A stretch of DNA of 64,000 bases from Paramacrobiotus metropolitanus (lineage: Eukaryota > Tardigrada > Eutardigrada > Parachela > Macrobiotidae). Below, piece by piece: positions 1-64,000 of this stretch (within the stretch, counting starts at the first letter, position 1; each line of letters starts with the position of its first letter). The stretch is taken from positions 62,001 to 126,000 of the forward strand of contig NW_026570253.1 in NCBI RefSeq assembly GCF_019649055.1. The letters run 5' to 3'. Made by a program: the position numbers and the translations under genes. The notes beneath the pieces were generated by a model that made no database searches, was not told the DNA's origin, and was given only the letters and a program-made list of their open reading frames with translations.

Positions 1-201
1 GTGGCGCTGTTTCCTCTCGGCCGTTGTGGCACGGTAGGCGTCCAGATCGGTCTGATTATCGTTCCACACCGGCTGGGGTTTGGGGCGACGGGCAGGCTGT
101 TTGAAGACGCGGGAGGATGCGGGTTGGCTGCGACTGCGCTCACGTGCTGCTGCAGCGGTCCTGGTCTGGCGTGTGCACGAGGGAACACGCTGACGTAACA
201 T
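1..201 (-). CDS. SPICE1-like spindle and centriole-associated protein, N-terminal part (runs off the window)
   Basis: The reverse strand is open from an ATG at 201 down to position 1 (67 codons). A basic, Ala/Arg/Ser-rich start leads into a block reading PVWNDNQTDLDAYRAT near residues 45-60. This block resembles the N-terminal motif of vertebrate SPICE1 (W-D-N-x-V-T-D-L-x-x-x-R-A-T). SPICE1 is a coiled-coil centriole protein needed for centriole duplication and spindle architecture. Only the first exon or part of it is visible, and no coiled coil can be seen yet. The frame stays open for some codons upstream of the ATG, so the start could lie slightly further out. The gene is divergent from FUBP and about 550 bp from it. 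The family call rests on one short motif and is moderately sure. Confidence 0.55.
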   Translation of the reverse strand, partial: MLRQRVPSCTRQTRTAAAARERSRSQPASSRVFKQPARRPKPQPVWNDNQTDLDAYRATTAERKQRH

Positions 202-747
202 ATTCAACAAATCCTGACCCGTCAATCCCACGAAAATGAGAAATAGTTCGTGAATAAGAAACAAAGCGCCTAGACAAATCAAAAGTAATTAATATTAACA
301 ATCACGCAGAGACTTAACAATAAGTTCTGAAATTTCACTACAGTACAGAGTATTATTCACTTTTCAAAACTCGCTTTCAAAATAATTTTTCCAAAATCGG
401 TTTGGATTTTCGTGAAGCAAGAGCTTGCCAGTAGCCGAAGGCTAACCGCCGCAGTGGGCGGTTAAAACAGCGACACCGGTTAACCAAGGAATTAGGCGCT
501 AGAACCACGGAGTCATGGCCCGTTACGCTCGGCGCTACGGCCATGATTCTCATGCAGAAGCTGAAAAGCTGCGCAATTTTCAAACCCGTCTAAACTTGTC
601 CCAAACTTCGCAGTGTAAACTCGTTTTCGAAATCCGTTCAGCGTTTGTACATTTTTGTGCCCGCCTTGAGTATTCCTACACTGTATTTATCCGTCACATC
701 ATAGTGTTGATATTCATTCTTGATTCCTCTGCTATATCTGCCCAAGA
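202..747. promoter_or_regulatory. Divergent intergenic region between the SPICE1-like gene and FUBP
   Basis: About 550 bp separate two head-to-head start codons, so the region probably holds both promoters and 5' UTRs. It is AT-rich at 240-410 and more GC-rich at 420-560. No TATA box, tRNA or conserved ORF was recognised. This is an inference from gene orientation only. Confidence 0.4.
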
Positions 748-3700
748 ATGAGTGACGAGGGGCGAGTTTTCGCCGAGGCCCTGGAGAAAGCCAAGAAGGT
801 TCGCCAGACGTCCTTCACCGAGTTCCCCGCTGTGCTTTCCCCAAAAACTAACCTCCATTGCGTTATCTCTAGATCGCCCAGCAATTAGCCGGAGTGAAGC
901 GCAGCGCAGAGGATGACGGCGGAGCGGCAGGAACTCCGGTGAAACGTTTCGGCCTGGGTGAGTTCAGCGATAGTCCGTCTTCGTACTGATGTTTTTGGTG
1001 TAGCCTGTTCCCTAGGTTAGCAGGGGCGGTGACGCAATAGAAAACAACCCGGGGAAGAGGTTTGAGGCGCGCCCGCACGCGCGGCCCGCCATGGTGTCGT
1101 AAAATTGTTTGGTGTTTGCATTGTGTGTTTTCAGGCGCTCCCGGAGCTGCGGGGATGAATGGGTATACTACCTGCTCTCACATGTGTTGTCAATTGCTCA
1201 CTTGATACGATACACACATTCACACATGACCGTTGTTATTATGACCGTTATTCACCCGTTGACACATTGATTGACTACTACTTGGACGTGCTTTCACTGA
1301 GGCTGTATTCGCGTGTGCTGCATGTTGGTTGTGGACTGTGTCGGACTGACGCGGGGCCTTGTTGCTTGCAGGAACGCCGTCGGGTTCCCCACTCTGGCTG
1401 TACCAATTCAGGAGGAGTGGACCGTGCCCAACCGGATGGTGGGGCTAAGTAAGTGACCTGGAAACTGTTACTCTTCATAGTTGCTTACTTTGTCACTTTG
1501 TTGACGTGATGACGTATGTAGAGTGCTTTTTCCCCATATTTCTGACAGTTTTTCATTGATTTATTGTTTTTATTTGTTTGCTGTTTGGATTTCTCTGTCT
1601 TTTTCGTCGTTCGCTACAATTTTTTTCCGCTGTATTTGTATGTTTCTCGCTTAATACGTAACTTTGAACGAATTCTTAAAGTTTCTTACACTGGTAAGTA
1701 TGTGGTTGTGTGTTTGCAGTTATAGGGAAAGGGGGAGAAAACATCAGTCGGATCCAGGACAGCACCGGAGCCAAATTGCAGCTGGGGCAGGAACCACAGG
1801 GCGACAAGCGCTCCTGCATCATTTATGGGACGCCGAGCGCCATCGCGTAAGTGCGAATTGGAGTACAGTAAATTATACCGCTCCAGTGGCGTGTCGAATT
1901 ACAACTCTTAAATGGCCTGCAGTAGCATATTCTGACATCGACGTTCAGCGGGTTTTTTTGGACCACTGTTTCTTTGATCATAGTTGCTTGAATGATTGAT
2001 TTATTTGCATGTGTTAAATTGATGAGATTTTTCTCGGATAGGAAATGTAAAGAAATGGTGAACGAAATCATTGAAAAGGAAGGCCAGCGGCATGCGCCCG
2101 TTCCGACGGGAATGATGGGCGGGGGTGGGCCTGGGGGCGGCATGCAGCACTCGCTGGGCATCGTCACTATTGAGGTGCACGTGCCCAAACACAAAGTGGG
2201 CCAGGTGATCGGCAAGGGCGGCGAGACGATCCGCATGCTGCAGGAGAAGGCCCGCGTCCGAATGTTCCTCATCCAGGAGGTGGAGGCCGCTTCCCCCACC
2301 AAACCCATTAAGATCACCGGGGATCCGGATCGGGTAGAGGTAAGGTATACTCTGCGGTAAAGTAGTACAAAGTTATTTTTTCATTTTTCATTGCTTTCGT
2401 ACGGTACGTGTGCTGTTTGTTTTTGTTTCGTGTTATTGTTGATGTCTTACAACAGCGATTCAGTACTGACAACTTGGCAGTTGTTCCTGGTTTTATTATT
2501 TTTTTATATTATCTGATTTATCGCAGTACGGTTGTCGATCCCTTTTTTCTGATACTCATACGGTAGTTTGCTTATAGCAATAGACAGGATCCGAAGAAAA
2601 ATGCACGCGGGGGCTAACTTACCATTTTCCATAACCGTACATTTTAGACGAACACAGCATTGAACATATGTACTTACATTCATATATGTAGTACTCGTAC
2701 TGTAACAATTAACAAGAAATGACCATGGCTATTGTATTTTCGCATGCACCAGCAACAGTTACCTATGTTTTTTTATCTAATTGTAAGAACATTACTAAGT
2801 TGCTACTTCTTGTGAGAATATCTTTATTTCTTTGTGCCCATGTGTTGAACCATTTGGAGGCTTATAAAAGAAACGTATTTACTGCTTTCAGGTTTTGTGT
2901 AGTATGCAACGTAAATTGAAGTTGCACAGTGTCCTGCTTTGGCAGATTATTCCCTGAAGTTGCGGAAATCGTTCTTTAGCTTGGTTGTACCGCTTCCGCT
3001 TGTGACGTAGAAGTTAACAAATCGTTAAAGATTTTCTTCCTGTAATTTACAGCACCACCATTATTGTAATGCCGATTATGTTCTTATAGTTTGTATTTAT
3101 CGCTAAATTGATCAGTTGTTTTACGTTTTACCTGCGAAGCTAACACGGTTACTCGTACAGCACATACCTAAGTTGCATTTTTCTATGTCACGTAGCTTGC
3201 GCAGGCAGAATGGTACAATTAGATTTACATCTTTAAACGGTATGCTGCGAGTTTTCAGCAATTAACTCTCAGTAAATGTAATAGAAGTACACATTATTGT
3301 AGCGATGAAGATAGCGCCATAGCGGTGATCACCAGCTCACAACATAATTACTCCAAAATGCAAGCCACAACTTTTTATGTTACCATTGTTGCGCACTGTG
3401 GGCGGCAGGCTGACGTCCGACACCGTCAGCTACAGTTTATCGCTTGTTCGCACGTTTCGACAGAATCATTCATTCGCTGCTGTCCAGTCTGTCCTTACAA
3501 TTTACTGCCTGATTTTGACGTGAGTTTTATGAATCGTGTTTTGGTTACGTGTAGTACGCCAAGAAACTGGTGGAAGACATGATCAACACACCGGATGTCG
3601 GCGGACCCGGCGCTGGCCAGGTGCAGGAGCAGATCCGCGTACCCAAAGCCAGCGTGGGCATTGTTATCGGCAAGGGCGGCGAGACCATTCGGGATATCCA

Positions 3701-5957
3701 GAATGAGACGGGCGCACGCGTACAGTTCATTGGTAAGGATATATCAGTTTAGTCCGCATATCCTTAATTCTTATTTCCGCTGTAAGCAAAATTCGCTGTA
3801 TGACTTGGAGAACCGCGATGTACCTACATACTTAGGCTCTCTTAAAGTCTCTTTGTTAGCTGGCTTTTTGCTTTAAACGTAGGCCGTAGTTAGTGCTTTC
3901 TTGTTCTCCAAACTAAGAATTTTTCTGACCAGCGGATGGAAATTAACACAAGTAATATGAAAAATGTGGGTTTACTACTGAATAATGCTATAGGTTTGGA
4001 TAATCCGGCGGAGAACGACAAGACCTGCCTGATCAGCGGGAAGCCCCTGCAAGTGCAGGAGGCCAAGCGTATGGTGGAAGAGCTGCTGCAGAATAGTACG
4101 CAGATCATGAAGAACCCTATGCAGCGCAAATTCGATGTAGAGGAGACCTACCGCGTGCCGGCCACAAAAACCGGAGTGATCATTGGCAAAGGTGCGAATC
4201 AGTCTGAAGGCAGAAGGACAGCGTTCGAGGCTGAGATATCGCAGACACTCATTTGGGTGGCAATATTGTAGGTGGTGAAACGATTCGGCAGATTTGTGAG
4301 CGCTCCGGCGCCAAAGTGGAGCTGGATCGCAATCATCCAGCCACGGCGGAGGATCGGGTGTTCTGGATGCGGGGATCACGCATGTGCGTGGACGCAGCCA
4401 AGCGGCTGATTGACGAGAAACTGGCAGACCAGGCGGTAAGCACTAAGCAGTTCAGGTTTAAAGTTCGCAACGTTGGTGGATAACGTGCAGTTGCTTGTAC
4501 TGTTGTTGGTAATTAATGTGACCTTTGTCTTGAAACTGTGGCTGACACTTAATTGGATGGCGTCTGTATTGCAGAGAAATTACGGCGACGGGACAAGTCG
4601 ACCACCGGGCGGCGGGTTAGTAGGGTTTTTGTTAAATTGCGCGGGATAGGAACGCAGTTGCTATGGTTATATTTGACAGTCGATTGGTCGTTGGTGCAAA
4701 GTGCAAACAGAAATTGTTCGAAATTTTCGAACGATTTCTGATAGTGGCTGGCACCAAGTACAGTACATTAAATCGAATGTTTCATTGAGAGAGATTGGTA
4801 GATCCGGATTTGACAAATACGCTGATGTTCTCGCATACGGCAAGGTTAAATTATTAGAAAAATTATTTCACACTTCTTTTCGAGTTTAATGACTTTCACT
4901 AACAGTATTTCGAGAAAAATCGCTAGGTTTGTGTGCGTAGTACTCAGTGCTGAAAACATGCTGCATTAATATGTTCAGTTTTCTCCACCAGATTTTGCTA
5001 CATTAACCAATGTTTGTTTGTGCCCATCGATCAACTTTTACAATGTTAATAGGGACGGTACATGCTATAGGCTTTGTAAAGGCACGGATTTAAGTGTAAA
5101 GTTTTTACCCATTTACTAAAGGTAGCGTTTTACGATGAAGGGATAGCAGTGTTGTTTTGATGCTAAATAGGGGTGGCTACTACGACGGCGGCGCCGGCAT
5201 GAACTGGATGGATCCCAATGCGCAGGCCGCCGGAGATCCTTCGGCGGCATTTTGGAACGCCTACTGCCAGCAGTACTACTCAATGATGGGCAACATGCCC
5301 GGCGGACCACCAATGCCCGGAGGGCCAGGCATGGCACCCGGGATGCCCCCGGGTGCGCCCTTCATGCCGGGTATGCCGCCTGCTGAGCTCGCTCAGACAG
5401 TTCCCACGGCCGTCCCCGATCCGCAAGCGTCAGCGGCATCCTACTACTACCAGGCCGCCGCCAACCCCGCGCCCCAACCCCAACCTGCCCCCGCCTCGGC
5501 GGCGGCGGTCACCACCACGGAAGATGGTGGTCAGGATTTTAGTCGCGCTTGGGTAGGGATCGTTTGGTGTAGTGGTAATTTCGCATTTGTTAGAAGTGCC
5601 AAGAACTTACTGTAGTACTTAGTTGTAGTATAGACTGTATAGGGAGCACTATTTCGGTTTTTTTTACTGTTTCACGAGCACCTGGAGCTGGAAGGGCTCA
5701 TGCTAATTTAAGAAGTACTAAATTTTATGTTAATTTGTTAGTTTTATTGTACAGAATTTTTTAAGGTGGTGGTTTGATGTTAATAGGTTTTTATTGATCT
5801 GAAGCCAGTTTACAATCTGGCGCTGGTAATTTTTCTATGATGTGGAGTTTGATCAGGATAATTTTCGTAGGTGGAGTATTATCGGTCGGTGGGTCAGCAT
5901 AAGGAAGCCGACGACCTGGAAGCCATGATCAAGGCTAAAGAAGCTGCCGGCCAGTGA
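748..5957 (+). CDS. Far upstream element-binding protein / KSRP family, four KH domains
   Basis: Twelve exons join in phase: 748-798, 873-957, 1135-1162, 1372-1448, 1720-1846, 2042-2339, 3555-3732, 3994-4191, 4272-4435, 4575-4615, 5171-5552 and 5871-5957. They give 571 residues with every intron GT...AG. Four KH domains each carry the GxxG loop as GKGG: KH1 across exons 4-5, KH2 in exon 6, KH3 across exons 7-8 and KH4 across exons 8-9. The loop of KH4 is itself split by the 80-bp intron at 4192-4271. The C-terminus is Gly/Pro/Met/Ala-rich and ends with a Tyr motif (AWVEYYRSVG) typical of FUBP1-3/KHSRP and Drosophila Psi. These nuclear proteins bind single-stranded DNA and AU-rich RNA, acting in transcription (FUSE/MYC), splicing and mRNA decay. 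The start is chosen because the early exons match the EALEKAK...IAQQLAG N-box of the family. Confidence 0.93.
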
Positions 5958-7744
5958 GATACCATCGATACAAAGACCGTCTATGGGCGGCATTGTTTTT
6001 GAAATTTTTTTTCCACGAAGCGTGTCAAGAGCGGCATTGCACCAGACACTTTTGTTTTTTCGTTTGTTATTTATTGCACCGTTTATCTTGCAGATAAACT
6101 TCGCTGATTTTCTTTTGGAGTAAATCGTGAGTTTCTTTTTCTACACTGAATGACTAATTTTTATTCTGAGTTGCATGATTGCACTCGTTGGATGCACGCA
6201 TTGTAGTGGTTTACCGTATTCTGGGAATCGTGTCGTGTGGGGAATGTGTGAGCAGTGTTATTCCATTATCTGGCATCTGTATAAATTGCTTCCGTTCAAG
6301 TTTGCGCCGGAATTGAATGCTTTACAGCGTGCAGTGGCTTGCCTGTTAAGTTGTTAACTGGTTATTCCATTTTGTGTTTGTTGTCTGTATTTAAGAAAAG
6401 AATTGTTTTTCGAATAACCATGTAACACATACTTTCATTTAAATTACGGTATAGATCGATGCCACTAATAGTAAGCGAATCCCACTAACCAGGGCAGTAT
6501 TTCCGCCTCCAAATTCAAAAAATCTCATTTTTTGTAAAAAGGTAGTAGGCTACCGTGGTATATCTAAAAAAATATTTTCATCTGCAAAGGTCGATTGGGC
6601 GTGGTCTAACATAAATTAAATGAGTACATAGTACTGCATACTATTATTATGCAGCACTGGCATTTACCATAATAATATTACATTAATTTTGCGACCCCTG
6701 GACCAGCCGTGGACCCTTCCTGGTTTAAAGCACCCACATAACTCCAAAAACGCTTCCGGTAGTCCCATCTTATCTGGCAGGTGCTACATCATACATCTTG
6801 AAAATTTCCTACCTAAATGCTTCCTAATAGTTCGTGAGCATATGGGCATACAATACAAACAGCATGAAAATTAGCGAAGTTATTGAATTTCCGAAATTTA
6901 ATAATTTTGCTGCGATGGTCACCGCACACGCGCTATAATACGCTCGGCATGTGGAAGGATCCACGGGACGTGCAATGCCCGCAAAAACGATATTGCGGAA
7001 TAAAATGCAATTACGAGTACTTAATACTACATCTATGTAATAGTATGTGTATTCTGTACTCATTCAATTTATGTTAGACCACATGGTCCACACCCAAGTG
7101 ACCTTTGCAGATGAAACTATTTTTTTAATCATACCACGGTAGTACACTACTTTTTTACATAAAACGAAATTTTTTGAATTTGGAGGCGGAAATAGTGCCC
7201 TGGTAAGTGATTTGAATGCCACTAAATGATATGTGATAAACATAAAAATTTGCATGTGAAGTTTAAACTTTGAGCTCATTGACGAACATTTACTGTACTC
7301 TCAGGAGAAATGAAACAGGCGTGATCAAATCGTTGTATCCGTACGAGACTACGAGCATAGTGAGTGTCTGATGGCAAATTGTCGGTGACCGTTTATTGCA
7401 ATCGCTGTATAATTCGCGTAAAATTTCATTGCGAAACCATTTCATTACTTCGGTTTTTCTGGTCGCACATCAATGTGTTTTAAATTAGTTTGGTCTGGAC
7501 TTCACCTATACATATCACATATGCACCGCCAAAAAATCAAAAAAACTATAAACTTTCGATAATTGCCCGAGTGAAAGGCACATGTGCGTGTATGGCGTTA
7601 AGTTTTCTTAGCATAATAACAAAACTTCAAACAACATCAGCGGAAGCGTAAGCACGGGAAAGAACAACGGGTTGAGCATCTGCGGAATCACACATCTTTA
7701 CAGTTGGAAACTGCTGTTTTGTCTGGCTTCGTAGTGAAGGACGA
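5958..7744. other. Convergent 3' intergenic region between FUBP and Patched
   Basis: The region holds the 3' UTRs of two convergent genes. It also holds a foldback element at about 6469-7215, annotated separately. The reading frames inside are short and have no recognisable family. Confidence 0.5.
6459..7225. mobile_element. Non-autonomous DNA transposon-like foldback element (MITE) with direct-repeat flanks
   Basis: The left arm (about 6472-6650) and the right arm (about 7033-7215) are imperfect inverted repeats of roughly 160-180 bp. Long blocks match when the right arm is reverse-complemented: CAGGGCA[G/C]TATTTCCGCC, CTCCAAATTCAAAAAAT, CTACCGTGGTAT, TTTCATCTGCAAAGGTC and GGTCTAACATAAATT. 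By eye identity is around 80-85%. A perfect 10-bp direct repeat, ATGCCACTAA, lies just outside the left arm (6459-6468) and right arm (7216-7225), as expected for a target-site duplication, though a few bases beyond the clear arm match. The roughly 380-bp centre has no transposase. The superfamily is not assignable by eye. Confidence 0.7.
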
Positions 7745-10700
7745 CTACACCATGGCAGACTGCGGGTTAACGCGCTCCTCCTTGACCTTATCCAGCGACC
7801 TGGAAAACGACGGACGATGAAGCTCCACCCTCACGGTTGTGGTGACGGAAGCGGTGTGCGGTTTCTCACACACCGAATTTCTCTGAAATTAATAAATTAT
7901 TTTAATCAGGTAGCTAAATTTTAAATGCACCAGCCATCTGTTCAATGAACCCAAGTAATAGCAACATCAGCACTGTTTCTGAAAACAACTGAATCGGAAC
8001 TCTGAGAAATACTTGTGCTCAAGTTTATTCGAAATTTTTTTAGGACGCAAGATTAACCAAATAAATACGATAAATACTTTAAATTAACCAAATAAACGCC
8101 AAGAACACTCATCGTCATCCGACTGTTTGTGGGCGTAATTGACCATATCTTGAACTACAGATACATACCGGTTCCGCAGCGGAGAAGGTGGCAGTGGTTC
8201 TAACAACTACTTGGGTTTCTAGGGGGCCCGCTGCTGCCGGTTGGGACGCCGTTTCGTCCTCTTCCATGATAATGGATAGGTGCCGCTTGAGAAAAACCAA
8301 AGGGTCAGGTGTACCCGGGGGCGGATGTTCCGGGTCATAATTGGCAATCAACTGCAAAAATCCATTCAATCAAACCAATGCCTTCACAAGGTCCATGACG
8401 GACAGACACTGTACTTACGTCCGGACCTGGACCCAGGAGCGACAGCACCACTGGCTGATTGACCAAGCTGTTTAGTAAGACCATCCCATAGGAAATAGCC
8501 AGGATCAGGAAGAAATACCTGCAACATCAATCACTGCGATGGAAAGTTTTACTTCGTCTGAAAAATTAGTTGCATACGTACTGAAAAATAAACTGAAATT
8601 TGGTGAAGTACAACGGAGCCGTGGCGATTAGCGATGCCACAGCGCCGTGCACGATCGATCCGCAGCAGCGTGCCATGGCGCAACGCACACGCCGATCCTT
8701 CCCGCCGAATCCGCTGAGAAAGGCCGCACAGATGGGAAACGAGATACGCCATGCTACGCCCGTCGCGTACACCAGCAGACTGGCCGAGATGGCGTTGAGG
8801 TCAATCCGTAGCCACGCCATACAGCCGGCGAGTCCGAGGAGAAACACCACAGTGGTTGCGGTCTGTAAACGATAAAAAGTTTTGTCGTCCAGTTTGGCTG
8901 CTGTATTAATAAAAACAGCAACTAGAAGCGCCCTATTTAAATATGAGATGCAATAAAACGACAATGTAGGAAAAACCTATAGGAGACAGCAGCGAGTGGC
9001 CATCGATGTCTTACCACGACTACGGCAGCCCACAAATTCATCAGCAGGACGGACGTCGCCATGCACAGCACGGCCAGCAGGATGCCCAACGCCAGTACCA
9101 TATTGAAGCGTAGATCGACGTACTGTTCCCAGTAGGTGAAGAGCTGGCCGCTGGGGAAACTGGGGACACCGCGCTCTGCAAAGACCTGCGAGATGGATTG
9201 CACCTGCTCGATGAAGCCGACTGCGTCGTCCGTGCTGTTCAAGCCGGACACCACAAAGGGCATCTGGGCATAGTGTAGCGCCGCTGACTCCGGGATGTCG
9301 TAGCTGGGATCTTCAGGGTCGTGCAGCCAGACGACGGGCTGCGGGTGGAGATGCGCTTGGGTAGCAGCGTAGCCCATGGGATCGTTGGACACCCACGCGC
9401 TCATGTAGCTGTAGAAACCGTCGGGATTGATCCGACCGTGTTCGTCCACCAGAAGCACTTGAGCAACCTAACGTCCAACAACAGCATAAGTTTGAGAGAG
9501 GGCAGAATTAGTAGAAACGATAACGCGCAAGTCATTCCTCCTAGAGAATTTTTTGTTTTCAATGTATAGGTGTTAGATAAATACGTGACGTTCGGTGTCG
9601 CAGTTCAACGTTTACAAGAAATTATGACGCAACGCTGACCGGCACATTACTTGCTCGGATGTTGTGGCAACTCAGTGAACTCACCAATCGATGATCTTTC
9701 AAAGTTGCAGCACGGAGTTTAAATCCCAAGATGGCGTTATCACTGGCATTTTCATACCATCGTCCGTCACCAAAACAACCTTCGCGGTAATCATGCTCAA
9801 ACGAAGCCTCGATATCTAAACACCCGAAACAAGACATTGACCGATGGCTAGCCACAGATAGCGCTTAGTGTGACGGCCATCAATCGAATTTACCCCTGCC
9901 AGCCTGTGACTACGGATGTACTTTGCGACAGTTTTTACACAATTTTGCGAACAGAATAATGTGTTGTACCTAGGAGCCAGTCTCGGAAATCGGCCAACCA
10001 GAACCGCGGCGCCCCGTCTCCCACCGAGCGGACCACGCCTTTCACTCGTGACACGGCGTCATGCAGGGCGTAGAGCTCTTCCTGGTGCTGCTCATACGCG
10101 AAATCCTCCTTCGTAACCAACACCGCTTGATGACGGTGGAAATCTCTGGCTTGACTCCGGAAATACCGGTGTTCCAGCGTATCTGTGGGGACTAGCTTCG
10201 CCATCTCTAAGCCGGCTTCCATGCGACGGATGCCGCAGACGCCAAAGCCCACCGTCGTGATTAAAATCCCGACGGCCACGAACTTGACCACACCACACGG
10301 AAGAAGGCGCAGATATGTCGTTAAAACGCGATCCCGCAGTGTTGACGTGCTTAAACAGCACGTTGCCCCACCATCTAAATTGATTAAAATATGGTCTTTT
10401 ATTTTATGACACAGTTTTCACGTGGTTCTTCTTAAACATGTGGGTTCATGCAGTTCTGTGCAGTTGGACATTTGGCAATCAAAATCTAAATTTGTATACC
10501 CAAAAACAACATGTGCATATACATCTACCTTCATGATCCTGTCATTACGAGTCGAGCAAATAACATACCGTTCTGACGGAGACTTGGACGACCTTTCACA
10601 GCTCCAATGCCTTCCCGGAAATACGATGACGAGAATGCAGACGTTGGCGGCACTTTCTTCGGAATAAACCTAAGGAATATATCACATGAATTCTCGTAAA

Positions 10701-13700
10701 GGTGACTGCTATTTCGTTTCTTGCTTTTAAACAATGAAATCACATCAAGTACAAACGTGGAAAAGCAGACGTACTGAGTGTAGCAACAGAAGAGGTCACA
10801 TCGTTTGCTCGGTCGTCGCTGTTGATCCAAATATATCACGGCGGGAAGCAACAAAAGCAAGGAGACACCACCCAATAGGACGACAATGCCCATCTGTAAA
10901 GAATTGCAAAGTGGGCAAAATACATCGGCATTCGGCATCCAGAATATGTTTCACCAGCCTACCTGGATGGAAAACCATCTCAATGCTGGTAACGGAATCG
11001 CATAGCCGGCGAAGAAGGCCCCGCTCATAGCCAAAGTGGAGAATAATATGGATGCCCCATTCCGGGCCAGGCATTCGGCGCCGATATCCTGCGGGAAGAA
11101 AACGTGCGTGAGGAACATCCTGATTCGATCATTCATGCAGTTAGCCAAAAAACATTTAGCCACACAGATGACATTTTTCGTACGCTAAAGATTGGAAAAT
11201 AAAATTTTTTATGGATGTTTGCATTTCACGAAAACTGTTTGCGACAGTTTGGAAAAAAATAAATAAAGCAGTCAGCTTTGTACAAATTTAGTAACAGAAG
11301 AATGCAAAAGATATAAGAAAAACTAGTGACGATATGATTTTTATATAAGGTTACGAACCTTTCGCTCTACTCGATGATCTCTGACAACTTCCGTAATTGA
11401 ACTTGTCATCTGCAGAACATGCTGAAGATGCGTAACAAGAGCAACCAATGGAATAACCTGCAATCATCGGCGAAATATTGTTCAGTGTTATCAATGTCAA
11501 GCAATTCCCGGTCAAAGGCACCTAACCTGAGTACTGAGGATGTTGAACGATAAGAAAAATGAACAATATCCCATGCCACCCGCCACCGTCAGCGAAATTA
11601 ACAGCGTCCCGGCCACCGCAACACCGCTGTAGGAATCCACCGAATCAGCACAGTTGCGGCTTACTACACCCATATATACGACCTGCAATCATGCTTGTTA
11701 AATAACGCTCAAAAGTCGATGCTTATAAAACGCTTCAATCTACTAATACCAGCAGCAAAAATACAAGAACGAACCAAGGTTTAGAAAATTGTCGACGAAG
11801 CACTAACCGCTAGCAAATGTCCGGCTATGACCAGAAATAAGTTGACTTTGGAGCAATCCACCAGTGTCGCTGCAAGCGCTCCTTCGGCCAATAATCCAAT
11901 GGATGACTTTGCACGGGTATTGTTTTTCTTCAGTTTTTCTTCCACTGCGGCGTGGTACTTGGCCTGCCAGGTGGCGATGACCTTTACGGCCATTTCCCTT
12001 TTCCATTCGCTGCCGTCATAATCACGGATCGGAGGACTCATGTGTTCATACTTGAGGAAGAGGCGTTCTGCATCTCCAATGTGGAATATCGTCTGAATTG
12101 CCGATGCACTGTAACGTTTCGTAACGTAACGCAAATATTTCATAATTATTACTAAAACAGGCGCGGACTAACGACGTAGCTGCTCTTACAACGCCCATGG
12201 AAATTTGCACACTGCAGCTCACCTTTGGATGTGGCCAGATGCATTGCGCGTTACATTGGCCAAGAGCTGGTCGGGCATCCAGTGTCTATATTTGCTACTG
12301 ATGCCATAACATCCGTTCTGCATCGCATCCGCCACATTGGGCGCTATTCCCGAGCGCTTATTGGGCGCAGCATCCGGGCATTGTGCATCGCGTGGATTTA
12401 GACACGGCTTTCCGACGTAACCTTTTTCCACTTCCGCCTGTGTACAAAAGCACGACGCTACAGTTTCAAGATTAACATTCCTAAATTCATGAGAAGCCAA
12501 TTTGACACATAAGTAAGCCAAAGTAGAATATCACTCGCTAAAAACAATTTAAACTATGAAATAAAAATATAAACAGTCGAAGCCTGAAATTTCCGTTTCA
12601 GAAAAGCGCTGAAACGCGATGGGAACATTACGACTCTGAATCAGTGCTGCATGTGACAATAATGATATTCACAGTAACAGCTACCTTATCCAGAAAGTCC
12701 ACCAAGGGCTTGGAATTAATTAGCGGATCCGTGTTGTTTTCCAGCGTGTGTACAAGGCGCTCCAGATCGAGAGTTGCCCAAGTGGCATCGCGCCCATAGA
12801 CCCTAAAGCACACAAATCATAATATTTAACGAAGGCAGCGCGAGCTCGGGAGTACAGCCTCTTGTAATTACACATAAATGGAAGTAATTCGGTAATTAAT
12901 TATGATTTCCCATGAAGAAATGCCTCTACTTGCCGCACGTGTACAAAATGTCACGGGCACTTGTCGTATATGCGATGAAAGAAGTCCATCGACACGGCGG
13001 TCGGGTTAACACGCATATACACCGGCTGAAGTGACCCAACATACCAGGTGGTCAAGTTTATTGGGACAATGTCAGCGCCACTCATTATGCAAATGCATGG
13101 CCATTTGCTACACTTTCTCATGGCCACTTTACAAAGCGCTGTGGTGTGCGCCGCTTGGCATTGCATTGTTTCGCTGCATTTACGCCCCGAATTCAGCGTC
13201 TTTACAAGCCCGTTAAATGGTTTTACTTTTACCGCTGCCCTATACCGATAATATAACTGCATAAATTATGCACTCACGGAATCTGAACGGGTTTTTTCGG
13301 TCCGAGAAGCTTTGAGCCCTCCCAAAAGCAGTCCAGCGGGGTCACGATGCTGCACGGGGTCAGTTCTTCCAGTGCCTACGGAGAAACAAAAACCACTGCT
13401 ACTGCAAATCTAATCAAATCAATTTTTAAAGGCCTTCAGCAGATAACACTTGCTGTGTGGTAGCCAAACACACCAGCGTTTAAACATTTTTGCGTCACCA
13501 GAGCTCAGTTAAAAGATTAAATTAATATAGTTGGTATGTTCCCTTACAATAACGGTATGTTGGTATGTATATGAACGTTTCCTTACGCTGCTTAGGACCG
13601 GACTTCGTTCGTCGAAATTGGGAAAGTCGAGCGTTTGGCAAATGTTGCTCCATTTGAAGGTGGTCCAGTACATTGTGACCTCGACACTGAGGGCAATTCG

Positions 13701-16700
13701 TGCCAACTCCAAGTGGAAAAGTAACGCTTCAGGAGTAAGAACTGACGGATAATCGACACTGGGTGTCTGAAGGAGGACTTGCGAATTTGCACCGGTTGAA
13801 AAGTGGAGCACATCATCGGTATACTGCTGTTCCGCTTCTAAACGCCCGCCCTCTGTTGAAAAAACTAAATTAGCGTTAGTTTGATAAGCATGCAAAAAAA
13901 AACACTGCAAGACGAGTGCATGCATTTGGGAACAGAAAACGCTGTCATTTGAAAAATAATCTGCTTACGTGTGCTTAGGATGATTTATTGAAGCGAATGA
14001 TTGCACAGGTACGCGAACTTAATCAACAACAACTGCGGTTTATGCAGCATCAGAACGGCCACATCTTATTTTCTAAACTTGTGTGGTATATGTATTTTCG
14101 GGAGCGCCTGTCAATATCCGGAACAATCTTATCTTGTCATCCGCCAATTAGACTACCAAACCTTTCAACGCCTGTTTATTCAATTGCAATCTAAATATAC
14201 TTAATGCCAAGCCTATTATTTCAGCGGCCATATGAGAAAACATTCGATCTGTCCCATATCAATTTCACCCTTCCCCGTCATTTGCGCCTTCGCACGTGTT
14301 ACTGCACTCGGCCACGTCGCAGCGCAGAAATAAGAAATCCCAGTGCACAAGCTGCAGACGGCTATCATGATCATTAAGACCGAGGCTTGCATTGCTTCCA
14401 TTACTTCCTGAGAAGCTGGACACCAACATAGTGGCGATGCTGGAGATAGTACAGACCGGACGCGTCATAAAACCTGTTTTGCTAGGCGCTGGTCGCAGTT
14501 CGCACGTCGTGAAAGGGAGCAAAATGGGTGGAGCACGCACACTCGAGGAATAACAGAAATCTTTCTTCCGCCGCGATGCCCTCATCAACGAATCCCTTAC
14601 CATCGGCCCACCGCTATTGTTATGCCGATAATTCAGTTAACATACCCATTTGATGCCGGTTCGCATTTCGCACATAAAGCGCACGACGCCATACTGTAGA
14701 ATTTACGTAGAGAAATAATTCCGCTTTATACCAACGCAAGCCAATGCTTTGTGCAGCAACAGGTGGACGACATGTTTGAAAGGATCTATCATCGACGCCA
14801 ACCACAAGACGATCGTTAGAATCAGTTAAATGAAACTCCGCTTCAGGACACCGGAGAACAAAGCCCACTCTAACGACGCGCTGGATAATTACGCGTGGGT
14901 GGCCGCGCATCGGATAAGAAGCCAATTTGGTGTGGTACGGCCGCTTTCAGTAGCGTTCCTGCTCTTACAGCAAATGACAGCCATATGGCCGCATTTGCAT
15001 TAATTAATAAATTTAAGTACCCTACCAACAAAATCGCAAATATGTTTTCATGCACTTAATATAGTGGCCACAATGACTAAAACGGTATGCCCTACGCATC
15101 TACTAAAACTTTTCAGCAATTGCAATTAGATAACGTACGCAAATGCAGCTGTAGTATAAATACGTAAATGTTGTCGATATATGCTTCCACAACTAGCTCT
15201 CAGTACACAAGCATAAAAATTTCATTTTCACTTTACTGTGATCAGGACCAAATTTTACCTTCCATCCAGAGTCTATCCAGACGGGTTTCCAATTGTATAT
15301 TGGGCAGTCCCAAACATCCTAAGCACAGTATTATCAATCCTATCACCAAGACACATCCGGCATGGCGGTGTGCGAATTGTCCAACGACGAAGAAGCACCG
15401 GTCAATCACAGCACGCGTCCGCAACGCCAGGCGGTTGCCCGTTGCCCTGCCCTGTGAATTGACAATGTTATACACAGGCCGATATTTTAATCCAGCAGCC
15501 TCGAATTTCCATCATAATGATACTATAGCAAGTCATCTGTCCAGTTTGTCCGGACCAGTAATTGATGAAATTATGGACATTGGCGGGTGAAAAATGTGTC
15601 ATTGTGAATCAGTGATGGTCAACATTCATCGCCTGTGGGAATCTGACTTGCACAGTTACAGACAGACAAACCAGGCGCATCTCAAAAGTGAGTGATATCA
15701 CGATATAATTGGGCAGAAATTCCGTGTTATAATGAGCAAACTGGATGCGATGGATGCTCGTGCATTGAAGAGGATCAGGAGCGGTTTTCATAATTCGTGT
15801 TTGATCTCTCAAGTGAGCAACAAGTGCAAACATCTTCATTCTTCACCCGCTGACATGATCCGACAAAGATGCGCAAAGAGGATGAAACGACACGCTGGGC
15901 TGCCGTTAACGATGCGGTTACGCTACGTTAATAATGCACTTCCAATAAATAATCACATCGTAATCACACAAATCCAAGTTGTGGGAAAGCGAAAAACTGT
16001 CACAAAATTATGATGCGAAGAGAAACCATTTCCATTGGGAGTTATCATTTACTGCTTCCAGGAGAGATGAACGCATACATTAAGAAAGCGCCAGATGTCA
16101 AAACTGACGTGTACAGTAATTACGACAGAGTAGCTGCGATGTTAGGTCATAAAGGTACTTGTACAAAAAAATCAAAAATCGTCGTTTGAAAGAAACAAAA
16201 TTCAAAATGAAATTGGCAAAGTTGAAGTTGAACAAGTTTGGAAACAGAGTCAAAGATAGTTTAGAAATGACCAATGAAGTTTAACCATAATAATCTATAT
16301 CTATATTATGTACACGTACCTTACTCGTTTCAAGATGCTGTCAGGGGTGCAAAATTACAGTACATTGGGTGTGCATTTTAGTATGCACTTATTACTACTT
16401 ACCTATTGGCTATTTTCAACTTTGTACCGTTAACGATATACAGATTGCGCTTCCTTACTTTGTCGATATACTCCAACGCCTTTCTGGGACTGAGATATTC
16501 ACAATTTTCGAGATCGAAGGGTTCTTCCAGATTCCAACACGAAGTTTCTTCTCGCTCATTATCTAAAGCTTCACAATCCCTCGCCGCGGGATTGAATGCC
16601 GGAGCACAGGGAACAACATTGGGTTGCAGAGGAACACCTTGTAAACAGGTGTATGTTGCATCGGGAACGCCGTCCGCAGCGGACGCCATAATCTCCTCAA

Positions 16701-16713
16701 TGTTGCCGGACAT
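7745..16713 (-). CDS. ptc: Patched, Hedgehog receptor (12-TM RND-type protein with sterol-sensing domain)
   Basis: Nineteen exons join in phase on the minus strand: 16713-16459, 15451-15259, 13852-13587, 13375-13278, 12802-12685, 12437-12223, 12108-11808, 11682-11527, 11457-11359, 11088-10963, 10893-10775, 10669-10569, 10374-9970, 9815-9685, 9467-9015, 8862-8582, 8518-8419, 8351-8169 and 7882-7745. They encode about 1,245 residues, close to Drosophila Ptc. Landmarks are EEGGRLEAE after TM1, TPLDCFWEG and KPCLNPRDAQCPDAAPNK in the first ectodomain, the sterol-sensing TM2-TM6 block, and INPDGFYSYMSAWVSNDP in the second. Patched represses Smoothened by moving sterol and is itself bound by Hedgehog. 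The TM4 GxxxD acidic residue is absent (ALVTHLQHVLQM). The tail is short, without PPxY, but keeps a TVRVEL strand seen at the end of fly Ptc. The ATG at 16713 is the first Met before the conserved ALEYIDK block; the frame is open further upstream. Confidence 0.92.
14896..14904 (+). promoter_or_regulatory. Possible Gli/Ci-like site in Patched intron 2 (one mismatch)
   Basis: TGGGTGGCC differs at one base from the Gli/Ci consensus TGGGTGGTC. It lies in the 1.4-kb second intron of Patched, which is a direct Hedgehog target in other animals. A nine-base match with one mismatch is expected by chance at this length, so this is only a pointer. Confidence 0.12.
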
Positions 16714-19700
16714 ATTGGCTTGCTGCGGCTCGAACACAGCGCGTAATCCAGTTAATTTACTACGCTGATAACTACCATCGAATTAGCTTGATCAAACAAC
16801 AGTACAAGTAGCCATTAGAGACGTCTGTGTTCGTGAAATGAGAGCGACCAGTGGCCGGCAAGAATAACGATCAAATAAACTGTTCAAATTCAGTTACTTA
16901 CTGGATTTTGAGCCCGTAATCACAATGCAAATATCGAAGTGTGGAGAAGTGTGCATTTAGTTGAGGCGAAGCATGATGTGGTAGTTAAGCGCAACGACGG
17001 AGAAGTAGCCACAGTCTGCCGACGCTCTGGTCAGTTACTCGGTGTTTGTGACGGGAGGGAAGTGGGCCTGCGAAAGGGAGAATGAGGCTGCTCTGTCAGA
17101 AGGCTGAAGGCGGAGTAGTACTGCATTCTCTCTGCGCTGTTTCGTTCAACAAAGAAGCGAATTCTTCGAGCAACAGCATGGTGCTGCGATATTCTACAGA
17201 AGCACTATTCATCCTTCCAAGAATATTATTATGCTTTTCGCGGTTGATGAAGCTGTGCCAATATTCTTAATTCATAACGGGATGTTGCAACTTGGGGGAA
17301 AACACTGACAAATCACAAATCCAAGACAAAATCCAAAAAACATACAAGTATACTCTCTAGTGGAGTTGGTTTTATGTCGCACAAATTGCTTGTGCTAAAT
17401 TACCGACTTTAACACGCTACCAAAAATAAGCAATTTGTTGTGGTCAGTATTTAATAAATACATGCTAACTACAGCCGTGCGCAAAGTACACCATCCGGTA
17501 CTTATTCGAATTCACAAGTCAGTAAAAATAGCCTATAAATACAAAAAATTGTATACATATGTTAACAGTTACAGTAATCTGCCCATATGTACATAAAGTG
17601 GACCGTGTGCTGTATGGAAATTAAATTAATTCTGTCTACATAAAAGGATGTGGTATAACAATAATGCAGATTCCAATCAAACACCGCAGTACCCTTTAGG
17701 AATTAGGAGCGTAGACCATGGTCAGTCCCGCATCTCTTTCCAGACCGCCCGCAATACGTCCCTTTTCGCCCGAATTAAACAGCCATGCTGATTGAGACCT
17801 ACCGCAGCCGGCGGCGCCACTGCTTATTGACGATTCTCGCCAGGATGGTACCCTGTGGCGGTTGGCAGCCGTGCGCCTACGGTGCGCCGGGAAGTCATCG
17901 TAGGCCCATAACAACAAGCGCTTATCCCGGCACTTTTTAAACAGCGCGCGTTCGCAAACCATGTTGTTGGTTAATTGGGCAGATACATGAAAATTTACAA
18001 AAAACCATCCTCTGCAAACGAGGAAAAAATGTGTGATAAAAATGTTTACGGTATTTTTAAATTTAGCGCTGGCGTTGTGGCCACTTTAATGCATTACCGC
18101 CTCGAAAATTCTAGCACACGAACAGAAACAGAGCGAATGCATAATTCTCCTGTTGGCGCACTCCAAAATCCCTGTTTGTTAGTGACGTCAAAATGACACA
18201 CTGCCAGTCTGCAGTCTCGACGAGAATCACGAATTAGCCACTGAATGGCTGCCTGCACTCGGCTGGCGTGCTCAGCGTCTGCAAGCGTACGATGCGGACT
18301 ACGCAGCGGGCCCAATGGCCTTTCGTGGAGGCTGTCTAGGCTGGACGGCACAATTACTTCACCTTAAGCGCTAAACAAGATGCACAGTAGCACTGCTACT
18401 GGCACAGGATTATAACACTTCCAGATTAGCAAAGCACTCAACCTCTGCAATTCTGGGAGTTCGGATTTTACAACACCACTTCCCACTAAACTAACAGTCA
18501 TAAGCTCAGCTACCGGCATTTTTATTATCGATCGCTAACACACAATTAAAGTACTTAAAAATACCGATTTTTAGAGGAACTATGTGATGTTATGATCTCC
18601 AAAATCCAAATGACGATCGGAAGAGTGCAACTGGCAGCGACTACGTAATGTCAAAGTTAATGCGTCCATAATTGTATCAGACTCGGTCACTCGTACCAGA
18701 TTTTACAAGATTCTAAATCAGGCTGAAGAATAACTGTCATGTCGGTTTTCAAGGCGTTCGGTCAAATTTTTCCAAGGAAGTTTACACATAGATATAAGCC
18801 TTATTCCAAAAAAATTGTCCGCACGGTTTTTTGCCGTTTAACTGCTGGCTATAAACTGGCTTTCAATAAAAGAAAGAAACATTCACTGAAATGCGTACGC
18901 TTACGCTTAACACTCACTGCTCCAGTTTCTTTATTCATACTAAATGTGCTATTTCGTTTAACAATACTTACATTTTGTATGATGCTGTGGTTGGGATCTG
19001 CTGTTAGCCGTTCATTTTTTGACTGGACATCAGCATGGATAGAGATTTTTTTTCTTCGAACTCGGATTTTAACCTGTGCTTTTGAGAACGACAAAACGAC
19101 TGAACAACATGGCTACGCTGACCTTTGGTCTTTTGAACGCCATTGAAGATGAACATGAGGTGCCCTTTGGATTTATCGACGTCCACCACCGTTAACGGAA
19201 ACGGAGGAGGGTTATACTATTCGGAGCACAATCCATGCGGAGAAATCCTTTTATGCCGCCTGTGACTGCTCGCCCTAGTCAGCAAGTGGAAAGGCTTCCA
19301 TTCGGGAGACTTCATTCGTACAGTATGTTACGTAAGAATGATCGCGGATATGGACATATCATTGCGTTTGCCGCTCACTATCAGAGGAATCCAGATTACT
19401 GGGTACCGTCGCAATGCTACGTCGACAAAACTGGTCTTCGTTCTGTAATTACCGGTGAGCCTGGCTTAAATCAAGGGTGCGGCTCATGGGTGCAGAATGG
19501 AAAGTCCGCTGAGTCCGGTCAGGAGCACAGGCTGCAGGACGTAAGGATATGGTTAACCAGTTAACGTACTCGCCCTTGGTTTGTCCTATATGGAGATTTA
19601 ATGGAAACCGGCGTCTGACAATGAACTATCGAATCTCTACTGCATGGTCGACCAGAATGACGGGATAGCACATCAATGAACCCATTCCATCGTTTCGCTT

Positions 19701-22160
19701 CCCGACAATTTGCTGGCCGACATATTGTTGATTCACGCTGCTCACTAACCGACTGTTGGCTTTTCTGGAAAATCATTCCGACGTTTATAGGAAACCATTA
19801 ACCATTTCGTTGACCGACAGCTTACTTGTCGGTCTGGTTCTGAAGTTTAGTTTTTTTAGCTTTTTGAGTTTTTGTATATCCTAGGTTTCTTGGGGTTTTT
19901 TCTTAGACTTCTTAATTTTCGTACGACTAGTGGTCTTTCTAAAGTAAGGTTTCTTAGCGTTCTCAAGTTTTTTATGGGTCGACAGATTGTCAGCAATCGT
20001 CGGTGTTCAGCATGTCGTCGTACGCTGAGATTTCTGTCGATCGTCGTTTTGTCGTTTCAAAAAGTTGTCGGCTAAACGTTTTGTCGGTCAGCAAAAAGAC
20101 ATAAAACTAGTTATCGGTCGGCAAGATAGTGGTCAGCAAATTTGCTTGCATCCATGAAAAAAATTGTTTGCATGTGAAAGGCTCCGCAGTGCGACTGCGC
20201 AGTATGGCAAACAAGGTGCGGCAGCTAGTGAGAGATGCAGCACATCGCCTGTTCAGGCTGTTCTTGTAACTGTTCCGTCAACGTCCAAGCTCGCACCAGC
20301 ACCCGGCGTTGCGCGGTGGCACTGATTTTGTGTTACTACGATGATCCTAACTCCAAAGATGTGAGATGTCGATTCGGACGAAAATAAGATAAGCCTACTG
20401 CACGAAACTCGGTGTCTACTGAATTAATTTCGCGTTCATGTCGCGGACCTTCCCGTCTGACAACAAGCGGTGAGATTCTCAAACACGCCAGTTCTACTGC
20501 ACGAACACTGTACAGTGTAAGTTTACTGTATATCGTACGACGTGCGCTGAATGAAATTTACAGCAAAGTAACAAAAGTGACTATTTTAGTTTTCCAATGA
20601 CATATTATTACGACGTCAATGGCAATGGCATTAACGGCCGTCCGAGAAAAGATAACTACCCTATTTTAGATGAAAATTTGCGAGTGCTTGTTTTTTTCGT
20701 ACTAACGTACCGTGCGCGAGATCGAAGGAAGCGCCGGAAAGGGAGCCCCGCTTAATTCGCAGGCTCTAAAGCCTTGCAAAATGATAGTTTCATACTTACT
20801 TTTGTTCATTCAACTTTAAACCTTATGGAACATGTATTCGCCGGAAACTACAAGACTGATACTGCGGCGACCATGACCGCGGTCACGTATTACCAATAAT
20901 GTTCTGTAATGTGTACGTACGTAATTGCAACTTTACACTACTACGTATTTACTCCCTGTGCACGGTTTATCAGAGATGGCGCGACTGCACTGAATCTAAC
21001 GAAAAAGACACGCGAATTTGTGTTTTGTATAATTCTGGGAATTGCTCTCACAAACCGCTAGCGAAAAGTGGCAATACTGATATTAGCGGTTTCTAGAGTC
21101 AGCTCTGCTAGGCGGCGTTCCAACGTATGCACGTTATACACATAGGTACTCGTACAAATATAGATATAAGCGCATCTTTGTGCCTTTCCAAGAAATGCTT
21201 CTTCATGAATTAAGAATATTGTGAACAACCGGAAAACCAACAGAGTAACGCCAGAGCTTGTCCGTTCGCAACAGGAAAAGTCATATTTATTGTAGAAACA
21301 GTTGTACATATTCAAAGTGAATTCCATAGTCTACGGTAAGCGTCATCGTATAATAAGTAACAGCTGTATTGTAATAACCCTGAGCGAATACAACGGAAAA
21401 CACAAGCCCACCTTTTAAGTTTACTCATGCCATCGACTACACCGGCCTTTTTATCATCTATGCGTACATTAAGTTTAATAAGTCATCGCGTCAGCGCGCA
21501 GGTATTTTTCGACACAATGCAATAAAAGAATAAAACTCGTACAGAAATGCAAGCCTTGGGCGTCTGAACAGGCCGCTCCTGGTTCGTAATGCACCGTACT
21601 GCCGCTGCCTTCCGGCTGGTTTTGGCGTGAATGACAACGACGAAAACTGAATCCAAGCGTTCGTTTCAGTGCGCTGCATCTGCTGGTCGAAACGTTAATC
21701 GGTCGGTCGGCATTTTCGTGGATCGGAAGTAAGTACCTTTTTCAGTTTCTGATCAAAGTTCTTGGTTGTCACTGATTGCAACTTGCCGGGCACCCAATTG
21801 ATTTTTTACTACTCCGCTTCCTGAACCGGTAAGATTAGAGAATTGCCATTAAAAACCGTTTCCGGTAGAACAAGCCGATTAAAGTCGCACAAAGGTGTAA
21901 TGACCAATGACTTTAATTTTGTATGATTTTGCATTTGCAATTTTGTAAAAAATATAGATATTTTATATTGTTAACAATCTTTCACATAGCTTACAATGTA
22001 CAAAACAATGAAATTTTGATAGTCTACGTTTGACCTATTATATGGAAAAGAGCTATTTCGATAATCTGTAAAATATTTCACGTAACAAAACCTATATTAC
22101 ATGTTATAGTATGTACGTACGGAGTAGTACTTTTAATCAGGGTGTTCTGTGTAGCGCAAA
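16714..22160. other. Gene-poor region upstream of Patched
   Basis: About 5.4 kb contain no ORF that I can assign to a family. It includes the Patched promoter and probably 5' UTR exons. Two GC-richer islands (about 17700-17960 and 18200-18350) are candidates for untranslated first exons. A further GC-richer patch at 19110-19560 has open frames of 29 and 109 codons with no recognisable motif. The stretch 19810-20140 is rich in TGTCGG/CCGACA words. Confidence 0.4.
19812..19834. repeat. Short perfect inverted repeat, GACCGACA/TGTCGGTC
   Basis: Eight-base arms are separated by a 7-nt loop (19820-19826). Several more TGTCGG or GGTCAGCAA words follow over the next 300 bp. No gene context explains it. 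Confidence 0.5.
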
Positions 22161-22334
22161 ATGCCGCTAACCTGTACCGACATCTGCAAGTTCATCGCCG
22201 CTTTTATTTTTCCACCACTGGGTGTCTTCCTGGAACGAGGATGCGGCAAAGATCTGGCTATTAACATTTTGCTAACCATCCTGCTATGGCTCCCAGGGAT
22301 AATTCATGCCTGCTATATTATTTGCAAGTACTGA
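22161..22334 (+). CDS. PMP3/UPF0057 family membrane proteolipid (copy 1)
   Basis: A single coding exon encodes 57 residues, the usual PMP3 length. It reads MPLTCTDICKFIAA then FPPLGVFLERGC, GKDLAINILLT and GIIHACYIICKY. The family signature P-P-x-G-V-x-x-x-x-G-C and two hydrophobic helices (about residues 9-22 and 30-52) are intact. PMP3 proteins are small plasma-membrane proteins linked in yeast, plants and nematodes to membrane potential and salt tolerance. A splice acceptor (TCTGTGTAG) lies 7 bp before the ATG, suggesting a 5' UTR intron. A paralogue with about 90% similar sequence lies on the opposite strand at 27422-27595. Confidence 0.93.
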   Translation: MPLTCTDICKFIAAFIFPPLGVFLERGCGKDLAINILLTILLWLPGIIHACYIICKY

Positions 22335-24992
22335 AAGTTACGGATGTCTTGCTGCCATGCAATTGCAAATAAGGACTTCCTGCTGCCGCTTAAATGCGGA
22401 TTCCCAAAATAGCCTATCCATGTGCATCTTGTCAATATTTGTACTTGTTACATGTTATTCATTTTCACGCACTTTTAATTGCAAAATTTGAGAAAATTCT
22501 AAGCTATATACCGTAGATACAATATAATAACGTTACAGTGTAGTATGATCTTTCGCTCGAGAGCTATCGTGAATAGACTGGAAGCCGGTTTTATAAACCC
22601 AGATCTGTTTCTTTACCGTTAAAACGTAGTTTTATTGGTGTTCACTTTCAGTTATGCAAAATCGTGCAAATTATGCGGATGGATTAAAAGTTTAGGAAAC
22701 TGGTGTTATGTACACCTTTCCAATCGTTTACAACGATCATGTTAATCGTTGTTTACCCTCGTCTTATAAATTATGTAGACACGCAGTACTTACCCACATA
22801 AATCAAAATGCTTACTCGTGGAAAAACTGCCCGGGAGAAGTGTAAATACACGCACAGTTTGCTGAGAATTACGATTTTGTTGAGTAAATTGTGCTGACTT
22901 CCGGACTCGTCGGAATTCAGAACCGTTCGTAGTGTTTGCCCGGTATAAGCACTGTAACTGCAACGTTAGCCACGTTGTCACTAGACATGAACACGTTTGC
23001 ATGATGCATTAGTACTGTTATGCTATCAGTGCCGACGTCTGAATATTGCAGCTACAGTACGAGTACAGCATTGTACATTGTAAGTATGTTTCGACACGCC
23101 ACACAAAACTGACCAGTGGCCAGCACGATTATATTTTGTTTGTACTTGTACTTGTATAAATAAAAATACGCTAACCTGCACGAACAGTGCGGCCTTGATT
23201 CTGCGGCTTTCGGTTTCTTTTATGCTTTACAAACTTATTGTTAGCTAATAATCAGCGAGCATATTCCAGCAGCTATTCTGTGGTTTTGCGGCTCTTTATC
23301 ACAAAACTACAAAATGAAAAACAGCATTTGCACTGTCCGCTTCCGTTATATCTATGTACCGTTATGTACCGTTATGTTATGTACCGTTATGTCTATGTCA
23401 ATGATTTTATAACGTTGCAGAAGTCCTTTAACCGATGGGGTCTCACCTTCGGACTCGGCTCTGTACGTAAAATGTTGTTAACAAGACTGGCTCTACAACA
23501 AATTTAGTGCGTACTTTTTGTGACTTACGTTTCCTGTATCTGCCTCAACAATCCGGCTGCAAAATTTTGAAAGTTTTTTGAGTTTCTACGGCTTTACAAT
23601 ATTACTTAATGCATATGATGTCTTACGTACAGACAGTATATGTACTCTGTACTTATGGACGAGAGCTTTTAGATAATTTTGGTCAAGGCTCCGTACATAT
23701 AGATATCTATATATATATATCCATGTACCATCTTTGATCCCATGTCCCATACGATATATTTTGCGAACTTTGGAAGTTAGAAATTGCAACAAAGATACCT
23801 GGAAGTTGTGCGGTCGTGAATCTCGAGATGAACGGGAACAACAGCTGCGGCAGATAGGAGCTCAGTGGCTCACTCACAAGTCAGAAAAAAAGGTTGACCG
23901 AAGAAAACCTTTCGCTGGCTGTGCCTTCGCGCACGGCATTTCGCCGGTCAAATACATAGTATAAATACATACCGGTCAAAGTATCCAAAAATGGATGTTC
24001 TGAAAAGAAAGCACTACTTTCCCGGAAGAGGTGCGCACGAATCGCCGGACGACAGTCCGATAGAGTTAAAAATGCATGATAACAGGAATACTCGTCCAAC
24101 TGTATATACGCGGAGGCTGCTTTATATAATATGAAGAACATTCCCTTCATTTGGACACCCATGCGCAGATAAATCATACAAATCGTACTTCAATTTTTAA
24201 TTCAATGAAAACCAATACTAAAACATAAAAAATGAATGGATGAATAGTAGTATGCGGAGTCAATGGTGGTGTTGCAAAGATGGCACCATTAATTACCTTG
24301 CGGAGCCTTCACTCTTTCATTTACGACACATAAATCACCTGCCCCAACATGTCTTTATTATAAAATGTATTTAAAATACTTGAAAACACGAAAACTAACA
24401 AGTTATCGCGCAGATTTGATACTGTATGCTAAGACTGGGTACCGAGTAGACGTATTTACTCTAGTACAAGTGTATCTTTCAAAACGAACCTCACTAATAT
24501 CTCATAGACAACTGATATACTGCAGCGTCTGCATTTTAGCAGCTCCACAGCTGCTGGAATGGCTGGCGAAAGATCATGAAACTCCAACCAGGCACCCACG
24601 CGCTACTACTGACCTTGACCTTATCATCAGGCCGATAGCGATCCAAGCCTCAATTAGCGGTCAATAACCAACAGGCTTTACAGGACCGCGAAACGTTGCT
24701 GTTCTAGTAGAAGATGTCCTTGCCGTCTCCTATACAAGACGGTGCCGAGTCGCCGACTGACACACTGTGAGGTCAATGAAATTTGTACTGGCACGCATGA
24801 CACAAGTGTGGTGGTTCAGCCCTAGCTCATGTTGCTGTTTTGTGCCTGCACGTTTAGCAGATGGGAAGCGAAAATTCATGATAATGCGAATGTAGTTGTA
24901 TTTTGTGCAACATGAATGACTAGATGTAATTTGACTGACTACCGTGTCGAATTATATACAGGCTAATACAGCAACCGTAAGAACCGTGCGTT
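22335..24992. other. Intergenic region between PMP3 copy 1 and squalene synthase
   Basis: AT-rich sequence with short unassignable frames. It contains a small tandem repeat (23354-23388) and a run of alternating TA bases near 23700-23720. It should hold the PMP3 3' UTR and the squalene synthase promoter. No RNA gene was recognised. Confidence 0.4.
23354..23388. repeat. Three copies of the 10-mer ATGTACCGTT
   Basis: Copies lie at 23354-23363, 23364-23373 and 23379-23388; the third is offset by a 5-bp partial copy. Confidence 0.8.
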
Positions 24993-26440
24993 ATGGAGCG
25001 GGACGAGAAAGAACTATGCTACCAAATGCTCAATCAGACCGGTCGCAGCTTTTCAATGGTTATTGCCACCCTTGGCGATCAATTCCAGTGCGGAAATGAT
25101 GCTGAATTTTTACTACGTTACGGACTGCTTTTAGAAAAGCTACTAATTAAAAATTACTTTCCATATTGCAGATACTCAACGTGCATTTTCTACTTGGTTA
25201 TACGCGCACTGGACACGGTCGAAGACGACATGACTATTCCGCTGGACACCAAACTTCTGCTGTTGCGCACCTTTCAACAGAAGCTGTATGTTCCCGGGTG
25301 GAATTATCGCGATAGCCGGTCAAAGGATGCCGTTGTCCTCCACAATTTTCACGTGGTGAGTTTCTATATGTGTCATTCAAACTTAAATCTTCAACTGACA
25401 AGTGAATTTTGCATGGACATGTTTTACAGATCTCGTCGCAGTTTCGCCGGCTGGATAAGGCCGTCCAATGTGTTATTAGCGACACGTGCCGGCGCATGGC
25501 CGCGGGAATGGCGATCTTTCTGGAGAAAGGTTTCGTTATTGACACATTTCAAGAATGGAACGAGGTAGACTGAAAAACGCACACATGCTGTATCTTTCGG
25601 GATGCTGATATAGGTTAACATACATGTCGACGTATATGCTCGTAATCACAGTGTGACCTTTTTTTGGTAGTACGGTCGCTGCGCTTCCGGCTTGATGTGC
25701 CTCGGTCTGACCCGTCTTCTGGAGCCATTTAAGCCGATTTCTTCCCAACGCGAACAGTTGGCCCATTCCCTGGGCCGCTTTCTGCAGAAAATGAACATAA
25801 TCCGCGACTTCAAAGAGGACACTGATGACCGGCGCCGTCTATGGCCGCGGGAAGTTCTCGTACGCACCGGCAATACGCATCTTACTGTGGACGATCTGCT
25901 CCAAAGAGCAAACCAACAAGCAGCGTTGCGGTGTCTCAACTATCTGATCGGTGATGCCTTGACACATCTTCCGGATGTGCTGCTTTATCTGAACGCGATC
26001 CAAACACCCACTGTCTTCCCGTTCTGGGCCATCCCGCAAGCAAGACTTTTGATAGATTGTCTTGAGTGTCGACCGTTTTGACCGGGTTATGTGCTTGTAG
26101 GTCATGGCCATTGCCACACTAGAACGTTGCTACAATAACCCGCAAGTTTTTGAGGGGAAAGTGAAGATTCTTCGAGGCGGAACAGCTATGATAGTACAAA
26201 ACTGCACTGACATGGCAACCACAAAGGACTTATTACGAATCTACGCACTGAAGGTAATTCAATATTATCATGACTAGTTTTGTCGAAGCTGTTTAAAAAA
26301 GTTGTTTCAATTACTTTTCTCCAATAGTAAAGCCATCCTTCTTGTAGATCGTGGCCAGAATGGAGTGTGCAGGATCGAGCGATGAGGCTAAAGATTTTCT
26401 GGCAGTTTTGAAGACATCCGGCGTTTTGTACTCCGACTGA
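24993..26440 (+). CDS. Squalene synthase (farnesyl-diphosphate farnesyltransferase), lacking the C-terminal membrane anchor
   Basis: Six exons join in phase: 24993-25087, 25172-25355, 25430-25564, 25671-26039, 26101-26253 and 26348-26440, giving 342 residues. The enzyme condenses two farnesyl diphosphates to presqualene diphosphate and reduces it to squalene. Family blocks in order are CYQMLNQTGRSFSMVI, YLVIRALDTVEDDM (first Asp-rich motif), DTCRRMAAGMA, EWNEYGRCASGL (catalytic Tyr kept, surroundings divergent), NIIRDFKED (second Asp-rich motif) and FPFWAIPQVMAIATLERCYNNPQVF. Catalytic Asp pairs, Tyr and Phe match human residues D80/D84, Y171, D219/D223 and F288. Intron 4 begins GC rather than GT. 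The last exon ends about 20 residues after the final helix, so the hydrophobic C-terminal ER anchor of human FDFT1 is missing. The gene lies between two PMP3 copies. Confidence 0.9.
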
Positions 26441-27421
26441 TATTGGAACAGGCTAAGCAGCAGCAGGATTTCGCCAGTCGGTGCCGGAATGTCGATAGTA
26501 ATGACTATTAACATGGAGGTATTTTGTTGTAAAAGCATTCTGTATAAAAACATCAAACTAATTTGAAGTAATTTCTTAACCTCACTATGGATAAGTTAGT
26601 ACGGTACTTATACATACGCATTATGCAGTTGATTAATCTGGCCAATTTTCATCCGCTCCAACAATATTTACTGGTACCTTAAACTCACTAATACTCTGTA
26701 CTTCGCCAGATTCTAATAATATACAATATTATTATTAATTCTCTAATATACCGTAAGGTACGTACGTACGTAACTGTACCATTCAAACCAGTTAGAAGTT
26801 GTTTTAACCGTACGTATTGCCTAAAGAGACGTACGATAAGTACTTATCACACTGTCCAGGGTCCAGGCACCAATAAAACTGTAGGACAAGTTGCACGATC
26901 AATCCTGCAGCGCGAAATTTGCTCACTTAAATGATGTGCTAACTGCTAAGCAAACCCTGCTTTCTGCCAGGGTAAACTTAATACGGTACCTTGTTCGAAC
27001 AGGTAAACAAACATTATCGACAGTAGTAATTCGATGCACATCGCCATGAACACTTGCGGTGCCGGTTACGAAGAACCAGTTGAAGATATCATCCATTTTA
27101 TTGATTCATCGCTTTGCACGCAGTCCACTTAATTTTTGCAAGTGCAAGGTTAACAAAATAAAAAATACAAAAGCCATTTTTGGAAAAGGATTTACCGAAA
27201 GAACACGCACACGCTAAAATAAAAATCATCTGCTGAAAGAAATGACAAACCACGGGAGAGTGGACGAACAGTATAATTAGGAACTAGTTCCGCAATAAAT
27301 CGCAAAATATTAAACAAGGAATGTTCATTGCACAATCCGATCATCCACAGTCCACAAGAACGACGTCCAAGGAACTGTACAGGGAACCACTGAAAACGGC
27401 CATGTTGGACTGTCTTCCGGA
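26441..27421. other. Intergenic region downstream of squalene synthase
   Basis: Holds the 3' ends of two convergent genes (squalene synthase and PMP3 copy 2). The sequence is AT-rich, with a GTACGTACGTACGTA run near 26760 and no recognisable gene. Confidence 0.4.
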
Positions 27422-27595
27422 TCAGTATTTGCAGATAATGTAGCAGGCGTGGATGATTCCCGGGATGAATCCGAATATCGTCAACAGGATGTTAATGGCC
27501 AGATCTTTGTTGCAGCCGCGCTCCAGGAACACGCCCAGCGGTGGTAGGATGAACGCGAAGATAAACTTGAAGATATCGGTGCAGGTCAACGGCAT
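27422..27595 (-). CDS. PMP3/UPF0057 family membrane proteolipid (copy 2)
   Basis: A single coding exon encodes 57 residues, the same length as copy 1. It reads MPLTCTDIFKFIFAFILPPL, then GVFLERGCNKDLAINILLT and PGIIHACYIICKY. It differs from copy 1 at few residues, mostly in the hydrophobic helices, while the DNA differs at many third positions. That pattern indicates purifying selection on a fairly old duplication. A splice acceptor (TTTTATAG) lies 7 bp before the ATG, mirroring copy 1, so the 5' UTR intron probably predates the duplication. It lies on the strand opposite copy 1. Confidence 0.93.
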   Translation of the reverse strand: MPLTCTDIFKFIFAFILPPLGVFLERGCNKDLAINILLTIFGFIPGIIHACYIICKY

Positions 27596-29383
27596 TTTCA
27601 GCTATAAAATTTAAAAGAATAATTTCACCTTCAAATTCACTTATAAAGGTAACATTACTATTTTACTGTTATTTATTTATTTATGTAAGTTAAGTTTATG
27701 GCTTCGCTTTTTCGAAATTTCGAATTCTGCAAAATTACGATAATTTCACTCACCTGTTTGGCGCTGGAAAATGGGATTCAGATACAAATTCTGGATACAC
27801 AGATTACGAGAAGGTTTACCGCTATGCGATTAATCCAAAGAAAGCAGATCTCGGATTAATTCAGATAGAACTACTGGTAAGTAAACGTATCTCAGGAAAA
27901 ATTCAAAAATGCGCAAGACTTCGAAACACCCAGTCAATCTTGTTCTGCTTGGAATATAGTACTTAAACTTTCCCCGGAATCACAAAAATAATACAGTACA
28001 AGTGAAGTCTCTTCGGCTGTTAACTCATCGGTCTGTCTTGTTAACAAACATTTTATAAAGCTTCCCGGTGATTCAGCATTTGGGAATCTGCCGACAAGCC
28101 AGATTGGTCGGTTCACTGATAAAGGTGTAAGTACGTGAGTACGTGATAGTATCGACCGGATCAACGCGTATAAAATTAAACACTACAGTAATTTCTTCTG
28201 TTGAATACAACCTAACGTACACATTCATATCCGGTTGATACCTGAATCCTGATCTACTCCGCTCAACCAGGCATGAATGATATATTAAAGGGCATCAGTA
28301 CAAGGAAATACTTATCGTTAGTAGCTAATGGTAAGTAGACTCGTAGTAGACCAGCATTTAGGGTATACTCGTATTAAAAGCGGAGTACACTAACTGTAAA
28401 TAACAAGATGAGCACGGATGAATATTGGCTTACGACTGGGCAGATAGACGAGTTTAAAATTCAAAAGTGCAGTGTGTTCGATGAGACAGTAGTTATGATT
28501 TCATAGTTAGCAGTTATGCCTGTATTCAAGGAAGCAGTAGTTATCAACAGATGGTCTTCAGTTTATTATATTTAACTGGTGACAGGGAATGCCCTGGGGT
28601 CAATTTGCGTTTGTGTCAGCTGAAATTTTTCCTGTTTCTGCGTTTAGATTGGTGACCAGTCAACAAGCGGACGTTTACTGGCATTATATATTACGTTAGC
28701 AGTTTGCACTTTTTCTTATGAGTTGAGGTCGATTAGGCCAATATCTGCTGCGAGGTTCTTCAAATGTTGACTTTTCGCCATTAAAGTTTCTTTCGTTTGT
28801 GCCTCGGCTGCTCGTTTTCGTTTTATTTTAAAACTAACTGAATCATTCGTTCACTCGGTATGTGGTCCACAAAAAACGCAGAAGCGAAACCAAAGCTGTT
28901 TGTTGTTAAACACTGATTTGCCCGTGGTGAAAAACAAGCGCATGTTAGCCCTATGGCATCCATGGCAACAAGCCTTTGAGTGACCACTGGGCTTATCCTA
29001 CTTGTGAGAGTAAAAAAACCACTAGCTTTGTGTTACTCTACGTTTTGAAAAGATTCTGTGAAAATTTAAAGCTGCAAAATCGGCTCAGTGGAAGCCGAGA
29101 ACATAGGTAACAAAGAGGACAGGCAGAAAACCTGCAAGAGATGTACAGTATTCATATAACAACACATTTGGCGTGGCAAGCGTAAAATCCATAAACCATT
29201 CCTCAGCAGAAACAGGCATCTTCGGATAAAAACTATTATAGTTAGTATCCAAAAATTCTGTGGTGTTAAAATCATTATAGCGTTCTTCCCAAAGAAATGG
29301 TAAAATATGCAATAAACAAAAACGGAAAATTCTGTGCAAAGTATTGTACAAAATAAACATTCAAATCACTGACAGAATTCGTT
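27596..29383. other. Intergenic region between PMP3 copy 2 and ECHDC3
   Basis: Contains the PMP3 copy 2 promoter and the ECHDC3 3' UTR. Frames at 27934-28164 and 29066-29360 (minus) are AT-rich, overlap in different frames, and have no family resemblance. I see no other gene. Confidence 0.4.
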
Positions 29384-31518
29384 CTAGGATGTCCAACTCG
29401 GTTTTCGCTTCTCGAAAAATGCGCTGATTCCTTCCTGGCAGTCATCCATTTTCAGGTTCTTGAGCATTGTCCTTTCCCCGTCCCTAGCAGAAGCAGCAAA
29501 CAGTACAGTCGCCACTACACAAACACTATGATACAAATACAAATACTACCAAAATAATATCAATCAGTATTCGAAAATCACCTGTACGCCGCAGTTCGAT
29601 CCATACCGCGTTGCCGGTTCAGAAACTCTTTCCCGAGTCTGACTACCGCTGGGCTCTTCTCACAGATCCGATTGGCAATTCGAAGCGTCTCCTCTTCCAG
29701 CTGACTTTCTTCCACAACCGATGTAACAAGCCCGCACTGCAGTGCTTCTACGAAAGTAAGAAAAGAAAGCAATGCACACGCTGATGTACCAAAATTCAAT
29801 CTAGATAAACTGCTGTATATCTTCTATTGTAGCAGACTTTCTACTCTAGGTGTTACAATACAGTATTAAGTTTACCCTGTAAGTTTAACAGCTTGCTTGA
29901 AGTGTAAGTGTAACAGCTGTTTCATTGCAAATGGTTAGCAGTGAGTATTCCATAAAATACGGGCAATTAATAATCAAATGGATAGAATTAGTCTCTACCA
30001 ATAAATTACAACGCAATAAACACACCCTGTGCGGAGATGGAATCACCGGTGTACAGCATTTTCGCGGCTACCTTCTTCGGGATGGCACGTATCAATGGAA
30101 TGCTCGGCGTCGAACAGAAAAGTCCGTTACTGACCCTAATAAAAGAATTCGATTGTTTACTATTAAAAATCAGTTACATAATATTCATTTACCCCGGAGT
30201 GGAAAACTGTGATATTTTGCTGGCGACCACCTGTGTTATGAAAATAAGTAATTGAAAAACTGATGTAATGCACGTGTTAAGCATAAGCTACCGGCCGAAA
30301 ATACATACAAAAATTACATACAAAACAGACTCCCACATAAAACTCACGATCACATATTATGTACATTACCATAATTAAAAATTAAATAAGCTGCAATAAT
30401 TATTAATAAACTAAAAACAGGTTATCTGGGCAATAAAAAGTCGTACAAATGCAATTAAATATTTATGTTACGCTTGCAATATGCACGATGAAACGGCCAG
30501 CGAACACGAACCATATCGCAGCTAGCAACAAGCTGACATCCGGCTGCGGCAGCAACGCCATTTACCACGGCCAAAACGGGAACAGGAGCATCCTCAATAG
30601 CACACATTAGCAAGGTACACGTGCTGAAAACTTTTTCGTGATGCAGTTTTCCTGTGTCCGTTTTCTACGATGAATAATTTCAAATTTTTGTACAAATCCC
30701 AAACAACAGATGAGACATTTCAGCAATTAGACTTCCGCCTCTCTACTGTAGAACTAATACACATTACTGAGGTAATTTCGCCCCAGCGGTGGTAGACGTG
30801 ACGACATCAGAAATATTCTCGCGGTATGCAACGACGACGACTGGACGTCCTTCAAATTACTTATTATTATTGTCTTACGGTTTAGTATACAAATAGTTCT
30901 ATTATCTCGCATTTCCTGGCATCTTTTGCAAAATCCCGTACCAGTTCCTTCAGATCATGTCCAGATGAAAAAACCGGTCCGTTGGCTGAGAGAACGATGA
31001 GCCGCGGATAATCTTTATCGTCTTTCAGATGCCGTAAAATTTCCTCCATCATCTCCAACGACAGCGCGTTCCTGCAAAACAATTCGGTTATTTGCCTCTT
31101 TAGTTCATGTATAGTAGATTTTTTGTGAACTTATTATTACAGTGCACCTCTTTCTGGGATTATTGAGAACGATTCGCTTGATCCCATTCTGCGAGGACAC
31201 CAGACACAATGCGTGTTCGGAGCTCCGAGGAGAAACCGCGGACGGCAGTGTTTTTGACACTGGTTGAGTTGCAAACCCACAACGCAAAACCGACATCGGA
31301 ACGGATGTGAAAGCGCCATTTTGGATGCTTCTGCGGACAGGGGAACAATTTGTTGGATAATCGTGAGGGTTGACATTGTCAACTTGACACTGCCAAGGCA
31401 CAATCTTTTCGCGCTTCACAGGTATGTAAATGTAGCTAAAAACTTACGAGTGAAATGGTAATCGCGTCCTGAATGCAACAGTTGCGGTACGGATGACGCT
31501 TTTGGAAAACATAGTCAT
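29384..31518 (-). CDS. ECHDC3: Enoyl-CoA hydratase domain-containing protein 3, mitochondrial
   Basis: Eight exons join in phase: 31518-31448, 31330-31148, 31071-30942, 30664-30512, 30230-30193, 30135-30026, 29747-29582 and 29483-29384, giving 316 residues (human protein 303). Exon 1 encodes MTMFSKSVIRTATVAFRTRL, an Arg/Ser-rich amphipathic start typical of a mitochondrial presequence. Conserved blocks are IVLNNPRKRNALSLEMM, SANGPVFSSGHDLKEL and VVNGVAAAAGCQLVASCD (the two oxyanion-hole blocks), GLFCSTPSIPLIRAIPKKVA, ISAQEALQCGLV and CQEGISAFFEKRKPSW. It is a crotonase-fold protein; ECHDC3 is linked to fatty-acid metabolism but its exact substrate is not settled. A frame covering 31137-31403 overlaps exon 2 and is a shadow. 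Confidence 0.92.
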
Positions 31519-32262
31519 GGAAGACGATAAGGGATAATTATCACACCTTGCAGGAGATAACGTAAATACTTGGTTTGTATGAACTTTGCTTGTATTCATA
31601 CGCAATCCGCGATATCTCCAGTGTGAGCTGTAACCGTAAAAGCAGAATGGGCTGTGAAGCACTGCAGACGTACAATATGTACGTATTAATGGAAGTATTT
31701 GTAATTAGTTACCGAAGAACAGTACAGTAAGTAATTAATTGTTTGAAGCATGAATGAAGTCAACACGTTAAAATTTGAAAACGAAAAACAGCTGATTACT
31801 CGTACGCAGTGCGTACTGTACCAGAATGTTTACGTAACCGCCTCCGCCGACGTTGAGGAATTGTTTTGTAACTTTTGTTACAGATCGTTACAGTATCTGT
31901 ATATTTCGTTATCATGGCTCATAAATGTACCGCCCATGGCGCTCACACAGTTAAAACGTGCGAAAAGATGTTATCAGCGAATAACTTTCCAAAACAACTA
32001 AGATTTTCATACTCGTAGACATATGTAATTATATAACCACCTACAGCGTTTGTACGAACATCGAGTATTTTTGTTGAAAGAACTATTACATTTCCCAAAA
32101 AAGATTTCGTAAACGCGTACAGATACTCGTACTGCGGTAATTTAACGACAGCATATCACCACAAAAGCACCGGAATCAGACACATCACAGATTCACAGGT
32201 AGAAAACCGAGAACGGGGACCGGAAAATGGGAGACAAAGCACAAAATTCCGAGCAGTCGCAA
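31519..32262. other. Intergenic region between ECHDC3 and MFSD9
   Basis: About 740 bp hold the ECHDC3 promoter and the MFSD9 3' UTR. Both genes are on the minus strand. No recognisable gene; one AT-rich plus-strand frame (31750-32001) lacks any motif. Confidence 0.4.
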
Positions 32263-34248
32263 TCAGTACATACACAAAATCTGCATCACTCCCAGCGTCG
32301 TGCACACCACCGACAACACCTGCGGTCCATAGGCGAAGTAATCCTGTGCCAGCCCACTGATAAACGAACTGGACAGCCGGCAGAATGATCCCACAGACTG
32401 GCTGGCGCCCATCAGCGCTCCGTGGTGGTCGGGCTGGGGACTGCGCTCCAGTAACTGCGTCATGTGGGCCAACCGGCTGAAGGGTGCCACGAAGTTGACC
32501 AGCGACAGGCTAAGAATGTAGATCCACACGTTGGTGGTGGTGGACGAGGCCAGGAGGCCCACGCCGGTCAGAATGGAGGTGTGGAGCATGAGATGATTGT
32601 TAGGATACCGCGACATAAGCGAACCGGAAGTGCAGGCCGACCCAATTACGCCGAGAAGGGCTTGCAGAGAAGTCAAGTAGCCGGAGAGCTGGGACGACAT
32701 GCCGAAGTGCTCTTTAGCGTGCTGCACCTATCTCAACCCAGAAAAATAAACTGGAATACACAAATATAACAGACTCGCAGAGCTGCATCGGCGAAAGAAA
32801 CCGACAGGTTAGACTTGGACTTGGACAGCGACGCTGAGTTAATTAGTGGTGTTAGCTCTTAATTCTATATTCTGTTTCTCTTTAGTCTTTACCCATTACC
32901 CATATTATTATAAAGTGTTTACAAGCGCCCGGTGTTGTTTGCAAAACCTGTAAAATGTTATCTTCAAATAATTCAGCGGAAATCTTATTTTTTCGTTCAT
33001 AAGTGTATTAAGATTGACAGAGCGTAGTTATTTAAAACATGCTACACGAGTACAGGGCACCTAACTTCAGAAGTAGATTAATATGATCTTTAAAAAAGCG
33101 ACAAGAAGTAGATTAATATGATCTTTAAAAAAGCGACAATTTACTATCGCGAAGTAATTTAAAAAAATGGATTATAGTGTAACTTACGTAATTCACCCGA
33201 AGAACCATGACACTGAAGGAAATGAGCAGCTGCAATAAGAAAATATCCCAGTTGTGGTACAGCGTCCCCCCAAAGTGTCCCTCCTGCTTTTTCTCCCGCT
33301 TGACCGCGTTGCCGCGCACATGTACCACCGGCAGGCAGGTGGCCACCACCGTGGCGATGGTGAAGAACGTCATGGCCGTCAGCAGAGCCACCATCTGGAA
33401 ACCGTTTTCCTGCTGCGCAATATGACCGCCCAGCAGCGGCCCCAGGACGAAACCGGCGTTGGAGATGGTCATGAAGGTGCTGAAGCGGTGCGCGGCAGGA
33501 GTGTCAGGGCGTCCGGAGTGTTTGCCGTGGGAATCAGCGGCTTCCTCGGCGCTGTGCAGGTCGGCGAGGTAGGCTTTGCACAATGTCTGGGTGTGCTTGA
33601 AGCAGCCGCACAATATGCGACTGAGGAAGAGCAGGGGCAGCCAGAAGGAGAGGGACAGCAGCAGATAGCCCAGGGCGCTTAGGAGTGTGGTGAAGAGGAG
33701 AATGCGTTTCCGCCCCATCCGGTCCGACCTGGGTTAAAATTGTCGTCAATGAATAGTTTATTAATGCAGCAGTAAGTCTCAAGAAAAGCAACAAAATTAA
33801 CCGAGCGCAAGAAACATTTCTCAAATTTTTATTTAATTTGCTGCTTAAATTTCATGTTCTAAAAAATAAAGCAAAGAGCTTGTTATCGCGATGCTGGCCA
33901 GGAATCCAATACAGTCTAGGAAAGTTGTTATTATTGTAAACTCACTGGTTCTCATTACCAGTTGCCCACGGTTGGACTGGAGAATAACTGACACACTCCA
34001 TACAAGGAGCCCATCAGTCCGGCCATGGTGAAGGAGGATCCGACGTCCAGCGACTGCTGCCGGATTAACGGCGTCAGCATGGACACGGCGAAGAGATCGA
34101 GGAAGGCAATGAGGTAGATGATGCGGGCGCTCCACTGCGCTGTCTGCGAATCGCTTGACGGATTCGCACGGGCAGGTTCCTCATTATGGAGCTTCTCGTT
34201 CAAGGTGCTGGCGCTCTTTTTTCTCCGGTAAACATCCGTTGAAAACAT
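32263..34248 (-). CDS. MFSD9: Major facilitator superfamily transporter, MFSD9-like
   Basis: Three exons (34248-33959, 33728-33188, 32727-32263) join in phase to 431 residues, close to human MFSD9. After a basic cytoplasmic N-terminus, TM1 reads IIYLIAFLDLFAVSMLTPL. The TM2-TM3 loop carries the MFS motif A as GNWSDRMGRKR, split by intron 1. TM4-TM5 include RILCGCFKHTQTLCKAYLADL and ISNAGFVLGPLLGG, matching MFSD9 (AGIFKHT..., GVGFILGPVVGG). The C-terminal half begins VQHAKEHFGMSSQLSGYLTS and ends with ASQSVGSFCRLSSSFISGLA, also as in MFSD9. Twelve TM segments are likely. The substrate is unknown for the family. Intron 2 contains a 35-bp tandem duplication. Confidence 0.88.
33069..33138. repeat. 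Perfect 35-bp tandem duplication in MFSD9 intron 2
   Basis: Copies at 33069-33103 and 33104-33138 are identical, each starting AGAAGTAGATTAATATG and ending AAGCGACA. This points to a recent duplication or an assembly artefact. Confidence 0.95.
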
Positions 34249-37200
34249 TATCGCAGATTTCGGATTACTTTAGAGTATGGGTGTTGCGTAACAATCTCTA
34301 CTACCTAATTGTAAACAAAACTGTAAAAACATCAAAACAATGAGAATTTTGTTTCCAATTTTCCTGGATGAACAGCACGGAAAACTAACGTAACCAGCTG
34401 CGAGAGCTGGTTGGTTGGGATTAACTTTTGCAATCTGCAGCCACTTGTTAGCGAAAAGATGACACTGGAACGGCGTAAAAAATTTCGTAAAAATTAGTGC
34501 AACAAAAAATCATATGATGATAGGAATGGGAAGAAACTACTACTTTGCACATTTGGAACTTAGAGGTTATCATTTCGATTTGCTTTGCGTACGCGTGGTC
34601 ATCTTGCCAACGTCGCACTATAGCTACCATTTGCCAGTGGTTCTCATGGAATGGATTGCGCTAGTGTTAATTTGTAGTTGGCCGCTACCATGAACTTCCT
34701 CCATTACAAAGCACTATAGACTAAAGATGTTATAAAAAGTTCAGTATTTGTCGCTACTGGATGAAGGGGCCGGTACCACTGGACAGGAACACTGTTTAGG
34801 CTGAAATAGCTTCCGTGTCCAGTTGAACCGGCCCCTCTCTGTATACAAGTGCATCCTGGTGGGGTGGGACTGTGGGACTCCGACTCAGGCCCGTGGGAGA
34901 ACAGTTAAGGTCGCTCCGAGTGGTGGCTTCGTCTTCTGCCGAAAGCGTTTAGATCGCTCCGATCTGCTCCTTTCGCGCTGCCTTAGCATAGTTAGCAGTT
35001 AGTAGTGGGCTGGATAAAAATAAAAAGGGATAAAGAGAATGGTATTAAACAAATTTGCAAATGGAATTTTAAATGTCGTTACCTCGCGCGCGTTGCTAAA
35101 CGAGTCTGTGTCTGAAATTAAACTGGTCAGTGAAGTTTGTAAGTCTTATACGTAATATTAATGTATACAAATTCAATAAATCTGAAAATGAAACCGTTGC
35201 CTGTAGCAAACTCTCGGTTGATAGTTAAGCACTAGTTTAAGATGGAGGATATAATTACGTAAATAAACAACCAGCGTTGTTTTTGGTGCGGCGTACATTG
35301 CAGTATACTCGTAACATTTGGTGGTGCTGGTACCCCGCACGAAAGTGATGCGGAAAAACTATGCTGATTTGGTCGTGTTTCTGTATATTTCCAATTAAAC
35401 TTTGCGCAAATTTGAGTGTTGCTATAATGTAGTCAGTTGGTCGTCTCTAAATCGCATCCCAGGTATGCGCTCAGATACGGACGTTTCATCGCTTGCGCAC
35501 ATTTTAACAGCTCTTTGCAGAACGTCCAATTTTCCAACGGAGCTGGCGCGAAATCCGATCGACTTCGACCATTGAATTTCTAGCCAACTGGGCTTTTAAT
35601 TGAAGGAGAAAAATATAATAGCATAGATTTTTTAAAAGTCGTTAGTTTCAGAAATCGTGCAGAATAAACGAATCCAGAATGCGCACGTTCGCATTCTGAC
35701 CGCATCACTTTCGTGTGGGGGTGTGCATATACCTTATACCTACTCTGATTAGGATTTCGGTGACCTTTACACTTCTAACCGGTTGGAAGTTTTACTATCA
35801 GTAAACTACTGTTTGTGACATTCCGTGGAACGATAATTGTCGGCTTGCATTTTACTACTGTTATTTGTGATCGATTTTAAACAGCCAGCTGTATGCGTTT
35901 TTGACTCTTGAACCGGCGTCCGCACTATAGTCACAATTATTCACATAGTTCATGGAATAAATAATACCTACATTTTCTGATTATGAAACCAGGTATATTT
36001 CTGTGTTGTTTTCCAGGACGTTGGGCAATAACAGCGGAGGTGGAGTTACATGCGAACGGACAAAACACCCAGCCGTGGAGGGCGCAGGTTGGTGAACTTG
36101 CTGCGCATCACTCAAGGTTTCATCTGTACAGTAGCCAGTAACAAACACTGGTGAGTAGTACTGTAGCAGGTAAACTGATGAAGCGACAAAGTGTGTAATC
36201 ATATCCAGCCTGCAGCTAATTGCGTGAATCGGCTGTTAGCGTTGTCGATATCAGCTTGAATGAATATCACCTCGTTCTGCGGTGCTGACCGGCCACTGCA
36301 GTTTGATTTCGACGTTCGCCAACACACAGAGTGCGTGTAATATAGTGTATGGATGTTGTTGTGCATTTTCGGCATTTTCTGTTTATTGTGGCGGTTCGAA
36401 GGGTTTTCATTTAGTGATGATGTATGAATGATGGTTGACCTAATTAGGCTAACGCTGTGGTACTTCCGGTATTCCTGTTGTGATCGTTTTCGAGGATTGT
36501 TTATCATGTCCTGCTGAACGTTATTGGATTATTTTGAGCTTTGACTGTCTTCTTTCGAGGCATCGTATTTCCGCTGTTTTGATTTTAATTTGCTGTTATT
36601 TTCCATCGTTTATTGGTGTGAACAACGTGATTTGGTAATTGTTACAAGTACTTTCGAACCGGTGAGTGAAACCTGTCGCCAAAAATTGCTGTTAAGGTTA
36701 TGTTGATTAACACGAGCACGAATTTGGATTTATTTTGCCGGTTGCGTTTTCAGGCGAATACTATACAGTTATGTATCAGATGATTTCTATCTAGTTCTCT
36801 TGATATACTTGGGCTTTCTTATTAATTGGATAATTGATTATTGTTTTCGACGACAATTAAAGTCGTGGATAGCATGCTAAAGGTAGCTGCATAAATGAAT
36901 GTCTGTTAAACGAAACGTTTCCGAATTCATTATCTCTGCGCTGTGTGTGGCGTTGATTGGGTACTCTGCCGGTTGATGGAAGTTATGAAGTAACCTGTCG
37001 CGCGACTGCTCAGGTTCAAGGCAAAAATTAAAATAATTTGCCTTCATTTGTAAGCAAAGCGGTTGGCACTTGTCCAGCTGTCCCCACAAATAACTCGTCT
37101 AATGAGTCGCAGCGGATGCCGACAGAAAAAACAATCTGCAACCAGACACTTATGATCAGTACTTTTGCCGACTGTTAATTGAGCAATAAGTGATAACCTC

Positions 37201-40200
37201 TTTATAAAATAAATGAAAATTGTTTTACTTCCGATAACAACTTAAAATGCCTTCCACAGTGGGCAACTCTTTTTTGCGTCCGGGCGTTATCCCGCACACG
37301 ACTAACTTTACGTTTCTGTACGCGTGCATCTTTTTAATTATTATATTTTCATGAAATATGGCTGTTTTAAACGAATATTCCAGATACGATAACTGTTGTT
37401 AAAGTCTTGGTACAAGTTTTGGGGAAATCTGAATAAAAACCAGAACAATGCCGTGGGCAATATAATGCACACATAAGGACGTTTGACAAAATGGATTTTT
37501 TCTGTTTTGATTTTTGTTATGATTTATCCAGCGCGTGCGCCTACTGACCTTATACAGTGCTTTTGTGCCTAATGCTGGTATATACTGTATTGTATTTTGT
37601 GCATTCTGTCATTCATGATGCTAGACAGATCCCCACAGGTCTCGTTGCGCTAATACATACTGTCGCTCGGAATAATTGTCATCTTTATGCCGTTGTATGC
37701 TGTAATACCTGGCCTGGTGTCTGGTGACATAGTAATCCAATATCCATCCGTGTTTGGAGAGGTGGAAAGTGGTGATAAGGGATTGTCGTCAGGAACACCG
37801 TGGCTGCACCGCCGCGCGCATTGTTTAAACAGAAAGCTTTCATCAAAAAAGTTGCGTTTTTAAATGTGCTTGTAGATCTGCCTCACGTGTGTAGTAGCAT
37901 TTGTATCGATTTTTTGCTTGAAAAGGTGCACATAAGACTAACTTAGAAGACGTTTTTGTTCCAAACGATTTTGTTAACTTTGAGGTGAAACGAAATGCAT
38001 TTAATACCGGTTTTTATGGCCGAATATTTTTAAACTCTCCTTACTCATTTTTATTGCAAGATTTTTACGTGGGCCGGCGAAGTAATTTTTCAGATGATGC
38101 TGTTTAAAACATGCACCGTTGAAAACCTGTTTTGTTATATACTGATGAATATGGGATTTTAAATCAAATCGCGGAGCAGCATTTCTCAAAGGAATCCAAA
38201 ACTGTGTTAATAGTATTCATATATCTAAAAATATTGCTAATTAATGCAAAAGTCATGTTTTATGTAAAACCTTACAAAACATTAATACATTAATATTATC
38301 TGCATTACTAAATTCTGTACTATCTTGCTTGCAGAAATGCGAAGGCGGATATCCGTGTCCAATGAGGAAATTACGGAAATATAACTGATCACATTGCTGA
38401 TGGGATAACACCAAAATAATCAGCAAATTCCTTCGGCAATTTTTACGTTGTGTGATAAGGATGCGGAATGTGCTTCCGGTAGCGGTTAGGTTCTCATGGA
38501 TTACAGGTGCGCAGATACGTACTCTTCAACTATTCGCTGTGTACAGTTAAATGCTCATCAATTGATACATCTGTCAGTAAATCCGTAATTTTCATCGTGA
38601 TTATCGTTCTGCGCGTGATACCGAGACAGACCGGGAGTGACAGTTTTTTATCGCCGGCTGATGTTAGTTCTGGGTCTGGTTAATTGCCGACTCTTGGCTG
38701 ACCGATTCGCCACCGCGCATCATTCGCACTGCGAATCTGAGATGCTGTGAAAGTGTGCCGCTCGCTGTATCACTTTGTCACAGCAACAATACGGTGAAAA
38801 TTACGTTTACGGAATAAATAACGCTTATTTTGAAATTTCTGTGGTTGACCTCCTTTTGTTAAGTTTCTTTAAATATACATGTACTGGAGAATAATCTACT
38901 ATCCTTTAAAGAATTTTAGAACTTTGGAAAATTTTTTTTTGTGGTTCCCTTTTATTTTACTGAGTGCTGCCCGTACGTAGTAAGACGTAATAAGCTCATG
39001 CTAGCAAATTTTTTGAAAAACCCCGAAACAGGTTTAAATGATTTCAAAGCTACTGGATTTAGTTAACATTATGTGAAGGTTTATAGTGTGAAATTGTGAA
39101 TGTGAAAGTAGGACAAATGGGACAATGGGCTGTGCTGCGATTGTATATTAAATTTAATTTGTTTGAATTATAAGTAATCGTTGCTGTTCCAACTTGAACT
39201 TGATAACGGCGCACTATGTTTCGCCGGATGTGATCCAAAATTAGTCATTTTGCTTCGAATTTAACTGACTTTGGTTACTCCAACAACAGTCAATCGTGCA
39301 ATAAATTTTTCAAAGTTAATACGAGCACAACCGAATAATTTATGTACTTCTCCGTTGTTCTTTCCGCATGGCTGACCGCCTTTGGGTGTCACTTTCCTCA
39401 ATCCCGCTGTTTGTTGTAAAGCACGGCAGCAAACACGCACACGCGTCTGTGTTAAATGAGCAGGGATTTTCACCGACTGAATCGGGAGTCAGGGGCGCAC
39501 TTGACATTTTCCAGAGGTTTTTTCTTTGCCCACAATAGCTATGTCATTGTTACTTAAGTAGCGGTGTTGTTTGCAAGACGGTGTTGGATGTCGGCGTAAG
39601 CCAAGTGTTGACCCAGATTGTTCACTGCTAAAACTGCTAATCGGTTACAATGGACGGGATGACCTGCACGTGGCGATTTTTTGTCGACCGAATGCAGATG
39701 CGAAGAGTCAATTGTAATTGCGAACAGTTATAATGATTTCATGGGTTTCGGCTAGCGTCTGTTACATCTGTTTGTTTGCTTGTGTATTATTTTCGATCTT
39801 GCCCCTTGTTTTTATTTTGTACAAAACATTATCGAATCCTAATTAGAAAGTGTTGAGGTAGTATATGGGATCTACAACTCTTGGGGGATGTACAATACTC
39901 AGTGACTGAATAAATTTTGTTTGTGTCTCATTTTGAGAACAGCTACCCGTAGTTAAGCTTCTTCTATCGTAAATGAGAGCTCATATGTTTATATTTATTT
40001 TTACTTTTGCACGGGGCATTACAGTACAGGCATAGCTGCTTCAACTACAATATAGAAAAGTACGCAAACTAAATTAAACTGACCAATTAAATTTTTTTAT
40101 CACTATAAATTATTTCGGAACGTAACTTTCCGGCCATGACTTTCAGATTTGACCAAACAGATACTGTACTGAGCAATATGTAGCCGCCAGAATAACAGTT

Positions 40201-40790
40201 AACAGCAAACGCAGTGACACTATAATTATTATATTGCACATCGTGCATGCAGTAATGAAATTCTAATTTTAAAAAATTAGGAATCTACTAAAAAGGAACT
40301 TTGTGCTGCGATGGGAAATTAAGAACATCATAGAAACATCGCTGGGTTATCTTTTTGTATAACGGCAGACGGCAGTCACTCTTGCAACCTGAATCTCAGC
40401 CTTTTCATGACGCTGCCAAATTTTAATTAACTTTATTAAGCGTGGTGGTAACCCGGAGATGTTTATCACCATTTTAATATTTGCACGCCCATGGTTTATG
40501 TGAACACATTATTACGGTATGTAGAAGCATTTGAAGTAGTGAGAAATAAAATAATCAGTGTTTGCAGGTGCTATCTGTATATCGTGCGCTTGCTGACGGT
40601 CAGCAACCTGTTTCATTGGATTAGTGCCCATATTGTCCTAACATACCCACCGGCACGCAAATACGCGGTGCGTTAATTAAAGCCAACCGTTTTATCTAAC
40701 GAAAATTATTCTCTCATATCATTTTTTATTTTATTCTGTTAGCTTCCTAGCTCAAAAATTATTCGTGAGTTCTTTTGTTGTATTGCGTAG
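34249..40790. other. Long non-coding stretch: MFSD9 promoter and 5' region of the DOMON gene
   Basis: About 6.5 kb without a recognisable protein. The left end should hold the MFSD9 promoter. The right end should hold the promoter, 5' UTR and missing first coding exon(s) of the DOMON gene, because the first clear exon (40791) opens in phase 0 with a stop just before its acceptor. A candidate non-coding exon lies at about 38338-38506 (acceptor TTGCTTGCAG, donor GTGCGC) with a short upstream ORF. Possible signal-peptide frames near 38663 and 39732 could not be joined convincingly. Confidence 0.45.
34765..34836. ncRNA. miRNA-precursor-like hairpin
   Basis: The arms 34765-34789 and 34811-34836 pair over 25 positions with two mismatches (75/26 and 77/24) and one bulged G at 34815. 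The loop is 21 nt (34790-34810). Stem length, loop size and near-perfect pairing fit an animal pre-miRNA of about 72 nt. The stem is GC-rich (GGGGCCGGT...ACCGGCCCC) in an AT-rich neighbourhood. It lies about 520 bp upstream of the MFSD9 start in non-coding sequence. I do not recognise a known miRNA seed, so a small foldback repeat remains possible. The transcribed strand is unknown. Confidence 0.55.
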
Positions 40791-41563
40791 CTGGACTACC
40801 TGAATAACGTGGACACGCCGGAACCATGCGGCATGCCACGAGGTGAGTGCGTACACACGATGCTTAAATGAATAGATCTGATAAATTGCTGCTCAGTTTT
40901 TTATGTAGGGATCAGGCGGTAATAAATGTTCATCAGTACTTCTACTGGTGATTGTTAAAATGTTGGTGAAACAATTTTGAAGGTCTGAGCGCGCCGACGT
41001 ATCTGGAATCCGGAACCGACATCAACGTCACGTGGTCTTCGGCCTATCCGCACCTGGTAACTTAGTACAACAACAGTAGTTCGTCATTGGGACGACGTCA
41101 CCAATTTTTTATTCGATTTCTTCCTTTTATTGCTACGAGTATAAAGCCGTTTTTGGCAATTGAATCGCATAGTTAGCAAACACGAAGATTCAGACACCAT
41201 ATTCAGACACCGTCTTCCCTTGATGTTAATAAATTACTGCATCTGCTATACGAAGTATATACAGTTTGGACTTGTGACAGGGCGGATACAGTATTGATCT
41301 GCTAGACGCGAATTATGATCGCGTCAGCACCCTAGTTCCTGCGTCTCTCGCCGGTCGGGAGCCGCGCGCAAACTCCGATGTGCTCAAGTGGCAAGTGGCG
41401 CCACTCAACGAGATCTCGCGGACGGTCAGTCTGCCAAAGAGTCTCCGCTGCGACAACTGCACCTTGCGCATTGTGCGCCAGGCCCTGCAGTGGAACAACT
41501 GGACCAGCGATTCCGACGGCTTCCTCTTCCGCAGCTGTGCCGATGTCACGATTCTTCCGCAAA
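40791..41563 (+). other. N-terminal beta-sandwich-like domain of the DOMON protein
   Basis: Exons 1-3 encode TPEPCGMPRGLSAPTYLESG, then NVTWSSAYPHLGGYSIDLLD, then CDNCTLRIVRQALQWNNW and FLFRSCADVTI. The C-x-x-C-T-L-R...F-R-S-C-A-D-V pattern recalls the end of metazoan LPMO/chitin-binding-3 type beta-sandwiches. The N-terminal copper-binding His of an active LPMO cannot be judged because the mature N-terminus is unknown. The fold assignment is tentative. Confidence 0.4.
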
Positions 41564-44500
41564 GTACGTCTGATTCGCAGTCAGTGCAGCTGCAAAACTA
41601 GGCTTTTAAGATTTATTATTTTTTTTGAATTTCGCTTCGAAAAATTATAGAACTGCGGTTTGGGGAATATTTCTCGATAAAGAATTATTTTATGCAATCC
41701 GCTTGGTGTACATTAGCCAAGCTGCCACATAAGTTTGATTGGCTGTCTGCGGCATCTTCGGGTTTTCTTAATACGTTTTAGGGTATCGTTGTCGCTGATA
41801 TTCCTTAACACATCTTAGGCGGGAATAATAATTATCATTTGTCCGCTTTGCTAATTGTTTACGACTGTAAATGCGCCAACAATTAAGGAATTATCCGAAA
41901 TCAGCGGTAAGGCCGGCTCCACGTGTATATATCGTGCAGTCTTTGTCACCCTGGCCAGCGAAGCATAGGCCAGCGAGACGCGGACTTTCACTGGCCGGGC
42001 CAGTGGACCGCTGCTACACTGTGCCCACTTGTGCATGACGAAACGATGACCCAACTAGCGCAGAGTGCATAAATGTGTTTTTATCCGTCGCTGAATGTTT
42101 TCAATGCTCCTTGCGTTGCAGTTGATGGCACTCTCAAATGCTCTAGTCACGGCAGCTGGACCGGAACTGAATGTCTTTGTGATGACCTTTACACCGGAAA
42201 TGCCTGCCAGTTTAAAGGTGGGCGCTGACGTGCGTGGGCGGTTGACGCCGGTGTCGGGCCGGCGTTTATGTGCTGTTGAGTGGTTTTTACGATTTGATAC
42301 GATGCTTTTTATGCTCGTTAATTCCGACCGGAAAAAAATGAAAATTCTTGAATACTGTTTTCGCTGAAAGTGTAAAAATAATTCGTATCTATCACTGCAT
42401 TAATTCTTAATGACCTCATTAATAATGGCACGTTATACATATTTAAATATCGACTATTTTCTGGTAAAACTGCCCTCTGCATTTTTGAAAGCTTTGTTTT
42501 TCTTCTTATCTTAATTTGTAAGTGGTTCATGTTAATAATATTATAATTCACCATTGCATCAACGTATTTACTGGTTTTTATTATGCTGTTTTCCTAATTG
42601 TTTTCAACTGCAAGGTCTAAATCAGTAAACAATATAACTGTCTGTTGTAGAAATTTGCAGCCGTGATAGTGACTGCAATTTTCATGGACGCTGCATAAAC
42701 ATCGGCAGCAATACAGCGCCCCAACGGCGCTGCTTCTGCAATTCTGGATGGCAGGGAATACGATGCGCACAAGGTGAGATAGTCAGGAAACAATATTTCA
42801 TTAGCGTTAATTGTCAGTCCAAGATGTGAACCGATTCCTATTGTCAACAGCGTCAAATATAATACTGTTGCCTATTGCCGCGTGCTGATGGCGCGGCGCG
42901 ATAGCAGCTATCAGAAAAAGATTTTCAACGTTTCGATAGTGTAGAGTTAGACTGAATAATGCGGTGGTTCGTAGAAACTAGAAAGTTGGGAAGGCTGGGT
43001 CTGACGTTGTCTCTCCAGGTTCATCGGTGAGAATACGCGTATTCAATAAGGCCTATTATACGCACTATCCCCTGGCCGATGAACTCCATCTCTACTGGAA
43101 GATCGACAAAAGCGCAGCGGAAATGGAAATGGTCGTCCAATCCAAATCGACCTCGTGGGTCGGCATTGGCTGGCGACCAGCAGGTACGTTACGTGTTTTG
43201 CCGATATTTACTTCTTTAGCAGTGGCAACTTGCAACCAAGAAAGTGTTTATCCGCAGTTTGGATAGTGTTTTCTCTGTGGATTCTGTGAGCGACTTGAAG
43301 TCAGCTGATATAACTGTTAATTAAAGTGAAAGAGTCACGACATAAATGAAGTTGTACTACTTATAGTACTTTGTATTAATGCTTTACGAAAAAAATTCTC
43401 TGCCGTATATTTAAATTCTGATACGCGCGCAGGATCTTTTTAAAACCACATCGTAAGATACAGATTGTGGTTTTCAGTTAATCATTTATGACGTGAATTA
43501 CAACTTGATTGACCTTAATAAGCAGACTATTTAGAACTATTTCCAAAGAAAATTTGTACACCATATTTTTAAATACGGCGTTCGTGAAATCCAATTTGCT
43601 AAATAATTACTATAATAACATAAATAACATTCGGTCGCAGTTGAGCGGCATATACTTTTCCGCATGACATTAAACCAAAACAATACAGTTGCTTTTCATG
43701 ATCAGCAGCACAGTTCAGCACCTATGGGGAAAAAATGTGTAAATGGAGGATTAGTGAAATGTTTGCTAGTATTTCTAAGATAAATCTTTGTTCCCGGCGT
43801 AGATATATCAGCCGACTGCAAAGACTTTCCTCGCTTGCCCAACGAGACCTACTGGCCACATGGAGCCGCCGTCCTGAATCACAGCCTGGATTTGGCAGCC
43901 CGTTCCCTGGATATCCTGACCTACTCCGACAACAGCGACGCTCTCATCCGCCCCCGACGGCAGGCGGAAGGTACGCTTACAGCAGAGCGTTGCTCACTTC
44001 CGGTGGAAAGTGTTGATGAAAGGGTTTGCATAGAGCTGCATCCGATGGACTGCACGGACATGGTGGTGGGGATTGCGCGCAGCAGCTACGGTCAAGTGGG
44101 CGACTACTACACACGTGACCGCTCCACCCCGCGACCGGATGGATTCTACGGGGGTATGGAGAGTTTGTCGGCCGGGATTGTCTACGAAGAGGACGGATGG
44201 ACGACGCTGCGTTTTATACGCACACTGGCCGGTAAGCGTCTGTTTTGTAATTCTTGGTCATGTCCAAAAAACCATTACCGGTACATCTGCTAATATGTTT
44301 CGGTTTTCGTATTTCATTCTTCGACATTTGCTATGAAATTTGCTTTCGAGTAATTAATTAATCTTATGCTTTTTGGGACATCTGTAATGACTAAACTGTG
44401 GCTTGTATTTGGCTACAGTCTTGTATATAAACGAATACATAAGTAATTTTTACAAAGAAGCAGTTGTTGATAATGGCGACATTTGTTTATTTAAAAGCAT

Positions 44501-47500
44501 ATCAATTCCTGAGTCGTGGTTTCGGCGGGCTGATCAGTTTTTTTGTTTAAAATACGAATGTTAGAACGAGACTCTAACACCAATAGATTTTCAAGTTATA
44601 ACGTGTGTACAAAGTATTCTGTACATCCTTATAACACAAATGAATAGTTACTTTAAAATACGTCATCACATAATTATAACATAATTAGTTAATTTTTTAA
44701 TCGGTCTTGTTGAGCTTCCGGATGGAATCAGACGGTAAATCGAAAACGACAATCCGCCAAAAGAAAATCAGAATAATAATTAACTGCACACATTCATTCA
44801 TGACTAAGGTGTTTGCAATGTGCAGTGGGGAATTAGGTTATTTAACGTTAAGTGATTACATAACTCAGCCGCCTTCCGCAAAAACGAATCTGCCGAACAA
44901 GCGGCTGACCGCCCGCGGCATGGTTAACAGATTAACGTAAACAGTACAGCAGCATTAGCGGCACACTACCATCGCGAAATTATGTCAGACCGCGCGGCAT
45001 TTGCACGGCGTGCTCACTTTCCATCGGAAGCATGCAGTTGCAGCGCATCGTTCTCATCTTTGTCATCTTCTTCTCTCCAGCTCTGGAACCCACCGATCAT
45101 GCCTTTATCCCCGGTCCCATGCACGTAGTCTTCGCCCGTGGTCCGGACGCCAGCAGCCTTAAGAAGAATCCTGCCGCATACGCGCCCACGGGCAGTCCGG
45201 CGGATGTGGGCGAATTTTATGCGGCGGATCAGCTGAAGTATCACGGCAGCGGCGGGAATGACCGTGGGTCGACAGTGATTAACTTCTTCGATGAGCACGA
45301 TAGCAGTAAGGAGCTGGGGACTCCGTGTGTGGGGGAGTGGCGGACGCCGGCCAACTGCCGCGGCAGCGGATGTCGTTATGTGGCACACTGGTCAGTCAAC
45401 GACAGAATTTTTGCTTACGTACTTAACTAGGGAATTTGCTCCTGCTTGCATACGGAAATTTGCTTTTACACGCGGAAATTTTGTTGAAAGAAACGCATTA
45501 TTATATTGATTAACGGAGTCTGAAAACATACGCTAACTGCTAGAATAATAATTGTTTAACCACTGCGAATTCGTTTGTAATCCATTCCAGATGCATAAGT
45601 AATCATGGCTACTCTTTAACTACTGTATCGTCGAGTATTTCTCAGAGCACGCAGCATTTCAATTGTATCGGATTTTACAGCTTTACCGATAACATTTTGA
45701 CCATTTTTGAACGAATTACAGTTTTGAGAGTTGAGTTTTTTATGCGGATGTTTAGAGACTGGATAAAAAAATTCCACTGTCTTTATAAAATTTTACGTGA
45801 GCAATGGAAGGCAACCTAGATCGCGCTTGCAACCGTTTTAAGGAGAATTTGTACTATGGTCGCAAGATAGAAAACGAGATTTTCGAAATTCTACAGTTGT
45901 AATAAGAAGGGTTACATCTATCACTGGGCGGAAGTTTAGTAAAATTACGGTGAAAAGAAAAAAGTTATTCAAGTTTTTTCGTTGCCGACCAGGAGCGATT
46001 TGGCGGGCTGGCGTATCTTTCTACACTACTGCCACCTGTGGTCAAAATCAGTGAAAGAAAGATTGCTTCAAGAAGCGCTTCTTTCATTCTGAAAGATGCC
46101 TTGGCTTGTGGGTGTTATATACCATGCCAGTTAGCAAGTGTGGTAGGAGCAGACAAGGCTCATGTTTACACAGTGAGGACGCATAGAGCATGACAAAGGC
46201 GCTAGACAATGGAAAGATATAGCGCTGTCCCGTGAGTGCACCTGAAAGAGTGGCCAAAGTCCACTCTTCGGTGTGCACACAATCTAGTGTGGCGGCACTG
46301 CATGCGCAGAATCGGTAAGACCAAAGGAAAGCGCAGTACAAAAGAAGGTTCTTCGTCCCATCCTGAACAATTTTCGAAAAACAACTTCTAAAATCAATAA
46401 CAATTCGCAAAGGTTTCAGAAAATTTCTAACTTTGATCAGACTTCAGAAAATCATTTTCAAAAGAATTGTGAAGCGTTTTCGTGGAAAATGTTTATGTAC
46501 TCTTTAACAAATAAAAAAAAGTAACTTTAGGTGTAAAAAAGTTTGTTTTTTGCAGCACCGGATGGGTTTTTTTGAAAAATCGCTCCACAATACTTTAGTC
46601 ATTCCATCGGAGCACATTGTTGTGCTTGAATGAAAAATTTAAAAAATCTGCTTGAATTGTTATTGCGTCCGCAAAATAACGACTTTAAATCAGTAACTTT
46701 TACACTTTAAAATACCCAAACCGAGTTCAAACTTCTAACTTATGTAGTGAAAATAACATAGTGTTTGGTGAAATGCATAGTTAGCATGCAGCACAAGGAC
46801 ACGCATTTCGCCAGCGAGAACAGTGAAAAGAGGTCGAAATCGGTAGAATCTCTACTTAAGGGGACGAAACGAAAGCGAGAAGATGGGTTATGATAGTTGA
46901 CGGTGTAATAAGCGGTAACTCTGCCGACGCTATTTTTCACTGCGCTTGCCAAGCATTTGTACTGCAAGAGTTTTGTTTTGTGGTGGAATTATAAAATAAT
47001 TTATTCGCACATGTCGGCGTTCGGCATGTTAAAAAGGTATTTTTTAAATGAAATCAAATGGAATGTGAAATGAACCATGAAAAAGTGAAATGAATAAAAG
47101 GAAGGCACATGAATCTGTTGTTTCGATATTATGGGTATTTCCGCCGACCACAGCCAAGACTCGCGTTCTCTCGTTTTAGGGAATACTTGGAGGAAATTGA
47201 TTCCATCTATTTTAAAATCCAGTCCCGCTCCAGGGAAAAATGGACCGGCATCGGCTTCTCCAGTGTTCTCGAGCACATGGTCAGTGACACAATATTGTCA
47301 AACTGCCAATCAATTTTATTTGCCGAAATTTTAGTGTTCAATATCGCGAATTGCTTAGTGTTTTCAGTAAATTAAGTAAGGGCACAGTTTCACAAATTTA
47401 TGAAAATACATGGGAAGATAATGGTAAAATTTCGAGTTTACAATAATTATTATTTCAAATACGGACAAATACTAATTACAAGCGAATAATTAAGGCCTTG

Positions 47501-50500
47501 AAGTTTCTTGTGGGGGAATAAGACAGATTCATAGTTATTATCCTCAGCCCAACTCGGATGTAATCGTGGGATGGGTGGATGACGAGGGAAAGGTGCAGAT
47601 CACCGACCGGTACGCTGACGGCTACCGCGCCCCGAAGGTGGACAAGAAACAGTACCTGCAAAACATTGCCGGCAGTGCCAACGACGCTTTCGTTACGCTG
47701 GAGTTCACCAGGCCACGAAAGGTCAGTAGGCCCTTTTCTTGACTCCCTTCGCCAACTTGATAATAATTAACCGTGAGATCATCCATATCATCTGAATTAA
47801 TTAATGGAGATTCGGTGGTGTTTGGCAGACCAATGACAGCGACAATTTTGATTTTTGGGAGGATAACTGCGCGTATTTTGAATTTCCCGTCGATGGTGGG
47901 CGATTCGATAAGATATCTGGTAAGAATTATGACTGCAGGTATATATACAGGCTGGTGCCAGTATATTTGGCGTAAAACAGGTGCTGGTGCTGTGTTTGAT
48001 CCATTATTTTTGAAGATAAGAGGTGTAAGCGGTGAAACTTTAATTTCGTCTTTTTCATTAATGTGCCAGTTTAAGTTTGCTTGGCTTTACTTATACTATT
48101 TGGTTTGGTTACTTCGCTAAAATTTTTGAATTGTGGAACAGGTGTGATCAGCAAACACCAATATATTCCTTCGGTGTCCAAGACGAAGATCTGCATCCAG
48201 TCCTGCAAGACCGTAACAACAACCGCTGCGTCCACAACGACAACGCCCACTTCCGATGCCGGTGAGTCGCAGTCTTCTCTAGGCGTCATTCTTCTCGTGA
48301 TTTTTCTGGCTGGTCTCTGTATGTCTCCTTCATCTCTGTCTCACACTGTCATGCTCTCTTGATTGCTTACAACCTTCTTGATGGTAATATGTTTCACGGT
48401 TTCACTTGCTGTTTGTTGTGAAACCCCTGAAATGAACGCGAATTTGCGTACTTCGGTCTCTGTTTGTCGCATACAACTGAATCTAACAATAAAATCGCAA
48501 CAACTCACTGTTTTTCACTTGGCTTGGGCTGTTTTGGGGTGCTGGTGCTCTGGTCTGGGCTTTTCTCCTGGTAAGGGGGTTACCCTGGTTATGATTTTCT
48601 TTAAATTCTGGTTCTCATTTAAATTTGGTTGGACAGATCAAACCGAGGAAAGCGATGCCTCGGGTGACCTTATGTCGCAAATCCAAATGGGCTCGGTCGA
48701 GCCACAACTGCGGACCGGTGAGATCTTCATCCCCGAGGAAGAGGTCACTACCGAGCTTCCTACAACGACGAGTACGAAAAAGACGACCACTACCACCACG
48801 AAACGACAAACAACACAGAAGCCCAAACCCAAACCGAAGGTTCCAGTAAAAGCGGCGGGCCGAGCACTACTGCAGCCGGTGCGCCGAGCCACGAATCCAG
48901 CGACAAAGGTCACTTCGACGACCTCCACGACGACCACAGCCACGACGCCAACGACAACGACCAGCATGGCCACAGAAGAGAAAGTGGATGATTTGGTGGT
49001 GTCGCCGCAGCAGGATTCCATGGATTACATTGATCCAGGGCAGGAGGAACAGAATGCCACCAGTACAACTTTGTCACCAACTGCGGTGCCTACGACAGTG
49101 TCAACTACGAATACCGTGATGCCTACAACTGTCAGCTCAACAACAACTGCTCCGACAACAACGACAACTGTGACTTCTACAACGAGCACGACGACAACAG
49201 CAACGACACACACAACGACGACGCCCACAACGACGACACCAACAACAACAATATCAACGACCACAACAACGACAATGCTGCCAACAACAACCGCTAAGAC
49301 GATTCCAGTAACGACGTCGACCGTTGCCACTCCGACAACTACAACGACGGCGTCCACGGCTAAGCCAATAACTACACCAGTGCCATCGACACCCACGACG
49401 CTAGTTGTCACTACTACGGAAAGTCTGATGATGGCTGAAGAAAGCGTTGTGCGCCCAGTTATACTGCAGCAGGTGTTCCACGACGACCATAAAGCGGCGC
49501 TTTATCCAAATATAAGCGTTGCCGTTTCGGTCAACAATGCGACTACAGTCGCGACAGCGCCCGTAACGAAGAAGCCGGAGGTTGTGACCAGTACCACGAC
49601 ACCGACGATGACAACGATGCCGACTACGACAAAAATATTAACGACGACACCAACGGCAGCATTAAATGTTACCGACAAGCGAACAGTTGCGATCGTTGTC
49701 GTCAACACTTCTACGACGCCACTGACTTCCATCATTACGACCGCCCAATCAGCTGCGCCGTTGATGACGACTCCCTTACTAACAACGACATCGCCCAGCT
49801 CCGGGTTAACTGCTTTATCGACGTGGAGCAAGACCATCGCGGCGTTATTAAGCGCCTCTACCAAACCCATTGTCAATGCTACATTGACAACAACAAAGCT
49901 GTCCACAGTGACCGCTTCGCCCGGTGTGACGAAAGGGTCGGATGTGAAGACGGGGCCGACGGGGTTGGGTATGGCGTTTCTAATAAAAAACGACAGCATT
50001 AGAACGCCGGCACCGGTGGCGGTGCTGTCCTCTACGACGACAACAACGGTGGCGACAACGACAGAAAAGCGACCGCCCGTGGGGGAGGGATTTCATTCGG
50101 AGTGTCGTGGAGAATGGCGATCGCCGCCCGATTGTGTAAGAATCTATCCAAACAAACAAAATAAAATATTATTAATAAAGTCGCTTAAACGGAATAAATT
50201 CTTTAAAAACTTGAATATTCGAATGAATATAAAGTATAAATACTTGCATTAAAAAACGCCAAAAAATAAATTAGGATGTTGTTGGTCTAGCCCACAGAAA
50301 AATGTGAGTATCTGGCCATGTGGGAATTCAACGTGTCATCGGGGGAGATCCAATTTTTTGTCCAGTCAGCGCACCCTGATCGCTGGACGGGGATCGGCTT
50401 CTCGTCGAATGGAAAGATGGTTAGTCGGCGATCATTCAAATGAAACAGACAGGGCTCAATTTATATGTATGTTTTGTATGATTACTGCAGCCGCAGTCAC

Positions 50501-53500
50501 AAATCATTTATGGCTACCGAACTGGCGATGCGAGCGTTGCTCTGCTGCAAGGCACCGCGGAGGGATACTATCCACCAGTCAATGACACCGACCAGGAGAT
50601 TCTGCATCCGGTTGGCTGGGTGAAAGATGGTTTATTGGGATTATCTTTCCGCCGAAATAAGACGCTGGATGGTGCATTCTGGGATGACGAAAAACTCTGT
50701 CCCTACTTCCTGTTTCCTTATACTGGTTAGTATTTGACATAGTTCGCCCAGCAATCGGTGGAGATATCGTAGCGCATTGTTTTATTATATGCATGCTACT
50801 GGAATCGTTTGGCAATAGGCAGTTTTTACGCCTGTCGGGTTATGGATTTGATAAGATTTAGAAGGTCAAGACGTCTGGCCGCACTAAGGCTTTCACAAGT
50901 TTTATCACTTACCTAAATTAATCAGAAAATTAAGCTCGTGTATGCTAAAGTTGTGTTCTGTCGGAGCATTAATAAGTCTGAAATCTATCAAATCCCTCAG
51001 GCGGTTTTTTTCGCACTGCTTTTTTTCTGTACCTGTGACATCGGTGAATACCGGTATGTAGGTGGATCGGTGGATTCGGCGTCCGGCCGCATCGGGAAGC
51101 ATATCCAGACGCCGGTGGTGAGCGCCAATCGCATCTGCATGCAGCCCTGCACGTTTTTACCCACGGTTCCAGTAACGCTGGCGCCGTCTACCACCCTGCC
51201 CACCACCCAACCGACCACTGTGCAGCCCACCACTACCACCTTGCTGCCGGTCATCGAGGGCACGCCCTGCCGCGCCATATTCTCCTACCCACGTAACTGC
51301 AACGGTTCCGATTGCATCTACGTCGCACAATGGTAAGGCTAGCGTCTTTGTGGACACTGGACACATATGTGCTCTTGCTGTGCACGCCATGTTATTGCAT
51401 TTCAGTAGTAAATTCTGCATTTTAATTAATTAGGGACTATATTCCGGATCGAGATGAGATTAACTTCCTCATACTGTCGAATCGCCTTAATACGTGGACG
51501 GGAATTGGTTTCTCCGACACCGGCGAAATGGTGAGTGACCTTTTGACCTTTTTGCCAGCGGAAAAAAAGAATTTTTATTATATCGGTTATGATGTAACAC
51601 TTGTAACGCAATCTTTAATTTGTAATTTGTAGTGTTGTAACATTTGTGGAATATTTCACTCATATTTGCAGCCGTACTCGGATATGATCGTCGGATGGGT
51701 CGGCGGAGAGGGCCGCGCCACTATCACCGATAGGTAAAGATAGTAGAATCACTGGGTACTGATATGAAGGGACTTCTTCTAAACGTAGTTGTGCGTAACT
51801 GGATAGTAAGTACGTCCGAGTGAGTGGTAGGGTGTTAGGTTAACGGCAGTTATCGCGGCCCTTATACAAGCCAAAAAGTCTGCTGTGTACATTCATGAGA
51901 TCTGCGAAAAACAGTGCACGTTCCCCACGAAAAGGTGTATTGTGTGAGATGGCTTGACGAATCAACTGTTTTATTGACAGTATTTTATATAAATTATATT
52001 GAGCTTATATTTCTATATAGATGGTCAACCGGCCACACCGAGCCCCAGCGCGATTTGCAACAAGACATTAGCCGGCTGGGCGGGACCGTGCGCTACGGCA
52101 CGCAGATGATCACTTTCACCCGCAAACGCCTTACCTTGGACGAACGCGACTACCAGTTCAACGACACTAACTGCCCGTACCTCATTTTCCCGGTCTTCGG
52201 CGGCACCTACGATGAACTAAGCGAGGTCATTGATAAACACCAAGATACACCCGTGGTCTCCGATCAGCGCATCTGCATTCGCGCCTGCCGCAAACCCTCC
52301 AACGCCACCCGCAACAGCCCCTTCAACTTTCTGGACCAGAAAGCCATCTTCCTTGACCCCGGCTTTGTCTCTTCCATCACCATGACATCGAGGGGAATAA
52401 CCACCTACTCCACGCAGTCGTTTTCTACCGACAGGACTCTGAACTTTCGCCCCATCAATTGGCATACGACCAACTACACGTTGAGGCCTACGGCGCCTCG
52501 ACGCTCTACCAAACCCAGCCCAGTATCCAATCTGACCTACCGCACGAAAACCGCGGGGATGCTGGACAACGCAACCTTTTCCGGGGGTCCTACGACCACT
52601 CCCTCGCCGGAGGAAATGCTCCAGAAGATCCTGGCTGAAGCTGGCCTCTCGGGAGTTTCTGTGGAGGTCGTCAATCCGCCGGTGGCGGTGCCGCCGCCGC
52701 CACCGCGAACAACGGTCAGCAGTCCGCCGCTGTTGTTCACCAGCACCGTCCGCAGTCCCAACGGGACCGTCGGGGCAAACCTCGCCGCTCTGGCAACGCT
52801 CGTCCTAGACAGCAAACCGGAGAATGTGACCCTGTCCCCGCTAGCCAGCGTCTCTCCGTCATTCACCCCACCCCCCGGAGCGGTCTTATTGTCGGTTACC
52901 AGTCAGAATACTCCGGCCTTTTCTTCCCCGTCTAGTCCGCTCGGTACCATCAGCCAACCGACTGTCCCTTCGATCCTGGTGCTCCCGCCCAAGGGCAGTG
53001 GCGTGATGCATTCGGAGCCGCGCCAAGATGGACCGGAGATTAAAAGCTCGGACAACACTGTTACCGGCGTGAATTTACAGGGCCGTGCCCCCTCCGAACC
53101 TCTGGCCGCGCAGATCGGACCCCTCCCGACCACGCCTGGTTGCGTCAGCGCCGACGATATGTTCAAACAGATTTTACTGAGCATGTCATCCTCCACCCGT
53201 CCTGACACGGCTACTAAGCCTAGCCAGCCGCCCACGGGCACCATCTCCGTGACGCGTCCAAGCAATCTTCCACCGGAGTTTGATACTTCTTCATCGGTGG
53301 CTATCCCATTCATCCTCCCAGATCCCAGTGCGCCGCCCAAGTACACTCCCTGGACCACCCGGGGCGATGTGTTTATGGGGTCGGCCTCGGAGACTATTGG
53401 TGTGCGGGTGACGGCGCCGCCTACCCCGAGGAGCACTACTCGTAGTGCACTGGACAACACCACTCGGATTGCGCAGGCGTTGACTTTTAGTGAGAATGAC

Positions 53501-56500
53501 CAGGGACAGCTGGGAAAAGATCCGCTGTGCGGGGATAACTTTCGCTTCCCGTCCGGCTGCGAGAAAGAGCAGTGTCTGTATATGGCCACATGGCGGCCGG
53601 GCAGTAATGTGGACGAAGTGGAGTTCATCATTGAGACCGGGACACCGGATCTGTGGACTGGGATTGGCTTCGGTGATGATCGGCATATGGTCAGTACTTG
53701 AAATTTGGCATTGACGGCTTTGGTAACGATGGTGTTGCCGTTTCTTGGTTGTTTCATCCGTCAAGATTTGGCTTTTACGTTATATTTCTGCATTTGCAAG
53801 CGCGTGCAAACCCTGTGCCGTGTTATTACAAAGGCATAGTATCAAACACAGCGTTTCGGTTGCGTATTGCAATAATAAGCTGAACTTTAAAGTGCGCATA
53901 ATGTAGCAGAGTCACTTCATCCAGGGATACCCCTATTTAACCTTCCTCAGAGTTTTTGTATGACGCTGTTGTACGACAGGCCATCGGCCCATCCATATAC
54001 TTACTCGTAGCATTTTCAGTACTCGTAGTTTAAAAACTTAGTATAGTATTAACAATTTACAAGTACATTAATAATGTTACAAAGCTGAAAAACGTGATTA
54101 ATGGGCAGGTCGATTCGGACATTATTTATGGGTTCATCCGGTCCACTGGGATACCAAAAATGGTGGATGCCTACGCCAAGGACTATACGGCGCCGGTCAA
54201 GGACTTTAGCGACAACATCCGCGTTATCGAAGGCGGTCGACGCGGCAACCGCGCTTTCTTTCACTTTGCCCGCAAACTGGCCACCGGCGACAAGTACGAT
54301 TACGAGTTCGGCCGCGGTCGCTGTCCCTACTTTAAGTTCCCCATCATGGGTTCCACCTTCTCCGAGAGCATGAGTACCGGGAGTATCGCCAAGCACCGAC
54401 GAACGCCCATCGTCAGTCCCATGAAGATCTGCATCGCCAGCTGCAATGCCGAGCAACTAGCAGCCTTACGGGAGACGACGACCGTAGCTACCACGACGAC
54501 CACCGTTCCCACCAGTACGTACCGTGAGAATTACTCTGTCTGTGCTGTTCCTGTGGCATTCATAACGTTAACTTTAAACCGAGGAGTTTTTTTCAGTCAA
54601 CAAATTGTTCATATAAAACACTAAATTCTAATAAATATAACAGTGAGAATCTAAACAAATTTTATTTGTGCTCAGCAAGAGTACGAGTGTTGTACAAGCA
54701 GGCGCCTGTGGACACATTTCACTGGTTGCACTTTCAAGTTACTATGTGATATCATAATCATACGAACACTGAGCCTGTAACCCAAGCGTTTATACGAGGT
54801 AGTAATCCCAGTCGTTCGTTAATTCGCTTATTGCACGTTAATTTTTTTGACTATAGCGGCTGCCGCCAATCGCAGCCCCTCCGTAGCAAAAACGGCGGTT
54901 TTGGCCGGCACCAAAGCTGCCGGCGCAGACGGCAACTCCAGCTCAGAGAAGGCGCTGGTCTGTGCAGGGGAGTTCCGATATCCCGACGGTTGCTTGGAGG
55001 ACAAATGCCAGTACGTGGCACAGTGGGAGTATTTGCCGGCCACCGACGAAATTAAGTTCGACATTGTCAGCGCCGATGTTGACAAATGGACTGGCATCGG
55101 CTTCAACGATAAGTCACTCATGGTACGTCTACCGTTACCAAAACCGTTACCGTTATTTCTCCGTTGTGACGTGTCAGCTTATGCTTTTGTTGAAAAACAG
55201 TGGGACCTAACAAAATCCAATAGGACTGTTACAATATAATTACAAAGTAGAAGGAATTACAAATAACGTAGGCTAAACTTCAGTGAATGTTGTTTTGACG
55301 CAGTCTTTGGCCGACATGTTCTACGGGTGGGTGGGCGAGGACGGCAAAGGGATGCTGATCGATGCGAAAGCGCCGGAAGGCCGCCAGCAGCCGGTGCGTG
55401 ATATGATACAGGATGGGAAGAACCTCACTGCTCGGCGAAACGAGCGCTTCACGCAGCTGACCTTCACCCGCCGGCGACTGACGAAGGACAAGAATGACTT
55501 CCAGTTCACCGACGACGCCTGTGCCTACCTGCTGTTCCCGGTGAAGGGCGGCGACTTCAATGCCGACGCCCTCATGATCAGCAAACACGAGGCAGTCGCG
55601 CAGATCAGTCAGAAGCGGGTCTGCATCACGTCGCAGTGCGCGGCGCAGATGAGTACACCAGGTGAGTCTCCAGCACGATCCAGTGCTAACAGATATTTTG
55701 TTCGCGCTGTCCGTGTTAGAGATATGATCTTATAGCCTCTTGCAAGTTTGATGAAAATACTAACAGCTAACTTTCCTGCTAAAATTGATTCTGCCCGTTT
55801 AAAAGTGGAAAACTTTTTTGATTTTTCCCAGAGTATAGCGAATGTATACATACGCTCGGTTGTTTTATACGGTTTGTAACATTACCAAGCATTACCAAGC
55901 AAGTAACATTGCCGGTGTAATTACCTTACTTAGCCACTTATTTTGAGCAGAGTAAAACTTTTATCGCTTGTCTGATCGCTTTACAGAAGGTGTTTTTAGA
56001 ATTTAAACAAAATTTTTGCTATCTCAAACACAGTTTAATGTTCTTTCGAAAGCGTGTTTTCTGGTTCGCAGCTTATGGCGCTCAGTATTAATCGTTACGC
56101 TACCTTTTTTGTTGGTAACCGTTATAGAAAAATGGTGTCTTTTTAACAGATGTTGGTAAACCGTCCGAGAAACGAATGCAAAGTGACTTGCCAGCGGGAC
56201 AAAATTCCAATGCCACGCTTCAACCGACCACCACAACAGAAAGCACTACCATCAGCATACGTAAGTGCGCAGACCAAAATCATTACACTAACAAATCACA
56301 GCAGTATGACTTCCGGTGTTGTGATAACTGTCACTAATCACTGTTACTAATCACTGTTACTGCTGATTACAAACATGAACATGGTCGACATAAACCTTTA
56401 ACTGGAAACGGGACGTTGTTGCAGCGAGTTATCTGCCGTGTGAGGGCACGTGGAAGTATCCGGACAACTGCGCCGAGCCCAACTGCATCTACGTCGCTTC

Positions 56501-58864
56501 GTGGAATTTCCTGGACGATGCAGACGCCATCCGCTTCGTGGTCAAGGCTAAAGCAGCCGGCTGGACCGGCATCGGCTTCAACGACGACATGGCCATGGTC
56601 AGTGCCGCTGCATGTTGTTTGACACTCAGAGTTCCAACCCACTCCACTCACCGAAACCTGTGCAAACCTACGAGCATAAAATTTTAAATTTTTAAAAATG
56701 GATTCTGCTGAACAATTTGTAGATCTGTGTATGTAAACAATCATTTTACTGAAAGCAGTATACGTACTGCATTTTGTTAGGAATGCATCTGCAATAAGGC
56801 AACTGCAACTGTATGTTCTGATTACAGAAAAACGCGGACGCCGTGATCGGATGGGTAACGTCAAAGAACTCGGTGGTCGTCACTGACCGGCACTGCGTGG
56901 ACAATCTGGGCGCGCCCATGGATGACGAGCAGGACGTCTTCGATGTTGCCGGTCGTAAAGAGGTAGTTCATCCCCACGGCGCTACCTCAAAATATACACA
57001 GAAAAATAATAAAACTGAACCGAAAGTATGAACGGAATTATATTTATTCATATCACATGCAGCGATTTTGTTCTGCGCAGGATGGCTACCAAGTAATTGA
57101 ATTCACCCGCAAACGCGATACTGCCGACGTCAACGCACAGGACTACATTTTTGGCGATCAGAAGTGCCCGTTCTTTATTTTCCCCGTGGTGGGCGGTGCC
57201 TACGACAGCTACGGTGGGATCCAAGCGCACAGTCAGAAAGCCTTGCCCAAGATCAGCTCCGGGCGCATCTGCGTGCGCAGCTGCAGTGTGGACGTGGCGC
57301 GCCGCATGGTGGTCACCTTTCGCATCGTCGACCGCAGCTGGACGCCGGAGATGGATTCACGCAGTAGTGCCGGCTTCAAGAAGCTGGAAGCGGAGGTCAG
57401 CGCGTCTATGAGGAAACTGCTGGGCAGTACGCCGGGCTTCCGGGGGACGCGGGTATTGAGTATGCGGCCAGGGAGTGTCGTCGTCGACGTGGAGATCGTC
57501 ATTGATCCCACGGCCAATCAGACTTCAACAGCCGCCGCCAAAACCATGCGGGAGATCCTGGTGAGCACCGTCAAAACACGTCATCAGCTGGGAACATCGT
57601 CCTTCACTGTGGATCCCGACAGTCTCACCATTTCTAACGCAGAACGTAAGCGCCGTTGATTTCGTTAGCTGAGTGCTGCTTCACTGGCTTAATGAACTGC
57701 TTATCAGCTTTCTGAACATTTAATAAGCTCACACCTACTTAAAAGTGAATCCATGCAGCTAGCTGTTTGTTTTTAGACACTAAAACTAAAAAGTTATTTG
57801 TAACCTGTACATCAGTACATAGTAACATCTTTAATTTCATACATTTATGAAATTTGGCAAAATCGTGGAGGTTTCGAAACTACCATAAGACTTGTGCGAG
57901 TAGTTTGTTATTGTATAAAGCACACCTACTGGTACGCAGATAAAACACCACCTTTTACACTGCGAAATTAAGTCCGCTAAAGCAAGTGTTCTTGCATACG
58001 TTTGTGTTTGGATTTGTTTGTGGTGCTAATTTTATTGTTGGCTGGTGTTGTAGAGCTGTTTATGAACGGTGTTCCGACTGCGTCCTCAGACACCACCACC
58101 GTGGCGATGGGCAACAAGGCTCCCGAGTCGGAAGTGCGCACCTATGCCATCATTGGCGGTGTTTGCGGAATCATTGTTATCTTGTTGTTACTGGCTTTCG
58201 GCAAAGTGTGGTACGACCGGAAATCTCGCATTCAACGTCACCGAGAACGAACGGTAAGCTACTCCTTTTCTGACGTACAGATAGCGTAGCGAAACGTTTC
58301 TCAAATTTCCACATTTGCGACCAAACAGCGGTAGAATCTACAGAACGACGCATGTGCTTTGTGCTAATCAGAATGATTTTCCAGCGCAAACAGAGTCTGG
58401 ACGCTGCCGCTGCCATGGAAGTCTCCTCCCGCGCCCACTCGCATCCTCATTCTCATAGTCGCCCGGGCTCCCTCCAACCGCGACAGCACTACGGTCTCCC
58501 GCAGCCGCCCTACGACCTCGTTCACTCGGAGCCGAAACGGCCGCTGCGGCAATCCAGCGGGATGATCTCGCAGATGAGCGGAAGTCTGCCGCCTCCCGAC
58601 TACTTCGACCACCAGCCGCGGAAGCCCAGCAAGGGCTCGGTGGGGGTGGTGGGACAGCGGCTCAGCGCCGAGGAGAGCGAACGTACGCTGACCACCTACA
58701 GCAGTACGGATTCGCGCAAGGTGAAGAAGGTGCGAGAGGCGGAGGAAGAGGAGGACGAAGACTGGGGCGAGGTGGAGGATCTGCGCGACCAGCGCCCGGC
58801 TGATTTCTATTTTATGCCTAGTCAGCGCCGCTGGACGCAGGTTCCCGACAAGTTCAGCACGTGA
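40791..58864 (+). CDS. Giant type I membrane protein with seven DOMON domains, EGF-like modules, mucin linkers, SEA domain and PPxY tail (start not found)
   Basis: Twenty-eight exons keep one frame: 40791-40842, 40983-41056, 41281-41563, 42122-42217, 42651-42773, 43019-43183, 43803-44231, 45081-45390, 47180-47279, 47548-47721, 47829-47919, 48142-48261, 48637-50135, 50291-50419, 50491-50725, 51062-51332, 51434-51530, 51672-51733, 52021-53689, 54109-54514, 54857-55122, 55304-55661, 56150-56260, 56425-56597, 56828-56962, 57081-57645, 58054-58253 and 58385-58864. They total about 2,890 residues. Order: beta-sandwich-like domain, two EGF-like modules, DOMON 1, six Cys-box/DOMON units, SEA, TM, tail. 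DOMON domains are known to bind haem or sugars. Here they are extracellular by topology, so an adhesion, matrix or haem/sugar-binding receptor is inferred. I know no named orthologue with this order. A signal peptide should lie in an upstream exon that I could not identify. Confidence 0.85.
42122..42773 (+). other. Two EGF-like modules of the DOMON protein, one per exon
   Basis: Both exons are flanked by phase-1 introns, the classic shuffling phase for EGF modules. Exon 42651-42773 has all six cysteines: C-SRDSD-C-NFHGR-C-INIGSNTAPQRR-C-F-C-NSGWQGIR-C. Exon 42122-42217 (KCSSHGSWTGTECLCDDL and following) keeps four. The first and third cysteines, which normally pair with each other, are both absent. 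Confidence 0.75.
43019..45325 (+). other. DOMON domain 1 of the giant protein (classical form)
   Basis: Exons 6-8. The start is ADELHLYWKIDKSAAEMEMV, then STSWVGIGWRPA, then DCTDMVVGIARSSYGQVGDY, TTLRFIRTLAA and GPMHVVFARG near the end. It matches canonical DOMON order better than units 2-7, and its intron positions differ from theirs. A dibasic RPRR in exon 7 resembles a furin site. Confidence 0.75.
48207..50102 (+). other. Mucin-like linker 1 (Thr-rich, mostly one 1.5-kb exon)
   Basis: The end of exon 12 and exon 13 (48637-50135) encode nearly 500 residues dominated by Thr with Ser, Val, Ala and Pro in TTTT/PTT runs, a typical O-glycosylation platform. It begins with an acidic stretch (TEESDASGDLMSQ) and a Lys/Pro patch before the Thr runs. 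The ACN-rich DNA leaves long antisense frames open; these are shadows. Confidence 0.85.
52289..53527 (+). other. Mucin-like linker 2 (Ser/Thr/Pro-rich)
   Basis: About 410 residues inside the single 1.67-kb exon 19 separate units 4 and 5. The linker is Pro/Ser/Thr-rich with a VAVPPPPPRTT run. Two similar segments (PSPEEMLQKILAEAGLSG and SADDMFKQILLSMSSS) look like short amphipathic helices repeated about 180 residues apart. Confidence 0.8.
57291..57645 (+). other. SEA domain with G-SVVV autoproteolysis motif
   Basis: After the last Cys motif, RRMVVTFRIVDRSWTPEMDS opens a roughly 110-residue SEA domain. The motif RPGSVVVDVEIVID (codons for G-S at 57471-57476) matches the MUC1-type self-cleavage site G|SVVV. 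The domain ends with TMREILVSTV and SSFTVDPDSLTIS. It sits directly before the membrane helix, as in MUC1-like receptors. Confidence 0.85.
58054..58864 (+). other. Transmembrane helix and cytoplasmic tail of the DOMON protein
   Basis: Exon 27 encodes YAIIGGVCGIIVILLLLAF (about 58143-58199), followed by a basic stop-transfer stretch (KVWYDRKSRIQRHRERT), giving type I topology. Exon 28 encodes a tail of about 160 residues with a His/Ser-rich patch (HSHPHSHSRPG), a PPYDLV and a PPPDYF motif (PPxY-type WW-domain ligand), Ser/Thr clusters and an acidic run (EEEEDEDWGEVEDL). It ends at TGA 58862-58864. Confidence 0.88.
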
Positions 58865-60906
58865 TCGTGCGCATATGATTGTCTTTGATGTACTCGATGA
58901 CCTTAATGCGCAAATGTTTTGTATATTAAGCGAAATGGCGACGGTCAACAAGGAAATGTTTATGAACATGAGCAGTAACTGCCACACGTTTCCCAAAAGA
59001 CATACTGATTAACAAATAAAGGATACAAGATTTTTCGCATATTATAAGCAGCCACGTACGGCGGCAGTTCCGGAAAGGGCTTTTTAGCGATGCTGAATGG
59101 CTAATGACGTGCACATATACGGTTACGATAATCGCACACCACATTGTACAAAGCGCAAGATTTTGACCATCCGAGTTCTCCTCTCGTCGAGAAACTGAAA
59201 CGGCCTTGAATTTGATGCAATCTAATGCCCATTGGAACACATTACCCAACAAAATTGCCAATATGCTGGGATGGATGTCCGTGCGAGTAATAGGCACTAC
59301 AAGTGCCGGTGATGGTCGGCCACGTGCACACCCGACCCGAATTGTAGTTTGTCGTTCCGTAATAAAGAAACTCCGAAGAATGGCCATTGTCGGAGAAAAC
59401 AGGAACATGTGACTGTCACCGTCTCGCTTTTAAACAGTTTTTGTCGTAAAGCTTGAATAAAATATCGCTTGTGAGTAACAGTGCTGCGTTACTATGCGTC
59501 GCACAAAGCGATGGTGGACTCAAGCACGTAGCAGCCGATCAATAATGCCGGTCGGTGCAGGTGTGTGGATGGAGGTGGGCACAGTATTATGGCCATGGGA
59601 TGAAAATGGAGCAACACAGATCTTCCAGCGCCTATGACTACATGACTTCGGCTACCGTACCTCCGTATCCTGATTTACCTACAAACCTAAGTAACATACC
59701 CATTATAATCAATGTGGTGCGCGTGCAGTACGTGCATGCACGTGTTGCAACTTTCCAAAAACGGTCGTCACAGCGTTTTTAATCTTAATCGAAAAACAAC
59801 AACTCTTAGCTAATGACACTTAAACGGTGTATTTGTCAGATGACTGCAAAAATTTATCTTTACTTGTTCCCAAATGTGGACTAGCCGCTCTTGAGATAGT
59901 CAAAATGAGTCGGACATGGTCAAAATGAGTCGTTGTATTCCGTTGTCGATCCCAAAATTAAGCGGATGAATGGTTTAGCTCGCTGTTAGTGTTGTGGATT
60001 GGATATACCTACCTATGCGGCTGTGCCTTAATTTTAAGGAACCATTAACTTTATATTTATTATGCATGATATTAGACCAACAAGTACTGTAAGTAAGCCT
60101 TACTTTGTCGTTGAGAATAACGAGCCAATGTTTGTACGCTACAAAAAAGCAAGTGTTCTAAACTGGAAGCTTTGCGAAACCGATCGTGATACAGTAACCG
60201 TTTACTAAAATCGCTTATTTACTGATCGATTCTGATAATAAATACTTATTAATATGTAGTCAGTATGAGTAGTACTTATAATAAGTACCTACTTTCCGGT
60301 GCTTAATAATACTGTAATAAAATAATTTTTGTTAATATTAGTCATTGGTTTTATTGCGTTGTTGTTGTACTTGTACATAGCACTACATTGTAAAGTCGCG
60401 AGCACATGTATTGTACGGTACGAGTACTAGTAAGTACACTTAAACGCTACAGTGCCTTACTGTGGCGAATTCCCCGGCGGATGCTGTTGCTTAGCAAAGT
60501 CCTGTATTAATTATGCTCACTTTGAGAGTAAATAGTAACTCGATAATAAATCATTAATGCGTAAAATTATTGGGAATACTTTTAGTTAGCACCTACATAA
60601 TATTCCGCATTGACGGAATAGGCACTTACTGTAACCACAAGTGTGTGCAAAATAATAATACTTATTGTAATTTCTAATACGTGCTGACTTGCAGTTACGT
60701 ACTTAATAATTATTCATGGTTTTCTTAGACACTAATAATATTTTTATGCTTTTGTAAACGGTGAATCGCCTGCAATGCTAAGCGTCGAATTTATTTAAGA
60801 AAAACTCGAATATCGATAAATATACGAAGAGCGCGCATTGGGATTATTTAATTGTAGTGTGTTGGATATAATGACGTATACGTAAAAGTTCTGGCAGTGA
60901 TTGTGA
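58865..60906. other. Intergenic region between the DOMON gene and DZIP1
   Basis: About 2 kb with the DOMON 3' UTR on the left and the DZIP1 promoter on the right. The 14-mer GTCAAAATGAGTCG occurs twice (59899-59912 and 59919-59932). The part 60200-60700 is AT-rich with many TAATAA and GTAC words. A 160-codon minus-strand frame (59408-58926) has no family resemblance. Confidence 0.4.
59015..59020 (+). promoter_or_regulatory. Candidate polyadenylation signal AATAAA of the DOMON gene
   Basis: The first AATAAA downstream of the stop codon, 151 bp after it. Position and sequence fit; no transcript evidence. Confidence 0.4.
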
Positions 60907-63427
60907 ATGGAGAGCCCCAAGCCGCGTCCCAGCGACCCCAGCGGCGCAGTTCCTCCGCGACGTCCCTCGTCGGCCAGCGGCGGCCCGGCGCAGCTTCCCT
61001 CCGCACCGCATCCCTCCGTCCACACCGTCCCGCTGACCCTTCCATACGGCTCCAACGGGCACACTCCCAGCCGACTGGAGCACATCGATGACCATTATTC
61101 CATGATCTTCCGGCGGAAGTACGAACGCCTCGACTGGCGCAAACTGGCGGCGCTGGATCTAGAGAAGGTCTACAAGTCGCAGGATGTCAGGAGTCTCCAG
61201 GAGAATCTCACTCAGCTGGCCTTTTTCGATCTCGAGGAAGAACTGGTACACAATCGAGTAACACACTTCGTTCTCTGCGGTATGCAGAATTTTACCTGGC
61301 TTATATAGTACAGTTTCGAACATTTATTTGCTTTATTTTTGAAATTACGTATTTTTCGTTCTGGAATACTAATTGTAGCTTTGCAAGTGCTATACTTCTT
61401 CAGCTATAGTGCCTTTGCGCGCACAAGCATTCACTCTGTACTCGCTTAGCGAGTACAGAGTATTTTTTGAATGAAATATATATACTTCTAGTGAATGTAT
61501 TTTTTGCTCAACATTTTCCTCCATAGTTAAGAATGGGACAAAATTTTTCAGTCATGGTTTTTCGCATTCATTCATATAACAAGAGTTGACAACCCGTTTA
61601 ATGAGACTTCAATGTCTGGTCGGTAAAAATATAGATAAATGTTAAGAAAAAGAGAATATTCAAACAGATCAACCGTTTTCAGAACAAATGTTAAAAAACC
61701 TACACCGCTAACACTGAGTATTGCCATGTTAACGTTTTGAATCCGCTCAAAAACGTTTTTCAGACGCATTGCCAGTGTACTTTTTCCGATTTTCTGCTTC
61801 GCTCTGGCTTGGATTCGCTTCGGTTCCCGGAGGTTATAATGCGATGACAAAATCCTTAAAAGTTGATCATTTCGACCAAATAGGGCGGTGGTTTGCACAC
61901 TTCCTGGTTGCAGATCTTATACAACCGCACTAAACATTGTGCAATGTACAGACTGTACAGGGAATTGAGATGCAGTAACTGTCATCCTGAGGATTTCTAA
62001 TTGTTTTGGATTCTACGTCCAGAAATTATTCCATTATCGGCTGGACAATTTGATGTTATCACAATCTTTATCAGAAGAAACATTTCAATAAAGCTACCCT
62101 TGGATCTTATTGTTAATGTAGTTAATAGTTAATACATAAGTGTGCTACAGTACTTAACCTAAAGCGTGCAAAACCAGTGTCTGTAATATAAGGAAGTGGA
62201 GAGTAGTTAAAAATGTATAAGGATATTGTGCAGTTTTGTAGCTGTCGCAAAGGTTACTGTATGTGGTCAGAAAAACAGTTTCGGTCTGCGTTTGCCAGCT
62301 GTACAGATGCTGCACCAACCATAAGCAATGAACCGAGCGAAAGTTACGACAATTTTGAAAATGAACCAATTTTATGTGCAACTAGTCAGTTTACGAAAAC
62401 TAATTAAACCGCACTAATAGACATAAAGAGCGGCGAGAAAAACTAACCAGAAGTTTATTTGCGAAAAAAAGTTGCGTACAGAATGGAATGGCCACCTTTG
62501 AATTGTACTTGTTAACTTACGCGGCGGTGAGTCACACCCCGTAACTGCAATACAAAACCCAGTCAAGGTTCTACCCCATACTTCTACCCTATAATTCTTC
62601 TTCTTCTTAACCATAAACTTTGATTACTACACCTTAAGCTGTTCGGCTTATATCTACGAGATATTTTTTAGAGATCGGTGGAGATACATCCGCAGTTCGT
62701 AAAACTCTTCCAAACCATGCAGCTGTCGCTGGAATACCTTCTTTACGTGCAAGACCGTTTGCAGCGTGACCTTTCCACTCTCTCCACCTCCACCACCACT
62801 CTGATTGAGGAAAAAGACACTGCCATCAGCAGTCTGACTACCGAGGTATGCCAGTTGCGACAAACACTGGACACCAGCCGTGACGAGTTGAAGAAGCGCC
62901 GCAAATTGATGATCGCCCAACAGGAGATCATCAACAGTGCCGCCAAGGGCAGCTACCACAAATGTCCAGTGTGCGACAAAGCCTTCATCGAACGCAAATA
63001 CTTGGAGACACACTTCTGCCGGCGGCATCCCAACGATGACCTTTCCAAATACTCGGCCAGTGTGCCACAGTCCACCAACGCCTGTCGCCCGGAAGAGCAG
63101 AGCGTCGTGTTGGAGAAGTTGCAGACGCTGTTGCAGGAGGTGCAGCGGGTGGCGGAGTGTCGACGGGAGGATCGAACCGGTACGGAGCTCACGGCACAGG
63201 TAGAGCAGCGGCGCGATAGTCAGGAACGGACGAGTGTAGCCATGGTTAGGGATGAACGGAAGAGTGTAATGCGGGACGCGGCGTGTAGTGAAGAGCGGAA
63301 GAGTGGGCCGCCACAGCAGCAGCGCTCTAGTCAAAACGAACAGACCATCTTCGGCCTTCCCAGTGGCGTGGCCCATTTGGTGGTCCGCGAGTCGGCGCAA
63401 ACCAGCATCGGTGCGGGAGAAAGCTAA
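60907..63427 (+). CDS. DZIP1: DZIP1-like cilium/centriole C2H2 zinc-finger coiled-coil protein
   Basis: Two exons (60907-61245 and 62672-63427) join in phase 0 to 364 residues. The Pro/Ser-rich N-terminus leads to FRRKYERLDWRKLAALDLEK and DVRSLQENLTQLAFFDLEEE, matching the DZIP1 N-terminal domain (R-x-R-x-x-x-x-D-W-R-x-I-x-A-x-D...TLQENI). Exon 2 starts with a coiled coil (SLEYLLYVQDRLQRDLSTL to RQTLDTSRDELKKRRKLMIA). A single C2H2 finger follows, CPVCDKAFIERKYLETHF with H-x4-H spacing, as in DZIP1. A charged, Gln/Arg-rich tail ends at 63427. DZIP1/Iguana acts at the basal body in ciliogenesis and Hedgehog signalling. The protein is much shorter than vertebrate DZIP1 (over 800 residues), and the Cys pair after the N-terminal block is missing. 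Confidence 0.87.
61433..61461. repeat. Perfect palindrome in the DZIP1 intron
   Basis: Fourteen-base arms ACTCTGTACTCGCT and AGCGAGTACAGAGT surround a single T at 61447. Flanking CATTC and GAATG may extend the pairing. It contains the GTACTCG word that recurs through the window. Confidence 0.9.
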
Positions 63428-64000
63428 GCAAATGCGCAATGAGAAATGACAGAAACTCAGAATCGCGTATTGAGAATCAGTTGAAATCAGAAAAGAAATG
63501 TGGAACAACAGCAGTAAGATAACGTTGGGCTCGCACATGATATCTTACAATTAAGACCACGTAAAATTATCGCCCATTTTGTATGATATATATAATATGT
63601 GTGCGCCGTGTCGTGAGCCAATCACCGATTTGCACGACAAACATGATCATACGATATATATGCTCGATAGCTCAAATACAGAACGTTGTATGCATAAATC
63701 GCCACCGCTTTTTCATTGGTTTTTCTTAGGTTTAATGTTAAAAATTATTATACAATTTTGAAAAACTGCGGCAATAGCAATACCAGTGTCGACGACAACC
63801 ATGGCCGTGTCATGGTGTGTCTACGACGCGGGTGTTGCTACTATTGCTGTAACTTACAGTTTGCCCAAAATCAGTGTTTGTGTTTTAATCGTTTTGTTGC
63901 GCAAACTCAACAAATTACTGGTTACTAAAACTTCGAGCATGACTGCAAAGCTGGCTTACAATTGTCGCGTTCAACTTGTAGGTGCCGATACACGGGACGC
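63428..64000. other. Sequence downstream of DZIP1 to the window end
   Basis: AT-rich 3' flank with no clear gene. The last bases after TTCAACTTGTAG (from about 63981) are GC-richer and could be the start of an exon continuing beyond the window, but too little is visible. Confidence 0.3.

What the first reader, a model, noticed from the sequence alone, without database searches (positions are those of the whole stretch)
40791..58864. A roughly 2,900-residue receptor-like protein with seven DOMON domains between EGF modules and a SEA/TM/PPxY end
Seen: 28 exons keep one frame from the N-terminal domain to the tail, with canonical splice sites throughout. Known: DOMON domains usually occur singly or in pairs, in haem or sugar-binding proteins such as Skeletor, Knickkopf, MOXD1 and ferric reductases. 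Inference: seven DOMON domains on mucin stalks with a SEA domain and a signalling-capable tail could form an extracellular haem/sugar sensor or a cuticle/matrix receptor. I know of no described family with this order.
Basis: partly seen in the sequence, partly recalled or inferred. Interest (0 to 1): 0.85.

Follow-up and report, generated by a model that had tools for sequence, protein, structure and literature searches.

The report
Tardigrade copper-and-haem cell-surface giant
This tardigrade gene appears to encode a roughly 2,900-residue cell-surface protein that chains a copper-enzyme-like domain of the kind that cuts sugar polymers to seven haem-type domains on a mucin stalk, a combination I found in print only as a passing remark about related sequences.

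Summary
All 30 join in one frame with AG/GT boundaries: 2,932 residues. Pfam confirms seven DOMONs, two EGFs and SEA.

The mature protein starts with His, and residues 30-178 are an LPMO-like copper domain: Pfam LPMO_10 just over cut-off; only significant PDB hit the insect AA15 LPMO 5msz (E 2.1e-4), with second copper His and axial aromatic aligned. Four paralogues share the LPMO-EGF-EGF-DOMON start.

All seven DOMONs carry a Met and a His; in DOMON2-7 these align with Met65/His163, the haem ligands of cellobiose dehydrogenase. They look like b-haem domains rather than sugar binders. CAHS homologues indicate a tardigrade.

Most likely: a membrane-anchored copper/haem redox protein of the extracellular matrix, haems feeding copper as CDH does for fungal LPMOs. 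Cofactor binding is inferred from sequence; catalysis and electron transfer are untested. PMC6950343 mentions LPMO_10/EGF/DOMON sequences in one sentence; ten searches found nothing on the full architecture.

The parts
40491..40628 (+). Likely signal peptide (residues 1-29), exons 1-2; exon 1 (40491-40516) is the least certain exon, as the 51-nt intron also reads through in frame
   Evidence: judged by eye (A at -1, H at +1), no signal-peptide program was run; paralogues show the same signal-peptide/His junction
40629..41562 (+). LPMO-like (AA15-like) copper domain, residues 30-178, exons 2-5; His1 = H30 (40629-40631), His2 = H83 (41051-41053), axial aromatic F167 (41527-41529)
   Evidence: Pfam LPMO_10 24.2 bits, cut-off 23; 5msz E 2.1e-4 with chain residues H91 and Y184 aligned; positions
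42139..43020 (+). Two EGF-like modules, residues 185-252, exons 6-7 and the first 2 nt of exon 8
   Evidence: Pfam EGF_Teneurin 38 bits, EGF_2 27.6 bits
43033..45145 (+). DOMON1, residues 257-471, with a long insert; M388, H456
   Evidence: Pfam DOMON 49.5 bits
45326..48206 (+). DOMON2, residues 532-696; M586, H680
   Evidence: Pfam DOMON 97.7 bits, CDH-cyt 30.1 bits, cut-off 27
48207..50102 (+). Thr-rich mucin stalk 1, residues 697-1203
   Evidence: 49% S/T/P over 700-1205
50103..51150 (+). DOMON3, residues 1204-1365; M1257, H1349
   Evidence: Pfam DOMON 51.6 bits
51151..51267 (+). short Thr/Pro linker, residues 1366-1404
   Evidence: 59% S/T/P over 1372-1405
51268..52288 (+). DOMON4, residues 1405-1568; M1458, H1552
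   Evidence: Pfam DOMON 87.3 bits, CDH-cyt 27.4 bits, cut-off 27
52289..53527 (+). mucin stalk 2, residues 1569-1981
   Evidence: 41% S/T/P over 1570-1975
53528..54444 (+). DOMON5, residues 1982-2147; M2035, H2131
   Evidence: Pfam DOMON 67.2 bits
54961..55639 (+). DOMON6, residues 2206-2371; M2259, H2354
   Evidence: Pfam DOMON 72.1 bits
56439..57284 (+). DOMON7, residues 2421-2586; M2473, H2568
   Evidence: Pfam DOMON 88.1 bits
57300..57644 (+). SEA domain, residues 2592-2706, with GSVVV at 57471-57485 (MUC1-type autoproteolysis motif; MUC1 motif recalled)
   Evidence: Pfam SEA 53.4 bits
58140..58214 (+). transmembrane helix, residues 2736-2760 (hydrophobic stretch, by eye)
   Evidence: translation
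58215..58864 (+). cytoplasmic tail, residues 2761-2932, PPDY motif at residue 2843 (58592-58603); stop codon ends at 58864
   Evidence: first AATAAA after the stop at 59015

Best explanation
One tardigrade gene (40491-58864, + strand, 30 exons) encodes a type I membrane protein in three extracellular clusters: [LPMO-like copper domain - EGF - EGF - DOMON1 - DOMON2], mucin stalk, [DOMON3 - DOMON4], mucin stalk, [DOMON5 - DOMON6 - DOMON7 - SEA], then a TM helix and a PPxY tail. Inferred mechanism: the N-terminal histidine brace binds copper and oxidises chitin or another matrix polysaccharide. DOMON1-7 each hold a b-type haem with Met/His ligation and reduce or buffer the copper site, as the cytochrome of cellobiose dehydrogenase does for fungal LPMOs, but here copper and haem domains are on one chain. 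The stalk and SEA domain (probably self-cleaving) hold it at a cell surface facing the matrix and let it detach under load. Shown by sequence: domain order, brace residues, Met/His pairs, anchor. Inferred: metal and haem loading, electron flow, substrate, site of expression.
For: 30 exons in one frame with AG/GT boundaries. LPMO_10 over cut-off in the window protein (24.2 vs 23) and matched at E <= 0.1 in 5 of 5 family members. The family profile finds only the AA15 LPMO 5msz at a significant E in the PDB (2.1e-4); window His2 falls on its residue 91 and the axial Phe on its residue 184, the second brace His and the axial Tyr named in PMC5823890 (passages). His directly after a likely signal peptide in 5 of 5 members: in the window and C18 it is in the reading frame of the domain exon; in C6, C15 and C123 the first exon was found by a scan that asked for a His codon, so these three are biased. 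In the 10-row DOMON alignment one column has His in 10 of 10 and one has Met in 9 of 10 rows, no other column has nine His or nine Met; in the window's DOMON2-7 both are 6 of 6. These two columns align with CDH Met65 and His163 in MAFFT and in 3 of 4 hhalign settings; in the fourth (mact 0.35) only the Met is reached. 1pl3 differs from 1d7b at exactly that Met. DOMON1 has both residues in its equivalent motifs. CDH-cyt Pfam model over cut-off in DOMON2 and DOMON4. CDH cytochrome reduces LPMO copper; docking models put its haem propionate near the copper (PMC4507011, abstract and passages). dN/dS 0.28 against the C44 paralogue over part of exon 21 and exons 22-24, 26-28.
Against: Copper and haem binding are read from sequence alone; no structure was predicted. 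LPMO_10 passes its cut-off by 1.2 bits only. The domain is 149 aa against 201 in 5msz, and the residue two before the axial aromatic is F, H, P, Y and P in the five members where 5msz has Glu182 (read by eye); a Gln/Glu there is common in active LPMOs (recalled), so oxygenase activity may be lost. TdAA15A's Ala89 (two before His2) is also not kept. The chain has no dehydrogenase or cytochrome b561 in the pieces scanned to supply electrons, and mucin stalks of about 500 and 400 residues part the DOMON clusters, so a continuous wire of seven haems is unlikely. DOMON1 His is kept in 3 of 5 paralogous DOMON1s (C6 and C18 have Gln). The match to CDH is modest: hhalign 79% and E 1.5e-5 against three CDH-type cytochromes, 17% and E 3.1e-4 in global mode, 29% and E 6e-4 over 54 columns against one CDH alone. 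The single DOMON2 sequence did not find CDH in the PDB, nor did the A4 profile, which found DBH, a DOMON without haem, at 6.7e-7. CDH-cyt is over cut-off in 2 of 7 DOMONs only.
Confidence: 0.45

Rival explanations
1. Same protein and cofactors, but the LPMO-like domain is no oxygenase: it binds copper (as BIM1/X325-type LPMO-like proteins are said to; recalled) or simply a polysaccharide, and the haem DOMONs serve as redox buffer, haem or peroxide sensor or adhesive modules in the matrix.
For: Second-sphere position differs from TdAA15A in 5 of 5 members (by eye); one of five members also matches Pfam BIM1-like weakly (E 0.071); mucin, SEA, TM and PPxY suit a surface structural or sensing protein.
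Against: Brace histidines are invariant in 5 of 5 (three His1 found by a biased scan) and the axial position is Phe or Tyr in 5 of 5; [quoted passage not shown] LPMO_10 matches 5 of 5, BIM1-like 1 of 5.
Confidence: 0.33
2. Two genes or strong isoforms meet at 48.3 kb: a GPI-like anchored LPMO-EGF-DOMON1-DOMON2 protein ending by read-through of exon 14, and a separate mucin-DOMON3-7-SEA-TM protein.
For: Read-through of exon 14 gives a stop at 48360-48362 after a hydrophobic stretch (LGVILLVIFLAGL), with AATAAA at 48488; the frame upstream of exon 15 holds a signal-like MVICFTVSLAVCC with ATG at 48381; the C18 paralogue seems to end soon after DOMON1 with a hydrophobic C-terminus.
Against: Donor GTGAGT at exon 14 and phase-matched acceptor at exon 15; stop and ATG would lie 18 nt apart, leaving no room for UTRs; exon 10 joins DOMON1 to DOMON2 in one exon; the C44 copy carries an exon-10-like stretch in one open frame with DOMON5. 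AATAAA is frequent in this window (122 on both strands).
Confidence: 0.13
3. One reading: DOMONs act as sugar or mixed haem/sugar ligand sensors in a receptor.
For: DOMONs of some families bind sugars; TM and PPDY tail could signal.
Against: Met and His in 7 of 7 DOMONs; PMC10691727 says these are not conserved in sugar-binding DOMONs or DBH (passages). Three other DOMONs of this genome, read by eye as controls: C33:731.9 kb has the Met but no His before the last strand, C151 has Phe for Met, C36 has the Met and its second half was not seen.
Confidence: 0.09

Closest known systems
AA15 LPMOs (Thermobia TdAA15A, PDB 5msz)
   Same: N-terminal His after the signal peptide, second His, axial aromatic, C-terminal CAD(V/I)xI strand; only significant PDB hit of the family profile
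   Different: About 149 instead of 201 residues; second-sphere residues differ; fused to EGF, DOMON, mucin, SEA, TM instead of the CBM1, CBM14, GH18 or GH19 fusions named in PMC5823890 (passages)
Unnamed LPMO_10/EGF/DOMON sequences near the base of the LPMO tree (PMC6950343)
   Same: LPMO_10, EGF and DOMON domain-containing sequences in one branch (passage); fits the five-member LPMO-EGF-EGF-DOMON core found here
   Different: One sentence in the passages I saw; no haem or brace analysis of them there, no multi-DOMON, SEA or TM form; I could not see which species (supplements not available)
Cellobiose dehydrogenase cytochrome domain (1d7b) with its LPMO partner
   Same: Met/His haem ligands aligned; pairing of a haem domain of the DOMON type with a copper LPMO
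   Different: In fungi separate proteins, one haem, flavin dehydrogenase as electron source (PMC4507011); here one chain, seven DOMONs, no dehydrogenase found
CYBDOM / SDR2 / CG8399 (reeler-DOMON-cytb561)
   Same: membrane protein with extracellular haem-type DOMON; Met and His conserved (PMC10691727, passages)
   Different: no cytochrome b561 or reeler match in the pieces scanned; DOMON usually one there, two in 19 of 888 insect hits (same paper)
Dopamine beta-hydroxylase DOMON (4zel)
   Same: best PDB match of the DOMON profile, E 6.7e-7
   Different: the aligned DBH segment has no Met at the ligand position; not followed by a DBH catalytic domain
Knickkopf / Skeletor type DM13-DOMON proteins
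   Same: extracellular DOMON beside another redox domain in ecdysozoan cuticle biology (recalled)
   Different: no DM13 in the pieces scanned; a separate DOMON gene that I take for Knickkopf-like lies on the same contig (its DM13 match is below cut-off)
Transmembrane mucins with SEA (MUC1 type, recalled)
   Same: Thr-rich stalk, SEA with GSVVV, TM, short tail
   Different: redox-type domains in the ectodomain

Membership tests
AA15/LPMO (catalytic) | Histidine brace: N-terminal His1 plus a second His | tested here: met
   H30 follows a likely signal peptide; H83 aligns with 5msz H91; both invariant in 5 of 5, three of the His1 found by a biased scan
AA15/LPMO (catalytic) | Significant sequence match to the family | tested here: met
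   LPMO_10 24.2 vs cut-off 23; 5msz E 2.1e-4 by profile. Margin is small
AA15/LPMO (catalytic) | Axial aromatic residue | tested here: met
   F167 aligned with Y184; F or Y in 5 of 5
AA15/LPMO (catalytic) | Second-sphere Gln/Glu near the axial residue (recalled) | tested here: not met
   F, H, P, Y, P at that position in the five members (by eye)
AA15/LPMO (catalytic) | Copper-dependent oxidation of a polysaccharide | not testable with these tools
   needs protein
DOMON | Pfam PF03351 over its cut-off | tested here: met
   7 of 7
Haem b DOMON / CDH cytochrome type | Met and His haem ligands | tested here: met
   7 of 7 in the window; aligned to CDH Met65/His163 for DOMON2-7; DOMON1 by motif only
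Haem b DOMON / CDH cytochrome type | CDH-cyt Pfam model over cut-off | tested here: inconclusive
   2 of 7 over the cut-off (DOMON2, DOMON4), 2 below it (DOMON3, DOMON7), 3 without match
Haem b DOMON / CDH cytochrome type | bound haem b | not testable with these tools
   needs spectroscopy
CYBDOM | cytochrome b561 transmembrane core | tested here: not met
   one hydrophobic TM stretch seen in the translation; no b561 match in the ten pieces scanned
SEA transmembrane mucin | SEA domain next to a TM helix behind a Ser/Thr-rich stalk | tested here: met
   SEA 53.4 bits, TM 2736-2760, stalks 41-49% S/T/P

The most novel reading that the evidence does not exclude
A self-wired, membrane-anchored animal polysaccharide monooxygenase: one chain holding an AA15-like copper centre and seven Met/His b-haem domains, so that the extracellular matrix of tardigrades (for example cuticle chitin) is remodelled by an enzyme that carries its own electron store and is released by SEA cleavage. 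Animals would then have fused the two halves of the fungal CDH-LPMO system.
Probability: 0.3. Interest if true: 0.87.

Novelty: new variant of a known kind. Interest (0 to 1): 0.73.

Why it matters
What reduces LPMOs in animals is, as far as I know, unsettled; a protein with an LPMO-like copper site and haem-type DOMONs on one chain makes a direct test possible. It would also link two separate puzzles, the role of orphan DOMON proteins in animal matrices and the role of endogenous AA15-type LPMOs in chitin remodelling. The four shorter paralogues (LPMO-EGF-EGF-DOMON) look small enough to express and assay.

Tried and rejected
Pfam on single exons: LPMO was not seen until exons were joined (Zona_CL2, E 0.01, on one exon; rejected as chance). 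The LPMO_10 family search of the whole genome gave 0 matches at E <= 1; since the domain lies over four exons and the search goes exon by exon, it is no evidence of absence. SL1 spliced-leader scan for a nematode host: 0 matches, in the window only, so weak; host settled as tardigrade by CAHS homologues, 20 matches, best E 3e-69. In the C44 copy I took FIPGQMHLVF for an exon-10 relic from its likeness to exon 10 and its flank; not tested further. Single-sequence PDB search with DOMON2 gave only chance-level hits, best E 0.099, mostly myosin light chains. Ten paper searches; none returned a paper on DOMON domain with tardigrades or DOMON domain with EGF and SEA domain; the library lacks most subscription journals. 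Coral DOMON paper PMC3204972 (passages): type I membrane DOMON proteins, no LPMO in the passages. No other animal genome could be searched, so the spread of the architecture outside this genome is unknown. When the report was checked, one search was run to verify the ligand columns; it showed that at hhalign mact 0.35 the His is not reached, which is now told.
Full report
Observation. The gene model holds. Reading the splice sites by hand gives 30 exons, with AG before each internal exon start and GT after each internal exon end, that keep one frame for 2,932 residues: 40491-40516, 40568-40667, 40791-40842, 40983-41056, 41281-41563, 42122-42217, 42651-42773, 43019-43183, 43803-44231, 45081-45390, 47180-47279, 47548-47721, 47829-47919, 48142-48261, 48637-50135, 50291-50419, 50491-50725, 51062-51332, 51434-51530, 51672-51733, 52021-53689, 54109-54514, 54857-55122, 55304-55661, 56150-56260, 56425-56597, 56828-56962, 57081-57645, 58054-58253, 58385-58864. 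The first AATAAA on the + strand after the stop is at 59015. The model rests on DNA and homology; no transcript was available.

Host. The window is part of contig C33 of a 169.8 Mb assembly in 533 contigs. A CAHS protein, of a family I recall as tardigrade-specific, finds 20 matches, the best at E 3e-69 and 65% identity, so I take the host for a tardigrade.

Domains. Pfam on ten spliced pieces finds LPMO_10 (24.2 bits, cut-off 23), EGF-type repeats, DOMON in 7 of 7 expected places (49.5 to 97.7 bits), CDH-cyt over its cut-off in DOMON2 and DOMON4, and SEA (53.4 bits). Two stalks of about 500 and 400 residues are 49% and 41% Ser/Thr/Pro. The SEA domain has the sequence GSVVV, the self-cleavage motif I recall from MUC1; the C44 paralogue has GGVVV there, so of these two copies only the window's keeps the Ser. 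The tail holds PPDY.

The N-terminal domain. Residue 30, the first after the likely signal peptide, is His. The genome holds four more genes with a similar start: C6:2245-2247 kb, C15:134-136 kb, C123:271-274 kb and C18:1265-1268 kb. In each a hydrophobic leader is followed directly by His-Ile (in C6, C15 and C123 the first exon was found by a scan that required a His codon before a donor site). The five domains share 34 invariant columns, among them H1, H54 and CAD. Their profile finds one chain in the PDB at a significant E, 5msz, the AA15 LPMO of Thermobia (2.1e-4; the other listed hit, a pullulanase, is at 1.6), and in that alignment H54 falls on chain residue 91 and the axial aromatic on residue 184, which the structure paper names as second brace His and axial Tyr (PMC5823890, passages). 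LPMO_10 matches 5 of 5 members at E <= 0.1, BIM1-like 1 of 5 at 0.071. Against catalysis: the position two before the axial residue, Glu in 5msz, is F, H, P, Y and P here (by eye).

The DOMONs. The ten-row alignment of DOMON2-7, three C44 copies and one C48 copy has six invariant Cys columns, one invariant His column (10 of 10) and one near-invariant Met column (9 of 10; the exception is the C48 copy, whose splice junction I guessed); no other column reaches nine His or nine Met. Aligned with three cytochrome domains (1d7b, 6jt6, 4qi3), the Met and His fall on CDH Met65 and His163 in MAFFT and in 3 of 4 hhalign settings; in the fourth the alignment stops before the His. 1pl3 differs from 1d7b at that Met. 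The hhalign probability is 79% (E 1.5e-5), 17% in global mode, and 29% against one CDH alone, so the CDH relation rests on this together with the Pfam hits; the best PDB match of the profile is the haem-less DOMON of DBH (6.7e-7). DOMON1 has both residues in its equivalent motifs; among the five paralogous DOMON1s the Met is in 5 of 5 and the His in 3 of 5. In the literature this pair marks haem DOMONs and is not conserved in sugar-binding DOMONs and DBH (PMC10691727, passages). Three other DOMONs of the genome, read by eye: the one at C33:731.9 kb (I take it for Knickkopf-like) has the Met but no His, the one at C151 has Phe for Met, and for the one at C36 (Met present) the second half was not seen.

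One gene? Exon 10 carries the end of DOMON1 and the start of DOMON2, exon 18 joins DOMON3 to DOMON4, exon 21 DOMON4 to DOMON5, exon 28 DOMON7 to SEA. In a C44 paralogue the donors of exons 21-24 and 26-28 and the acceptors of exons 22-24 and 26-28 are in place (exon 25 not compared, no GT at the end of exon 29); the seven exons compared are 66-95% identical in protein and give dN/dS 0.28 (dS 0.50). That copy also carries an exon-10-like stretch in one frame with DOMON5. The weak point is the exon 14/15 junction: exon 14 read-through gives a hydrophobic C-terminus and a stop at 48360-48362, AATAAA follows at 48488, and the frame before exon 15 holds a signal-like stretch with ATG at 48381. An isoform or split there cannot be excluded; at least one short paralogue (C18) seems to end after DOMON1 with a hydrophobic tail.

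How it may work. Fungal CDH passes electrons through its cytochrome to the LPMO copper, and docking models put the haem propionate near the copper (PMC4507011, abstract and passages). Here copper-type and haem-type domains are on one chain, closest in the cluster LPMO-EGF-EGF-DOMON1-DOMON2 and in the four short paralogues. I think the best reading is a surface redox protein that acts on, or keeps hold of, matrix polysaccharide; seven haems in a row as a wire is unlikely because of the long stalks. The electron source is unknown.

Known or new. LPMO_10 with EGF and DOMON is mentioned in one sentence of PMC6950343 (passage) as an early branch of the LPMO tree. In ten searches I found no paper that describes the present order or DOMON proteins in tardigrades. 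No other animal genome was within reach, so I call it a new variant of a known kind and leave its spread open.

Noticed in passing
48262-48362: Read-through of exon 14 encodes a hydrophobic C-terminal stretch and stop, with AATAAA at 48488: a possible GPI-like short isoform with LPMO, EGFs and DOMON1-2.
   Followed up: partly
L001, L002, L003, L004 (G000 C6, C15, C123, C18): Four shorter LPMO-EGF-EGF-DOMON paralogues in the same genome; C18 seems to end with a hydrophobic C-terminus soon after DOMON1, the ends of the other three were not worked out.
   Followed up: partly
L005 and L006 (G000 C44:513001-533000): Duplicated DOMON5-7-SEA-TM gene with an exon-10-like stretch in one frame with DOMON5, the SEA Ser replaced by Gly, and a further partial DOMON5-6 copy upstream.
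   Followed up: partly
L007, L008 (G000 C48 and C154): One DOMON of the same type found in each; architecture not worked out.
   Followed up: no
L010 (G000 C33:731401-732800): DOMON gene with a DM13 match below cut-off (Knickkopf-like, my naming) about 600 kb away on the same contig; DOMON without the haem His.
   Followed up: partly
60907-63427: Downstream neighbour looks like a DZIP1-type zinc finger protein (recognised by eye only).
   Followed up: no
window, whole: AATAAA occurs 122 times on both strands against a mean of 75.5 in 100 dinucleotide shuffles, none of which reached 122.
   Followed up: no
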